This document shows positions 1-47,187 of a DNA stretch of 47,187 bases, in pieces. The stretch is from a virus. The position numbers were made by a program, and so were the translations under genes. Positions within the stretch are counted from its first letter, which is position 1; each line of letters starts with the position of its first letter. The DNA is taken from positions 1 to 47,187 of IMG/VR virus record IMGVR_UViG_3300023063_000004. One strand, written 5' to 3'. The notes below the pieces were generated by a model. That model saw only the letters and a program-made list of their open reading frames with translations, was not told where the DNA came from and searched no databases.

Positions 1-404
1 CGGGCGGCATAGGCGGCGGCATCGGCGGCATAGGCGGCGGCATAGGCGGCATAGGCGGCGGCGGCGCGGGCGGCATAGGCGGCGGCATCCAATTCTTCGC
101 GAGTTGCCTCACCGTTTGCGAATCGTTCGGTAACATCCAAACAATCAGCAACGCGCTTATCGGTCGTTAAGTGCAATACTTGCCGAGCGCACCATACGGC
201 ATATAAGCGTATTTCACGGTCAGCGCCTTCGACCGCTCGCAAGCACCATAACGTGTCATCAAGGCCATTGCTTTCCAGTACCGTCAGCAAATTTAACGGC
301 TCATCGTCGCCACCCGTTTTGTTTAACGAGCGCAGCAATGTGTTCCAACCGGACGCGCAGGGTGAATGCTCGCGAATCTTGTTAAGCGTGGTTATTAGTT
401 TCAT
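1..404 (-). CDS. Alanine-rich repeat protein, N-terminal part (cut by window edge)
   Basis: The start codon at 404 follows a strong AAGGAG site. About 110 non-repetitive residues, including the stretch WCARQVLHL, lead into a run of Ala-Ala-(Tyr/Asp/Arg) units that reaches the window edge. The ORF resumes at 47187 and stops at 47111, so this is one gene crossing the circular junction. From memory, phage proteins of this build are often annotated as Imm5-like; function is unknown. It is the last gene of a unit driven by the promoter at 876-904 and overlaps the 401-610 gene by 4 bases. Confidence 0.8.
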   Translation of the reverse strand, partial: MKLITTLNKIREHSPCASGWNTLLRSLNKTGGDDEPLNLLTVLESNGLDDTLWCLRAVEGADREIRLYAVWCARQVLHLTTDKRVADCLDVTERFANGEATREELDAAAYAARAAAAYAAYAAAYAADAAAYAA

Positions 405-610
405 CTTGATGCGCTCCTTAGTGTATTTGCAATTAGGTCGATATCGTGCGAGACGTAACCTAGTTCAATTGCGGATTGATCAGTACCGATTTGCATGAGG
501 GAATTATCGAACGCCGTTTGTTCTTCCTCGCGCAGCGCTTCGACCGCTACGCCCAGATCCTCAAGTACCGTAATGATCTGGGCGATTCGCTTGCGTCGAT
601 CGGCGTTCAT
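401..610 (-). CDS. Hypothetical 69-residue phage protein
   Basis: Small acidic protein, probably helical. Its ATG overlaps the TGA of the gene upstream (607-843) in an ATGA arrangement, and its own end overlaps the start of the alanine-rich gene. This indicates translational coupling in a three-gene unit. No family was recognised. Confidence 0.7.
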   Translation of the reverse strand: MNADRRKRIAQIITVLEDLGVAVEALREEEQTAFDNSLMQIGTDQSAIELGYVSHDIDLIANTLRSASR

Positions 611-843
611 TTACGCATCTTCGCAAGAGCATTAATAGTCTCTAAATCAGCATTAGCAGACTTGATGTCCCTAATACGTGTTAAATGCTCTATTGCCGCA
701 TCTAGCAAAGCAACATTAGACAGATCCCCGAGTGCTGTTGTCCTATGTTCGCCAACGGTTAGCTCGTCAGTTTCCGCCCATAGTTCGGCGTCAATAGCAC
801 CGTCTGGTCGAAAACGAATGAAACCTTCTTTTATTCTTCGCAT
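607..843 (-). CDS. Hypothetical 78-residue phage protein
   Basis: First gene after the palindrome-containing promoter at 876-904. The start at 843 has GGAG eight bases upstream. The C-terminal half reads as a leucine/isoleucine-rich helix. Its TGA overlaps the ATG of the next gene by 4 bases. No recognisable domain; its place first behind an early-type promoter suggests a host-takeover or accessory role, which is inference only. Confidence 0.7.
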   Translation of the reverse strand: MRRIKEGFIRFRPDGAIDAELWAETDELTVGEHRTTALGDLSNVALLDAAIEHLTRIRDIKSANADLETINALAKMRK

Positions 844-875
844 ATCCGCTGCTCCGTTACGTTGTCCATGTCGTA

Positions 876-904
876 ACTATAAACCGTTATTAACGGTTTT
901 GCAA
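876..904 (-). promoter_or_regulatory. Sigma70-like promoter with a palindromic operator as spacer
   Basis: On the minus strand: -35 TTGCAA, a 17-bp spacer that is the palindrome AACCGTTAATAACGGTT (882-898), then -10 TATAGT. It would drive the genes starting at 843, 610 and 404. The palindrome overlaps the last codons and stop of the gene 890-1189. The same layout recurs at four other places in the window. Confidence 0.75.
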
Positions 905-1189
905 CATATGATCAATCCATGCGATACGGTACGTGCGCATGTTTGGTATCGGCATGTAGTCGTTATGACGGAATGCCCAATGGCGCAATGCGTGATTCCC
1001 TAGCGCATCACTGATGGCATTTTCAATCAGACACGACGCTTCGTATATTTCAAGCGTCTTAGCAGTAACACCGTTTGGCAGGGCATTGCAGACGTACACG
1101 CAAGTGCCGTTATCAATCATGACGCGCGCCTCCGTCAACGCTTCCCGTGTCGCATCGGTCTGCACAAATTTAACGTCTGGAAATTTCAT
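890..1189 (-). CDS. Hypothetical 99-residue phage protein
   Basis: The start at 1189 overlaps the stop of the upstream gene (ATGA) and has GGGGAG in reach. It contains a few cysteines but no clear metal-binding spacing. Its final codons and stop lie inside the operator palindrome of the following promoter, so gene end and control site share bases. Not recognised. Confidence 0.65.
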   Translation of the reverse strand: MKFPDVKFVQTDATREALTEARVMIDNGTCVYVCNALPNGVTAKTLEIYEASCLIENAISDALGNHALRHWAFRHNDYMPIPNMRTYRIAWIDHMLQNR

Positions 1190-1461
1190 ACCGTCACACT
1201 CCCCATCGTTATAGTACCCATGCCATCAATTTTGATCATGACGTGCTCACGCTCGCTTACGTCCCGGCTGTTAAGGACGGTACAAACGTTGTCCTCGAAC
1301 GTTACCGCGCCGCGACGTTTCTTTATGTCAGCAAATACGCTACACACGAGCATGTACTTCTCAGCCGGTACGTGAAGGATCGTTTGGAACCCGACAACAA
1401 CTGTTTTGCTACGCTCAATTTTGCACAGCTTGATCAAGGTGGAAACTTCGTGAAGGGTCAT
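1186..1461 (-). CDS. Hypothetical 91-residue phage protein
   Basis: The start at 1461 is preferred over 1491 because it makes the usual ATGA overlap with the zinc-finger gene upstream. The protein opens MTLHEVSTLIK; the same first codons reappear as a vestige at 1663-1695. The rest is probably mixed beta and ends in Met/Val/Gly-rich sequence. Not recognised. Confidence 0.6.
   Translation of the reverse strand: MTLHEVSTLIKLCKIERSKTVVVGFQTILHVPAEKYMLVCSVFADIKKRRGAVTFEDNVCTVLNSRDVSEREHVMIKIDGMGTITMGSVTV
1429..1461. repeat. Direct repeat R1, copy 1 (matches 1663-1695)
   Basis: 33 bp covering the first codons of the gene 1186-1461. It matches 1663-1695 at 31 of 33 positions by eye, including the start codon. 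This is part of a duplication that also produced the R2 repeats. Confidence 0.8.
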
Positions 1462-1652
1462 GATCCGAGCACCATTAGGCATTTTCGGCATACGTTACTA
1501 CCCGGTACTCTTAGCGATGCGCGCCAATCATGATTGCATTGCGGTTCCGACTTTACGCTAGTCGCACGCGCCGCTTTCTGTTCCTCTAGGAGCGCCTTAC
1601 GCCCATCGCGCCAACCGTTGTTATAGGCGTGCGCATAGTCACTTATTGGCAT
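1458..1652 (-). CDS. Small zinc-finger-like protein, 64 residues
   Basis: Preceded by AAGGTGAG at good spacing. The N-terminal half is charged and helical. The C-terminal half carries C-N-H-D-W followed by C-R-K-C, a short Cys/His plus CxxC zinc-binding pattern common in phage mini-proteins. A degraded second copy of this gene lies at 2244-2300. Function unknown; nucleic-acid or protein binding is possible. Confidence 0.65.
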   Translation of the reverse strand: MPISDYAHAYNNGWRDGRKALLEEQKAARATSVKSEPQCNHDWRASLRVPGSNVCRKCLMVLGS

Positions 1653-1669
1653 CTTTACTCACCTTGATC
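1568..1669. repeat. Direct repeat R2, copy 1 (matches 2244-2317)
   Basis: Covers the 5' half of the zinc-finger gene and its upstream region. Copy 2 at 2244-2317 has the same order of blocks, with two internal deletions removing codons of the zinc-finger gene. Confidence 0.75.
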
Positions 1670-1695
1670 AGAGTGGAAACTTCGTGAAGGGTCAT
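1639..1695 (-). pseudogene. Vestigial 18-codon chimera of two neighbouring genes
   Basis: An 18-codon reading frame whose first 11 codons copy the start of the gene 1186-1461 (MTLHEVSTLIK) and whose last eight codons (KVSKDANK) equal the C-terminus of the gene 2287-2550. It ends across the start of the zinc-finger gene at 1652. It reads as the scar of a deletion between duplicated genes, though a translated leader peptide is possible. Confidence 0.6.
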
Positions 1696-1700
1696 TTTGG

Positions 1701-1979
1701 CTACTCTGACGGGGCATAAAACTTGAAGTAATCCACAACGTGTATTGGTGAATCAATATTTTCCGATTTTTCGTCTACAACCAGATATAAGCCAAACGGT
1801 TCGAATCCAACCGATCCGCGCAAGCTATCCGTCTGAAACCATATCGTTTCATCGTAGCCATCCGTGACTATATGGTTTCTGCTATGCGGCAAAAGCCTGA
1901 AATGCCCAGGAACAACAAGATCCCCAGATTTCATGTCTATACCACGCTTTGTCACTGTTTCGAATACCCATTTCATCAT
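1701..1979 (-). CDS. Hypothetical 92-residue phage protein
   Basis: The start at 1979 (or Met two, 1976) follows AAGGATAC. The protein looks beta-rich. Its C-terminus, SPIHVVDYFKFYAP, resembles a motif in the gene 16641-17261 (NPIHVPDYYK) and in the tailspike (NPTITPDYYK). No known family recognised. Confidence 0.65.
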   Translation of the reverse strand: MMKWVFETVTKRGIDMKSGDLVVPGHFRLLPHSRNHIVTDGYDETIWFQTDSLRGSVGFEPFGLYLVVDEKSENIDSPIHVVDYFKFYAPSE

Positions 1980-2010
1980 GTATCCTTGCTCTGCGGAGTA
2001 TCAGTGATGA

Positions 2011-2187
2011 TTATTTAAAAGCTGTAACGCAAACAGCCTTGATGTTCGAATTGAGTTTTCGAGCTTCAATTGCTGCGTTCTCGCATGCCGCTTGATTTTT
2101 GTACTCTTGCTGAGAAAGAGCAACGGTCTGAATTCCATAGCCCCCTGTTGACTGAAAAAGCAAAATAAGAATAGTCGCAATATTCAT
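2011..2187 (-). CDS. Small secreted protein with signal peptide, 58 residues
   Basis: An ATG at 2187 follows a good GAGGTG site. The first 16 or so residues (MNIATILILLFQSTGG) form a hydrophobic signal-type segment. The mature part is Gln/Ala/Asn-rich with two cysteines (positions 36 and 53) that could form a disulfide, so the product is probably periplasmic. Periplasmic phage proteins of this size sometimes act in lysis timing or superinfection exclusion, but nothing here proves it. Confidence 0.7.
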   Translation of the reverse strand: MNIATILILLFQSTGGYGIQTVALSQQEYKNQAACENAAIEARKLNSNIKAVCVTAFK

Positions 2188-2243
2188 AATTACACCTCTT
2201 GTTTAAAGATTACTAAAGGATCGCTACTACCACACGCTCTGCT

Positions 2244-2300
2244 GCGCGGCTTTCTGTTCCTCTAGGAACGCCAACCGTTGTTATAGTTACTTATTGGCAT
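2244..2300 (-). pseudogene. Degraded copy of the zinc-finger gene (repeat R2, copy 2)
   Basis: Starts like the gene at 1652 (MPIS, then YNNGWR) but has lost two blocks and reaches TAG after 12 codons at 2262. Similarity at DNA level continues to about 2244. The stretch 2188-2286 holds no other gene. Confidence 0.65.
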
Positions 2301-2550
2301 CTTTGCTCACCTTGAGCAATGCGGCAACGGCTTCGACGGATGGGCCGCTAAATGTCACTTCGACATCACCGATGCGCTGATGAATCGCGTGGGTATTTTT
2401 GCGAGCTAGTTTCCAACCGTAATAAACGTTGTCGTATCCGCTATGGTCGTAACCATCGGCAATAGATGAACGACATACTGTCAGCAGTTCCGCATCGCAC
2501 CGTACCGCGAATGCGTATTGACGTTCAAACTCATCGCGAAGGTCGTTCAT
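2287..2550 (-). CDS. Hypothetical 87-residue phage protein
   Basis: The start at 2550 is chosen for its ATGA overlap with the upstream gene and the GGTGAAGG sequence before it; an upstream ATG at 2580 is less likely. It ends LLKVSKDANK, the same tail seen in the vestige at 1639-1695. The C-terminus overlaps the start of the degraded zinc-finger copy. Not recognised. Confidence 0.65.
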   Translation of the reverse strand: MNDLRDEFERQYAFAVRCDAELLTVCRSSIADGYDHSGYDNVYYGWKLARKNTHAIHQRIGDVEVTFSGPSVEAVAALLKVSKDANK

Positions 2551-2996
2551 ACCTTCACCATACGCGGACGGATGCACCAATTGACCGTATAGCTACCCAT
2601 TGCCAATTTACCGGGGATGGGTGATGTTTCGGATGTGACGACTAGGCCCAATTCGTCCGCCTCGGACATGAGCATGCTGAAGCGCCGGGTAAATATGCGA
2701 AGTGCTTCTTCCGTTGCATCAGCATGCGGCACATACGTATCGTTCATCACCTCAATAATGCGATCGGCCCACGCGTCAAAAGCGGCTGTAGTTTGCGGCT
2801 GATCGGCAAATGTATTATTCAATTTTGCTTCCACCGCCTGCGCTTCCCGATACGTCATAAACGCTATATTACGCAATGCTTCGTAACGACGTGCTGTAGC
2901 ACGGGCGTCGGTTAGTACGCTGATGCGATGATCACATTCGCCTTCTTCGTGCGCAATAGCCAATGCCTCATCAATCCGTTTTACCAAGTCGCTCAT
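2547..2996 (-). CDS. Hypothetical 149-residue, mostly helical phage protein
   Basis: The start at 2996 lies 10 bases behind AAAGGA; the longer frame from 3071 overlaps the upstream gene too far. The first 120 residues are charged and probably helical. The C-terminal part contains IPGKLAMGSYTV; the string IPGKLAM recurs in the gene 5317-5730. It overlaps neighbours by 26 and 4 bases. Function unknown. Confidence 0.65.
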   Translation of the reverse strand: MSDLVKRIDEALAIAHEEGECDHRISVLTDARATARRYEALRNIAFMTYREAQAVEAKLNNTFADQPQTTAAFDAWADRIIEVMNDTYVPHADATEEALRIFTRRFSMLMSEADELGLVVTSETSPIPGKLAMGSYTVNWCIRPRMVKV

Positions 2997-3174
2997 AATC
3001 TTTAATCCTTTGTCTAAATGTTTCGTCGGTTTCCTCGTACCACTTGTATCTATCAGACCATACGTACCCATCTTTCGGGAATGGCGATACGTCGCGTACG
3101 TAAACTTTGTATGTCGCTACAATCATTCCGTCATCGGCGTACATACGACTTAGCCGTAACAGTTCGTTGCCCAT
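2971..3174 (-). CDS. Hypothetical 67-residue phage protein
   Basis: Tyr/Asp/Lys-rich small protein in the same overlapping series. The start may be 3174 or the internal ATG at 3144, which comes just after the upstream stop; neither has a strong ribosome site. No family recognised. Confidence 0.55.
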   Translation of the reverse strand: MGNELLRLSRMYADDGMIVATYKVYVRDVSPFPKDGYVWSDRYKWYEETDETFRQRIKDYERLGKTD

Positions 3175-3473
3175 TCGTACGCATGCTCGACGGCATCCGC
3201 CAATGACACTTTAGCTAGCGTTTCCGTAACGACACGGTATTGCATCAATTCGCCTGAGAACCCATCGCCGTCTTTCCAAATTTTCCACACACCGTAATAC
3301 ATCGATGCTTCCAAGCCGCCCGCGATAAGTCCGGCGCGCAATGAGTCGTCATCAAATTGTGACTCATCAACTTCGGCAAGTACCGCATCGACGGGGCACA
3401 TGCTTTTTGGTGGCGTACGTTCCAGAATGCCAAAATCTAAAATATCACCCGTGCTAAGTCGCTTATGGTCCAT
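3150..3473 (-). CDS. Hypothetical 107-residue phage protein
   Basis: First gene behind the promoter at 3501-3529, with AGGGGT eight bases before the ATG at 3473. Acidic, with a Trp/Tyr-rich central part. It leads a run of overlapping small genes (3473 down to 2287). Not recognised. Confidence 0.7.
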   Translation of the reverse strand: MDHKRLSTGDILDFGILERTPPKSMCPVDAVLAEVDESQFDDDSLRAGLIAGGLEASMYYGVWKIWKDGDGFSGELMQYRVVTETLAKVSLADAVEHAYEWATNCYG

Positions 3474-3500
3474 GGTCGTTACCCCTGTTAAGTTACGGCA

Positions 3501-3529
3501 ATACTGAACCGTTAATAACGGTTTGTCAA
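3501..3529 (-). promoter_or_regulatory. Promoter with perfect TTGACA and palindromic operator spacer
   Basis: Minus strand: -35 TTGACA, 17-bp spacer AACCGTTATTAACGGTT (3507-3523), -10 CAGTAT. The TGA stop of the terminase large subunit gene (3526-3528) is part of the -35 hexamer. Transcription would start just downstream and serve the genes from 3473 onward. Confidence 0.75.
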
Positions 3530-5145
3530 CCGAACAGCGATTGTTTCTTACGTTCCTCAGGCGAAAATAAGATCATTACAGCGTCGCCTAGGTTAGGGGA
3601 ACGCACGCCATCGGGCGACTTGTCAACTATCACTTTGCCAGTCGTCTCGATGCTGTACGTTGGTTGCGATAGCTCCGACATCAATTTCATCCGCGTTTCG
3701 GCCGGGATGCTTTCGCTAATACTGATCAATTCATCGGGCGATATGACTAAGCCGTCATGTAACGCACGGTGCGTCTTTTCGAACCGCGTACGCAATGCCC
3801 ACCATGCCTGCGCCTTAGCGTTTTTAAAGAAGTCCTCATTCTTGCGCGCACCGACGCCTTTATCGTCACCCTTAAAAATTAACTGTTCCGGATCGACCAC
3901 TGCGCCAGATCCGCGAAACGGTACGAACTCACGGCGCGATCCTTGACGATTCTCACGGGCGTTAATTTGCGCCGCATCGCCCCGTACCCCCGCACCTAGT
4001 CCGTCCGAGTCGAACCGGCAACGCGGTACACCGTGCATATCGCATAACGTAAAGGCTTTTTCGGTCGTATTAAAAATATGTGAACCTTGACCGCTCCACG
4101 CTTCGATATGCGCAAGTTCAATGCCGTGCGCATATCCCCAGGCGTTTAAGTCGATCCCTTCGTCAGCAACGTCTAATGCAGATCGCTTGTTACCGCTCGG
4201 AATGATGCCTAGCTTCCGCGCCGCACCGAATGCGCTAGTCACCCATGCACCGGGGATCAAGATGCCCGCCTTAGACGCGCTATAGTCTAGGTCGATCTCT
4301 TGCGCTACGATCAACGGGTTAGTGTTGGCCAACTGTGCCTGATACCACTTGTCATCTTTACGCGGATCGTCCTGCCAACGGAATGTAAAGATACGTTCGG
4401 CTGGCCAGCTATGCCGCTTCACCGCGAATGGGTTGTCCGTACCGTTCACCGATGAGATATCGATACGGCATGACGTATTTTGCGATAGGGCAGCGTCGAC
4501 CAATTGTGCGCGCTCAAGGAATGCGGATTCATCAACGCCATACATTGATGTCCGCCCACCACGTCCAATATTGTCGCCCGCCTCACCTCGGATGATTGCG
4601 CCAGTCTCGGGGATCGTGATAATCATCGACACGTCGCACTTACGATTCTCTGCGATCCATCCGCCTCGGAACTCCTTTGGCACGTGGATGAGGAACTGTC
4701 GCAACTTATAAAATATGCAATCAGGATCGCCCGTACGATCGACAAGTATCTCCTTACGCGATCCGAACCCGGCCGTAAAGCCCTCATGGTGCAATGCGAG
4801 CGTACCGAACAACGACACGAGCATCCACGTTAGGCCCATGTCGCGCGACTTGTCCGATAGGCCAAATTCTTTCGCTTTCCACCGGTCAAGCACCCATTGT
4901 AAAAACTCGCGCTGACGGGGAAATAGTATTAACGGTATCAGTGCGGGTTGTGGCGTACCGACATTTCTAGGATCGAACGTAACACCGTAATCTTCGATAA
5001 AATCGATAGGGTTCGCTTTGTAATGTGCTTTTAGCAGCGGGATAATTTCAGGTTTTTCACGTACGCGGCGGATACGTTCGAGCCTCCACCGGAATATAGC
5101 GGGATAGTCTGGATTTTTAAAGTCGTGCGGTCTGTCATACGGCAT
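3526..5145 (-). CDS. terL: Terminase large subunit
   Basis: 539 residues. The ATPase half shows a Walker A-like KSRDMGLTW (99-107), a Walker B YGVDES (202-207) and a coupling segment SSVNG near 231. The nuclease half shows acidic residues in the expected order: D325 (ALDVADEG), D379/D381 (CRFDSDGLG) and D521 (NLGDAV). It pumps DNA into the prohead and cuts it. An intrinsic terminator ends just 3 bases upstream of the ATG, leaving no clear ribosome site. No upstream in-frame start is available because of a stop. Confidence 0.92.
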   Translation of the reverse strand: MPYDRPHDFKNPDYPAIFRWRLERIRRVREKPEIIPLLKAHYKANPIDFIEDYGVTFDPRNVGTPQPALIPLILFPRQREFLQWVLDRWKAKEFGLSDKSRDMGLTWMLVSLFGTLALHHEGFTAGFGSRKEILVDRTGDPDCIFYKLRQFLIHVPKEFRGGWIAENRKCDVSMIITIPETGAIIRGEAGDNIGRGGRTSMYGVDESAFLERAQLVDAALSQNTSCRIDISSVNGTDNPFAVKRHSWPAERIFTFRWQDDPRKDDKWYQAQLANTNPLIVAQEIDLDYSASKAGILIPGAWVTSAFGAARKLGIIPSGNKRSALDVADEGIDLNAWGYAHGIELAHIEAWSGQGSHIFNTTEKAFTLCDMHGVPRCRFDSDGLGAGVRGDAAQINARENRQGSRREFVPFRGSGAVVDPEQLIFKGDDKGVGARKNEDFFKNAKAQAWWALRTRFEKTHRALHDGLVISPDELISISESIPAETRMKLMSELSQPTYSIETTGKVIVDKSPDGVRSPNLGDAVMILFSPEERKKQSLFG

Positions 5146-5148
5146 AGC

Positions 5149-5175
5149 AAAAGGCCCAGGTGTCTAGTCTGGGCC
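5149..5175 (-). terminator. Intrinsic terminator directly before terL
   Basis: Minus strand: GGCCCAG, loop, CTGGGCC, then TTTTGC and the ATG of terL. It would end transcripts from the 6764-5189 genes, or hide the ribosome site of terL, unless read through. Confidence 0.8.
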
Positions 5176-5188
5176 ATTGTAACGGACG

Positions 5189-5320
5189 CTACTTAGAGTT
5201 GCGACTTAGCATGCTCTCATACGCTTCTTTAGGAGTTGTGCCGCGCCCTATGTCTCGTAGGTATTCGTGCGTACACCACCAACAACCGAACCTAAACCGT
5301 ATACGCGCGCGCTTTGTCAT
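5189..5320 (-). CDS. Small CxxC protein, 43 residues
   Basis: Its ATG overlaps the TGA of the gene upstream (CCATGA). Basic N-terminus followed by FGCWWCTHEY, a CxxC centred on two tryptophans, then a short helical tail. Likely coupled to its upstream neighbour. Function unknown. Confidence 0.65.
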   Translation of the reverse strand: MTKRARIRFRFGCWWCTHEYLRDIGRGTTPKEAYESMLSRNSK

Positions 5321-5730
5321 GGGAGTGTAATAGGCACCGCAAGGTGCTCCACCGTGACGCCCGGTATCGGTATGTCGGCATGCTCTTTCGCAAGCGCTTC
5401 GGTATCGAACACCATGGCCAATTTGCCCGGTATCGATCCTAGTGCATCACTCGAACTGATGTTGACGTATTTAACCGTGGGAGCAGGTTCGGTCATAAAT
5501 AGGTCGAACGACGATTCAGGCTTACCCGTGGTTGGCATAAATCCGCGCAGATCGTACATTAAAAATGGGTCCGCCGTATCGCCACTACCAACCGCGACAA
5601 TCATCTTGTCGGCAAAGTAGGGATGCAGGCTACGCCTGCTCAGATCGTGCGCAAGGATCTGAGCAGGTCGGCCGTCACGCGTCACGATCGGATCGCCAGC
5701 AATAGCGCGCTCAAGGTTGAACGGTTTCAT
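5317..5730 (-). CDS. MKPFNLE-type phage protein, copy 2 (137 residues)
   Basis: The start at 5730 overlaps the stop of the upstream gene and follows GGAG. It opens MKPFNLERAIAGDPIVTRDGR, a beginning shared with the segment starting at 6089, so two paralogues stand in tandem. From memory, proteins starting this way are widespread small phage proteins of unknown role. It also contains IPGKLAM, found in the gene 2547-2996. Confidence 0.7.
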   Translation of the reverse strand: MKPFNLERAIAGDPIVTRDGRPAQILAHDLSRRSLHPYFADKMIVAVGSGDTADPFLMYDLRGFMPTTGKPESSFDLFMTEPAPTVKYVNISSSDALGSIPGKLAMVFDTEALAKEHADIPIPGVTVEHLAVPITLP

Positions 5731-6764
5731 TCTTCGATCTCCGTCCAAGACTCGCTGAGAAGCATAACGGGTACTGCGCCCGGCATGGTGAACGGCGATG
5801 GATACGATGGCATGATCGTTTCGTGCTCGCGCCGCCATACAGCATGCCCGTCGGAATACAAATACACCTTCGCTCTAACCTTGACCGTTTTCATCACTAG
5901 GTCCGCATTGTGCGGCACCGCACCGGCTTGCCCATTAGCAGTGTAATGCGACACGCGGTCATTGCCTGCCAACTGTACAAGCAGGGGCAATTTAAATCGC
6001 TCATCGTACGCAACGAATCGGACCGTCTGACCGCCGCGCGTAACGGCCGCTTTGCCTGCTTTAAATGCTTCGAGATTGAATGGTTTCATTTTTGGTTCCG
6101 GTAGGGGAGGGGTTGCGATGCAACGGCAGTTGATACTGTTAAATACCGACCATTCGGCGGGACTAATGCCCCAGGGACGCGTACGAGTCACCGACCGATT
6201 CGCCTTGTCGTGCGATATCCATGCTTCAGCGCTTGCCCGTGACGCAAATTGAAATGGCTCGTTTGGCTGTAGCTGATCCATAACCGTTCGCCCGACACGA
6301 TCGATGACGTAAAAATACGCATCATTTTGAGCAATATTGAACGGCGGTAAGAGATATTGCGTAGCGGGCATATATCCCCACGAACTTCCAAAGCCATCGC
6401 TCCACGCATATTCGCGCGGCGATGAAAGCGGTATAGTCGTAAAGTCCTTATACGACGTAACGATTGGCATGTAGTGCGCCGCAATGTACTCGTGGGCATG
6501 ACTGACAAGTGCAAAACGTTCTGGACGCTTGACACCGATGTACGCGATACAAAACATGCCGCCCGAATCGTGAACAATAACAATATCAGCATGTGCCGTT
6601 GCAATTTCATGGCCTGAAACTAGCGCCCATCGTTCGGCTAGTTCTTTCGAGGAAAAGCGTAGAGCATGCCCCGTATGGTGTTGTAACGGAATACGATCCC
6701 CATCAATTAAAATCCAGGGCCGTGGCGTACGTGAACCATCTTGATATGCGGATAATTTCATCAT
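5727..6764 (-). CDS. 345-residue fusion: duplicated domain plus MKPFNLE-type domain
   Basis: The start at 6764 follows AAAGGAAC. Residues 1-225 contain two related units, each a VID/LID strand ending in an aromatic-Ser-Ala/Glu-Trp helix (ALRFSSKELAERW and FQFASRASAEAW). Without any stop, the frame then enters an MKPFNLE domain at residue 226, whose ATG at 6089 has only a weak site. So this is either a true fusion, or two proteins from one frame with an internal start. Its paralogue follows at 5730. Role unknown. Confidence 0.7.
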   Translation of the reverse strand: MMKLSAYQDGSRTPRPWILIDGDRIPLQHHTGHALRFSSKELAERWALVSGHEIATAHADIVIVHDSGGMFCIAYIGVKRPERFALVSHAHEYIAAHYMPIVTSYKDFTTIPLSSPREYAWSDGFGSSWGYMPATQYLLPPFNIAQNDAYFYVIDRVGRTVMDQLQPNEPFQFASRASAEAWISHDKANRSVTRTRPWGISPAEWSVFNSINCRCIATPPLPEPKMKPFNLEAFKAGKAAVTRGGQTVRFVAYDERFKLPLLVQLAGNDRVSHYTANGQAGAVPHNADLVMKTVKVRAKVYLYSDGHAVWRREHETIMPSYPSPFTMPGAVPVMLLSESWTEIEE

Positions 6765-6789
6765 TGTTCCTTTAGCTATTCACGGTGCG

Positions 6790-6818
6790 ATCCTAAAGTA
6801 TTATTAACGGTTCGTCAA
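6790..6818 (-). promoter_or_regulatory. Promoter with half-degenerate operator spacer
   Basis: Minus strand: -35 TTGACG, 17-bp spacer AACCGTTAATAATACTT (6796-6812; left half intact, right half diverged), -10 TAGGAT. It would drive the gene starting at 6764 and followers. Loss of one half-site predicts weaker repression than at the perfect copies. Confidence 0.65.
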
Positions 6819-6822
6819 GTAC

Positions 6823-6855
6823 AAAAAGAAACGCCCTACACAAGGCAGGGCGTTT
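6823..6855 (-). terminator. Strong intrinsic terminator after the tailspike operon
   Basis: Minus strand: AAACGCCCT, 9-base loop, AGGGCGTTT, then CTTTTT. It ends transcription from the 7701-6879 genes just before the promoter at 6790-6818. Confidence 0.9.
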
Positions 6856-6878
6856 GGGTACTACCGGATCACCTCCCC

Positions 6879-7106
6879 TCAGAGTTTGGATTCGACGGCG
6901 GATACGGCCGCATGGAAATTATCGACAACCCATCGTTCACCCGATGCGAGCGCTGCAACGATGCGCTCCACAAGGTCAACATGATCGGCTGGCACGAGTA
7001 CCGCGTTACCGGCCGGGTAGGTAGCGTCGGTCGTTGCGGTATCTTCAGTCGTCTTATCGGCTGTACCTGCGGCGGCATCCGCTGCTGCTTGTTCTTCTGG
7101 CGTCAT
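6879..7106 (-). CDS. Hypothetical 75-residue phage protein
   Basis: Start follows AAAGGACC. The N-terminal third is Ala/Thr/Asp-rich and probably disordered; the C-terminal part is a helix rich in Val and Ala. It is the last gene before a strong terminator, downstream of the tailspike. Not recognised. Confidence 0.7.
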   Translation of the reverse strand: MTPEEQAAADAAAGTADKTTEDTATTDATYPAGNAVLVPADHVDLVERIVAALASGERWVVDNFHAAVSAVESKL

Positions 7107-7122
7107 GGTTGGTCCTTTCTCA

Positions 7123-7139
7123 AATAGTTATTAACAGTT
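7123..7139 (-). promoter_or_regulatory. Degenerate operator copy without clear promoter hexamers
   Basis: The 17-mer AACTGTTAATAACTATT (minus strand) matches the repeated palindrome at most positions and lies in the gap before the 7106 start, but the flanking hexamers (AGTGTG and TGAGAA) do not look like -35 and -10. It may be a relic or a pure binding site. Confidence 0.4.
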
Positions 7140-7151
7140 CACACTATAGCA

Positions 7152-7328
7152 CTACTTTGCGGCGTCGAGTGCAGCGCGTGCTGCCGCGTGTGCTTCTTTC
7201 TCACTTTCAAGTTCCGCCTTCACGGCGTCAAGTTCCGCCGACAGTTGCACGACCATAGCGGATTGATCGGGCGTGCGACTCAGTGGAACAGCGTTGACAG
7301 CCGGTGCCGGATTCAGATTTTTAAACAT
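7152..7328 (-). CDS. Small coiled-coil protein, 58 residues
   Basis: The ATG at 7328 follows AAGGAG at ideal spacing and overlaps the end of the gene upstream. The second half (from about residue 28) is a heptad-like Ala/Glu/Leu/Lys helix. It lies behind the tailspike gene. Function unknown. Confidence 0.7.
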   Translation of the reverse strand: MFKNLNPAPAVNAVPLSRTPDQSAMVVQLSAELDAVKAELESEKEAHAAARAALDAAK

Positions 7329-7701
7329 TTTCAACTCCTTTAAGAATGGATTCACCATAACCTTCGCCGTACATGCGATTGTAATTGGTCAGGTCGATAT
7401 CATCGATTGTAAAGTCGACCCCGATAAAAACACTGGAATGTAAGTGCTGTATCACTTGTTTTGGAACCCACTGCAAAACGCCATCGATATTTTCCTGTTC
7501 CTCACAATCAACCGTATAGGCTATGTTGGCGAGAACGACAGAGCAAACCGGAGTTGCCTTGTGCAGATCAAGGATTTTTTGGGCTTCGATTTCGTCTATC
7601 AGTACGGGTACTCTCGAATTCTGCCCTGCAAAGAGTTTGGATACCGCCGCGTCATACAATGCGGCGAGCGCTTTAGCCTGTCCAATTGCTGAAATGTCCA
7701 T
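7321..7701 (-). CDS. Hypothetical 126-residue protein next to the tailspike
   Basis: The start at 7701 follows TAAGGA, 8 bases after the tailspike stop. Acidic, with mixed helix and strand. Its location suggests a tail-fibre chaperone or assembly partner, but no motif supports that. Its last codons contain the next gene's ribosome site. Confidence 0.65.
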   Translation of the reverse strand: MDISAIGQAKALAALYDAAVSKLFAGQNSRVPVLIDEIEAQKILDLHKATPVCSVVLANIAYTVDCEEQENIDGVLQWVPKQVIQHLHSSVFIGVDFTIDDIDLTNYNRMYGEGYGESILKGVENV

Positions 7702-7709
7702 GATTTTCC

Positions 7710-10469
7710 TTAGACGATCGTGAGAACGCCGTTGTTATTCCAAAGTGACCCAGCAACACTAGGCGCGGCCGTTGGGAATTGTGTTTTATCAACCCATGGC
7801 CCTGCGCTCGGGTTAAACGGCTCTAGACGATCCATGCTCATCATCGGGCACACGATATAAAGTACATCGCAGTTGCTCGCGTTGTTGTAGCTCGTGTACT
7901 GAGTCCGAGTGTCTTTAACGCCTACGTTCAAGAAAGCTTGAAAACGGTTTGATACGAACGTATCAGTACTCGGGAATGTCTGCGGCGAAGCGTACCCGTG
8001 TAACGATGCGGACACGGTGGACGAGCTTGCAGCGGCTCGCTTAAACCCCATAAACATATAGCGATGCAGTTGCTCTAGGGGCCGTGCGACATTCAGGTAT
8101 GCGGCCGCCAAAGGTATCGCTAACTCAGCCTTACCGTCTGCAGCTGTCGGCGTTATCTTATATACAACGGGATTTGTTCCGCAAATCTTGATAAAAAGAT
8201 CATCTGTCCAAGTTGCATCGAGCCCTTCAGCCGCCAATGTCGTAAGCGTCAATGTGCCCACGCTAGCCGTAGCGGCGGCTAGATTGAAAAGATTTCCGAC
8301 AGAGCAAATGGCCTGTCGATTCGCTAGATCCCACTTTTTAGCAGACGTGTCGCGCGGATCAGTAGGGGAATATGCAAACCCAGGCGAAGGCGCATTGGTA
8401 GCATAAACACCGACATCGACCAAACCGAGGTTACCTTGCATACGTGAAATATCAGAATTCGATGCGCGCATCGAACCAAAAAGGGTTCGAATACTAGCGA
8501 CTTTTGCCGTTCCACTACTAACTGGCATAACTTGAAAATTATCTGGCGACATATCCTGCCACATAGCCAGATCACCTAGATAGAATTGATATTTCCGCTT
8601 GATTGCCCCACTCGGGAACATGTTGTCTGGCAAGTAATAGGCTGTTGACGTTGCAGAAACGACGGAAGGATCTTTACCCAGATTAACCGTTGATAAAGAA
8701 TTATAGGAAAGCCGCCAGCGCGCCTCTCCTATCTGTTCAGTTGTAGAGCTATTCCTATCAATCGTAATGCCACCTACGCTAGCGGCATACGAATAGACGC
8801 CACCAGACATCGGATCTGCTGCGTTGCTAACAGTACCGGATGGGGTAATGCTTGGGTTCAGGTAGTTGTTGTCTACCTGAAAGTATTCATACGCTCCGAA
8901 TCCCGTGTGGTCGCGAACATGTGCTACTGCCACCCCACCATTGTGATTCGCCCATAGCTCGGTACCTATGAAATAGTTTGCGAAAGCTCCATTTCCCGCC
9001 CCGCCGCCGCCACCTTGCGTACTCAGATAGTCTTCCGAGTTCTTTTTATAATAAATTTGCGCGAGTCCTGCTTTCATCTGGTTCCGAACGGTGTAGATGT
9101 GTCCGTCCATCGAGTCCCAAACGCCTGCGAACTTACCCCCATCGCCGAAGCAATTAGAAAATCGCACAGTGGCATGGTTTTGTGTTTTATAGCAGCAATG
9201 ACCAGGCGCAAACGTCTTGTAATAATCTGGCGTGATCGTCGGATTGGACAAATCAAGATCAATCACTGCGCCGCCATTTGTTACATCACGGCCAGCACCA
9301 GCCAACACCATCAAGCCGTTAGCGATAAGATTTTCCTTGCTCCAGTCGGTCTGAGATGCTCCGCTATTCGCTGAGAATACCTGCAAATACATATTTTCAA
9401 CTTCACAGTTTTGAATTGTTGACCAGTTGATAACCGATTCACAATCTCTCGTCGTATCCCAGACGGTAGAACCACTCACTGTGGTTACAGGAATCCCAAG
9501 CGTGTTGCAATTCTTTGCGTAGAAAGCAACATGCGCCCGTAAGCTATGCTCGCAAAAAATGAATTGGCACGGCGTTAGGTTCGGCGTTTCAGTGCGGATC
9601 GACACTGAGCGAGCAGGGAAATAAGCGGTTCGGTAATTCGCTTGGCAGTAGGCAAAGAACTGATTAAGCTTGGTGAAATAGTCGTTCCCAGGCGAATTTA
9701 CGACTGCATCACCAAGCCAGTCGTACACCGATAGCAGATCACCGCCCTTCGAATTCAGGTCGCGGACTACCGATCCTGTTGGTAGTCCTGGCGTTTGGAA
9801 AGCTTTTGCTCCCATACCGGTAAATTGTGCAAGTTGCGATGAGCTACCTTTTACTGAAGTTGCACCGACGACACCGGTAGGGTTATATAGCGCAACTTCA
9901 GTGCCGGTAAAAGCGCTCAATGCAGTCGATGTCGCGGGATCGATAGTCGCGGTAATTGCAGCGGTCGTGCTAGGCCATACGCCAGCCGCCTTTGGACCGT
10001 ACCGCAATCCGGCACTTATATCCAATGCGTATTGACCATTAACGCCTAGACCTGCGGCCGGTACGCCACTGGTAAATATATACAGTGGCAACGCGTTTAA
10101 AACGGCGAAGGCGGTTTCAAGTGCTGGCAATGGTGCGATCTCCGTAACGAGTGCGCTAAGAGCAGTTTGTAATGCTGCAACCGTTGTCTCAAGCGCGGGC
10201 AATGGTGCAATTTCAGTAGTAAGACTATTTACCGCTGTTTGCACCGCATTTAACGCTGTTTGAATAGCCGGAATTCCAGCCACGTCACTTTCTAACGCGG
10301 TAACAGCCGTTTGTACCACGTTAATAGCCGCCTGCAACGTATCCACCTGAGCGATACCGGCGGTCAATGTCACGATTGCGGCCTGAATGGCAATTAGCTG
10401 ATCTGCCGCAGACGGAGCTAAGGTAGGATTACCACCACTGCTGCCCGTACCGATGTCGGTATAACTCAT
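7710..10469 (-). CDS. Tailspike or large tail fibre protein
   Basis: 919 residues, start behind GGGGATGAG. Residues 20-120 repeat a heptad-rich pattern (LQTALxALxxEIAPLPALE, twice), a trimeric coiled-coil stalk. The middle, rich in Asn, Gly and aromatics, looks like a beta-helix depolymerase of the pectate-lyase type. It would bind or cut host surface polysaccharide. It contains DLDLSNPTITPDYYK, also found in the gene 16641-17261. It is isolated from the other tail genes and is bracketed by terminators. No catalytic residues could be assigned. Confidence 0.8.
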   Translation of the reverse strand: MSYTDIGTGSSGGNPTLAPSAADQLIAIQAAIVTLTAGIAQVDTLQAAINVVQTAVTALESDVAGIPAIQTALNAVQTAVNSLTTEIAPLPALETTVAALQTALSALVTEIAPLPALETAFAVLNALPLYIFTSGVPAAGLGVNGQYALDISAGLRYGPKAAGVWPSTTAAITATIDPATSTALSAFTGTEVALYNPTGVVGATSVKGSSSQLAQFTGMGAKAFQTPGLPTGSVVRDLNSKGGDLLSVYDWLGDAVVNSPGNDYFTKLNQFFAYCQANYRTAYFPARSVSIRTETPNLTPCQFIFCEHSLRAHVAFYAKNCNTLGIPVTTVSGSTVWDTTRDCESVINWSTIQNCEVENMYLQVFSANSGASQTDWSKENLIANGLMVLAGAGRDVTNGGAVIDLDLSNPTITPDYYKTFAPGHCCYKTQNHATVRFSNCFGDGGKFAGVWDSMDGHIYTVRNQMKAGLAQIYYKKNSEDYLSTQGGGGGAGNGAFANYFIGTELWANHNGGVAVAHVRDHTGFGAYEYFQVDNNYLNPSITPSGTVSNAADPMSGGVYSYAASVGGITIDRNSSTTEQIGEARWRLSYNSLSTVNLGKDPSVVSATSTAYYLPDNMFPSGAIKRKYQFYLGDLAMWQDMSPDNFQVMPVSSGTAKVASIRTLFGSMRASNSDISRMQGNLGLVDVGVYATNAPSPGFAYSPTDPRDTSAKKWDLANRQAICSVGNLFNLAAATASVGTLTLTTLAAEGLDATWTDDLFIKICGTNPVVYKITPTAADGKAELAIPLAAAYLNVARPLEQLHRYMFMGFKRAAASSSTVSASLHGYASPQTFPSTDTFVSNRFQAFLNVGVKDTRTQYTSYNNASNCDVLYIVCPMMSMDRLEPFNPSAGPWVDKTQFPTAAPSVAGSLWNNNGVLTIV

Positions 10470-10481
10470 ATTCTCATCCCC

Positions 10482-10515
10482 ATAAAAAGAGGGGCGTTCC
10501 GATTAAAGAACGCCC
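10482..10515 (-). terminator. Intrinsic terminator before the tailspike gene
   Basis: Minus strand: GGGCGTTC, 8-base loop, GAACGCCC, then CTCTTTTT, ending 13 bases before the tailspike ATG. It closes the terS unit. Confidence 0.88.
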
Positions 10516-10546
10516 ACATAAAGGCCCCCACGCGGTACATAGTATC

Positions 10547-10798
10547 TCACGGCGCAATAGCGACATAGTTGCGGCCATTGACACTAAAACATTTATCACG
10601 CGCCGTAATGTGGCGCAACTGCCATTGCGATACGCAGACAGTTTCAAGGTCATTCATTTCGACATACCAAACCTTTTCAGTATGACCGCTTGCCATGTGG
10701 ATGCGAGTGTCAAAATTTAACAGTGTGCCTATTGCTCCTAACAGTTGACGATTGAATGTAACAACGACAACGACCTTTTTCCCGATCTCATATTTCAT
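10547..10798 (-). CDS. Hypothetical 83-residue phage protein
   Basis: ATGA overlap with the end of the terminase small subunit gene. Strand-rich (IGKKVVVVVTFN), with no metal or catalytic motif. It is the last gene before a terminator; co-transcribed with terS. Confidence 0.65.
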   Translation of the reverse strand: MKYEIGKKVVVVVTFNRQLLGAIGTLLNFDTRIHMASGHTEKVWYVEMNDLETVCVSQWQLRHITARDKCFSVNGRNYVAIAP

Positions 10799-11598
10799 GA
10801 CTCGCCTCGCATAAGTTCCTGATAGGTACGGCTGGCCAACAATGGATCATCGCTGATGACGACAACTTGCCCAGGTGGCGCAGCGGGTAATGATCCGGCC
10901 GGTAAGATAGGGTCTTTATAAATGCCGTGAATGCGCCCTAACAGTTCGACCATCTTATCTTGATCACGTGTTTTCAATTCAATGCCGTATTGGGTCTGCT
11001 TGAAACCGGCATACAGTTTCTTCGCCGCACCCTTGATGAATCGTGTGTCTTTAATCGTCGGTACAACATGACCCTCACCTAAGCACTTAGGACACTCAGG
11101 GTTCGGACTGTTATTAACGATGTACCCATAGCCGCCCTCATCGGTCGGCAAGTCCTGCGGTACTGGCGCATTGCCCTGACTTCCACCTAACTCCCAATCA
11201 CTGTACAACTTCGCATTGCGGTCCATCACCTCGGCGCATCGAAATGCGAACTCTGTTGGCGATGCCCAATGATAACGATGCCCGATGCCCGAACAGTGTC
11301 GACAGTTCCGAACTTCAATAGCGGACAAATCATGAGCATTTGCCAAGGCAAGGGAAGTGATGTGATCAATCACTGCGGCACGATCGATCACTACGGCTTT
11401 ACTCACTTCGTCCTGTAATTGCTCGTACCTTTCCAGAACAAGGCTATTACGGCTCAACTCGCTCGCCTTGCTCCATATCGTTGCGTCTTTCCAATGCAAA
11501 CAGTTATACGCTTGCCGATACGCTTCGCTCTTATTGCCCGTTTGCGCCCAATGCAGCACGAACGCTAATTGTCTGCCCGTTAATTTACGCACGATCAT
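10795..11598 (-). CDS. terS: Terminase small subunit with zinc-binding insert
   Basis: 267 residues, start after TTAGGA. The N-terminus (KLTGRQLAFVLHWAQTGNKSEAYRQAY) is the helix-turn-helix start typical of Terminase_2 small subunits, which recognise the packaging site. Two DnaJ-like knuckles, CRHCSGIG near residue 98 and CPKCLGEG near 168, form an inserted zinc module. The C-terminal half would bind the large subunit, whose gene lies about 5.6 kb downstream. A LexA-like box precedes the gene. Confidence 0.85.
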   Translation of the reverse strand: MIVRKLTGRQLAFVLHWAQTGNKSEAYRQAYNCLHWKDATIWSKASELSRNSLVLERYEQLQDEVSKAVVIDRAAVIDHITSLALANAHDLSAIEVRNCRHCSGIGHRYHWASPTEFAFRCAEVMDRNAKLYSDWELGGSQGNAPVPQDLPTDEGGYGYIVNNSPNPECPKCLGEGHVVPTIKDTRFIKGAAKKLYAGFKQTQYGIELKTRDQDKMVELLGRIHGIYKDPILPAGSLPAAPPGQVVVISDDPLLASRTYQELMRGES

Positions 11599-11659
11599 TT
11601 ATTCCTAATTTAGCCCTTTGCTACCTGCTACTGCGCCGATACCACTTTCCTAGGTGTTT

Positions 11660-11701
11660 TCTAAAATACATATACAACATCTACTGTATATATGTACAGT
11701 T
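11660..11701 (-). promoter_or_regulatory. AT-rich putative promoter overlapped by a LexA box
   Basis: The gap 11599-11715 holds TACTGTATATATGTACAGTT (11682-11701), matching the E. coli-type LexA consensus TACTGTATATATATACAGTA at 18 of 20 positions. On the minus strand a -35-like TGTACA inside the box and a -10-like TATATG 18 bp further would make a LexA-repressible promoter for terS. The promoter hexamers are weak; the box itself is clear. Confidence 0.6.
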
Positions 11702-11715
11702 CATATTTCTGGAAC

Positions 11716-14388
11716 TCATAGAGAAGTGGTAGCGACTGGGTAGCTAGTAGCAGAAGTGCTCAATTCTAACAAGTAGCGATAGGCATTCAAGCCAAATTGC
11801 CGGTTAATCTTTTCAACCTCCAACGTAACCGGCAAATTACGATCACCAGTATTCCAGCGCTTTACGTCCCGTACGATCCATACCTTAACGGTCGTATTGT
11901 CCATCATCCGTACTGGCGATGCTTTACGCTCCATTCCGACATCTTCCATAGCGTGCCGTATTGCGCCCATATTTATTTTGGCGTGGCTGTCACCTTCTTG
12001 CATTATTTCCTTAACGTCCGCCCACGATATAAAGTCGCTAGGCCAATATTTAACGATCATGTCCGCCATGTGTCGGTATTCCGACTTAGTCGCATTAACC
12101 GCTGCACGCTTCGCCTCACTCGCTGGCGGACGCATGCCGGGGTTGAAGTGGGAGATATCGCGGGCGCGCAGGAACAGACCGATGCTATCGATGAACGCCG
12201 CATTGCCAAGCAAGCCGTACAGCATCACATAGACGCTCTCATCACGTGGCGGCAACGCAAGATGACACACCCACCAACGCCGGTCATCCTCATTAATGGG
12301 GATCGCATTCTTATGGTTAGAAAAGAGTAACCACCGGCATGCGTTGTACTCCTCGTACTGCCCGCCAAACTTAGGGTTGATCATGCGTGACTCAGCGGTC
12401 AACATATTACGTATCTTGCCCTCCACTAAATACGCATCATCTTTAGCGCCCTCACGTATTTCATCAACGATCGCAATTACGCGCCCGGCAATCACACCGT
12501 TATAGTTGCTATTGATGAGCGCACCTAAGTCCAACGACGGCGCAACATAGCCACGCCACAGACGTGACAGCACCGACGACAGCCAATTGCGGCCCGTACC
12601 GAACCCGTTAGCGATATGCAACCATCCAAAGTGCGGCAACTCACCGGGCTTCTGTTCAATGTGCGCGAGCCAATCTAGGAACGTCTCAGCATCCGCACCG
12701 AACAGGTAATTAATCTGCTCTAAAAATGGAGCGATATCAACGCTTATGTATGGGCCACGAATAATCGGTCGCCAAAGATTGAGGGCTGATGCGCCGTCAG
12801 GGTCCGACGTGAATATAGGCGAGCCCGCGCGAAACGTCCGTGTGTCCACGGTCTTACGGATGTCGGATCGCATCCACAGGTCCACGTTGTTAGCAGTGCG
12901 CCCAGACCCATCCGATGCGGCCGTAACGCTACCCGCCATACGTTCACGGAACTCATCGAGTTTGTAAACGTTATGACGGTTGTAAAGAGACGCGGTGATC
13001 TTCCCACGCGATATGTAAACATATTCATCCACCATTTCAGGAATTGACATAGACGGTGCAATAACGTTCACATCGTCCGCTAAATTAAGTGATTTATTAA
13101 TCTCCCGCTGCATAGCCTGACGATCAGGCGCACTCTTACCCACGCGTAACGCAATGAGCGCTTTGCAATGTGTCAGGCTCCAACCTTGCGCATTACCGAG
13201 TAGTATCTTCGAACGGTTATTAATATCCGCCGCAAGTGACAGACGTAATGTCTGATCGATCGATGCGCATTGGGATATTTCCGCCGTGACTTCTTTCAGC
13301 GCAATAACACTGCCCGCGTCAGACACTTCAGCAGCATACCGCTCATACGCATCGTTACTCGCATTAACGACCGCTACATTAGCCGGTCCTGACGCGAGCG
13401 GCATTGCTAATTCAGGCGCAACATCGATACGTACCACACGGGATGTCTTGCCGCACGCTTCTACGATGTCATGCTGCACACGAGTGAGCGCGCTATTCCA
13501 CGGCTCATCCCATTTATCGCGGCACAGCGCTGACGTACGCATTAACCGTTCAATACGAGGCGCATCCTTGCCCGTCCAACGCGCAAGCCGCATCGCGAGC
13601 GACATATCTACTCGCGATCGGTCATACGGTTCGCCCGGCTTATCTGGCGCGAATACCGTACTGAGTACAGCACTATTGCCGGTATAAACGTCAAGGTTGC
13701 TAATAGCAGGCATATCGCCAAATGCCACAGCCGGATCATAGCGGCTAGCGGCTTCTGCCATAAATAAAGCCAATAGTTCGTTATCATCTTCCGGCCCCTG
13801 CCAATCTGCAATAGGTCCAACATTCCACCCGCCGCCATCACTCTCAATAGCGGCCCCAGGCGGGAACCGTTCAGCAACGAACGAACATAACGACTCGCCA
13901 CCGTTCCACGATGCATCACCGCGCGCATGAGCGCCAGTAAGCGCACAGAAGCGGCCCTTTTGATAGAACTCCAATCCACCACGCTTATTACTGTGACGTT
14001 CCGGCAATGGTCCGGTCATAAATAAGTGCAAGCCCGTACCCGACTGCGACAGTTCAACGGCCGCGCCGGGGAAGCGCGCGCATATAGCTAACGCATCAGC
14101 GCTCCATACGCCATCATTAAACGCATGGTCAATATCGATAAAGCGCAACGGATCATTATCGGTAAAACAAAACGCAACGCCCATACCGTGACGTTCAGCG
14201 CTATCAAGAGCGTCAGTAGCATTGCCCCATAGCGCAGCATTTGTGCTACTCCCGCTCGACCAACCATCCAATGCATACGGCATTTTGCGGCCGTCGTCCT
14301 CTAACCTCCAAAGCATAAATTGTTGATATTGCGCGAGCGGGGCAAGTGGGCCAGCTAAAGCCGCCCTTAGTGTAGTTATGTCATGCAT
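11716..14388 (-). CDS. Primase-helicase (AEP primase with DUF5906-type SF3 helicase)
   Basis: 890 residues; the start at 14388 (MHDITTLR) is chosen because a terminator lies upstream of it. The primase half shows the metal-binding DID of FIDIDH near residue 83 and SQSGTGLHLF near 114-123. The helicase half shows a P-loop GFGTGRNW near 594, with Arg where Lys is usual, a Walker B IAIVDE near 638 and a sensor-like LLFSNHKNA. It would prime and unwind DNA at phage forks with the family B polymerase. Confidence 0.85.
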   Translation of the reverse strand: MHDITTLRAALAGPLAPLAQYQQFMLWRLEDDGRKMPYALDGWSSGSSTNAALWGNATDALDSAERHGMGVAFCFTDNDPLRFIDIDHAFNDGVWSADALAICARFPGAAVELSQSGTGLHLFMTGPLPERHSNKRGGLEFYQKGRFCALTGAHARGDASWNGGESLCSFVAERFPPGAAIESDGGGWNVGPIADWQGPEDDNELLALFMAEAASRYDPAVAFGDMPAISNLDVYTGNSAVLSTVFAPDKPGEPYDRSRVDMSLAMRLARWTGKDAPRIERLMRTSALCRDKWDEPWNSALTRVQHDIVEACGKTSRVVRIDVAPELAMPLASGPANVAVVNASNDAYERYAAEVSDAGSVIALKEVTAEISQCASIDQTLRLSLAADINNRSKILLGNAQGWSLTHCKALIALRVGKSAPDRQAMQREINKSLNLADDVNVIAPSMSIPEMVDEYVYISRGKITASLYNRHNVYKLDEFRERMAGSVTAASDGSGRTANNVDLWMRSDIRKTVDTRTFRAGSPIFTSDPDGASALNLWRPIIRGPYISVDIAPFLEQINYLFGADAETFLDWLAHIEQKPGELPHFGWLHIANGFGTGRNWLSSVLSRLWRGYVAPSLDLGALINSNYNGVIAGRVIAIVDEIREGAKDDAYLVEGKIRNMLTAESRMINPKFGGQYEEYNACRWLLFSNHKNAIPINEDDRRWWVCHLALPPRDESVYVMLYGLLGNAAFIDSIGLFLRARDISHFNPGMRPPASEAKRAAVNATKSEYRHMADMIVKYWPSDFISWADVKEIMQEGDSHAKINMGAIRHAMEDVGMERKASPVRMMDNTTVKVWIVRDVKRWNTGDRNLPVTLEVEKINRQFGLNAYRYLLELSTSATSYPVATTSL

Positions 14389-14407
14389 CGTTAATTGCCT
14401 GTTGGAC

Positions 14408-14438
14408 AAAAAGCAAAAGCCCGCAACGTGCCGGGCTT
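14408..14438 (-). terminator. Intrinsic terminator before the primase gene
   Basis: Minus strand: AAGCCCG, loop, CGGGCTT, then TTGCTTTTTG. It ends the run of small genes from 17500 down and leaves about 20 bases before the primase ATG. Its tail GGGCTTTTGCTTTT recurs before the portal gene. Confidence 0.82.
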
Positions 14439-14456
14439 CATAGGATACAACGGGTG

Positions 14457-14639
14457 TTACTCGACACGTTCTAAACCGATAACCTTGGCAACCCCGTATT
14501 GTGTCGCGTTGCACGCATGGGGCAGGTTAGCATCACCGATCGATATGAGCGCTTCGTTAAGTGTCGTCGTCACTTCAATCACGCGCAGATCTTGCCGCAT
14601 GCCACATAACTGACACTGGTAAATTACCTTAGCTCTCAT
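14457..14639 (-). CDS. Zinc-ribbon mini-protein, 60 residues
   Basis: The start at 14639 follows GAGGAT and overlaps the upstream gene by 11 bases. It has an N-terminal QCQLCG and a later HACN, a probable four-ligand zinc site. It is one of four consecutive small Cys-rich proteins. Role unknown. Confidence 0.65.
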   Translation of the reverse strand: MRAKVIYQCQLCGMRQDLRVIEVTTTLNEALISIGDANLPHACNATQYGVAKVIGLERVE

Positions 14640-14823
14640 AATAGAATCCTCGGCATAAGCACCGTTCGCAATGGTTAGACTCATATGGGGATATCACAAT
14701 CCAACCGTTACCTTCACATGACGGACACGTCACGCGCGTTAGCTGTTTCTGCGCTACGATGCGTTTTCGTTCTTCCTCGCGCATGTGAAGCGATGTATCA
14801 GATACGGGCGCTTTAGCTTTCAT
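14629..14823 (-). CDS. DnaJ-like zinc mini-protein, 64 residues
   Basis: The ATG at 14823 is preferred (GTG at 14832 also possible). A basic, helical N-terminus is followed by CPSCEGNG and CERCLCRG, two CxxCxGxG-like knuckles forming one zinc site. It overlaps neighbours by 11 bases on each side. Function unknown. Confidence 0.65.
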   Translation of the reverse strand: MKAKAPVSDTSLHMREEERKRIVAQKQLTRVTCPSCEGNGWIVISPYESNHCERCLCRGFYYES

Positions 14824-14974
14824 CGTCGTCACTCAGTGCCCGGTCTAGCCTATCTTCTAAATCGCCGGAACGGTCCTCATAGTTGCATTCATCACAAAAG
14901 CCCAGTCGACGGTAATATTCGGACAACAGCAATGCATCGCATGCCGCACACATCATTTTTGCATCAGTGCTCAT
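14813..14974 (-). CDS. Zinc-ribbon mini-protein, 53 residues
   Basis: The ATG at 14974 sits across the TGA of the upstream gene. Residues 9-12 (CAAC) and 27-30 (CDEC) form a CxxC-x14-CxxC ribbon, followed by an acidic tail (DLEDRLDRALSDDDES). The overlaps and the cysteine spacing make it credible despite its size. Confidence 0.7.
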   Translation of the reverse strand: MSTDAKMMCAACDALLLSEYYRRLGFCDECNYEDRSGDLEDRLDRALSDDDES

Positions 14975-15392
14975 GGTCATCACCATGTGCCGGAATAGGT
15001 GCGGGTAGATCGTACGGCATCGTCCGCAAGTGTTCCATATCGCCCGCCAACCCTTGCCATGACGTGATGGAACCTCGACTAAGACGGATCGGACCGTTCA
15101 CGAAGCCGTGCCCATCCCAATACCAATATGATTTAGCCCATTGGCCGTTCGAGAAACGCACGCGGTACGCACCGACACGGGTAGGCGGCTGATCTGGGTA
15201 GACGTATTCCTGAGACAGACGGGCCATAATAACGCCGCGCTCCTTTAGGCTAATGCTGTTCGACGTCAAATGATGTACACATCCGCACTTGCCGCATCGC
15301 TGATCTTGCGGACCCTCGCGACGTATGAATGCGTCGAACATTAGCGATACCTGCATTGGCTCCTGACAGGTCATGCAGTTATAACTGCGCAT
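14964..15392 (-). CDS. Zinc-ribbon protein, 142 residues
   Basis: Starts MRSYNCMTC and has CGKCGC at about residues 33-38, giving a CxxC-CxxC ribbon in the first 40 residues. The remainder is Trp/Tyr/Gly-rich and looks beta, ending in a His/Asp-rich tail. An internal Met (MARLSQ) could begin a separate product but has no ribosome site. Not recognised. Confidence 0.65.
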   Translation of the reverse strand: MRSYNCMTCQEPMQVSLMFDAFIRREGPQDQRCGKCGCVHHLTSNSISLKERGVIMARLSQEYVYPDQPPTRVGAYRVRFSNGQWAKSYWYWDGHGFVNGPIRLSRGSITSWQGLAGDMEHLRTMPYDLPAPIPAHGDDHEH

Positions 15393-15552
15393 ATTGGGAT
15401 ATCCATAAAATTAATTCGAAGCGCTCAGGCGTGTACGGCAAGTCGCGAAGGTATTTCATGATGTCCCGACATGCTTCCGAGTTGCCTAAGATGCGCGATG
15501 CTTCGCAAGCAGCTAACATTGCCCGCGTGTTATCAGCTAGTGATGTATTCAT
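15379..15552 (-). CDS. Hypothetical 57-residue phage protein
   Basis: The start at 15552 overlaps the upstream gene by 20 bases and follows GAGATATT. Helical, with two cysteines. It overlaps the next gene by 14 bases. Not recognised. Confidence 0.55.
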   Translation of the reverse strand: MNTSLADNTRAMLAACEASRILGNSEACRDIMKYLRDLPYTPERFELILWISQYAQL

Positions 15553-15916
15553 AATATCTCGCAAAGGCATCAACGATAGACTGCCGATAAATTAGAGCAG
15601 GATCGTTACCTTTAAATGCATGCCATTGGCCTGAGCCGATCTGCGTCCGACACTCGCCGGGACTAGTAATAACTCGAACGACCCACGGACCGCGCGCTAC
15701 CAGCATGCGCGGATGTGCTTTAAATTCATTTCGTTGTGCGGCAAGTACCAGACGTAATGCATCGATGCTGTGAATGGATGGTATGCCGCGATATGTGCCA
15801 ATACGCCCTTCACAATCAAATACCTGAACCGCGCCGTGCGATAATTTCACAGTATCAAAAACTGCACTAAGCGCCTTGTAGTCGTCCAACAATTCAGGCG
15901 GTATGGTCGTTAGCAT
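15533..15916 (-). CDS. Hypothetical 127-residue phage protein
   Basis: The start at 15916 follows GGGGATAAAA and lies inside the end of the regulator gene. Mixed helix and strand with a central VFDCEGRIGTYRGIPS segment. No domain recognised. It is co-transcribed with the Cro/C1-type regulator. Confidence 0.6.
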   Translation of the reverse strand: MLTTIPPELLDDYKALSAVFDTVKLSHGAVQVFDCEGRIGTYRGIPSIHSIDALRLVLAAQRNEFKAHPRMLVARGPWVVRVITSPGECRTQIGSGQWHAFKGNDPALIYRQSIVDAFARYYEYITS

Positions 15917-16148
15917 TTTTATCCCCAAATACCAAATAGTCAATTGATACGCCGAGCACGACCGATATATTTTTCAGTGTCGACATGAGCGGATTAACCG
16001 TACGGTTCGCTTCCAAATATTCGTACGTGTTGGCCGCAATGTTGCACTTTTTAGCGGTCTGCCACGATCCGTAACCCTTCGCCTTACGTGCCGCTCGTAT
16101 TCGTCCGCCCATCGTCTGGGAGTCTCGCTCCGCCCGCTCTTGTGTCAC
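15894..16148 (-). CDS. Cro/C1-type helix-turn-helix regulator, about 84 residues
   Basis: The core RIRAARKAKGYGSWQTAKKC, then NTYEYLEANRTVNPLMSTL, then LGVSIDYLVFG is a full XRE-type HTH followed by the usual closing helix. The start is uncertain: GTG 16148 has GGGGTT at good spacing, while ATG 16112 gives less overlap with the gene 16084-16302. It has no C-terminal effector domain. It is a candidate for an early-to-late switch protein; target sites are unknown. Confidence 0.75.
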   Translation of the reverse strand: MTQERAERDSQTMGGRIRAARKAKGYGSWQTAKKCNIAANTYEYLEANRTVNPLMSTLKNISVVLGVSIDYLVFGDKNANDHTA

Positions 16149-16302
16149 GGTATAACCCCGTTGGATGTTGTTCAACGGCGCGATGCCACGCGAACCAACC
16201 GGGTTCACCTTGCCGTTTAAATCGATTAAATAGAACCCCATCATCGCGCCGCGCGTACTGTCGGTCGCGTCCGTTGCCAGTTGTGTAGATGGGGGCTGTC
16301 AT
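16084..16302 (-). CDS. Hypothetical 72-residue phage protein
   Basis: The ATG at 16302 starts 1 base after the preceding stop (TAACATG). The sequence, rich in Arg, Gly and Trp, is basic and could bind nucleic acid. Its end overlaps the regulator gene in another frame, which lowers confidence. Confidence 0.5.
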   Translation of the reverse strand: MTAPIYTTGNGRDRQYARRDDGVLFNRFKRQGEPGWFAWHRAVEQHPTGLYRDTRAGGARLPDDGRTNTSGT

Positions 16303-16303
16303 G

Positions 16304-16465
16304 TTACGGCATTGGCCGAATGACAGCCGAGGCAATGCCGAGCGTCTTATCGTCAAGCTTCTTATTGACGTATTCAAGCGCTGCTTCCTTGCTAGCGGCT
16401 TGATGATACGACTTGACCATCTCGCCATCGAGAAGTTTCATTTTGATAGTAACGGAAAATTTCAC
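16304..16465 (-). CDS. Hypothetical 53-residue protein, GTG start
   Basis: The GTG at 16465 overlaps the TGA of the membrane-protein gene (GTGA), with GGTGAT upstream. It has an N-terminal strand (VKFSVTIKMKLLDG) followed by an Ala/Lys helix, a compact alpha-beta pattern. Not recognised. Confidence 0.65.
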   Translation of the reverse strand: MKFSVTIKMKLLDGEMVKSYHQAASKEAALEYVNKKLDDKTLGIASAVIRPMP

Positions 16466-16638
16466 AGCATCACCAGATTATTAATAAATACAACCGCACC
16501 TAAGAAGCCGACAATAACCGCGTCGACCACGCATACGATAATGCCGCACGCCCCAAACCCGCTGATATGCGTACAGACGATCGTAACAACGGCCAGCAGT
16601 ATCAGCAGGGCAAGCGCAAAGAGAAAAGTTTTGTACAT
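16462..16638 (-). CDS. Small membrane protein, 58 residues
   Basis: MYKTFLFALALLILLAVVTI begins the first hydrophobic segment and residues 28-55 form a second, so two transmembrane helices are likely in the inner membrane. The start at 16638 is 2 bases beyond the upstream stop. It might be an accessory holin or antiholin or an exclusion protein; nothing decides. Confidence 0.65.
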   Translation of the reverse strand: MYKTFLFALALLILLAVVTIVCTHISGFGACGIIVCVVDAVIVGFLGAVVFINNLVML

Positions 16639-16640
16639 GG

Positions 16641-17261
16641 CTAATAGTCCCAGACGATGCACGCGGCGGGCTTATTCTTTCCGTAGCGTTGGAACAGTCG
16701 ACGTAAATCCTTAACCGCATCAGCATACGATGCGCACGAACTATAAAGCCCATGTTCAACAGTTCGAACCCGCCATGCCTGCCGAGGACGTATGGCACGA
16801 CCAAACTGTTGAACGTATAATGCGGGCGGCTTGTAATAGTCTGGAACATGGATCGGATTTGATAAATCAAGATCAGCGACTAATTTAACGCTAGCCGAAT
16901 CGAACGCAAGCTTATCCAAATGTTCGCCGGTTGCCGTAACAGGCACCATCTTTTCAGTAACCGATTGCAATTCGGCCTCACACGCTGCATCTTGAGCGCT
17001 ATATTCCGATACTAGCGTAACCGGCACACCATCGAGCGGTTTAGCAGATACAAGCGGCCCATGTGTGATCGTCACAACGTCTGAAACCTTTAACCCACGT
17101 CCTACGCGCAACCGCGCCATTTCGTTATAGATCGCTTCATACCCGGCGCGCTCGAACTGATCGCCGTTACGGGCATCGGTAACGGTGTAATGCTTGCCGG
17201 TCTTGACGATGTTGAAGCCGTTATCTTCGGCGTACTGTTTTGCTTTTTCTGAGGGGGTCAT
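16641..17261 (-). CDS. Hypothetical 206-residue phage protein with DLDLSNP...PDYYK motif
   Basis: The start at 17261 is 1 base after the stop of the 26-residue gene, with AAGG upstream. The N-terminus (residues 1-50) is a small alpha-beta unit. Around residue 130 stands ADLDLSNPIHVPDYYK, shared at protein and DNA level with the tailspike near 9217-9260. The C-terminus is basic. Function unknown. Confidence 0.7.
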   Translation of the reverse strand: MTPSEKAKQYAEDNGFNIVKTGKHYTVTDARNGDQFERAGYEAIYNEMARLRVGRGLKVSDVVTITHGPLVSAKPLDGVPVTLVSEYSAQDAACEAELQSVTEKMVPVTATGEHLDKLAFDSASVKLVADLDLSNPIHVPDYYKPPALYVQQFGRAIRPRQAWRVRTVEHGLYSSCASYADAVKDLRRLFQRYGKNKPAACIVWDY

Positions 17262-17262
17262 T

Positions 17263-17343
17263 TTAATAGCCTTGATTGCACGCCGCCAGCCACAACATTG
17301 AAAATATGGCAATGACGGCAAAGTTGAGAACGATGCGAAGCAC
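17263..17343 (-). CDS. Tiny membrane or lipoprotein-like peptide, 26 residues
   Basis: The GTG at 17343 comes 1 base after the upstream TAG (TAGCGTG). The product is one hydrophobic segment ending LAAC, which looks like a lipobox, then NQGY. Too short for a usual lipoprotein; it may be a small membrane peptide. The start has no strong ribosome site. Confidence 0.45.
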   Translation of the reverse strand: MLRIVLNFAVIAIFSMLWLAACNQGY

Positions 17344-17344
17344 G

Positions 17345-17500
17345 CTACATGCTCGCGTTGCTGGAATTGCAACCACTTCCCGACGCGACGTATCCGCTGC
17401 TATGTCCGTGGATACCGTGCCCATCCGATTCAACCCATGCCGCACCGCCACCAACGCCAAGTGCTGCAATGAGTGCCCAAATTAGCCAAGCTGGAATCAT
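17345..17500 (-). CDS. Small membrane-anchored or secreted protein, 51 residues
   Basis: The ATG at 17500 follows a strong CGGAGG. Residues 2-21 (MIPAWLIWALIAALGVGGG) are hydrophobic, then comes a Gly/Ser/His-rich tail with one Cys. The likely topology is an N-terminal anchor with a periplasmic tail. Function unknown. Confidence 0.65.
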   Translation of the reverse strand: MIPAWLIWALIAALGVGGGAAWVESDGHGIHGHSSGYVASGSGCNSSNASM

Positions 17501-17518
17501 GATATAACCTCCGTTTCG

Positions 17519-17587
17519 TTAGATGCCTGAAGTATCGATTTCACCGCTGTTAAACCAATCAACAAGTGCCTGAATGATGCGTTTCAT
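17519..17587 (-). CDS. Micro-ORF, 22 residues
   Basis: The ATG at 17587 follows TAGGAGACAG, a good ribosome site, and is the first start after the promoter at 17612-17640. The peptide is amphipathic (MKRIIQALVDWFNSGEIDTS). It may be a real micro-protein or a leader. Confidence 0.5.
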   Translation of the reverse strand: MKRIIQALVDWFNSGEIDTSGI

Positions 17588-17611
17588 GTCTGTCTCCTAG
17601 TCAATGAAGTA

Positions 17612-17640
17612 ATAGTAAACCGTTAATAACGGTTTGACAA
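17612..17640 (-). promoter_or_regulatory. Promoter with perfect palindromic operator spacer
   Basis: Minus strand: -35 TTGTCA, spacer AACCGTTATTAACGGTT (17618-17634), -10 TACTAT. It lies between the terminator of the TetR-like gene and the micro-ORF, and would drive the long run of small genes from 17587 to 14457. Confidence 0.78.
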
Positions 17641-17648
17641 GCTATAGA

Positions 17649-17672
17649 CAAAAATAAACCCGCCGTAGCGGG
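17649..17672 (-). terminator. Intrinsic terminator after the TetR-like gene
   Basis: Minus strand: CCCGC, loop TACG, GCGGG, then TTTATTTTTG. It isolates the helicase/nuclease/TetR unit from the next promoter. Confidence 0.85.
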
Positions 17673-17680
17673 GGTAGATA

Positions 17681-17995
17681 TTACGGCGCAGACTGCAATG
17701 CTTTTATCTGCCGTTCCACTCGTTTTGTCAGTTCCGGCGACATAGTCGGCAGTTCGTACATAGCTGCACATTGCGCCAGCGTCTTGGCATCCCCATCGAC
17801 ATGCGCCGCTGCTATCACTTCGGCCCGCATACCCTCACGCCCGTCGAAGTAGCGATTGATCAAGCCGTCAGTAACGCCACATGCGCGTGCAAGTGCGGCA
17901 CGAGTGAGCTTTTTGATACCCTGCGTCTTGGCAATGATGTAAGCCGCCTCCAATAGTTGTTTTTTACGCGTTGTCGCGTCCATTCGTTCAGCCAT
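17681..17995 (-). CDS. TetR-like mini-regulator (DNA-binding domain only), 104 residues
   Basis: Residues 5-50 (TTRKKQLLEAAYIIAKTQG, then LTRAALARACGVTDGLINRYF) have the form of the TetR N-terminal domain, with the helix-turn-helix ending in the usual aromatic Y-F before a glycine. The large ligand-binding half of TetR proteins is missing; only about 50 further residues follow. A degenerate copy of the repeated palindrome lies upstream at 18009-18025. It is the leading candidate for the protein that binds the promoter-spacer operators; this is inference. Confidence 0.75.
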   Translation of the reverse strand: MAERMDATTRKKQLLEAAYIIAKTQGIKKLTRAALARACGVTDGLINRYFDGREGMRAEVIAAAHVDGDAKTLAQCAAMYELPTMSPELTKRVERQIKALQSAP

Positions 17996-18008
17996 GATCG
18001 TAATCGCC

Positions 18009-18025
18009 TATAGTTAATAACAGTT
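18009..18025 (-). promoter_or_regulatory. Operator copy upstream of the TetR-like gene
   Basis: AACTGTTATTAACTATA (minus strand) matches the repeated palindrome with changes mainly in the right half. The flanking hexamers in the standard positions (CCGACC and GGCGAT) are poor, so it may act as an autoregulatory site for readthrough or a weak promoter. Confidence 0.5.
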
Positions 18026-18037
18026 GGTCGGAGCATA

Positions 18038-18529
18038 TCATAGGGTGCCCGGTCCTGTACAGAAACAAGCGTCCGCCCCATCCGCAATAGCTAGTTCCAT
18101 AAAGGCCAATTGCGCGCGCTCATGCTCCGTACCGCTAAATTGCCAATCTTCCGGCTTCATTTCACGCAAGACCGTCTGCGCCACAAGCGATCCGACCATA
18201 TGATCACGGATAAGCGTCGGACGCCAGCCGATCAGATCCGGCGACTTGAGCACTTCATTAACGGCCGCACTTGTATTGCCCAGGCCGAACCTGACTAAAC
18301 GTCCGTCCTTATCTTTCAATGCGCCGCTATTGTTGCGAAATAGACGCACACCTTTACGCGGTGCTTCGAGCGTTACTAGATCCTGTTGCCGTGCTTCACT
18401 ACCCGGCTTGTGGTGCTCGCCGGATGTCTGGTAGTCCATCGATAGCGGACCTGTGCCCAGGTGATGTTCAAGGTCTAGTAATGCTTCCATCGGGATATGC
18501 CACTTTGCCGCCCAGGTACGTAGTTTCAT
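18038..18529 (-). CDS. VRR-NUC domain nuclease
   Basis: 163 residues; ATGA overlap with the upstream gene. The order SEARQQ (near residue 44), RNNSGA (near 66), SPDLIGW (near 96) and REMKPEDW (near 122) fits the VRR-NUC fold, a PD-(D/E)XK relative with Holliday-junction or flap activity. It probably resolves replication or recombination intermediates. Residues 1-40 look like a short extension. Confidence 0.82.
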   Translation of the reverse strand: MKLRTWAAKWHIPMEALLDLEHHLGTGPLSMDYQTSGEHHKPGSEARQQDLVTLEAPRKGVRLFRNNSGALKDKDGRLVRFGLGNTSAAVNEVLKSPDLIGWRPTLIRDHMVGSLVAQTVLREMKPEDWQFSGTEHERAQLAFMELAIADGADACFCTGPGTL

Positions 18530-18807
18530 TTGACCACCGACAGCCGTACACGTTCCTGCATGGATGGGCGAGCGGCGCGGCGTTGGCGCGGACTGGCGCG
18601 GCCGTACCCTTCGGCCTCACGTAATAACGGCGCAGGATCGGGCGGTATTACGATATCAAGCGCTTTAATCTGCGTATCCAGTTCGGCAAGCTTGAGCATG
18701 CCCGCGTTGTATTGATCTGGATTTTTGAAGGTTTGCGCGATCTTATATTTTAGCTGGCGGCGTAACGTCAATAAGTGCTTGACCAGCGTATCCCGTGCTT
18801 TAGTCAT
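18526..18807 (-). CDS. Hypothetical basic helical protein, 93 residues
   Basis: The start at 18807 (MTKARDTL) follows GGAAGTC and overlaps the helicase end by 8 bases. Lys/Arg/Leu-rich, with helices in the first 60 residues and a basic tail (RRAARPSMQERVRLSVVK). It sits between helicase and nuclease, so a replication accessory is plausible. Confidence 0.65.
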   Translation of the reverse strand: MTKARDTLVKHLLTLRRQLKYKIAQTFKNPDQYNAGMLKLAELDTQIKALDIVIPPDPAPLLREAEGYGRASPRQRRAARPSMQERVRLSVVK

Positions 18808-20551
18808 AACTGACTTCCATTTCGTTATTAATGGTTGTGATAATACCACGGGCATTAAGGTCCGCAATGATCTTCTCGCGCAATGCGGTGCCGTCCGATT
18901 CGTTTAGGGTCTTTGCAGCAAGCACATCTATGCCGAACGTCAAATAAAACCGCTTGTAGTTCACTTGGTTGCCTGCATCAGGGTACGATCCCGCCCACCA
19001 TGCCATGGCGTCCCGTAAGTGATATTGTGCCCGTTGACGGTTGCGATGGTTTGCGATGAACGGTAGGCGCGGCACACCGTACGGTACGACCGGCTCAGCA
19101 TCGATACGTGCAATTTCACCGCGATACTTAGCGAGCAATAACGGATCGATTAGGGTAATGTCACCATCAACCGTATTTGCGCCGGATCGATCCGAAGGTA
19201 ACGGCGGTGCAGTTCCGCAGTAGGGGCACTCTGTAAAGAACCGTTCGTATGGTTTGGCGCATTTGACATTCAGACATACGCGCATCGGTATGCCGTCCGA
19301 CTTGCCCCTCGACTGGCGGGTCGCAAGCTTCCATACGCGCGGCTTATCGGGCGGCCCTTCGTGACGATAAAAGTTACCAGCATGATCGAAGATGTATGCA
19401 AACGGCTTACCGCTATTTTCTATAAAATATTTGCGTTGTTCGACGGTGTAGGTATCCCAGGCACCGGCAAGTAACTTACTGATCATCAGACGTAGCGCGC
19501 GGCCCCACTGTTGCGAGTACAGCGAAAAACTGGCGGTAGGTCTTGCAAAACTTACGCATTCTATGGCAGGCAAATCGAACCCTTCGCCAAATAGATCGAC
19601 GTTCACAAGTTGCAATAATTCTCGGTTGCGGAAACGCTTGATGATCGCGCGACGGTCCGAATCTTCCGTATCACTCGTGACAAGTGCGGCCGGTACGCCA
19701 GCTAAATTAAATGCGGCGGTAATTTCAGTAGCGTGTGCAATATCGACAGCGAACGTAACGCCTAGCCGCCCCATCGCATATTTGATGTAGGTTTGTACAA
19801 CATCACCAACGATGCTATTAGATGCGTGAACGGCGTCGCGCAGCTGCGACATGTTGTAGTCACCGTCTGCCGCGATCTTGACGCCCTCTAGATGTAGATC
19901 TTTAGGAGGTATCGCATAGACTTTATAGTCTGTCAGATATGCGTTATCAATCAACCATCGCATCGGCGGACCTTCGACCAACACATCCGCAATACCATCA
20001 CCTTCACGCCCTAATGACTTACCGTCAGCGCGGATCGGTGTAGCAGTGGGTAACAGTCCGATTGCATTGGGGAACATCGCGCGAGCGCGCCCCCACTTGT
20101 TATCACGTAGCACGTGATGCGCTTCGTCTATATGAACCATGCCGACTTTGGCCAGCCAATCGCTTAATACGTCATGACGGCGCACGATCGTATCAACGCT
20201 TGCCACGCGCCAGGGGGACCGGGCATTGTAGAATGTGCGTCCTAGCTCATCCATGTGCGCGTCGACAATGCCGCGTATCGTCTTTTGTGGCGCAATGATG
20301 TCGTGCGGAATATCCTCGCGCGCTAACTGTATGGACATTTGCCCGACAAGTTCGCTACGGTGCGCCATTGAGCAACCGCCCGCTAGGTGCGGCTTACGCG
20401 GCCTAACTATATGATCTTTGGCGATTGATCCCATAACAACGGTCTTGCCGCTTCCCGTTGCACTCTGAAACATGACATCTTCGGCCCCGTTATCCCATGC
20501 GGCATTGGCGCTATCTTTAATTTCTTGCTGGAAGCCGCGTAAAACACTCAT
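18800..20551 (-). CDS. DEAD/DEAH-box (SF2) helicase with zinc motif
   Basis: 583 residues. Walker A SATGSGKT (30-37), DEAH box IDEAHH (141-146), TATP (169-172) and motif VI QQWGRALR (347-354) give a complete SF2 helicase of the type II restriction/recombination-like class. A C-x5-C and CxxC zinc site follows (425, 431, 442, 445). It would unwind DNA in phage replication. The upstream region is shared with a divergent gene and an operator. Confidence 0.92.
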   Translation of the reverse strand: MSVLRGFQQEIKDSANAAWDNGAEDVMFQSATGSGKTVVMGSIAKDHIVRPRKPHLAGGCSMAHRSELVGQMSIQLAREDIPHDIIAPQKTIRGIVDAHMDELGRTFYNARSPWRVASVDTIVRRHDVLSDWLAKVGMVHIDEAHHVLRDNKWGRARAMFPNAIGLLPTATPIRADGKSLGREGDGIADVLVEGPPMRWLIDNAYLTDYKVYAIPPKDLHLEGVKIAADGDYNMSQLRDAVHASNSIVGDVVQTYIKYAMGRLGVTFAVDIAHATEITAAFNLAGVPAALVTSDTEDSDRRAIIKRFRNRELLQLVNVDLFGEGFDLPAIECVSFARPTASFSLYSQQWGRALRLMISKLLAGAWDTYTVEQRKYFIENSGKPFAYIFDHAGNFYRHEGPPDKPRVWKLATRQSRGKSDGIPMRVCLNVKCAKPYERFFTECPYCGTAPPLPSDRSGANTVDGDITLIDPLLLAKYRGEIARIDAEPVVPYGVPRLPFIANHRNRQRAQYHLRDAMAWWAGSYPDAGNQVNYKRFYLTFGIDVLAAKTLNESDGTALREKIIADLNARGIITTINNEMEVSYD

Positions 20552-20564
20552 CGTTAATTCCCTA

Positions 20565-20593
20565 TTGCTAAACCGTTAATAACAGTTTAGCAT
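20565..20593. promoter_or_regulatory. Divergent promoter region with one palindromic operator
   Basis: Plus strand: -35 TTGCTA, spacer AACCGTTAATAACAGTT (20571-20587), -10 TAGCAT, facing the gene at 20630. On the minus strand the same palindrome is flanked by ATGCTA and TAGCAA, facing the helicase gene. One site could thus control both replication operons; the minus promoter looks weaker. Confidence 0.7.
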
Positions 20594-20629
20594 ACGTTCC
20601 GTAGCAGCAAACAACCAAAAGGAAAATGT

Positions 20630-21733
20630 ATGACACCCTCCCTCATGTTTTCGTTTCCGTACACCGTCGAAGCCCGTACCGCTATCGATGCTGTTGCGGA
20701 CCATTTTGGCTTGAAAGTGCAGATCATGTCGGACGTATTGGAATCCGAAGTCGCACGCGTTGCAGCGGCATTCGCTAACGTCACACCGGCCGGACTGCCG
20801 CCAGAGCCTGATGCGCCGGTTACGCCGGTTAATACCGCACCGCCCGCCGATTTACCTCCTTCACCGCCAGCAGGCGGTATTGATGTCGACTCGACCGGCC
20901 TGCCATGGGATATGCGCATCCACTCGAAGCCAGCTAGCAAAGGCGACAAGACTGGTATCTGGCGCAAAAAGCGCGGCGTAACGGTCGAAGAGACAAAGCG
21001 TGTCGAATCGGAACTTCGCGCCATCGGAAATATCGGTGCACCCGTATCGCATGCAACGCTTGCTGCGTCGACTGGCAATGTCGCGCCAAAGGGTGATAAG
21101 AGTAACGCCATCACTTACGCCCATAACAAAGCGGTCGAAGTGTGCGGCGCGATGCCCTTCAGCGAATCGACGTTAAACGACTTACTTTCCGGGAAGATGA
21201 CGAATCTCACGACCGAGCAATCCGACTGGTATGCTGCGTACTTTGCGCGGCGCGGCGTTGAATACCGCAACTACGTCAATAACAGCGCGGCCGTAACGGT
21301 TGAACTCGATGCAACGCGCTTGCCGCACGATCCGAGTATGCATGTGTCGCCGCCCGTGAAAGATGATTTGGGTATCTGGGTACAGCGTACGGATGTAACG
21401 CCACAAGCCAAGCTTGAAACGATGGCCGAAGCGCGTACCGTAACACCTGGATTACCACCGGCACCGCCCGCGCCGCCAGCCACGCAACCCGGTCTGCCAC
21501 CTGCACCACCACAAGTAACACCCGCTGAAGCAACCCAATCATTCGTGCAGTTCATCCAATGGATCGCGCAGAATAAAGTTGGCGGACGTATCACCGACAC
21601 GATGACGGCGGATCTGATGAAAACGCATGGCTTTGTTGATACGACTGGCTTTGGTAGCGTAGCGCTTGTATCAGGTCGCGCGGATTGGTTGCCGTTCTTC
21701 GTTGGCGAATTCCAGAAGATGGGTGCTATCTAA
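20630..21733 (+). CDS. LPWD-repeat replication-associated protein, 367 residues
   Basis: The start at 20630 follows AAAAGGAAAA. Proline-rich linkers join a unit with GLPWDMRIHS and IWRKKRGV (near 88-120) to a degenerate second copy, RLPHDPSMHV and IWVQRTDV (near 227-255). The C-terminal 60 residues are helical. From memory, LPWD-type units occur in phage proteins beside recombination and replication genes. It is the first gene of the plus-strand replication operon, probably DNA-interacting; function not proven. Confidence 0.65.
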   Translation: MTPSLMFSFPYTVEARTAIDAVADHFGLKVQIMSDVLESEVARVAAAFANVTPAGLPPEPDAPVTPVNTAPPADLPPSPPAGGIDVDSTGLPWDMRIHSKPASKGDKTGIWRKKRGVTVEETKRVESELRAIGNIGAPVSHATLAASTGNVAPKGDKSNAITYAHNKAVEVCGAMPFSESTLNDLLSGKMTNLTTEQSDWYAAYFARRGVEYRNYVNNSAAVTVELDATRLPHDPSMHVSPPVKDDLGIWVQRTDVTPQAKLETMAEARTVTPGLPPAPPAPPATQPGLPPAPPQVTPAEATQSFVQFIQWIAQNKVGGRITDTMTADLMKTHGFVDTTGFGSVALVSGRADWLPFFVGEFQKMGAI

Positions 21734-21734
21734 A

Positions 21735-22874
21735 ATGGCTGATGAAAGCCCGTTCTTATTGCGGCTTTCAGGTGCCGCATCATGGGTTCGATGTGCGGCG
21801 AACCCCATGATGAACAAGCGCCCCGAAGCGCTACAGTTAGAGGCGCTAGGGGATACCACCGTACGTGACGAAGGTACAGCGATGCATTGGGCGGCGCAGA
21901 CGTTGGCGTCCGGTATTGATGCGGTTGTGGTCGGTACGGTTGCGCCTAACGGCATCGCCATTGATGATGAGTTGCTGGACGGCGCACTGTACTACCTTGA
22001 TGTATTGCGTGAGTATGACGTACCGAAATGGGAGATCGAACAGCAGTTAAGCGCGCCATCGATTCACCGGCAATGCGGCGGCACGCCAGATGCGTATGGC
22101 CTTAACTATGCGCGTAAGCATGTTTATGAGGCGGATTTAAAAGGCGGATATGTGAACGTCGAAGTATTTCCGAATGGTCAACTGATCGGCTACAGTTCGG
22201 CGATATTCGATAAGTATCCTGAAATTGATGATAATTGGAAAATAACGTTCGTCATCATTCAGCCGCGCTCCTACCATCGTGACGGTCCCGTACGCGAATA
22301 TACGACGACGTTCGGCATGTTGCGTGAGCATTGGAATGCATTGCGCGGTGCGGCGGAACGTGCAGTGAGTGCCAATGCGCCTGCCACGGCGGGGGATCAA
22401 TGCACGAACTGTAATGCACGTCATGTATGTTCGGTTGCGCTTGAGGCGAGCGCTAATATGTGTGAGCTATCAGGTGAACCGGAAATTGTGGCACTTACTG
22501 ATGCTGCGCTCGACTATGAATTGTTGCGCTTGCAAGCGGCGGAACGTCTCATTAAGGCGCGACTTACCGGTCTTACATCGTACGCGGCGCACATGATAAA
22601 GCGCGGCGCATCATTGCCGCATTTCGTAATGGAGCGCGGTTCCGGCCGGTTGCATTGGGTCGAAGGAAAGGAAAAGGAGGCAATAGCGTTAGGTGATATG
22701 TTCGGTAAAAACCTGCGCAAAGATGAAAAAGCAATAACCCCGCTTCAGGCATCAAAAATTATCGATCCGGCATTAGTCGCGGCATACTCGGAACGTAAGC
22801 CCGGCGAAGTCAAGCTAACGCGATTCGACGCTAACAAGGTCGCTAAAGCATTTTCTAATTTAAAAGTGGAGTAG
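21735..22874 (+). CDS. DUF2800-type PD-(D/E)XK nuclease
   Basis: 379 residues; the ATG at 21735 comes 1 base after the preceding stop. The core GTPDAYG followed by EADLKGG gives the D...ExDxK catalytic pattern of Cas4/RecB-like nucleases, and CTNCNARHVC (about residues 223-232) may hold a metal or iron-sulfur site. DUF2800 proteins are usually found beside DUF2815 proteins and phage polymerases, as here. Likely role: end processing in recombination-linked replication. Confidence 0.85.
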   Translation: MADESPFLLRLSGAASWVRCAANPMMNKRPEALQLEALGDTTVRDEGTAMHWAAQTLASGIDAVVVGTVAPNGIAIDDELLDGALYYLDVLREYDVPKWEIEQQLSAPSIHRQCGGTPDAYGLNYARKHVYEADLKGGYVNVEVFPNGQLIGYSSAIFDKYPEIDDNWKITFVIIQPRSYHRDGPVREYTTTFGMLREHWNALRGAAERAVSANAPATAGDQCTNCNARHVCSVALEASANMCELSGEPEIVALTDAALDYELLRLQAAERLIKARLTGLTSYAAHMIKRGASLPHFVMERGSGRLHWVEGKEKEAIALGDMFGKNLRKDEKAITPLQASKIIDPALVAAYSERKPGEVKLTRFDANKVAKAFSNLKVE

Positions 22875-22877
22875 CAC

Positions 22878-23993
22878 ATGGAATTCACAACCCCCGTTGG
22901 AAAGCTTGTACAAGGTGATTGCTTTAAAGGCAGTACGACGAATCAAGATGGCACGCCGCGTACGATCAAGACTGGCCCAAATAAGGGCAATCCGACGACA
23001 TCGTATTTCTTCGCTGTCGCGTATCCGAAGTTGCTTGCGAACGGTGCGCCCAATGAGCCGTTTTATAAGCTGTATCGCGAAATTATCGATGTAGCTCGCG
23101 CCGGGTATCCGCAACTTTTCACCGGCCCCGTCGACGGCTTTACCGGTAAGCCAGGAAGCGTGCGCCCCACGATGTCATACAAGGTCATTGATGGTGATGG
23201 CGTGGATGAGAATGGCGTACAAAACAATACGAAGCCGGGCTTTGCCGGTTGTTACGTGATTCGGTTCGGCGGTCAATATGCGCCAAAGTGTTTCGAACTC
23301 GGCAAATTCCGCCTCGACCAACAATTGCAAGATCCGGCGCGCGTCAAAAAGGGATATCTCGTTTCGGTATCGGGTACGTGTGAGCCGAACATCGGATCGG
23401 ACAAGCCCGGCGTGTATATGAATGGCAATCTCGTTTGCTTGGTTGCGACGTGCCCGGATTCCGAAGTCATCACGAATGGTCCCGATGCTGATGCTGCATT
23501 CAAGGGATTGGACGTTACGGCATTGCCAGCCGGATACGTTGCAGGTGCTACGGCCGCAACTGCACCCGGTTTGCCGCCTGCCGGTGGATTACCTCCCGCC
23601 CCTGCGTCGACCGCGCCGGGTTTGCCGCCAGTAACAGGCGGACTGCCACCGGCACCAGCACCGGCCGCATCGTTACCGGCACCGCCAGCCGGTCCGCAGT
23701 TGACGCCAGCGGGCATCGCGTCCGGGTATACCTACGATCAGTACAAAACGGCGGGATACACGGATGCAATGATGATCGAAAAGGGCTTTCTTGCGCCGGT
23801 CGTACCGAATCATGGCTTCGTTGAAAATGCAGGCGGACTGCCACCGGCACCAGCACCGGCCGCATCGTTACCGGCACCGCCAGCCGGTCCGCAGTTGACG
23901 CCAGCGGGCATCGCGTCCGGGTATACCTACGATCAGTACAAAGCGGCGGGCTACAATGACGACCTGCTCAGGTCGAAAGGTTTCTTAGCTTAA
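22878..23993 (+). CDS. DUF2815-like ssDNA-binding protein with duplicated tail
   Basis: 371 residues, start after GTGGAG. Residues 1-200 resemble the DUF2815/ssDNA-binding fold (KGNPTTSYFFAVAYPK, then RFGGQYAPKCFELG). The rest is Pro/Ala-rich with two copies of a YTYDQYKxAGYxD unit ending KGFLA. The tail repeats are identical at DNA level over 113 bp. The protein probably coats ssDNA and recruits partners through its repeated C-terminal units. Confidence 0.78.
   Translation: MEFTTPVGKLVQGDCFKGSTTNQDGTPRTIKTGPNKGNPTTSYFFAVAYPKLLANGAPNEPFYKLYREIIDVARAGYPQLFTGPVDGFTGKPGSVRPTMSYKVIDGDGVDENGVQNNTKPGFAGCYVIRFGGQYAPKCFELGKFRLDQQLQDPARVKKGYLVSVSGTCEPNIGSDKPGVYMNGNLVCLVATCPDSEVITNGPDADAAFKGLDVTALPAGYVAGATAATAPGLPPAGGLPPAPASTAPGLPPVTGGLPPAPAPAASLPAPPAGPQLTPAGIASGYTYDQYKTAGYTDAMMIEKGFLAPVVPNHGFVENAGGLPPAPAPAASLPAPPAGPQLTPAGIASGYTYDQYKAAGYNDDLLRSKGFLA
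23635..23747 (+). repeat. 113-bp direct repeat, copy 1 (copy 2 at 23830-23942)
   Basis: Within the ssDNA-binding-like gene, 113 bp recur without a single difference 195 bp (65 codons) downstream; beyond that the flanks differ. Identity at silent positions points to a recent in-frame duplication or ongoing gene conversion. Confidence 0.9.
23830..23942 (+). repeat. 113-bp direct repeat, copy 2
   Basis: Second copy of the repeat at 23635-23747. It encodes the last proline-rich linker and YTYDQY segment of the protein. Confidence 0.9.
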
Positions 23994-24000
23994 CGACTTA

Positions 24001-24018
24001 GCCGCCCTTCGGGGCGGT
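24001..24018 (+). other. UUCG-capped hairpin before the polymerase gene
   Basis: CCGCCC, loop TTCG, GGGCGG: a very stable hairpin in the gap between the ssDNA-binding gene and the polymerase start at 24037. No T-run follows, so it is not a standard terminator. It may mark an mRNA processing or stability point or modulate polymerase translation. Confidence 0.65.
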
Positions 24019-24036
24019 TCTCAATTGGATATCCGA

Positions 24037-25905
24037 ATGAAACGCCCCTACGCATGGTTTGATCTTGAGACGTATCGTAATTATTTCCTTTGCAAATTTC
24101 TGTTCGAAAACCCCATAGGCGCAGTCAGTAAATTTACATTTCTCGATTACATGATGGTGCCCGGTACGGTGCTTGATCGTCAGGCTATCTTGAATATTTT
24201 GGCGCACTATACCGTTATTGGTTTTAATTCTAACGGGTATGACGTTCCTATTCTATCGCTTGCCCTTGCTGGCGCGAACAATCAAACACTTAAGGATGCC
24301 AACGATTTAATTATCTTGCGCGGTATGAAGCCATGGACGTTTTATGAACACTTCAATGTTCAATCACCTGCATGCTTAGATACGATTGATATTTTTGAAA
24401 TATTGCCCGGTGTCCGTATTAGCCTAAAGGCGTACGGCGGTATCAGTCACGCCAAGACAATTCAGGATTTACCTGTCGATCCGATGTCGGACATTAGCCC
24501 GATTCAGTATTACCCCATGTCGCTCTATTGCGGCAATGATTTGACAACTACACATCACCTTACCCAGATTGCTATTGAAAAAGAATGGCTTCCGTTGCGC
24601 GAGTTGATTAGTGCTGAAATTGGCATTGATGTGCGTAGCAAATCGGATGCGCAAATAGCCGAGGCGATCACCAAATCGAAATTGGGCTATAAGCCGGTCG
24701 TTCGCCAAATACCCCATGGGTTTCAATTTACCTATACCGCGCCAGCGTGCATCAAGTTTCAAACCGAACAGCTAAACGAAGTGCTTCGCATCGTTCAATT
24801 TGCGCCATACAAGGTACTTTTAAAAGACGAAGATTCGGACGAAGTTGATGAGAACGGTAAGCCGATTAAATCGGGCATTAAGATGCATAAGGACATTGCT
24901 AAAATTCGTGTCCATATTGGCAAAGGGGTTTACAAGTTCGGTTCGGGCGGACTGCATAGCCAAGAAAGTAGCGTGTTCTACTTATCGGATGATGACTATG
25001 AAATATCGGATGATGACGTAGGGTCATTCTATCCAAAAATTATCATTACGCAAAAACTATACTCCAAAGAGTGCGGCCCGAATGAGCTGATCATTTACAC
25101 CGGCACCTACACGGAACGGATGGCGGCTAAAGTTGCCAAACGTAAGAAAGAGGCCAATAGTAAAAAGATTGTGCTTAATGGAAAGTTCGGAAAACTAGGC
25201 AGTCGGTATAGTTTTTTCTATGCGCCTGAGTTGCTTATTCAAACGACACTTACCGGCCAATTGATGCTGCTAATGTTGATCGAAGCGTTAGAAAGTGCAG
25301 GTATCGAAGTCGTCTCGGCTAATACGGATGGCATCGTCACACGTTGCCATAAGTCACTTACCGGCATGCGTGAAATGATTATGCGCATGTGGGAATATCA
25401 GACCGATATGGAATTAGAGAAGACGCGATATAAGGGTATCTATTTCCGTGACGTTAATAATTACTTTGCGATAACCACGGACGGCGAAGTAAAGCGTAAA
25501 GGCGTATTCACACCGCCCGAAGTAGGAAGCGGCCCGAGTAGCAGCAAGGCCCCCGCACGTGAGATATGTTACGACGCGGTTATCGCATACGTGCAGCACG
25601 GTACGCCGATCGAACATACGATTTACAAGTGCCGCGACATTCGAAAATTTGTCAGTGTTAAAAACGTTAAAGGGGGCGCGATCGGCCCGGATGGCGAGTT
25701 GCTAGGTAAGGTTGTTAGATGGGCATACCGGCGCGACTACACGGGCATCATCACATCTAAAACGAATGGCAATCAGGTTGCTGATAGTACCGGCGCGTGG
25801 CCTATGATGACATTGACCGATAGCATGCCGGATTGGATCGATTATGAATATTATGTTCGGCATGCATATGATGCGTTACGTAAGGTAGGACTAAGTGAGT
25901 TTTAG
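24037..25905 (+). CDS. Compact family B DNA polymerase with 3'-5' exonuclease
   Basis: 622 residues. Exonuclease motifs: FDLET (D9, E11), GFNSNGYD (N64, D69) and YCGNDLTT (D168). Polymerase motifs: A DDDVGSFYP (D327), B KKIVLNGKFG (K377, N381) and C SANTDG (T430, D431, replacing the usual DTD). It is much shorter than cellular family B enzymes, like other small phage versions. The ATG at 24037 is preferred over TTG 24025. Last gene of the plus-strand operon; its end overlaps the convergent gene by 15 bases. Confidence 0.9.
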   Translation: MKRPYAWFDLETYRNYFLCKFLFENPIGAVSKFTFLDYMMVPGTVLDRQAILNILAHYTVIGFNSNGYDVPILSLALAGANNQTLKDANDLIILRGMKPWTFYEHFNVQSPACLDTIDIFEILPGVRISLKAYGGISHAKTIQDLPVDPMSDISPIQYYPMSLYCGNDLTTTHHLTQIAIEKEWLPLRELISAEIGIDVRSKSDAQIAEAITKSKLGYKPVVRQIPHGFQFTYTAPACIKFQTEQLNEVLRIVQFAPYKVLLKDEDSDEVDENGKPIKSGIKMHKDIAKIRVHIGKGVYKFGSGGLHSQESSVFYLSDDDYEISDDDVGSFYPKIIITQKLYSKECGPNELIIYTGTYTERMAAKVAKRKKEANSKKIVLNGKFGKLGSRYSFFYAPELLIQTTLTGQLMLLMLIEALESAGIEVVSANTDGIVTRCHKSLTGMREMIMRMWEYQTDMELEKTRYKGIYFRDVNNYFAITTDGEVKRKGVFTPPEVGSGPSSSKAPAREICYDAVIAYVQHGTPIEHTIYKCRDIRKFVSVKNVKGGAIGPDGELLGKVVRWAYRRDYTGIITSKTNGNQVADSTGAWPMMTLTDSMPDWIDYEYYVRHAYDALRKVGLSEF

Positions 25906-26118
25906 CCGTTGCGAATCCCACCACTTGACGACGTTCTCATACAGCAGGTTAAGTGCGCCTAGATCGTCCGTACCGCGCTTAACTAAACATCCCTGCGGCA
26001 TTTTATATCCGTCAGGGTAATAAACAACAAACGTACTCGGATTTTCGATTAATGATGCGCATGCCGGTAATGCGCGTATCGCGGCTTGCGCTTCGGCAAT
26101 ACTCGTATAGTCAGCCAT
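25891..26118 (-). CDS. Hypothetical 75-residue protein after the lysis genes
   Basis: Starts across the stop of the endolysin gene (8-base overlap). Helical N-terminus, then a VVYYPDGYKMPQG strand region. It is convergent with the polymerase gene. Not recognised. Confidence 0.65.
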   Translation of the reverse strand: MADYTSIAEAQAAIRALPACASLIENPSTFVVYYPDGYKMPQGCLVKRGTDDLGALNLLYENVVKWWDSQRLKLT

Positions 26119-26671
26119 TTAAACATACCTCTCGTTCAGCTAATCGGCGGGACCACAGACCATAGCATAAATTCTCATGTACGCTGCAATCCTTATACGC
26201 TACTTTACCTTGTGACGCACGGCGCGAATAAGCCGTTTCAACTTTAGCGATACCACGCACCAGACGATAGCCCAGAAACGCCTCGCACGCGGCTGGAAAA
26301 CTATTAGCTGTATAAAGCCTAGCAATAGTTGACGTAGCGCCACCAGAACGCATAAAGCTAGTGACGCCAACATTGTAAGAAAGATCAATTGCGCCAATTT
26401 TCTCACCGTCTTTTAATTTATCGAATATCGGTATTTTTACTTCCAACTGAGACGCAACGCTTGCAAGTGTTTTACTTAAAAATGCGTCACATTCCATATT
26501 AGAATAATGACGCATCGGTACGCCGGTCTGCCCATCGCACACAGTCCACGTGCCGCGAATATCCTTATAAGGCGCATTGCTGCGCCCTTCAAAATCCTGC
26601 GTCATTGATATTAGCCCTACGGCCGCTGCGGCACCGATAATTGCTGATAATGACCTAGTGCGCGATCCCAT
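26111..26671 (-). CDS. SAR-type endolysin (GH24 lysozyme)
   Basis: 186 residues. Residues 9-23 (SAIIGAAAAVGLISM) form a weakly hydrophobic Ala/Gly-rich signal-anchor segment. The triad E28, D37, T43 has the E-8-D-5-T spacing of T4/P22-type lysozymes. It would be exported by the Sec system, stay tethered inactive, and cut murein on release when the membrane is depolarised. It sits last in holin, i-spanin, o-spanin, endolysin order. The ATG shares an A with the spanin stop (TAATG). Confidence 0.9.
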   Translation of the reverse strand: MGSRTRSLSAIIGAAAAVGLISMTQDFEGRSNAPYKDIRGTWTVCDGQTGVPMRHYSNMECDAFLSKTLASVASQLEVKIPIFDKLKDGEKIGAIDLSYNVGVTSFMRSGGATSTIARLYTANSFPAACEAFLGYRLVRGIAKVETAYSRRASQGKVAYKDCSVHENLCYGLWSRRLAEREVCLNG

Positions 26672-26955
26672 TATTTAATGGCCTTTACCTGTTCGTACCA
26701 ACTTCGTAATGCAGCGCGATCCCCCAGGCATACATCCATACTTGCCCGCTCATCAATCATGGCATTAGCTAAGTCGCGTACGGTCCCCGATGTCATCACC
26801 GCGATTTGCGAGCATCCACCCTCGGCACTAAATAGCGCTTCAGGCGGATATACCGGCACCGTTTTAGTTATCGTTACTGTTTTAGGCGGCAACTGTATTG
26901 CCGAACTAGCGCACCCACCTAGCGCCACTATTACGCCAGCTAACACCCACCGCAT
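26671..26955 (-). CDS. Outer-membrane spanin lipoprotein (Rz1-like)
   Basis: The start at 26955 follows GGGAG. MRWVLAGVIVALGGC is a lipoprotein signal with lipobox LGGC, Cys15 lipidated. The 94-residue product contains LPPKTVTITKTVPVYPPE, a proline-rich stretch typical of Rz1. It acts with the inner-membrane spanin encoded just upstream to fuse the membranes at lysis. The two genes do not overlap, unlike lambda. Confidence 0.82.
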   Translation of the reverse strand: MRWVLAGVIVALGGCASSAIQLPPKTVTITKTVPVYPPEALFSAEGGCSQIAVMTSGTVRDLANAMIDERASMDVCLGDRAALRSWYEQVKAIK

Positions 26956-26956
26956 G

Positions 26957-27343
26957 CTAATCTCCCGAATTGAATATAGCGCCCCATACTTGTGGCTCAA
27001 GTGGCGCATCTAAGGTTGCGGCGACGGCTTTAGACTGTGCCGCCTTGACAAGGTTAGCATGTGCGCTACTAGCGGCAGTTGCCGCAACCTCGGCACTCTG
27101 TACCGCCTGCGCCTTAGCGTCGTTAGCGATCTTAAGCTGCGCCACGGCGTCACTTGCCGCTTTAATCGCTTGATCACGATCGATACCGGCTTGCTTGGCT
27201 GATAATGCCGCACTGGCCAGCGACAATTTCAACGGCGCAATTTGTTCGTGCTCATGATCGGCATACCATAGCGTGCCCATTGCCGCGACGATAACAAGTG
27301 TAAGCATGACGGCTAATACTTTTTCTAGTATCGAACTAAACAT
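26957..27343 (-). CDS. Inner-membrane spanin (Rz-like)
   Basis: 128 residues: a transmembrane helix at about 9-27 (LAVMLTLVIVAAMGTLWYA) followed by a long Ala/Lys/Gln coiled coil in the periplasm. The gene ends 1 base before the lipoprotein spanin start. Length and layout match i-spanins. Confidence 0.8.
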   Translation of the reverse strand: MFSSILEKVLAVMLTLVIVAAMGTLWYADHEHEQIAPLKLSLASAALSAKQAGIDRDQAIKAASDAVAQLKIANDAKAQAVQSAEVAATAASSAHANLVKAAQSKAVAATLDAPLEPQVWGAIFNSGD

Positions 27344-27345
27344 GA

Positions 27346-27633
27346 TTAATCGGCTCCTTTAGTATCACTTTCGCCACGGCGTGAAATGCTGCGCCAATCT
27401 GACCAATCTTTATGTCGCACGCCGCGCCAAAATGAATAGCCCATATCGGTTATCCACGGTATCGCTTTTACCAACTGAAGTACAGCGTACGCAACGGTCA
27501 AAACCCATAATAGATTTTGACCGTTCACACCGAATGATTGCGTAACCGACTCCATACTATGCAACGTAGCACCCGTTGCGATAGCCGTTACTTTTACTGC
27601 TGAAGCGCCCGCCGATTCTGTTGCTACTGACAT
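27346..27633 (-). CDS. Putative holin
   Basis: 95 residues with one clear hydrophobic helix (LLWVLTVAYAVLQLVKAIPWI, about 41-61), a weakly hydrophobic N-terminus and a charged C-terminal tail (RHKDWSDWRSISRRGESD). It stands at the head of the lysis cassette, 2 bases before the i-spanin gene, which is the main reason for the call. Confidence 0.65.
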   Translation of the reverse strand: MSVATESAGASAVKVTAIATGATLHSMESVTQSFGVNGQNLLWVLTVAYAVLQLVKAIPWITDMGYSFWRGVRHKDWSDWRSISRRGESDTKGAD

Positions 27634-27645
27634 TTGACGCTCCTA

Positions 27646-28494
27646 TTAAAATCCGAATGCAAACCATCTTGCCGTGCCTACCTGAGAACTTCCCCATACA
27701 GTCATTTGCGTTTTGCTAGATAGCACTACTCCATACGTATAAAGCGACGATCCGCTATCACATGCGAAACCTTGTAATAGGCCATTCGGAAATGGTTCGA
27801 CAAATGTTATCAGACCCGAGAATGGTACGGTAGCACCCGTGGATGTAGCTACGGTGCCCCATTTCAGTATTAATCCATTAGGGAACGTAAATGATCCGCT
27901 TGACGTCAAGCTTGCTATGAATTGACTCAGCGTTACAACGTTTGTAGGGCTTGACGCTGGACCAGCATTAAAAACCTGAGTGCTATTGCCCGCTAATAGC
28001 GCGCGAGCGGCAACGAGTGACGCAACGAGTGCAGGCGTCATGATCGTGGAATTGTTCGTACCGGCGGCGGCTTGCGCGCCAGTTGCAACAGCATCAACGG
28101 CAACCTGCCAATTTGCATCAGTACCCGGCGTGCTTGTATTGCCGGTTACAAGCGATACGTATTTTACGAATGGCGCATTTCCCGACGTGCTGTATAACAC
28201 TTCGGCACCTAAACCGTATGGTAAAGATGCGCCGCCATTTTGCGCGGCGGTAATCCATTCCGGTATCGTCTCGGCTTGCAACGCTTGCAACGCCGTGGTG
28301 ATCTGAAGAAACAACCAATTCGTTGTGGAACGGTCGATTGGTAATGCTGCGCTATCGGTGGACAGATTACGCTGATAGTTGTAATTCCAGCCTTCCTCCA
28401 TACTGACCGTGCCGCCCGTTTGTAGCGCATCGGGTATCGCTGTAACGTCACCACCAAATGCAAACGGTACGTCAAAATAGTGTTGATTACTCAT
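27646..28494 (-). CDS. Tail fibre protein with gp53-like C-terminal domain
   Basis: 282 residues. The C-terminus from FPNGLILKWGTV through FPNGLLQGFACDSG to ARWFAFGF matches the pattern of gp53-like/receptor-binding fibre tips. The N-terminus should attach to the baseplate via the DUF2612 protein encoded upstream. The start at 28494 follows its neighbour's stop as TGATATG. Confidence 0.8.
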   Translation of the reverse strand: MSNQHYFDVPFAFGGDVTAIPDALQTGGTVSMEEGWNYNYQRNLSTDSAALPIDRSTTNWLFLQITTALQALQAETIPEWITAAQNGGASLPYGLGAEVLYSTSGNAPFVKYVSLVTGNTSTPGTDANWQVAVDAVATGAQAAAGTNNSTIMTPALVASLVAARALLAGNSTQVFNAGPASSPTNVVTLSQFIASLTSSGSFTFPNGLILKWGTVATSTGATVPFSGLITFVEPFPNGLLQGFACDSGSSLYTYGVVLSSKTQMTVWGSSQVGTARWFAFGF

Positions 28495-28495
28495 A

Positions 28496-29164
28496 TCAAT
28501 TTTCTGCCCAGAAATTACCGTTATTAAAATTCTGATTGTTCGCGCCAAACCCAAAAGCGGGGCGAGTTGACGTAATAAATCGAATACCTACAGCAGCGGG
28601 ACGCGGTAAACAATCGAAGTTTTCTAGGATGAATTGTAACCCGCTCGATGGCACGAATCCGAAAACGTAAGTGATGTACGACATATCGTTACTATCAAGT
28701 ACATACACGCTACCGAACTGACCCAATATCTCTTTCATATTGGCGTTAATTTCAGGAATCGTACAGCGCGAAATTAACTTGTAATATGTCAAACGCAGCA
28801 AGATTCTCTTCTGATCGGTGCTCAATCTAACGCCAGCCGACGACGCGCCAAAATTGCCGTTATTAAAATTGGTGCGCCCGTTACCTTTTGGGCCGAAGCC
28901 AAATTGCGGGCCAGCATTTGGTGCTGTAACGAGATTTAGCGGCACACCTAAGATTAGCGCCCATACCGATAAGCCGAAGTCATTAGCTGTACGAATATCA
29001 AATACATTCTTTACCCAATCGTTCCAGAAACCCTCCTGATTCAGGGTGTACCAATCCGACTCACTCTGTAGCAGTGATTCAATATTGACTGATTCATTAT
29101 TGCGCCACAGAAGCGCGCGCAATAAATTAACAGAAAAATCAAATTCGGCAATTGATGCACTCAT
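28496..29164 (-). CDS. DUF2612 baseplate/tail fibre adaptor
   Basis: 222 residues; the start overlaps the baseplate J stop (ATGA). Two copies of FGFG followed by NFNNGNF (near 87-104 and 205-219) and the order of predicted helices fit DUF2612, which links baseplate J proteins to fibres. Confidence 0.82.
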   Translation of the reverse strand: MSASIAEFDFSVNLLRALLWRNNESVNIESLLQSESDWYTLNQEGFWNDWVKNVFDIRTANDFGLSVWALILGVPLNLVTAPNAGPQFGFGPKGNGRTNFNNGNFGASSAGVRLSTDQKRILLRLTYYKLISRCTIPEINANMKEILGQFGSVYVLDSNDMSYITYVFGFVPSSGLQFILENFDCLPRPAAVGIRFITSTRPAFGFGANNQNFNNGNFWAEN

Positions 29165-30369
29165 GCCGTCACCGTTACGGTAAATGCGGTCGTCGTCGTG
29201 ATAGCTCGCGCATTCTGTGCGATCGTTATATCAACCGGCGTTAGCGATCCGGGAACGGTCCCTATGCTGCATCCGGTAACTTTGCATCCGGGGCAGGCTT
29301 CGGTGATGGCGGCGGCGATCGCAAACGGGCTTACGTCCATTGCAATACCCCATGCCGAAAAGCCATCAATTGCGCCTTTGGAATAGTTATAAACCGCCGT
29401 CGGTGCGTCTTGGCTAAGATTGCCCGAATACGTGCCTTGCTTGATCGTCAGTTGGCCATAGATCAGCGAATAGGTCGGACGGTCAAACTTTACTTGATAC
29501 GTCTGATTGCTGGCGGATTCCAACGTCGGTACAACCGTAGCGCCGTTCCATCCTGCGCCGTCCGTTTTATTCTTTAGCAGCGATGCAGCAACGTCAGCAT
29601 CAGACCCACCGTCGACGCACGCCCATATGCTATGCCCGGTCAGGGTAATGCCGTTGATAACTTCGGTCGACGCGTCGACGTTTTCCAGATAGGCCACAGA
29701 CGTGACGCCGGTTAATGCGTACAACCCGGACACCTGTGCTTGCGGCGTGCTGATGCCCTGTAATGCGAGCGTGTTGTTACGAAGCGCGCGTAACGATGCG
29801 TCACTTTGTTGCAAGGTACCTAACGTTGTGGTGCTCGACACTGATTGATCGTTAGTGATGGTTTCCCATCCGAGCACTACATCAACCGGCAACGTTAGCG
29901 TATTGCTGTCGCACAGTACCGGCCCGCTCGATTGCGCGGCGAACGTACCATAACCGATACCAGCGGAATTTAGCGTAACGCCAGTCTGCAATACGAAGAT
30001 ATCGCCAGCTACGGTTTTAGCGCGAGCACCGGCCGGAATGCCTGTATTTACTAGACCGGCCAGCGTGACGTTATTAACCGTCGTATAGGTCGCGGCGGCT
30101 CGCTTCAGTCCGAGAAATGCGCATAGCGCATCGAGAAAAATACCGCGCGCTAGGTTCGGATTAATCTGATTTGCAATCTGCGCATTTGTCAGTTGTACGG
30201 CGGTACGCGTTGCCGTCTGCGCCGTGATCAAGATGCCTTGTGGCGATGACGCATCTAACGGCAAATCCTCGCCAAGCGCTTTCTGCCAATCACCCTGTAC
30301 GGCGATCAGCGTATCGGATGTATCGGCAACAATTACGCCCGTCTCGGCAACAAAATTATAGTCACTCAT
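29161..30369 (-). CDS. Baseplate J-like protein
   Basis: 402 residues. The opening TLIAVQGDWQKALGEDLPLD and the LVNTGIPAGARAKT segment, then a repeat-rich C-terminal part, are typical of baseplate wedge J proteins. Four-base overlaps with both neighbours place it between the gp25-like and DUF2612 proteins, the standard order. Confidence 0.88.
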   Translation of the reverse strand: MSDYNFVAETGVIVADTSDTLIAVQGDWQKALGEDLPLDASSPQGILITAQTATRTAVQLTNAQIANQINPNLARGIFLDALCAFLGLKRAAATYTTVNNVTLAGLVNTGIPAGARAKTVAGDIFVLQTGVTLNSAGIGYGTFAAQSSGPVLCDSNTLTLPVDVVLGWETITNDQSVSSTTTLGTLQQSDASLRALRNNTLALQGISTPQAQVSGLYALTGVTSVAYLENVDASTEVINGITLTGHSIWACVDGGSDADVAASLLKNKTDGAGWNGATVVPTLESASNQTYQVKFDRPTYSLIYGQLTIKQGTYSGNLSQDAPTAVYNYSKGAIDGFSAWGIAMDVSPFAIAAAITEACPGCKVTGCSIGTVPGSLTPVDITIAQNARAITTTTAFTVTVTA

Positions 30370-30716
30370 GATGTAATAGTCGCAGTCCCGTAAATGGTAT
30401 TTATGACAGCCGTATAGCTAAGAACGTTATTCAACGAACTCATATTAAACGATGTGATGGACGTAACGCCGTCCGTTGCTAGGATGATCACGCGCGCCGC
30501 CGCTTCGAACTGTTTGGGGTTGAATAGATCCCACGCGGTTGCGCGTGTTGGCATGCCCTCATCGGCCGCATAAATCATTTCCCCGCGTTGCGCTTCGATC
30601 CGCGATTTGCACAATTGTGCGATCGCATAGGCACCGGATACGAATGCAAGATTGCCCGTTACCGGATCGCGGTAAATGTCCCGGTTGCTATTTTCAGCAA
30701 TGGTTGTGATTGTCAT
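30366..30716 (-). CDS. Gp46/gp25-like baseplate protein
   Basis: 116 residues beginning with DIYRDPVTGNLAFVSG and ending in a strand-rich NVLSYTAVINTIYG. This resembles the DUF2634/Mu gp46 family of baseplate wedge proteins, and the position before baseplate J supports it. Confidence 0.82.
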   Translation of the reverse strand: MTITTIAENSNRDIYRDPVTGNLAFVSGAYAIAQLCKSRIEAQRGEMIYAADEGMPTRATAWDLFNPKQFEAAARVIILATDGVTSITSFNMSSLNNVLSYTAVINTIYGTATITS

Positions 30717-31441
30717 ACGACACCCCCTGAATTATCAGTACCGTGCTCGACGCCGGAATGCTCATGCGTTAAAAATGGCCGACCGCCGATCGTCGTATTA
30801 GCAGGTAGGTTGAATGCCCCCGTACCGGTCGTGCCGCCCGCTTCGGTCGTGTTGATGTCTAGTGCGCCAACATTGAGCGTAACTAGCCCGCTTGCCGTAA
30901 GTAGCGCCGTTGTCGTATCCACTTCCACATTGGGCGATACGACCTTAATTTTAGTCTGCGACATAACGATACGCGTGGTGCCATCCAAATTACTGATGAC
31001 CATTGCACCTTCGTCTAATTCGAACGTATAGCCGTCGAAGATATCCGGTATGAAGCGCGCATCTTCGAACGAATGCATGCGTAACGTATTGGGCGGCGAT
31101 TCTTGCCCGGTTTGAAGATATAGCGATATGTCGCGGTCGCTCGCTTCGATCCATCCTAGATCACCGTGCCCCAATGGGAAATTAACAAAGAACCCGCCGC
31201 CGCCTAGCGCCAGTACCGGCACCGAAGCGATAGGAGCGCGTCCCAGGCGTACGCCGCCAGCACCTAGCATGCTGATGAGGGGTTGAACCATTGCGCGGTT
31301 CTTAACGCGGTCGTACGCCAGCATAATCGCGGGCAATTGCTGATTATGCTTTTGCATTGCCTTGTGGTGTATCCAATCGGATATCGCACCATAATTACCT
31401 TCGGCGGCGGGCGGCTTGTTTGGGATATTTGGCGTGGTCAT
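30713..31441 (-). CDS. Baseplate central spike (gp138/gpV-like)
   Basis: 242 residues: an N-terminal OB-like region (to about 110), then a beta-helical needle of short Thr/Val-rich repeats. It ends near THEHSGVEHG with alternating histidines, the pattern that binds iron at the spike tip. It pierces the outer membrane on tail contraction. Confidence 0.88.
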   Translation of the reverse strand: MTTPNIPNKPPAAEGNYGAISDWIHHKAMQKHNQQLPAIMLAYDRVKNRAMVQPLISMLGAGGVRLGRAPIASVPVLALGGGGFFVNFPLGHGDLGWIEASDRDISLYLQTGQESPPNTLRMHSFEDARFIPDIFDGYTFELDEGAMVISNLDGTTRIVMSQTKIKVVSPNVEVDTTTALLTASGLVTLNVGALDINTTEAGGTTGTGAFNLPANTTIGGRPFLTHEHSGVEHGTDNSGGVV

Positions 31442-32310
31442 GTCGGTGCAATTGCAGAGTAGAACGCGGCTGGATAACGCGTAGCTTCGATAACGTCATA
31501 AAACGGAACGTCACGAGACGCTATTTCGAAACCGGTCTTATAAATCGTATAGTCACCGTTTAACGATGGATTCTGTATCGATACGAGACGCAATGTACCG
31601 CCCACCTTAACATCCGGCGATAGTAGCGCCTTGACCCTTACGCCCCATTCCGTCAACTCGACCTGCCCGACCATTCCGCTATCAATCGACATAGCGTGTA
31701 TCGCATTATCTAGCGGTACGCCTTTATTTTTGCAAACGAGCGTACCGTCATCGACATACGCATCGATACTTCCGAACGATGACAATTTTGCGACTTGCCC
31801 TATTGCACTGCCCGTATAGGAATAGTTCGATATGTTTTTGTCTGTCGCTTCGAATTTAAGCGCCGCGCCCAGGGTCGCCGCGACACCTTGCGCGATTTGC
31901 GATACGGTCGTCGTCACGGCGTACGATTGCGCAAGGATGTCTTGCTTAAAGAACTGCATCGTCTTGCTACGAATGACCATCGATATATCTGGCGGTTGTG
32001 TCGGCACGGCGCTAATGATGTCACCCTCATAGCGTAGGAACATGCCCGTACTGACGCGCCCGGCCCATACCTGAATTGACTTACGTACCGAGTTGTAATC
32101 TGCTGGCGTCAAATTCGTTGCCAGTGCATTACGTAACGGCCGCGATAGATTGGCGATCGACACGGTACATTCGTTTTGAGTGATGTCAGCAAATTTAGAA
32201 CCAGATGCGTAAATTGCCATCGGGTTCGCGGGATCTTCGGACGTGTCGATGGTTGTTATTGCGGTGCCATACGACAATACGATTTTTATGATTCGGTCAT
32301 CAAATGGCAT
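31438..32310 (-). CDS. Baseplate hub protein
   Basis: 290 residues; the start at 32310 follows the neighbour's stop as TGATATG. Strand-rich with regular basic segments, placed between the plug protein and the central spike, as in hub (gp27/gpD-like) proteins. Assigned mainly by position. Confidence 0.7.
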   Translation of the reverse strand: MPFDDRIIKIVLSYGTAITTIDTSEDPANPMAIYASGSKFADITQNECTVSIANLSRPLRNALATNLTPADYNSVRKSIQVWAGRVSTGMFLRYEGDIISAVPTQPPDISMVIRSKTMQFFKQDILAQSYAVTTTVSQIAQGVAATLGAALKFEATDKNISNYSYTGSAIGQVAKLSSFGSIDAYVDDGTLVCKNKGVPLDNAIHAMSIDSGMVGQVELTEWGVRVKALLSPDVKVGGTLRLVSIQNPSLNGDYTIYKTGFEIASRDVPFYDVIEATRYPAAFYSAIAPT

Positions 32311-32311
32311 A

Positions 32312-32680
32312 TCAATTGGCCTGATTGGATGCGAGCACAATTGCGTTAAGGCTCAGCGCATTAGCGGCGCGGCCCGCCGCGACTTCGGCGTTAGACGCGT
32401 ATAGCAGGATGTCCGATCCGCCGAAGTTTTCATATCTCGGATCGTCCCCGCTTGCTGTCGACCATACGAAATTACCGCCAGCACCTTCGAGATAAGCGTA
32501 CGGTATGACGAGTTGGCCAACAAGGCACGGCAACGACGTAGCGATGACGACATTGTTAATAGTGATGTCCATGTACGGCGCTTCATCAAATCCGGTCCAC
32601 ACGCGGATCAGATATTGCAACCCGTCCAACGTCATCGGGATTGATTGATTCGTTACCGGCTGAAGTGTTATCGGCTTCAT
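32312..32680 (-). CDS. Baseplate plug protein
   Basis: 122 residues. MKPITLQPVTNQSIPMTLDG, then LIRVWTG, then SDILLYAS fits the short plug family (DUF6983) found between Dit-like and hub genes in such phages. Start at TGATATG after the upstream stop. Confidence 0.78.
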   Translation of the reverse strand: MKPITLQPVTNQSIPMTLDGLQYLIRVWTGFDEAPYMDITINNVVIATSLPCLVGQLVIPYAYLEGAGGNFVWSTASGDDPRYENFGGSDILLYASNAEVAAGRAANALSLNAIVLASNQAN

Positions 32681-32681
32681 A

Positions 32682-33284
32682 TCAATTAAACCAGTTCTTA
32701 ACGGTTGATCCAATACTGTACAGCGCACTATCCGATGGCGATTGTGTGCCGGTCTTGACCGTTGATTGATCGGTAGGCGTGACAACGCTAGTCGCGGGTA
32801 ATGCTTGATATTGCGTCTTTACTATTTGTACTTCACGCAAGCGCAAGCCAATTGAAATAACGTCCATCATATCGGGCGTTTCCTCATGGGGCATTGCCTG
32901 AATGATCATGTTTTGAAACACGTCCGCGCGTGTCTGTATGGCCATTGGTAGGCGCGAGTTGTACTGATACTTTATGTACCCATACGTTGCTACGTATTCT
33001 TCGCCGGTCAGCAGCAATGACAGTTCTATCTCCACCGGCAAGATAACGGAAAAGTCGGATATGATCGATCCGGTTTCGATAGGGTGATCCATGATCTTCG
33101 ACTGGCGATTGATCGACGCCTTGACCGGTCGCGCCGTCAGTAAGATCTGCTGAAACGTCGTGTTGTCGTAAATACCAACAACATCAACGCCAAACATCGA
33201 TTGAATCGACTGGACGGCGTTTTTAACTAGCCCGATCGTACCCTGTACGTTACCGACTGATTTTGCGATATCTAACGCGCTCAT
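32682..33284 (-). CDS. Dit-like baseplate/tail protein
   Basis: 200 residues with a central part (ARPVKASINRQSKIMDHPIETG, then LPVEIELSLLL) typical of Dit-like N-terminal domains of contractile phages. It directly follows the tape measure gene with an ATGA overlap. It probably connects tube and hub. Confidence 0.75.
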   Translation of the reverse strand: MSALDIAKSVGNVQGTIGLVKNAVQSIQSMFGVDVVGIYDNTTFQQILLTARPVKASINRQSKIMDHPIETGSIISDFSVILPVEIELSLLLTGEEYVATYGYIKYQYNSRLPMAIQTRADVFQNMIIQAMPHEETPDMMDVISIGLRLREVQIVKTQYQALPATSVVTPTDQSTVKTGTQSPSDSALYSIGSTVKNWFN

Positions 33285-35290
33285 GCGATAACCCCGTCGT
33301 CGTGATAATCCAGACCGCTATTAAAGTGGTCGCGTATTGCTTGCTGCACGGCATTGCCGATACCATCCGGGCTACTCGCTTGCGTATGCACCGCGACATT
33401 GCCCATAGTGAACTGCGACGATCGATTGCCGCCAACACTGTTCGTAATGCTCGCGCTAGACTGTGCAGCAAGCGGTACGTTAGCGCTGGCAAGTTGCGTG
33501 CGGCCGGAATAGATCATGTTGGCGTACGCTTCACGGCGCGCATTGTTCGCTTCCGATGCGCCGGGGCGCTCATAGTATTTGCTATGAATATCCGCCGCTT
33601 CCGATGCGGATTGTGCCGAGCGCAACATATCGCCCGCACGCTTCTCTTTGTGCGTCGTCTCGTAATTAAAGAAGTCGATCTGATCTTGCAACGATGACCC
33701 TTTAAGATCCTTTCCGCTGAATGCCTTAAAGTCACCTACGCGATCGCCTAACCATTGTCCGAGGCCATACGCGCCAGATGATTTATTCACTGCACCCGCA
33801 TTGCCGCCGCTTTCTTGCATAAACGATCCCGCAATGCCTGCGGCTTGCTCAGGCGTCCACTTGCCCGACGCAACGAGCATGCTTGCAATCTCTCGACCGT
33901 TGGTAGTGTCGCCTAGCTTGGCTACTGCGGCGGGAGTAGGGCGCGGCTCATCAGGCCCACCAACTGGCGTGTACTTATCGCCGGTCAGTCCTGCCAGACG
34001 CGAACCAATCCAGTTCAATACGTTTTTCGGCGCATCTTCGAACTTAGTTACCCATCCCCATGCCTTCTCAAGCAATCCGACAAATACGTTAAAAATATCA
34101 ATGACCGGTTGCAGCGCACCTTTGTACTTATCCCACGCCTGTACGCCTTCGTTCATTAGCGACTTCGCCGCCCAGGATATCGAATCCTTGATCAGGTCGA
34201 ACGACATCTTTACGATCTGCGAAACGCTACGCGCGATTTGCCCGATGATTGGCCACTTGTTCAATATCTCGCCAATCATGCTGTTACCGCCAGCACGGAA
34301 CGATTGGATATCATCAATCACTAAACCGATGGCAACGCCTAACGCGATGAATGGCGCAGCGGCAAGCAACAACGGCGCGATGAATGCCCACATCGCAATA
34401 GCAGACTCGACAAGTGCGGGAAGTAACGCTACGGAAATAACCGTCGCAAGCGTGCCGAAGAATCCGACGGCGAAGCCTTTATGTTCACGCATCCAACGAA
34501 TGACGTTATCGATACCGTCAATGATCCACGTCAGCGCGGGTAGCATTTGTGTGGTTATTTCGCGCTTTACCGTCTCGAACGTCATGCCTAATTCTTGCTG
34601 TGCAATCTTGTACTTGATCGCTACATCGGCCTGCTTTTGCGTCACCGCGCCTAATTCTTTCTGGCGGGCGATGAGCGCGTCGAACGCGTCTTTACCTTGC
34701 GATAATAGTTGGATCGTACCCAGATCAAGACCTAACTTTTTCCCGATGTATAGCTGTTGTGTTTGGTCAAGACCTTTAAATTTATCGGCCAGCGCGCCGA
34801 GCGCAATGGTCGGATCTTTAATACTGTCGTGCATTTCCTTAGCGCTTAGTCCGAGTTGCCGGAACATAAACGCATCAGGCCCGACCATTGTGCCAAAACG
34901 CGACATTTCCACGAACTTGTCACGCAAGCCGGATAGCGACGAAGCCGCTGCGCCAGCATCACCGCCCATCGAGACGACGGCTTGCTGATACGCCGTCATC
35001 GTCTCGACGTTTACGCCCATGGCACGCGCTTGCAACCCGAGCGCAGCGGTATGTGCCGCCGTATCGTTAACAACCGTCTTGAGTGCGCCGAGTGCAATAA
35101 CGGATGCAAGTGCCTCAGTGGCGAACTTTGCCATCTTGAGGAAATTAGATCCGAGCTTATCGGCTGATTGGTCTGCCTTATCTACAGCGTCTTTTAACGA
35201 CTTTGCCGCTGCTTCACCGGCCGCTGCACCTTTCTGCACCTTAGTCGTATCGCATTCAAACATCAATACGAACGTATCCAATATATTCAC
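33281..35290 (-). CDS. Tape measure protein with C-terminal tail lysozyme domain
   Basis: 669 residues, GTG start at 35290 behind TTAGGAG. An N-terminal coiled coil, hydrophobic helices near 300-350, then from about 465 a phage tail lysozyme domain: WTPEQAAGIAGSF, catalytic-type E in QESGG (near 494), and GAYGLGQW. It sets tail length and locally opens murein during DNA entry. The downstream position relative to the frameshifted chaperone is standard. Confidence 0.9.
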   Translation of the reverse strand: MNILDTFVLMFECDTTKVQKGAAAGEAAAKSLKDAVDKADQSADKLGSNFLKMAKFATEALASVIALGALKTVVNDTAAHTAALGLQARAMGVNVETMTAYQQAVVSMGGDAGAAASSLSGLRDKFVEMSRFGTMVGPDAFMFRQLGLSAKEMHDSIKDPTIALGALADKFKGLDQTQQLYIGKKLGLDLGTIQLLSQGKDAFDALIARQKELGAVTQKQADVAIKYKIAQQELGMTFETVKREITTQMLPALTWIIDGIDNVIRWMREHKGFAVGFFGTLATVISVALLPALVESAIAMWAFIAPLLLAAAPFIALGVAIGLVIDDIQSFRAGGNSMIGEILNKWPIIGQIARSVSQIVKMSFDLIKDSISWAAKSLMNEGVQAWDKYKGALQPVIDIFNVFVGLLEKAWGWVTKFEDAPKNVLNWIGSRLAGLTGDKYTPVGGPDEPRPTPAAVAKLGDTTNGREIASMLVASGKWTPEQAAGIAGSFMQESGGNAGAVNKSSGAYGLGQWLGDRVGDFKAFSGKDLKGSSLQDQIDFFNYETTHKEKRAGDMLRSAQSASEAADIHSKYYERPGASEANNARREAYANMIYSGRTQLASANVPLAAQSSASITNSVGGNRSSQFTMGNVAVHTQASSPDGIGNAVQQAIRDHFNSGLDYHDDGVIA

Positions 35291-35298
35291 GACTACTC

Positions 35299-35852
35299 CT
35301 AACGGTTATTTTTACGTTCGGCTTCTTTTGCGGCGTAGTACTCGTTGGAGCGACGAACCATGATCACCTCGAACATATTCATCGCATCTTCCAACGTGTA
35401 CACCGTGCGTAACTCGTTTAGGGTTGCGCCGCCGTGCCCGGCTTCACCGATGAGACACGCGACAAGTCCATCAAGATTTTCGACATCGATCCGACGGCCT
35501 GACTCGCTACCCGTTCGAGCAAACCGGATAGGACGCCGTTTTTGAAAAAATCGAAATTATGGGTCATCATTGCCCATTCGAGACGCATCAACGTATCGGT
35601 ACTGGCAATATGATTTTCGACCAACTGCGCATTGATCAACATTTGCGGTTCATCGCGCCCATCAATGCGCACGCCAACGTACTTCATAATCTTCAACATC
35701 AGATCTTCGTTGGTCTTATAGTCGCCAATTTTCGGCAATGCGCTTGTTGGATATTGCACGATGATTTCGCGGCCTGTGATACATCCAAATTTCGTTAATA
35801 CGTACGTCTTTCCGGCCAATTCGATGTCGACCGGTTCTAGGTTTTCTGCCAT
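35299..35852 (-). CDS. Tail assembly chaperone, long form by -1 frameshift
   Basis: After residue 103 the ribosome would slip -1 at T TTT TTC (35544-35550) and read 81 further codons to TAG at 35299, giving 184 residues. The -1 frame is closed by a stop just before the slip site and has no start codon until far downstream, yet stays open for 81 codons and encodes an alpha-helical charged tail (NELRTVYTLEDAMNMFEVIM). This matches the G/GT layout upstream of tape measure genes. Confidence 0.85.
35418..35852 (-). CDS. Tail assembly chaperone, short form
   Basis: 144 residues, start at 35852 behind GGAGCG. The zero-frame product stops at 35418. In dsDNA phages the gene before the tape measure encodes a chaperone that binds the tape measure, with a long and a short form in fixed ratio. 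Sequence is helical and acidic, as expected. Confidence 0.85.
   Translation of the reverse strand: MAENLEPVDIELAGKTYVLTKFGCITGREIIVQYPTSALPKIGDYKTNEDLMLKIMKYVGVRIDGRDEPQMLINAQLVENHIASTDTLMRLEWAMMTHNFDFFKNGVLSGLLERVASQAVGSMSKILMDLSRVSSVKPGTAAQP
35544..35550 (-). promoter_or_regulatory. Programmed -1 frameshift site T TTT TTC
   Basis: On the minus strand the zero frame reads GAT TTT TTC AAA AAC; the heptamer TTTTTTC is a canonical X XXY YYZ slip site, and a second run CAAAAAC follows directly. It allows fusion to the downstream -1 frame. Confidence 0.85.
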
Positions 35853-35864
35853 GGGGCGCTCCAT

Positions 35865-35903
35865 AAATGAAAAGGCGGTGCGTCTGTACAAGCACGCGCC
35901 GCC
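35865..35903 (-). terminator. Terminator between tail tube and chaperone genes
   Basis: Minus strand: GGCGGCGCGTGC, loop, GACGCACCGCC, then TTTTCATTT. One mismatch in the stem. It lies about 13 bases before the chaperone ATG, so it probably tunes the drop from abundant tube/sheath to scarce chaperone message. Confidence 0.75.
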
Positions 35904-35924
35904 CCTATTATCGCTTATCCGCAG

Positions 35925-36380
35925 TTAGACGCGGGCAATCGTGATGTTTTGAAAAGCGAACTTATAAACCTTCGACTTCATTCGCCCAGACGATGCGATG
36001 CTGCTCGCTAATGGGCCATCCGTAATACGCCCACCACTCAGCGTAATCGTGATTCCCGATGGGTACTTGCCGATCAGCGTGATAACGTCCTGAGCGCTCG
36101 CTTTGCTCTTACCGACACGATTTGCCGCCAGCAATACGCCCAGGTTCGTATCATCCGAACTTTCCGGGATCACGGCTAGATTGGTCATCAACGGTGCCGC
36201 CTTCGACCACGTAAGCAGATCACCGTTCAAGCCCATTGCGATATCTGCGACCTTGATATCGGGAAAATCGAACGGGTCCGCATCATCAGCAAATGCATCA
36301 AGCGTCAGTGTCGCGGGATACGTGCTCGACGCGATGAGCGCGACGAGTAATCCAAAACCACCAATATTTCCGTCAGACAT
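35925..36380 (-). CDS. Tail tube protein
   Basis: 151 residues, strand-rich, immediately after the sheath gene and before the terminator, which is the normal place of the tube gene. Sequence itself was not matched to a named family with certainty (DUF3277-like is likely). Confidence 0.78.
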   Translation of the reverse strand: MSDGNIGGFGLLVALIASSTYPATLTLDAFADDADPFDFPDIKVADIAMGLNGDLLTWSKAAPLMTNLAVIPESSDDTNLGVLLAANRVGKSKASAQDVITLIGKYPSGITITLSGGRITDGPLASSIASSGRMKSKVYKFAFQNITIARV

Positions 36381-36392
36381 AATATCCTCGCG

Positions 36393-37925
36393 TTAGATGA
36401 GTTGATGCGAGCCGATGATCGTCTTGATAACGTCATCTTTTCGATAAAGGATTACATAGTTCAAGGTGTATTCCGTCACACCTGAAGTATTCACGGCTTC
36501 TGTGATGTTGGTTGCCATCCAATAGCCAATGACTTGCAACTGTTGCCATGCAGTGCGGTCGCCGGTCTGCGACGTAATGAACGCCTGTTGAATAATGGTC
36601 AAGGTGCTATCAACGCTGATCGTACCGTTACGTACGGCCGCATCGATGCCACTCTGAAGCACCAATTCGCACATCGCTTGCCCGCGCGCATTAGCGGGGA
36701 TACGACCGGCAGACAGTTGCAGGTTGATCAAGTTGGTGCCTTGCAAATCCTTGAACCACTGTTCATTTGCAAAGATGGTTGAATCGACCGGCGCAGTCGA
36801 ACCGCCGCACAATACGCCACGCTGGTAAAAGTTGATGACCTGCCCGCCCTTCTGGGTTTGGCCATAGTAGTTCACACGCGCCGCATCAAGCGTATCGCTC
36901 ACACCATCATCCGTAACGGACGGCGAATACAAGCTATTTTGCTTGTACATAAATCCGACCGTACCGTCGACCGCATCGAAGTCGATTGCGGCTTGAATCG
37001 ACATCGGCAACATTTCGATATATTGCAATAACGAATCGGATTCGAACTCAAGACCAACACCGGCCAGCCCGATCAATGCGGCGGACCACGTTGCGTACAC
37101 TTCCGGCGATACGTACACCCGGAAAATGAACATAACATTCAGTGCTGCATTGGCCGTTGCGATAGCCGCCGCATCCGCCAGCGTGAGCGTCGACGCCCGC
37201 GTGTAGCAGAATGAGCCGCAATTGTTATTGACGGACATTACGCGGTTAAATCCGGCAAGCCGGGATTCGGCAATCTGGGCGCTATTTACTACGGCACCCT
37301 GCGATGAGTACCAGCCGAGCGCCGCCGCTACATCGGTATTCGTCACTACACCGGCAGGCTGAACAACAGCCAACGCTTCGGTCGTGACATTAGCCGTGGA
37401 TGCGACAAAATCGAACGCCTGAGCACTTGTGTTCCACGTTACCGTGGCGCTCGACAGTTCCGCCGCCGCATTGGCACGTAGTGCGGTCTGAATGAGCGTA
37501 GCAACGCCCGCAAGTGTCGTCGCGGTAGATAGGTTAATGCCCGTGAGTGCGACGACTGTAGAGCCGAATTGAAGCGACAGCAGACCGGCGCTGATAGCTT
37601 GCAACGTAGCGAGCGCGGGAACGGATGTAGCGCCGAAGATCGTTGCAGGTTGTGCGGCCGCTACGAAGCGCGCAAATTGAATCGCCGTTGGTTGCACGCC
37701 AAGCGGGGAGACGTACGCGAAGTAATTAACCGCGCGTGTGTACTCCTCGGATTGAAAGCCGAAAAATAGGCCAACATCGTTCGCCGTTGCAAACTGTAAA
37801 ATTGACGTTGGACCGATGAGTACGTTTGTCGTAAAGACGCGGGCACACCAAATGCGGACAGAGACTTGCGAAACGCCCCCTACCGCACTCGTGATATCGA
37901 TAAATTTTGTAAACCGGATTGCCAT
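36393..37925 (-). CDS. Tail sheath protein (DUF3383)
   Basis: 510 residues from the ATG at 37925, which follows AAGGGG. MAIRFTKFIDITSAVGG and later TVGFMYKQNSLYSPSVTDD, INFYQRGVLCGG and TEYTLNYVILY fit the DUF3383 contractile sheath family. It forms the outer tube that contracts at infection. Confidence 0.9.
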   Translation of the reverse strand: MAIRFTKFIDITSAVGGVSQVSVRIWCARVFTTNVLIGPTSILQFATANDVGLFFGFQSEEYTRAVNYFAYVSPLGVQPTAIQFARFVAAAQPATIFGATSVPALATLQAISAGLLSLQFGSTVVALTGINLSTATTLAGVATLIQTALRANAAAELSSATVTWNTSAQAFDFVASTANVTTEALAVVQPAGVVTNTDVAAALGWYSSQGAVVNSAQIAESRLAGFNRVMSVNNNCGSFCYTRASTLTLADAAAIATANAALNVMFIFRVYVSPEVYATWSAALIGLAGVGLEFESDSLLQYIEMLPMSIQAAIDFDAVDGTVGFMYKQNSLYSPSVTDDGVSDTLDAARVNYYGQTQKGGQVINFYQRGVLCGGSTAPVDSTIFANEQWFKDLQGTNLINLQLSAGRIPANARGQAMCELVLQSGIDAAVRNGTISVDSTLTIIQQAFITSQTGDRTAWQQLQVIGYWMATNITEAVNTSGVTEYTLNYVILYRKDDVIKTIIGSHQLI

Positions 37926-37935
37926 TTGATGCCCC

Positions 37936-38475
37936 TTAGATAATTTCGACTTTCGGCGTAAACGTAGTAATCGGCGCAACTATTTTAGTAGTTGTGTCTT
38001 TGTGAGTGAATATGATATCAAACGACGCCCATAATACATTTTGCGCCTTGTCGTCTTGAAACCATATGCCCGGCAAATCGTTAACTCGGAAAACGTTGCA
38101 ATCATTCGCAACGTACATTACGCGCGCATCTTCGTCTTGCAAAATATCACTGGCGATACTGACTAGATCGCTTGACGTGTAAGCATACGGTGTAGCAGCA
38201 CCGGTCGGACATAATGCCGCGACTTGAAATTTGGTATGAACAATTTGTATTTTAGTCGTCGTGAGCGTATCGGACGGCTTATCGTATGTATCGCGCGCTT
38301 GTGGCCAACCGTATTTTTTACGCGAACCGGAACTAAAAAATACGGTCGGTCCGGTCGGCACAGCGGCTTGTCGTGGCTGATTGTTTTGCTTGACCGTTAC
38401 GCCCGTAATAGCCCGTGCGGTCAGGCCCGCTTCCAACGTCGACATTAGTAACGCCTGTAATGCCGAATCAAGCAT
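37936..38475 (-). CDS. Neck/tail terminator protein (LIC_12616-like)
   Basis: 179 residues. The region SSGSRKKYGWPQARDTY, then TKFQVAALCP, then DIIFTHKDT resembles the LIC_12616 family found just before sheath genes. The start overlaps the upstream gene by 8 bases. Confidence 0.75.
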   Translation of the reverse strand: MLDSALQALLMSTLEAGLTARAITGVTVKQNNQPRQAAVPTGPTVFFSSGSRKKYGWPQARDTYDKPSDTLTTTKIQIVHTKFQVAALCPTGAATPYAYTSSDLVSIASDILQDEDARVMYVANDCNVFRVNDLPGIWFQDDKAQNVLWASFDIIFTHKDTTTKIVAPITTFTPKVEII

Positions 38476-38872
38476 TTATCAGCGCTCCCGTGGCAGGCCC
38501 AATATCAACAGCCATAGGCGACATCCAACCGTCAATTTGGAACCAGTCCGTATTGTTCATTAGTTGAAAGCGCCGCCCCTTAAATTCGATCACATCACCG
38601 CTAATATCCGGGTTGCGCGACAGGTCGACCGCGTTAAGGTTTGGCACGAACCAAACGATATAGCGCTTCGAAAAATCAAGCCCGAATTCCTGATAGCGCG
38701 CCGTATTAACCGGCTGTACGGTTCCGGTAATGATGGTGATAGCCGGATCATACGTAGCGGTATCCAAGCCGGTCGGACCCTGCGCTACGCCCGCATATTG
38801 AAAATAATTAACCGACGACTTGCCGAGCACACTAAGCGCGAGTCGCAGTAGATTCGATCCGGGCACGCTCAT
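38468..38872 (-). CDS. Head-tail connector/collar protein
   Basis: 134 residues with GLDFSKRYIVWFVP and VIEFKGRRFQLM, typical of small neck proteins in myoviruses of this kind. Overlaps neighbours by 4 and 8 bases. Assigned by context and partial motif memory. Confidence 0.68.
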   Translation of the reverse strand: MSVPGSNLLRLALSVLGKSSVNYFQYAGVAQGPTGLDTATYDPAITIITGTVQPVNTARYQEFGLDFSKRYIVWFVPNLNAVDLSRNPDISGDVIEFKGRRFQLMNNTDWFQIDGWMSPMAVDIGPATGALINA

Positions 38873-39342
38873 TCGGTATTCCCCTCTTCGACCAACGATG
38901 TGACGGTTGCAATCATGTAGCCAAGGTCTTGCAATGGCTTAACTGAGTCATTACCGCGCGCCTTACGTGCCGCAATAGTCCTATCGGCCAACGGCGGCGA
39001 ATTTACATCATCGATAGCCTTTCTGATATCGGCGGCAACGACTAAGCCCAGACCTTCGAGACCTTGCGCTACGGTTATATTTCCCTTAACGATTTGACGA
39101 CTCGCTTTTAACATGTGATCCGCCCATGCGGCCTCATTTGCATCAGCGGCCGGACCCATAAATGGGCGAGCATTCGGACCTAGTTCGTTAATGGCAGCAA
39201 CGTATGCGACAGGTGTTTGATTCTTGTCGTTGTATTTAGACGTAGAAAACCAACCGACCTTGACGTTAGTTTTGTCAAGGTCGGCAAGCGCCTTAGTGAA
39301 CGCACCACCGGCAGGGCCGGGCACCCGTCGCATCGTTGCCAT
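38869..39342 (-). CDS. Neck or tail completion protein (HK97 gp10-like)
   Basis: 157 residues. VKVGWFSTSKYND, AAINELG and RPFMGPAADAN are the hallmark order of gp10-like tail completion proteins (NEFG/RPF motif). It should sit at the head-tail junction. Confidence 0.8.
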   Translation of the reverse strand: MATMRRVPGPAGGAFTKALADLDKTNVKVGWFSTSKYNDKNQTPVAYVAAINELGPNARPFMGPAADANEAAWADHMLKASRQIVKGNITVAQGLEGLGLVVAADIRKAIDDVNSPPLADRTIAARKARGNDSVKPLQDLGYMIATVTSLVEEGNTE

Positions 39343-39782
39343 TAGCTGAACGTCCCGTAACCCTTGCGGAATGCCCGGCGCTCAGGAATGCCCGGCGTAA
39401 CTGACCAACCTCCCGCCGCCCTAACCTGAAGCATCGCCAGCAACTGTTGACCGTATGGGGACGCGGCAAGCCAATACTGAAACATCCCTTTAACGGGCGG
39501 CGCGAGTAAACCAACCGACACCTGCCCGACACTTGACGATGTGACGATCGTTGCGGTGCTACCGCCTGCGATCAAACCGTTAATATAGGCAAGGTGCGCC
39601 GTCAGAAGGTTTAACGCCAGATCCAACGCACCATCAGCTAAACCGCCGCACCAATTGTCGTTAGGGTCGACATACGCCGATGCCTGCGCATAGTAAGCCG
39701 CAAGTACCGATTCGTCAGGCGCGACCGCATACGCTGGGATCTGCGCCTGAAATAACGTATAGCTGAATGCGTGCGTTGTCAT
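39342..39782 (-). CDS. DUF4054 head completion protein
   Basis: 146 residues. The segment DLALNLLTAHLAY, then SVGQVSVG, then YWLAASPYGQQLLAM is the DUF4054 pattern. It closes the portal after packaging. Its start overlaps the upstream gene by 4 bases. Confidence 0.88.
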   Translation of the reverse strand: MTTHAFSYTLFQAQIPAYAVAPDESVLAAYYAQASAYVDPNDNWCGGLADGALDLALNLLTAHLAYINGLIAGGSTATIVTSSSVGQVSVGLLAPPVKGMFQYWLAASPYGQQLLAMLQVRAAGGWSVTPGIPERRAFRKGYGTFS

Positions 39783-40195
39783 GCGCTAAAGCCACTCAAT
39801 TCCATCGGCGCGGCGGCACCTTCACCGGCGAATGATTCGGGCGAGTTGTTCGCGCTAGGGTCCGAAATATTCATATCACTTGCGACCTTATCCATGTCGG
39901 TCGTCTTGCGTTTCTCGACGCGAATACGTTCCGTTTCGATAAAGAATTTAAAGTGATAGCCATCCTTGATCGCGTCGTAATCTTCCTCAGTAATAGGCGT
40001 CATTACCGTTAGCGGCGTGATCATAAACTTTGTCGGCATACCTGCGCCGCCTTTAATATGCACCTTGCGACCGACCACCGGCAGGTCCGCGCCGCCTTTT
40101 TCATACATGGTAAATTCCTGACTCGATGCCAATGCCGAGTGGATATAAACCATTGTTTCGCTCTTTGCCGCTACGGTCTTTTTAGCTGAAGCCAT
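39779..40195 (-). CDS. Hypothetical head protein, 138 residues
   Basis: Lies directly after the terminator downstream of the capsid gene and before DUF4054. Contains basic and acidic patches and a disordered Ala/Ser-rich end. Probably a minor head or neck component by position; no family recognised. Confidence 0.65.
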   Translation of the reverse strand: MASAKKTVAAKSETMVYIHSALASSQEFTMYEKGGADLPVVGRKVHIKGGAGMPTKFMITPLTVMTPITEEDYDAIKDGYHFKFFIETERIRVEKRKTTDMDKVASDMNISDPSANNSPESFAGEGAAAPMELSGFSA

Positions 40196-40208
40196 TTTGA
40201 ATTATCCT

Positions 40209-40248
40209 AAAAGAAATGGGGCGCACTCTTTACGAGAACGCCCCATTT
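40209..40248 (-). terminator. Strong terminator after the major capsid gene
   Basis: Minus strand: AAATGGGGCG, loop, CGCCCCATTT, then CTTTT. A perfect 10-bp stem, the usual placement after a highly expressed capsid gene; readthrough would feed neck and tail genes. Confidence 0.9.
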
Positions 40249-40271
40249 TACAGCATCACCGCTTTAGGCTA

Positions 40272-41432
40272 TTAACCGCCCGTGTAGCGCACGATCAGGT
40301 ATGGACGCTTTACCAATACACCGGCCGTCGCGTTGGCATAATCTTCGAGAAAGCCCTTCACTTTCTTTTCAACGCCGAGCGCCATAAAGCTAGCGGGCAC
40401 GGCTTGAATAAAGGTCTTACCGTCGTCGGTCGAACCGTCGTCAGCCGATTCCGCATACAGGTAGAACGCGGACAATCCGCCGTTCGCATCGGTCAATTCC
40501 GGTGCGGTAACGACGCGGGCCATGGCGTACGTTTCGCGCAACCACTGACGCACCGAAATACCGCCAACATTCTGCGTAACGCTCAGGTACTGATTCACGC
40601 CCATCGGCAGACCCATCGTTACGGCGGTCTTTTCGGGATCAATGCGATCCATCGATTGAATTTGCAATTTCGCAAACATCGTACGGATATCGGCTGTGAT
40701 CTCGTTGAACGTCTTGCTCGACCACAGCGGCGAACCGCTTGCGCCGTTCGGAAACGACGTATAGGCAGGCAAGTTAGGATCGTTCAAGAAACCGAACGTA
40801 CGATTTGCACCATCGTTATAGCCGTAGAACCCCACGCGGTTACGCTGGATTTCCAATGCGATACCGGCTTGCGAACGCTTCTCGCCCGACGACGACACGC
40901 GGATACGTGCGGCGCGCGCTTCTTCCAACAGACCGGCCATAAAGCCCATTTCGAAGCGGACGACCGAACGCCATTCGAAATTCACGTTCCACGATGTCAG
41001 CGGAACGTTGGTGATGTCGCTGTACGGCACGGCATTACCTTGCGGCTCCAACATACCTTGAACGACTTGTGCATCTTCCCATGAGCCGATGGTCGACATA
41101 CCGACGAACTCATCGATCTTGCGCGCGGCCGTGATGTACTTCACGAAGCCCGGCAACCACGCTTGCAAAAACTGTACGAGCGTTGGAATACTGGCGGACG
41201 TCTGAATGCCGCCAGGGGATGAGCCGGGCAGTACGTCATTGCTATCGAAGCCGTAACCGGCCTTGATGAGAATGTCCGCAATTTCCGATGCGTACGATTG
41301 ATCGAAACCGATACCGATCTGAGACAAATTGCCATAGTCCCCGACGTGTTCCGACTTCAATTCAATTGGCTTGAAGCTACGCGCGGACCGCGAGCTACGT
41401 ACCGGCGATACGTCTTTAGCGCTGAATTTCAT
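40272..41432 (-). CDS. Major capsid protein (DUF2184)
   Basis: 386 residues from the ATG at 41432, behind AAGGGGCATT. LPGSSPGGIQTSASIPTLVQ, then RSVVRFEMGFMAG, then RVGFYGYND follow the DUF2184 capsid order, an HK97-fold family. Flanked by the cement protein and the strong terminator. Confidence 0.9.
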   Translation of the reverse strand: MKFSAKDVSPVRSSRSARSFKPIELKSEHVGDYGNLSQIGIGFDQSYASEIADILIKAGYGFDSNDVLPGSSPGGIQTSASIPTLVQFLQAWLPGFVKYITAARKIDEFVGMSTIGSWEDAQVVQGMLEPQGNAVPYSDITNVPLTSWNVNFEWRSVVRFEMGFMAGLLEEARAARIRVSSSGEKRSQAGIALEIQRNRVGFYGYNDGANRTFGFLNDPNLPAYTSFPNGASGSPLWSSKTFNEITADIRTMFAKLQIQSMDRIDPEKTAVTMGLPMGVNQYLSVTQNVGGISVRQWLRETYAMARVVTAPELTDANGGLSAFYLYAESADDGSTDDGKTFIQAVPASFMALGVEKKVKGFLEDYANATAGVLVKRPYLIVRYTGG

Positions 41433-41448
41433 TTTCAAATGCCCCTTG

Positions 41449-42150
41449 TTAATTCGTGATGTTCAACAGCGCTAAACCGCCAGCGGTATTCTGATCGAAG
41501 CGATCGATATAGGCGCGCGGTACTTGTGTGAAGCCTGCGGGAATGACACTCGTTGCAACCATGGCCTGACTTGCAACCGTTGCGGACGTGTTCAAGTTGT
41601 ACGTACCCACGCCGCCCGTGCCGGAACCGAGCGAAGTAATCGTACCGACCGCCGTACCATTGGCCAACGTGACAACCGAACCGATACCGAGATTGCCGCC
41701 CGAGATTGCCGAAACGGTCAACACGCCAGCAGCTTGCGATGCGGTGAAGGTCGCGAGACTCGTCAAGGCGGACAACGTGCCATCCGCTTGATTGAAGTTG
41801 ACCGTATCACCCTGTTTAGCGGTGCCGACCAAGGCCACGCAGATGAGCGACATTTCCGCAAATGCGGCTTGTGTCAGGTTGTTCAACGCGAAATTTGGCG
41901 ACAACGGTGCGCCAGCCAAACCACCGGAAGCATGTTCCTTCGGATTCGCCAAGATGCCGTAATAGACGCCCGTACCGCCCGCGCCAACGGTGTTCGTGCC
42001 AACGTTGCGAGTGAACGCGCGGCCAAATACGTTATTCAATGCACTGGCCGAATTGATCATACCGATCTTTGCGCGTTGCGGACCGGCACGTACGATTTCG
42101 CCGGGAATGCCAAAACCGAAGTCATAATTTACTGATGCTTGAAAAGTCAT
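41449..42150 (-). CDS. Structural cement/decoration protein
   Basis: 233 residues, N-terminus ASVNYDFGFGIPGEIVRAGP typical of cement proteins beside DUF2184 capsids. An inserted Gly/Thr/Ser-rich domain (about 120-200) looks Ig- or lectin-like and may be exposed on the capsid. Confidence 0.78.
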   Translation of the reverse strand: MTFQASVNYDFGFGIPGEIVRAGPQRAKIGMINSASALNNVFGRAFTRNVGTNTVGAGGTGVYYGILANPKEHASGGLAGAPLSPNFALNNLTQAAFAEMSLICVALVGTAKQGDTVNFNQADGTLSALTSLATFTASQAAGVLTVSAISGGNLGIGSVVTLANGTAVGTITSLGSGTGGVGTYNLNTSATVASQAMVATSVIPAGFTQVPRAYIDRFDQNTAGGLALLNITN

Positions 42151-42159
42151 CGCGCCCCC

Positions 42160-43473
42160 TTATTTCTGTTCATTGAGTTGTGCCGCCATCCAATCTGGCG
42201 CTTTCCCTTCTTTCGCGTCCATGGCCGTCGCTGTAGCCAACTTGCGCGGCGGCGTACGATCCTTCAGGTACGCCTGCACGGTGGCGACTTCGGCACCCTT
42301 TACGGCGGTCAGACCCAACTTTTCGCAACCGTACTGCGCAACTTGCAACGCGGTCTTTTCGCTATGGTCGAACGTACCGACGAACTCGGACAGTTGCGAG
42401 GCGAGCACGTTACGCATGTTCATGTCGACGTAGATTTCCGACGCGTCCATCGTTGCAACGGGTTGCGCGGCGAGTGCCGCCTTAACGGCTTTGTCGATCA
42501 TTGCTGCAACTTCTTTTGCGTCCATACCCTTGCCCTCAAGGTCAGCATCGCCGGTCTTTGCTTCTTTCTCTTTGCGTGCTGCTTCGGCATCAGCCTCGGC
42601 ATCGCCCGTTGCAGACACGCTAGGCGTATCGGCGGGATCTTCGGCAGGCACATCGCCTACACCCTTGACGGCTTCGGCGGCTTCGAGCAATGGCAACAAT
42701 TTTTTGATCGTTGCTAGCGCTTCAGCAATCTCACCTTTATCAGCATCCGACGTAGCGGGATCAGCCGCCGTTTCTTCTGCGTCCATTGCAACAGCCTCCA
42801 TGCGCAAACGGAAAGCCGCAACAGCGGTTCCTTTCTTTGCTTGCGGCTTTTTCTTCCGTTGTGGTACGGCCATAGCGATAAACTCCTTTGCGTCAACAGT
42901 AAATGAAAAACCATCCATTACGGCAACAGCTTGCCCCATTCTCCCGTCATCTACTGACGCTAAATGATTGCCGCGTATTCGCCGTTGGACATAAGTATAA
43001 GCTACGCCGTTAAATGTTCCCGGCGCATACTCATATACACAACGATAACCAAGTGACAGGGGCGTTTTACCGCCCGATATTTGTCCTGCTAACACTTCCG
43101 AGAAACATTTAATATTTCCCTTTAGTGTTCCGAATTCGTCGTCTGGATCAAACCATATTTGCTCACCCGTAACGCCGCGTGCGCCTTTCTGATCAACCGT
43201 AACCGTTCCACCCGTGCCATCGCCAAGCATCGTATGATCGATTACCCACGGCACGAGACGGAACGATGCAATGCAATCAGGGTCAGATAATTCGGATGCC
43301 GGGCGATACACCTTGAACATCAGAAGCGCGTTACCTGCCTCTTTTTCCTGCGGGATATTTTTGCCCAGATAATCATAAACGCCCACTTTTGACAGCGGGT
43401 TATCCAATACCTCGAAGAAACCGTTGATGTCATACGTCCGAGCGCTATCTGCTTCGTCCATTGCGTAAGCCAT
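42160..43473 (-). CDS. DUF2213 prohead protease with fused scaffold-like region
   Basis: 437 residues, start behind GGAAAAG. The first 200 residues fit DUF2213; NHLASVDDGRMG (H170) resembles the His motif of prohead proteases. Then a long Ala/Glu/Lys helical, acidic stretch acts as a likely scaffold. Four MDA tripeptides (230, 317, 342, 418) and an MDE (5) are spaced along it, possible cleavage sites. It would guide capsid assembly and be processed away. Confidence 0.8.
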   Translation of the reverse strand: MAYAMDEADSARTYDINGFFEVLDNPLSKVGVYDYLGKNIPQEKEAGNALLMFKVYRPASELSDPDCIASFRLVPWVIDHTMLGDGTGGTVTVDQKGARGVTGEQIWFDPDDEFGTLKGNIKCFSEVLAGQISGGKTPLSLGYRCVYEYAPGTFNGVAYTYVQRRIRGNHLASVDDGRMGQAVAVMDGFSFTVDAKEFIAMAVPQRKKKPQAKKGTAVAAFRLRMEAVAMDAEETAADPATSDADKGEIAEALATIKKLLPLLEAAEAVKGVGDVPAEDPADTPSVSATGDAEADAEAARKEKEAKTGDADLEGKGMDAKEVAAMIDKAVKAALAAQPVATMDASEIYVDMNMRNVLASQLSEFVGTFDHSEKTALQVAQYGCEKLGLTAVKGAEVATVQAYLKDRTPPRKLATATAMDAKEGKAPDWMAAQLNEQK

Positions 43474-43493
43474 TATGCTTTTCCAAATAGTGT

Positions 43494-43519
43494 GTTAATA
43501 TCAGTTATTCGATATTAAC
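43494..43519. repeat. Inverted repeat upstream of the HNH gene
   Basis: GTTAATATC, 8-base spacer, GATATTAAC: a perfect 9-bp inverted repeat in the gap between the protease gene start (43473) and the HNH start (43532). AT-rich, no T-run; may be an operator, or part of the HNH promoter. It resembles but does not match the 17-bp operators. Confidence 0.6.
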
Positions 43520-43531
43520 TATGCAGCGATC

Positions 43532-44161
43532 ATGACGACATGTACAACTTGCTTTATTGAAAAGAATGATAGCTTGTTCCCACAATGGAAGGGAAAACGA
43601 AGCGGTAGAAAGTGTAATGCATGTCGTATAAACACAAATAATGTTAGAAAAGCTAACGATCCTGAATTTGTCAAACGGATGAATGAGGCATCGCGGCTAA
43701 GCATGATAAAGCGAAGGGCTGATCCCATAATCGGACCTATCATCAAAGAGCTACTGCGTAATAGACCCAAACCCATTCGTACCGAAAAAGTATCTGCTGC
43801 TGATATAAAACGAAACGCGTCGCGTCGTGAGTACCTTAGACAAAAGAGTGCCGATCATTACGCTGCGAATAAAGCTGACTATCTTGCTAGACAATTGCTA
43901 CGATCTGGAAAAATTGCTAGACAATCGTTTGAAGGTAAATCGTTTGATGAGGGCCTAGCATTTATGTATAAACATTGCGCTACAGGCTATCACGTTGATC
44001 ACATCATTCCACTAAACGGAAAACTTGTGAGCGGGCTTCACGTATGGTGGAATTTGCAATATTTAACAGCGCATCAAAACTTGTCCAAACGAAACAAATT
44101 CGATATTGACCGTTATGATGCATGGTTAGCTAACTGTCAAGTCGGATCGTTTCTAGGCTAA
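43532..44161 (+). CDS. HNH endonuclease on the opposite strand
   Basis: 209 residues. An N-terminal CTTC...CNAC zinc knuckle, basic middle, and the HNH core YHVDHIIPLNGKLVSGLHV followed by WWNLQYLTAHQNLSKRNKF. This is typical of free-standing phage homing endonucleases. It lies antisense between two head genes, overlapping the minor head gene's end by 4 bases, and looks richer in A+T than its neighbours, so it was probably gained later. The start lacks a strong ribosome site. Confidence 0.85.
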   Translation: MTTCTTCFIEKNDSLFPQWKGKRSGRKCNACRINTNNVRKANDPEFVKRMNEASRLSMIKRRADPIIGPIIKELLRNRPKPIRTEKVSAADIKRNASRREYLRQKSADHYAANKADYLARQLLRSGKIARQSFEGKSFDEGLAFMYKHCATGYHVDHIIPLNGKLVSGLHVWWNLQYLTAHQNLSKRNKFDIDRYDAWLANCQVGSFLG

Positions 44162-45036
44162 TCCTCATCGTCGTCAAAATCGAATACCGGCCGCATTGTG
44201 CAACGGCAAAAAATGGCTTGTCCGGGAATACCGCGCTCGCCTTTCTCCGGTCCATCCAAATAGGGCAAGTCGTCAAATGAGAATATTTTACCATTCAGCA
44301 CGTCACGGTGATATTCGCGGGGATGTGCGGACCCACCGCTATGCACCCATTGAAACTTTTTTAAACCTAACGCTTCCATGCGCCCCTTATTAAGCGCGTT
44401 ATACGCTTTGCGTGTCTGGTCAAGTGCTACATTCTTAGACCAATTCTTAACCGTTACTCCACACTTATCTAGCGCCGGGATAATATCCGCTAAACCGTTA
44501 CCAGTTTGGATTGAGCGATTTACAACGCCGGATATCTCATCTAAATATTTATCTTTGGTACGCGTTATCAAGTTGACGTTTTCAGTTACCGACGACGAAA
44601 TGATATTACGCAGATCCTCACTAAGCATCGAAGGGTCAAGCGTGTAATTGCCTGACATTTCCTTAAGCGATGCGCCTAGCTTCAGACCGCTATCCCGCGA
44701 CGTTTGCCCGATGATCTTTTCAGCCAACGGACGTGCGAACTTAGCAAAGACCGCCGTAAATTTATCACTCATGCGGTTCATTACTATGCGCGCCTGCGAT
44801 GCGATACTTGCATCCATGGCATACGCACTATCCATTGCATCAGCATCGCTATAGAGCGCCCGTAACTCGCGCATTACTTCGCGCTCCATTGCAACGATAT
44901 GCGCCTGCAATACGTCGTTATAACGTACCGCAATCGCGCCGGATGGATTTAACGGCGTACCTTTCACTGCTGGCACCTTGAACCGTTGCGCCCATTCAGC
45001 GCGCTCCTTACTAAGGCGTACCTGACGATGCCCCAT
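44158..45036 (-). CDS. Minor head protein (Mu gpF / SPP1 gp7-like)
   Basis: 292 residues. The C-terminal WVHSGGSAHPREYH, NGKIF and PGQAIFCRCTMRPV pattern is the phage head morphogenesis motif. It binds the portal and may aid DNA exit. An AMDSAYAMDAS stretch near residue 67 resembles the MDA sites in the protease. Overlaps the portal stop by one base. Confidence 0.88.
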   Translation of the reverse strand: MGHRQVRLSKERAEWAQRFKVPAVKGTPLNPSGAIAVRYNDVLQAHIVAMEREVMRELRALYSDADAMDSAYAMDASIASQARIVMNRMSDKFTAVFAKFARPLAEKIIGQTSRDSGLKLGASLKEMSGNYTLDPSMLSEDLRNIISSSVTENVNLITRTKDKYLDEISGVVNRSIQTGNGLADIIPALDKCGVTVKNWSKNVALDQTRKAYNALNKGRMEALGLKKFQWVHSGGSAHPREYHRDVLNGKIFSFDDLPYLDGPEKGERGIPGQAIFCRCTMRPVFDFDDDED

Positions 45037-46643
45037 TACGCACTCTCGGATACGGACTGCCCGCTACTCTTTGCCGATGATAAATTTTCGGGCGACTCGG
45101 TACCCTTATCGGCTGGTGCAGAATTGTTAGGCGTCACGTCATCATCGTCTGGCAACAGTTCGCCCGATACGAGTAGGGGCGCGAGCGTCGTATAACCGCT
45201 GTTCTTATCGTTACGCAAGCGCGCATTGATATCCGTATCGTCAATAGCGCCCGTACCTTTAAGCGCTACGTCGGCATTAGCGTTATTAAGATTAATTTCG
45301 CTGTACTCTTTCGCCGTTGGTGAATCGAGTGGCAACCACGATACGACTGTGCCGGGCGTGCCCTTACCGAACTTCGGCACCACGAACGACAAGCGTACCA
45401 ATAGGTGATGACGTTCCAACATGGGTGATAATTCGTGCGTCTGTAGCGATTCTAGCCCTTCGTGATAGTTCGACTCATCGTAAGACCCTTCATTGCTTAG
45501 ACCGCCTACAGCCGTCCCCATTGCCTTATTGACGGGCACCTCACCGGCCGCGCACGCAAGTGCGTATTGATTTTCAATAACGTCCGCCAGATCCGCCAGT
45601 GACGTATCGATTTGATCCATTTCATCATCTTTGCCCATGATGCGAAACCCGTGGTTGTCTCGCGTCTCAATAGCAAATTGCATCCCCTGATCGAACTTCG
45701 CTTTGTTGGCCATCACCGCCGCAAGGTCATCAATCTTGTACGTCATGAGACGCTTTGTCAGTGCGAGCAATGGCGCTTCATTGCCGGTACGTTCCGCCGC
45801 GTAAACGCGCTCCATAATCTTCTGAGGGATCGGTACGCCGCTGTACAGGTATGACGGCTTCAGAATGTCAGGCACTTCGCCGGTACGGAATATGCAAAGG
45901 TGCGAACGGTGATATTTTTTACCGTTGATGAGCCACCATGTAGGCTCATAGAATCCGGCGACATCGGGACGGCTGGCGGCGTCACCGGACAAGATGGGCG
46001 ACATCCAATACGGATCAACCTGAATCATCCCTTTGTACGATCCGGCCGTAACGCCGTCCGGGTTGAATGGCTTTTCGTAATAGTCAACATCACCCGATTC
46101 GACAACCGGGATACATACGCGAATGCCGAAGATGCGGCCCAGGCGTGCGTATTCGTACATCTTTTGATTGATGGTGAATAGCTTGTCGTACTTGGCATAC
46201 TCAGCTAATTCATCTTCGGATAGTTCTGTCTCGCCAACTGCGCTAGTGACTTCATATCCTTGGCGGATCGCATCACGTGCCGGGATTGAACATATCTTAT
46301 CGATCAACCAATGTTGCGCGATGATGGCGCACGCCTGATGCCCGATAAATGACTGCGTGCCGTACCATTGAAATAGTGCATCGGACATTGCAGGCTGGCC
46401 AATATCGAATGCACCGGCGAAGTCATCCGTACCCGAGTCGGCGTCATCCATCGTTCCGTCAGCGCGCATTACCCTCGGACGGTTATCAGATAAATAACGG
46501 TTCCATACCTTACGCAACTTATCGGACATTGCGGCCCGGTTGCTTGTATTGTCCAAGTCGCCGCGATGGGTTGAAAACAAGCCACCCTTGCTAACCTTCT
46601 CAACTGCGGCCGGTATCGGCTTCTTTGCAAACCATCCGAACAT
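45036..46643 (-). CDS. Portal protein (DUF1073)
   Basis: 535 residues from the ATG at 46643; the longer frame from 46670 would start inside a terminator. WLIDKICSIPARDAIRQGYEV, then IPQKIMERVYAAERTGNEAP, then FDQGMQFAIETRDNHGF follow the DUF1073 portal order. It forms the dodecameric DNA gate and binds the terminase. The C-terminal 60 residues are acidic and disordered. Confidence 0.9.
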   Translation of the reverse strand: MFGWFAKKPIPAAVEKVSKGGLFSTHRGDLDNTSNRAAMSDKLRKVWNRYLSDNRPRVMRADGTMDDADSGTDDFAGAFDIGQPAMSDALFQWYGTQSFIGHQACAIIAQHWLIDKICSIPARDAIRQGYEVTSAVGETELSEDELAEYAKYDKLFTINQKMYEYARLGRIFGIRVCIPVVESGDVDYYEKPFNPDGVTAGSYKGMIQVDPYWMSPILSGDAASRPDVAGFYEPTWWLINGKKYHRSHLCIFRTGEVPDILKPSYLYSGVPIPQKIMERVYAAERTGNEAPLLALTKRLMTYKIDDLAAVMANKAKFDQGMQFAIETRDNHGFRIMGKDDEMDQIDTSLADLADVIENQYALACAAGEVPVNKAMGTAVGGLSNEGSYDESNYHEGLESLQTHELSPMLERHHLLVRLSFVVPKFGKGTPGTVVSWLPLDSPTAKEYSEINLNNANADVALKGTGAIDDTDINARLRNDKNSGYTTLAPLLVSGELLPDDDDVTPNNSAPADKGTESPENLSSAKSSGQSVSESA

Positions 46644-46653
46644 ATCGCGCCCC

Positions 46654-46687
46654 AAAAGCAAAAGCCCCATTGTACGACATGGGGCTT
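46654..46687 (-). terminator. Terminator before the portal gene
   Basis: Minus strand: AAGCCCCAT, 8-base loop, ATGGGGCTT, then TTGCTTTTGGGG, ending about 10 bases before the portal ATG. Its tail matches the terminator before the primase gene. Confidence 0.82.
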
Positions 46688-46869
46688 AGGGGTCGGATTT
46701 AGCCTTACTACAGCAACACCGACGATAACAATGATTTTTGTGTTGCTTCGATCGTCACCCAAATTTGGTTATAACTAGGCGATGATGCGTGAAGCATGGA
46801 CCGTTGCGAATACAGGTCGATCAATTTGAGCAATAGTGCGATTTGGGCTGATGTCACTCTGTGCGCTCC
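46688..46869. other. Intergenic region before the head operon
   Basis: About 180 bases between two terminators. It should hold the promoter for whatever lies downstream, but no convincing -35/-10 pair or tRNA could be seen; a TTATAA-like element near 46770 is the only candidate. A 63-codon frame (46775-46966) overlaps the real gene at 46890 and lacks a ribosome site. Confidence 0.4.
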
Positions 46870-46887
46870 AAAAGGCACTATTGTGCC
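46870..46887 (-). terminator. Weak terminator after the gene at 46890
   Basis: Minus strand: GGCAC, loop AATA, GTGCC, then TTTT, starting 2 bases after the stop of the small gene. Short stem, so moderate strength. Confidence 0.6.
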
Positions 46888-46889
46888 AC

Positions 46890-47105
46890 TTATTTAGGTA
46901 CGCACGAAGCGCCGTGTGATTGTGCCCATCGCACAAAATGGAAATGAATGGATCGGTGAATCTCATCAGCCGCCCACTTAACCTGCTCCGTTGACAACCC
47001 CGCCTTCTCTTTCAGATAGCCGTTTTCTGCGGTTCGCATAGCTTCTGCTTTCATCAGTAGACAAATTTCAGCAAACCGTTCTTCTTCGATCAGTATGACT
47101 CTCAT
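46890..47105 (-). CDS. Hypothetical 71-residue phage protein
   Basis: The ATG at 47105 follows GGAG, 5 bases after the stop of the alanine-rich gene. Helical, charged, with a C-terminal Trp/His-rich part. It is the last gene of the early-type unit that starts at the promoter 876-904 across the circular junction. Not recognised. Confidence 0.68.
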   Translation of the reverse strand: MRVILIEEERFAEICLLMKAEAMRTAENGYLKEKAGLSTEQVKWAADEIHRSIHFHFVRWAQSHGASCVPK

Positions 47106-47110
47106 CTTGA

Positions 47111-47187
47111 CTACTCCGTAAATAATGAAATAAATTTCTCTTTTTGGGCGGCACGGGCGGCGGCATCGGCGGCGGCATCGGCGGCGG
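47111..47187 (-). CDS. Alanine-rich repeat protein, C-terminal part (cut by window edge)
   Basis: In frame it reads ADAAADAAARAAQKEKFISLFTE then stop at 47111-47113. It is the end of the gene that begins at 404. The two parts add to 481 bases, one more than a multiple of three, so the simple join is out of frame by two missing bases (or one extra). Confidence 0.8.
   Translation of the reverse strand, partial: AADAAADAAARAAQKEKFISLFTE

Follow-up and report, generated by a model that had tools for sequence, protein, structure and literature searches.

A miniature TetR-like protein very probably binds palindromic operators in early promoters of related phages

Which protein recognises a 17-nt palindrome that recurs in the putative promoters of a phage genome, and could it be the product of the small TetR-like gene lying among these sites? 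The locus is part of a whole IMG/VR virus record of 47,187 bases, referred to here as the window, whose gene order suggests a small contractile-tailed phage. Leftward from 20.5 kb run helicase, nuclease-like, tetR, primase and terminase genes, the helicase being first in the early operon to which tetR belongs; genes for an exonuclease, an annealing protein and a DNA polymerase run rightward, and a structural region at 26-47 kb holds those for head, tail sheath, baseplate and portal (Table 1). Both ends of the record (1-107 and 47137-47187) carry the same GGCGGCATAGGCGGC-type repeat, which suggests that a gene is cut at the record ends and that the map is circular or permuted. A 126-nt direct repeat, 98% identical, is located within the annealing-protein gene 22878-23993 (23635-23760 and 23830-23955, starts 195 bp apart).

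The mini-TetR protein was characterised by profile and structure searches. Residues 14-60 matched TetR_N (PF00440; E 2.7e-8, above the curated cut-off), which was the best Pfam match, and HTH_3 was matched below its cut-off (E 0.065). The Pfam search gave no TetR C-terminal ligand-binding or dimerisation family within the 104 residues, and the profile matches in the PDB, which are TetR structures, end at profile position 87. The protein was assigned to PHROG 8723, of unknown function. An AlphaFold2 model (mean pLDDT 77) contained six helices (7-25, 32-39, 43-50, 53-67, 70-79 and 87-102), of which the first four are arranged as in TetR; with this model as the query, the top Foldseek matches in the PDB all belonged to the TetR family, LuxR and SmcR first (probability 1.00, with modest E values of about 0.01). 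These results bear out the first-pass annotation in describing a protein reduced to a TetR-type DNA-binding domain. Ligand-induced release from DNA is not expected, since the ligand domain is absent. The presumed tetR promoter region lies inside the 3' end of the gene in the preceding slot. A GC-rich hairpin with a T-rich run behind it (cccgctacggcggg tttattttt; 17648-17677) separates tetR from the next operator-promoter on the minus strand and looks like a terminator for tetR.

The repeated 17-mer, AACCGTTAWTAACGGTT, has exact copies at 882, 3507 and 17618, one copy with 1 mismatch at 20571 and three with 3 mismatches at 6796, 7123 and 32690. Thus 7 sites occur in the window at ≤3 mismatches compared to 0.16 expected, and 13 occur at ≤4 mismatches compared to 1.4 in Markov shuffles. 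Five copies (882, 3507, 6796, 17618 and 20571) exactly fill the 17-bp spacer between -35 and -10 hexamers that match at 8 or 9 of 12 positions; with a background rate of 0.005 per position for ≥8 matches, finding five of the seven copies in such spacers by chance has an arithmetic probability of ~7e-11. At the divergent site 20571 the hexamers read TTGCTA-17-TAGCAT on the plus strand and a weaker ATGCTA-17-TAGCAA on the minus strand. The promoter at 17612-17640 serves the operon after tetR, which includes the Cro-like gene, and this operator-promoter is conserved among relatives. All convincing sites precede early and replication operons and none lies in the structural region; site 32690, which falls there and has poor hexamers, was rejected as an operator and is probably a chance match. 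The placement of operators between -35 and -10, proposed from the window alone, therefore holds for five copies, and the arrangement recurs in relatives. A further operator-like site, with 3 mismatches to the class A consensus described below, is located where the helicase gene ends, ahead of the gene that follows (18820-18836), and an equivalent is found at the same place in the related genome G001 (C1:25472-25488); conserved coding is an alternative explanation for both.

Table 1. Genes, promoters and predicted operators of the window, with coordinates of tandem TetR genes in related contigs
Feature	Position	Strand	Remarks
Predicted operator, exact	882-898	-	Spacer TTGCAA-17-TATAGT; upstream of 607-843
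Predicted operator, exact	3507-3523	-	Spacer TTGACA-17-CAGTAT; upstream of 3150-3473
Predicted operator, 3 mismatches	6796-6812	-	Spacer TTGACG-17-TAGGAT; upstream of 5727-6764
Predicted operator, 3 mismatches	7123-7139	-	Directly downstream of -10-like TATAGT
Cro/C1-type HTH_3 protein	15894-16244	-	Pfam; downstream of 17618 operator-promoter
Sigma70-like promoter TTGTCA-N17-TACTAT	17612-17640	-	Contains operator 17618-17634
Predicted operator, exact palindrome	17618-17634	-	Spacer TTGTCA-17-TACTAT
Mini-TetR gene	17681-17995	-	104 aa, TetR_N and short helical tail
Weak predicted operator copy, AACTGTTATTAACTATA	18009-18025	-	Position -30 from tetR ATG
Gene in slot preceding tetR	18038-18529	-	C-terminal motif and position shared with relatives' 'nuclease'
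DNA helicase	18800-20551	-	phrog_16, E 6e-80
Predicted operator, 1 mismatch	20571-20587	.	Divergent promoter, helicase (-) and exonuclease/polymerase operon (+)
Tandem TetR gene	L005:9776-10294		
Tandem TetR gene	L029-L031 and L039:9779-10294		
Tandem TetR gene	L033:1430-1945		
Tandem TetR gene	L034:1143-1661		
Tandem TetR gene	L035:1819-2337		

A degenerate copy just before tetR had been read as a sign of autoregulation at lower affinity, and the stretch under study, which ends at 18025, includes it. This copy has 4 mismatches; a -10-like TATGAT precedes it, and 13 nt separate it from the tetR start codon. The chance of a 4-mismatch site in a given 45-nt stretch is ~0.0009. Taken by itself, the copy would carry little weight. 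Using a matrix built from spacer operators only, we scanned the 50 nt before tetR in 14 genomes, including the window. The best match fell at -25 to -31 of the start codon in 13 of the 14, and each of these was in the top 2% of windows of its locus, although the 13 sites are not independent because the genomes share a common phage ancestry. The leader sites were degenerate relative to the spacer operators. A weaker site kept at a fixed distance before tetR agrees with the earlier reading, and we conclude that the leader copy is probably autoregulatory.

About 100 phage records carry mini-TetR genes of about 90-110 aa. Klebsiella Jedunaviruses account for most of them, and others come from phages of Vibrio, Edwardsiella, Shewanella, Alteromonas, Pantoea, Pectobacterium, Acinetobacter and Oceanospirillum. 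Closer relatives are present on thirteen IMG/VR contigs, and a search of genome contigs returned none; a 17-member alignment, A1, was too divergent to be used as a search query. Our comparison set comprised 27 related phages, in which the records may be fragments. The slot helicase - nuclease(-like) - tetR - primase was conserved in most genomes examined. The Stenotrophomonas phages Silvanus and B2 were dropped as tetR-less controls, since in both of them this slot is occupied by a TetR-like gene. The Silvanus gene (L070:33453-33950) encodes a TetR-like N-terminus and, behind it, a long tail rich in Lys and Ala that resembles histone H1; this phage carries a repeated asymmetric motif, AGGGGTTTCACTGA, at L070:34009-34022, 44728-44741 and 45261-45274, twice within promoter spacers.

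Operators differ from lineage to lineage, in step with the recognition helix of the protein. Class A operators, AAYCGTTANTAACGRTT (CGTTA-N-TAACG), were found at 5 sites in the window and 7 in G001 at ≤2 mismatches, compared to about 0 in shuffles; an asymmetric class B, GACCGTYAWTAGYGKTC, characterises a group of phages with a tandem TetR protein, one member of which (G002) has the more divergent versions GGGCGTTAATAAGGTAC and TACCGTTAATAACGACC; and class C, AATCRTAAWTTAYGATT (CRTAA-W-TTAYG), occurs at 6-7 sites each in Psp6, G010, G011 and G012. The counts of operators by class and genome were nearly block-diagonal, and the few class A matches in G010-G012, of the Psp6-like group, are expected because the class A and C motifs differ mainly at one symmetric position. 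The three classes share a conserved C/G at equal distance from the dyad, and DGL[IV][NS]RYF is common to the recognition helices of their proteins. In JD001, the Jedunavirus KpV79, AAM22 and CP-T1 the helix is instead of the type G[ST][VI] and the operator is TTGACG-N4-CGTCAA, which is also present in MSW-3. In whole-genome counts this last operator appears unspecific owing to the high background of coding DNA, and the claim rests on intergenic DNA, where we obtained p = 2.5e-10 in JD001, 3.7e-6 in MSW-3 and 5.9e-7 in CP-T1 compared to a best shuffle p of about 3e-4. Several of the KpV79 sites match promoters annotated by the depositor.

Palindrome counts over whole genomes were generally swamped by coding bias in the absence of an intergenic mask, and AT-rich repeats dominated the output of a first intergenic scan, so that the scan was then limited to sites shared with the divergent promoter. 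It found no repeated operator in AeroV348, R9Y3, PY6 and SppYZU01 despite their mini-TetR, and PD0307 gave a weak candidate only (ACTTTC-N5-GAAAGT). Since helix and operator alike descend with the phage lineage, the comparison amounts to only about four independent cases. Together, these results suggest that operator class tracks recognition-helix class across phages, and they favour the TetR-like protein as the binder, as had been predicted from the window. We found no description of these operators in the open-access literature; an earlier description elsewhere is possible.

Nine of the thirteen IMG/VR contigs (L005, L029-L035 and L039) encode the tandem form, in which another TetR-like segment stands N-terminal to the conserved TetR domain in a chain of about 171-177 aa. 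Pfam finds the C-terminal unit only, above the curated cut-off in L005 and just below it in L031, and Foldseek, run on the tandem model, returned E values above 0.2; confirmation as TetR, by Pfam, is therefore limited to the C-terminal unit, and the N-terminal unit may be called TetR-like from its sequence resemblance and predicted helices. The spacer operators of this group keep a mean of 5.2 of 8 symmetric pairs versus 7.3 in the single-domain phages of the window and G001, and they depart from symmetry mainly at position 3, which is symmetric in 21% versus 100%. Relative to the promoter, the asymmetric operator invariably points the same way. It could be linked to the two-unit chain, as a hypothesis; several leader sites of the same phages look symmetric, such as GCCCGTTATTAACGCCT with its symmetric core, and for this reason we did not take the two-unit architecture to prove asymmetric binding. 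The tandem phages also have a conserved promoter with no operator, TTGACA-N17-TAAAGT (L030:16853, L031:15524, L032:7393, L033:8352, L034:7393, L035:8308 and L039:17092), which perhaps drives genes outside mini-TetR control.

Domain, predicted operators, promoter register, conservation and the match of protein class to operator class are apparent at the level of sequence. They make it quite likely that mini-TetR is a ligand-free, autoregulated miniature repressor of early and middle promoters from a phage-specific family, and that it very probably binds the matching palindromes in the early gene switches of at least two dozen related phages. Host RNA polymerase would initiate the early and middle operons at sigma70 promoters with the operator as their 17-bp spacer. 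Expression of the helicase operon would yield mini-TetR, a dimer of which would bind the palindromes and block the polymerase, so that its accumulation would shut down these operons while the weaker operator in the tetR leader would hold down production of the protein itself. Physical binding, dimer formation, repression and its timing are what we infer, and with them the early shut-off that the first-pass annotation had put forward. Among the counterpoints, helicase, nuclease and primase are also conserved in all of these phages, and a dimer is proposed for a protein that has no TetR dimerisation domain.

The 17-mers could instead be bound by the Cro/C1-type protein, leaving mini-TetR another role. 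The product of 15894-16244 is a bona fide HTH_3 protein by Pfam with a homologue in G001, and Cro/C1 operators are likewise palindromes of about 17 bp. However, of 22 genomes only 2, the window and G001, have an HTH_3 match above the family cut-off, while operator-promoters persist in many genomes that do not have this protein, and so it cannot be the general binder; the conserved weak site, moreover, adjoins tetR and not the Cro/C1-type gene. Because the 17618 operator-promoter also precedes this gene, a role as target is more likely than one as master binder, and we regard binding by its product as very improbable. Equally little credence is given to the palindromes being host-factor sites or a host promoter signal. 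Their location within sigma70-like promoters would make them usable by a host regulator, but the hexamers are constant whereas the spacer palindrome differs between lineages in step with the phage protein's recognition helix, and the conserved promoter of the tandem group has the hexamers and the 17-bp spacing but no operator.

Mini-TetR may also bind as proposed and act differently. An activator or promoter-remodelling dual regulator would fit the fixed orientation of operator to promoter in the tandem group and the nearest solved TetR relatives from the profile search, LuxR/HapR, which activate as well as repress. We consider this unlikely: 17-bp spacing and near-consensus -35 and -10 hexamers make an activator unnecessary and fit repression rather than MerR-type activation, a protein over the spacer is normally a block, and promoter duplication could explain the fixed orientation. 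Somewhat less improbable is that mini-TetR serves mainly to maintain, or give immunity in, a carrier or pseudolysogenic state and not to shut off early genes in lytic growth. This explanation overlaps with the preferred one, binding and repression being identical and only their use differing. It draws on CP-T1, temperate by report in PMC3391216, with no known lysogeny genes and with both tetR and the operator set, and on KpV79, which has two genes annotated as anti-repressor Ant (L028:18272-18937 and 19332-20027) that could act against mini-TetR. Against it, most relatives are reported or presumed lytic, integrase is absent from 22 records, and no sign of partition or integration was found in the window.

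The phage had initially been described as having no lysogeny genes. The tyrosine-family phage integrase (PF00589) gave no match in 22 records and was positive in all 14 control genomes, so the description holds for this integrase family; a purely lytic life is not assured, since a 2012 comparison of this phage group (PMC3391216) reports CP-T1 as temperate in the absence of any known lysogeny genes. That paper describes the tetR-like genes of PLPE, CP-T1 and 138 as probably co-opted cellular regulators. In CP-T1 (L015), TTGACG-N4-YGTCAA sites occur at 6537, 12722, 14176, 23361, 25768, 34100 and 38145, including at the divergent promoter and beside tetR. Soon after tetR lies a GC-rich 15-bp tandem array (GCGGCGCAAACCTAC; L015:12979-13150), probably the repeat discussed in PMC3391216. 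A broader reading, which is possible though doubtful, is that mini-TetR arose independently as a repressor system among integrase-free phages and would explain the temperate behaviour of CP-T1, and that one branch of the family underwent a two-domain fusion and then a switch from symmetric to asymmetric operators.

If repression by mini-TetR is the true reading, a repressor system of these seemingly integrase-free phages has been overlooked behind the isolated 'TetR' label given by databases. It would provide a predicted master repressor with mapped targets for dozens of phages, including therapy-relevant Jedunaviruses, and make the 2012 puzzle of CP-T1 temperate behaviour with no lysogeny genes directly testable. 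As TetR proteins pared down to the DNA-binding domain, with operator specificities of several distinct kinds, these proteins are also a natural set for studies of protein-DNA recognition.

The tetR-like genes of PLPE, CP-T1 and 138 belong to the same phage group and are the same gene, and the passages of PMC3391216 on them do not give operators, targets or mechanism. Sequence and fold searches also matched Mce3R of Mycobacterium tuberculosis (PDB 9b7y). Mce3R has 406 residues compared to about 171 aa in the tandem phage chain, which consists essentially of DNA-binding domains only. It is a double-TetR protein with full ligand domains and so sets a precedent for joining two TetR units in a single chain. 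With the TetR family at large, whose nearest solved members are LuxR, SmcR and HapR, mini-TetR shares the N-terminal three-helix HTH, palindromic operators predicted in silico to overlap promoters and, probably, autoregulation, but about 45 residues with a phage-specific motif replace the C-terminal ligand and dimerisation domain. Like Cro/CI-type repressors, it is predicted to be a small phage repressor with palindromic operators in early promoters and its own gene among the targets; unlike them, it has the TetR_N and not the HTH_3 fold, its family has no common partner repressor, and its operators are many, dispersed and single, in contrast to the clustered OR and OL.

Follow-up and report, generated by a model that had tools for sequence, protein, structure and literature searches.

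The window analysed here, that is the whole virus record of 47,187 bases, belongs to a tailed phage endowed with genes for tail sheath, baseplate and head. Its replication genes are arranged in two divergent operons: on the minus strand the helicase gene is followed by those of an endonuclease and of a small TetR-like protein, whereas the plus strand carries a gene without assigned function and, downstream of it, the remaining replication genes (Table 1). In the early region, genes resembling those of the terminase large and small subunits (3526–5145 and 10795–11598, minus strand) are located away from one another as well as from the head genes; a 919-aa ORF (7710–10469, minus strand) has no match in PHROGs or Pfam.

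The gap of 78 bp between the helicase start at 20551 (minus) and the start of the first replication gene at 20630 (plus) contains GCTAAACcGTTAaTAACaGTTTAGC, a 25-bp operator palindrome (20567–20591, centre 20579) in which 11 of 12 pairs are matched. This palindrome, to which attention had been drawn by a first, sequence-only reading of the window, is real: its arms of 13 nt (20566–20578 and 20580–20592) are 92% complementary and it ranks first among all centres of the 47-kb window, an equally good palindrome being present in one of 20 whole-window shuffles. The operator core is found at the same place, with at most three mismatches, in all ten phages of the operator clade; compensatory pair changes among these ten divergent sites do not go beyond chance.

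Table 1. Genes, operator copies and predicted promoter elements in the window
Feature	Position	Strand	Remarks
Operator copy	881–899		promoter TTGCAA-N17-TATAGT (minus), before ORF 607–843
Operator copy	3506–3524		promoter TTGACA-N17-CAGTAT (minus), before ORF 3150–3473
Weaker operator copy (6804)	6795–6813		promoter TTGACG-N17-TAGGAT (minus), before ORF 5727–6764
Weaker operator copy (7131)	7122–7140		between TATAGT (minus) and start of ORF 6879–7106
HTH_3 repressor-like protein	15894–16244	minus	matches phage repressor families; second regulator in early region
Operator copy	17617–17635		promoter TTGTCA-N17-TACTAT (minus), just downstream of TetR-like gene
TetR-like protein, 104 aa, candidate repressor	17681–17995	minus	phrog_8723; TetR_N above cut-off
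Weak operator copy (18017)	18010–18024		22 bp before TetR-like start codon
Endonuclease	18038–18529	minus	phrog_93
DNA helicase	18800–20551	minus	phrog_16; ResIII / Helicase_C
Weak operator copy (18828)	18821–18835		helicase gene 3′ end
Presumed helicase ribosome-binding site	20563–20560	minus	AGGG, by eye
Replication-operon promoter (predicted)	20565–20593	plus	TTGCTA 20565–20570, 17-bp operator 20571–20587, TAGCAT 20588–20593
Shared −10 element (predicted)	20588–20594	both	plus TAGCAT, minus TATGCT, 5-bp overlap
Helicase-operon promoter candidate	20618–20589	minus	TTGGTT 20618–20613, N18, TATGCT 20594–20589
Presumed ribosome-binding site of plus-strand gene	20620–20623	plus	AGGA, by eye
First gene of replication operon	20630–21733	plus	phrog_11133; function unknown in PHROGs
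Remaining replication operon	21666–25905	plus	exonuclease (phrog_69, DUF2800), Gp2.5-like ssDNA-binding protein (phrog_7011), DNA polymerase (phrog_1252)

The operator family and its candidate regulator

When up to three mismatches are allowed, the window contains four copies of the 19-bp core AAACCGTTAnTAACGGTTT (centres 890, 3515, 17626 and 20579), the mean of 100 shuffles being 0.01, and GTTAnTAAC is found eight times against an expected mean of 0.77; a clustering of palindromes that makes no use of the motif yields, as the only cluster of the window, these same four sites. The operator sites other than the divergent one precede early minus-strand genes (890, 3515 and 17626, and the weaker 6804, 7131, 18017 and 18828), while two other matches to the core, at 11114 and 30074, are located within genes and look incidental. 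It should be noted that the ORF caller used to establish site context is crude, so that some promoter sites, such as 890 and several divergent sites, were called intragenic. The copy preceding the TetR-like start codon could possibly serve the autoregulation of this gene, and the weak copy at the helicase 3′ end has better counterparts in G001, G005, L044 and Psp6. Directly after the operator-promoter that lies just downstream of the TetR-like gene, and ahead of another small gene, a 22-codon ORF was recognized by eye (17519–17587, minus strand), which might possibly be a leader peptide.

Five relatives, whose helicases are 59–65% identical to that of the window, contain 10, 8, 11, 8 and 6 copies of the 15-bp operator centre with at most two mismatches and not a single match of the reversed control pattern, and a scan with alignment A2 led to further operator-bearing contigs. 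The 15-bp form is absent from G006, Psp6 and Silvanus; G007 has two matches of it, but also one of the reversed control, and a search for palindrome families detected no operator family in G007, L048, Silvanus (L006) and L014 (G006). A DNA search in named phages returned short matches only, the helicase being among these. The divergent operator of G001, ATCGTTACTAACGAT (G001:C1:27242-27256), is intermediate between the motif of the clade and that of Psp6.

At 22 of the 32 sites with no more than one mismatch, drawn from six phages, the operator core is located inside the 16–18-bp spacer of a sigma70-like promoter, whereas with shuffled flanks such sites numbered 4.04 on average and at most 9 (200 shuffles); the test required a score of at least 8.5, allowed only spacers of 16–18 bp, left out the sites of G007 and was run on a set from which the window site 6804 is absent. 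Thus, most of the strong sites have the operator in the spacer of a promoter; the 21 sites with two or three mismatches displayed no promoter enrichment (mean 6.50 vs. 6.48).

As to the protein that reads these sites, the 104-aa product encoded in the helicase operon matches TetR_N with 33.9 bits against a Pfam cut-off of 24. In its structure model (pLDDT 83) two more helices follow the first four, and the Foldseek matches listed for this model are mainly TetR-family entries, although the best E-value is only 8e-3. Members of the TetR family possess a C-terminal ligand-binding and dimer domain of usual length; nearly all the PDB TetR proteins among the matches listed have 164–208 residues, and the 104-aa protein is too short to accommodate such a domain. 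The function of phrog_8723 is listed as unknown.

The TetR-like gene is present downstream of the helicase in all five operator-rich relatives, with 50–56% identity, and this co-occurrence makes the 104-aa protein the likely regulator of the operator as judged from the sequences compared; the palindrome of the divergent gap would then most likely be bound by this small TetR-like repressor of the phage itself. That the operator belongs instead to another regulator, namely the HTH_3 protein or a protein of the host, seems unlikely. It is true that the window encodes an HTH_3 protein related to phage repressor families and that more distant phages possess TetR homologues without this operator. 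Indeed, all ten records examined contain homologues of phrog_8723, among them G006, G007 and Silvanus, in which the operator family was not found, and L048 has a homologue by tblastn, yet no operator family was found in it, so that a TetR homologue does not imply the operator. On the other hand, the HTH_3 gene has weak, 30%-identical matches in only two of the five relatives that carry the operator, the remaining three being without a match, as opposed to five out of five for the TetR-like gene, and the HTH_3 protein was accordingly set aside as the less likely candidate.

The case of Psp6 bears on the same alternative. The TetR-like homologue of this phage is 37% identical, and its genome contains a palindrome family of its own, ATCGTAAnTTACGAT, with six copies, no reversed match and no occurrence in the window. 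Of the Psp6 copies, three are found in the divergent gap, at the helicase 3′ end and immediately after the TetR-like gene, respectively, and the same three landmarks are marked in the window by the sites 20579, 18828 (weakly) and 17626. Hence, the operators of Psp6 and of the clade differ in sequence but have in common the length, the centre, the half-site ends and the 15-bp register, as expected if a phage regulator and its site co-evolve. This apparent co-divergence of operator and TetR-like protein is the best evidence that the latter reads the site, albeit confounded by a change of host: since Psp6 has another host, its different operator could also be explained by a host regulator.

Promoter geometry at the divergent site

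The plus-strand promoter of the window, TTGCTA-N17-TAGCAT, has its predicted start at ~20600. Its hexamers, described as good in the sequence-only reading, are present as described but modest, matching the consensus at 4 + 4 positions (8 of 12), and a consensus promoter scan of 20300–20800, these hexamers included, returned nothing that reached the threshold. The helicase-side candidate, TTGGTT-N18-TATGCT, weak in the window and clear in the relatives, has a predicted start at ~20582, within the operator and 18 bp away from that of the opposite strand. Both predicted leaders are ~30 nt long and each contains a presumed ribosome-binding site. Since shuffles of the 78-bp gap often reach its promoter scores (p = 0.46 for the replication side and 0.895 for the helicase side), neither promoter is provable from the window alone.

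The divergent site was therefore considered in 11 operator-bearing phages, window included. The −10 box of the best helicase-side promoter ends 37–41 bp before the start codon in ten of them (27 bp in L036), and its −35 box is TTGATG, TTGATA or TTGAAG in nine, the exceptions being the window (TTGGTT) and L036 (ATGATT). In the relatives this promoter reads TTGATG-N17-TATnAT, its −10 overlapping the opposite −10 and the operator lying over its start site. The overlap of the two −10 boxes amounts to 4–5 bp in 9 of the 11 phages (5 bp in the window) and the predicted starts are 15–23 bp apart in the whole set. After removal of L039, which is nearly identical to L041, the top-scoring promoters of the resulting ten non-redundant phages overlap by at least 4 bp at their −10 boxes in eight cases, as opposed to 1.38 on average and 6 at most in 300 shuffles; their summed promoter score is 179.5, while no shuffle went beyond 168. 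The two misses are L036 and the window itself, scored with a 2-bp overlap because two helicase candidates tie, the other of which gives 5 bp. Because of shared ancestry, evident from the 71–90% identity of the divergent gaps to each other, these phage counts are not independent. L042, a short contig without helicase match, did not enter the divergent-site comparison, L015 and L016 were scanned for sites and helicase only, and a replication-gene start of G005 that had been placed at a wrong, shorter ATG was disregarded.

The palindrome, its repeats, its conservation, the geometry of the promoters and the co-occurrence with a TetR-like gene are thus established directly. They uphold the idea that one operator is common to two divergent replication operons, but modify what had been proposed as to how the promoters overlap. 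The predicted promoters do overlap and mutual exclusion is to be expected, but it is the −10 element, and not the spacer, that the two share; consequently, the operator is placed asymmetrically, within the spacer on the replication side and over the predicted start on the helicase side. Likewise, the site is not a lone switch node, as had been surmised, but, judging from the repeats and the relatives, one member of a phage-wide early-gene regulon.

The position of the operator within the spacer invites the alternative that the TetR-like protein activates from there in the manner of MerR, or plays a dual role by which the replication operon is favoured and the helicase operon shut off. The operator does fill the promoter spacer at 22 of the 32 good sites and, according to PMC12825309, SoxR activates one side of the soxS/soxR bidirectional promoter and blocks the other. 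However, MerR proteins are described in the same paper as working on incorrectly spaced promoters, whereas an optimal spacing of 16–18 bp was found here (17 bp in the window, in scans that allowed only 16–18 bp) in place of an over-long spacer, and several −35 boxes are near consensus, so that an activator is seemingly unneeded; this mode of action is very unlikely.

Highly improbable is also the arrangement put forward in the sequence-only reading, in which two promoters on opposite strands use the same palindromic spacer and compete fully. Palindromy does provide the spacer with hexamer-like flanks on the minus strand too (ATGCTA/TAGCAA), but these match the consensus at only 3 + 3 positions, lack the T at the last −10 position and are missing from the divergent sites of the relatives, in which TTGATG-N17-TATnAT represents a better and conserved candidate for the helicase promoter. 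Furthermore, the RNA would begin at ~20558, downstream of AGGG, and would thereby lose the helicase ribosome-binding site. It is scarcely credible that the palindrome serves as a replication origin or initiator site and not as an operator of transcription, for although it sits between replication genes and near the turn of the cumulative GC skew, the skew turns where the genes change strand and the same site precedes many early genes in promoter register.

Proposed mode of action and known systems

Having weighed these alternatives, we consider it probable that the site combines a bidirectional promoter of the sigma70 type, whose two directions share one −10, with an operator bound by the 104-aa TetR-like protein that the phage itself encodes. 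In the mode of action that we infer, as regards protein–DNA binding, start sites, direction of regulation, timing and promoter competition alike, the host RNA polymerase would read the replication operon or the helicase/nuclease/TetR operon early in infection, when the TetR-like protein is presumably scarce, and on a given DNA copy it would serve either operon, never both at once. With the accumulation of the TetR-like protein from the helicase operon, a dimer would come to occupy 20567–20591 and block both promoters, that of the replication operon from inside the spacer and that of the helicase operon by covering the start site; the protein would also damp the other operator-bearing early promoters and, weakly, its own gene. 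The net result would be a Cro-like or Aca-like feedback, and a negative feedback on early and replication genes is indeed the likely role of the system, if binding, sign and timing are as presumed.

A tyrosine integrase (PF00589) was found in none of seven records, all 14 control genomes being positive, so that a CI-like immunity switch is less likely. Somewhat short of an even chance, and hence tentative, is the more general proposal that a minimal TetR protein, deprived of the ligand-binding domain, acts on the early genes of a phage clade in which no tyrosine integrase is detectable, as a Cro-like master brake, the main target of which would be a bidirectional promoter where a single operator controls two replication operons through two simultaneous mechanisms, occupancy of the spacer on one strand and of the start site on the other. 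If true, this would be a natural example, conserved among phages, of a single repressor and a shared −10 balancing the two halves of the replication machinery, and it would predict for phrog_8723 a function with a directly testable operator. No phage TetR regulon of this kind is described in the literature searched, most subscription papers lying outside that search.

Lambda Cro is an early-made repressor that damps early promoters from operators located in divergent promoters. The phage TetR-like protein, putatively early-made as well, would resemble it in damping early promoters and in having an operator in a divergent promoter, but differs in its protein family, in its single dispersed operators and in that no tyrosine integrase was detected. 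With the TetR-family repressors it shares the TetR_N match above the curated Pfam cut-off and a palindromic candidate operator, whereas its 104 residues leave no room for the usual ligand-binding domain.

The Aca repressors of anti-CRISPR operons are reported (PMC9410906) to act at inverted repeats within core promoters, and scrambling these repeats mostly abolishes repression. Similarly, the TetR-like gene belongs to the helicase operon and an inverted repeat lies in the core promoter of this operon, so that here too a small HTH protein is encoded in the operon that it putatively regulates; unlike the Aca proteins described there, it has a TetR-type N-terminus, many early-region operators and replication genes under its presumed control.

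Bidirectional promoters, defined by divergent starts 7–25 bp apart, are reported by Warman, Grainger and colleagues (PMC10268837, PMC12825309) to have a near-symmetrical shared −10 and starts most often separated by 18 bp. The site under study has the same overlap of opposite-strand −10 boxes, the same 18-bp start spacing, a value here predicted from sequence, and presumably the same exclusive binding of RNA polymerase. PMC12825309 further indicates that competition for RNA polymerase becomes apparent only if transcription in one direction is strong, that the spacer-binding activator SoxR can directly block the divergent start and that little work has been devoted to the regulation of bidirectional promoters; in the light of these reports on SoxR and competition, a spacer-plus-start operator layout is mechanistically plausible for coupled control. 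In contrast to those promoters, the phage starts are predicted, the layout is kept across a clade, a −35 box is found on both sides and an operator occupies one arm. Finally, in the distant L014 (G006), which is without this operator, TTGACA boxes on both strands flank closely spaced −10 boxes at ~5930–5980, so that the back-to-back promoter may predate the operator.
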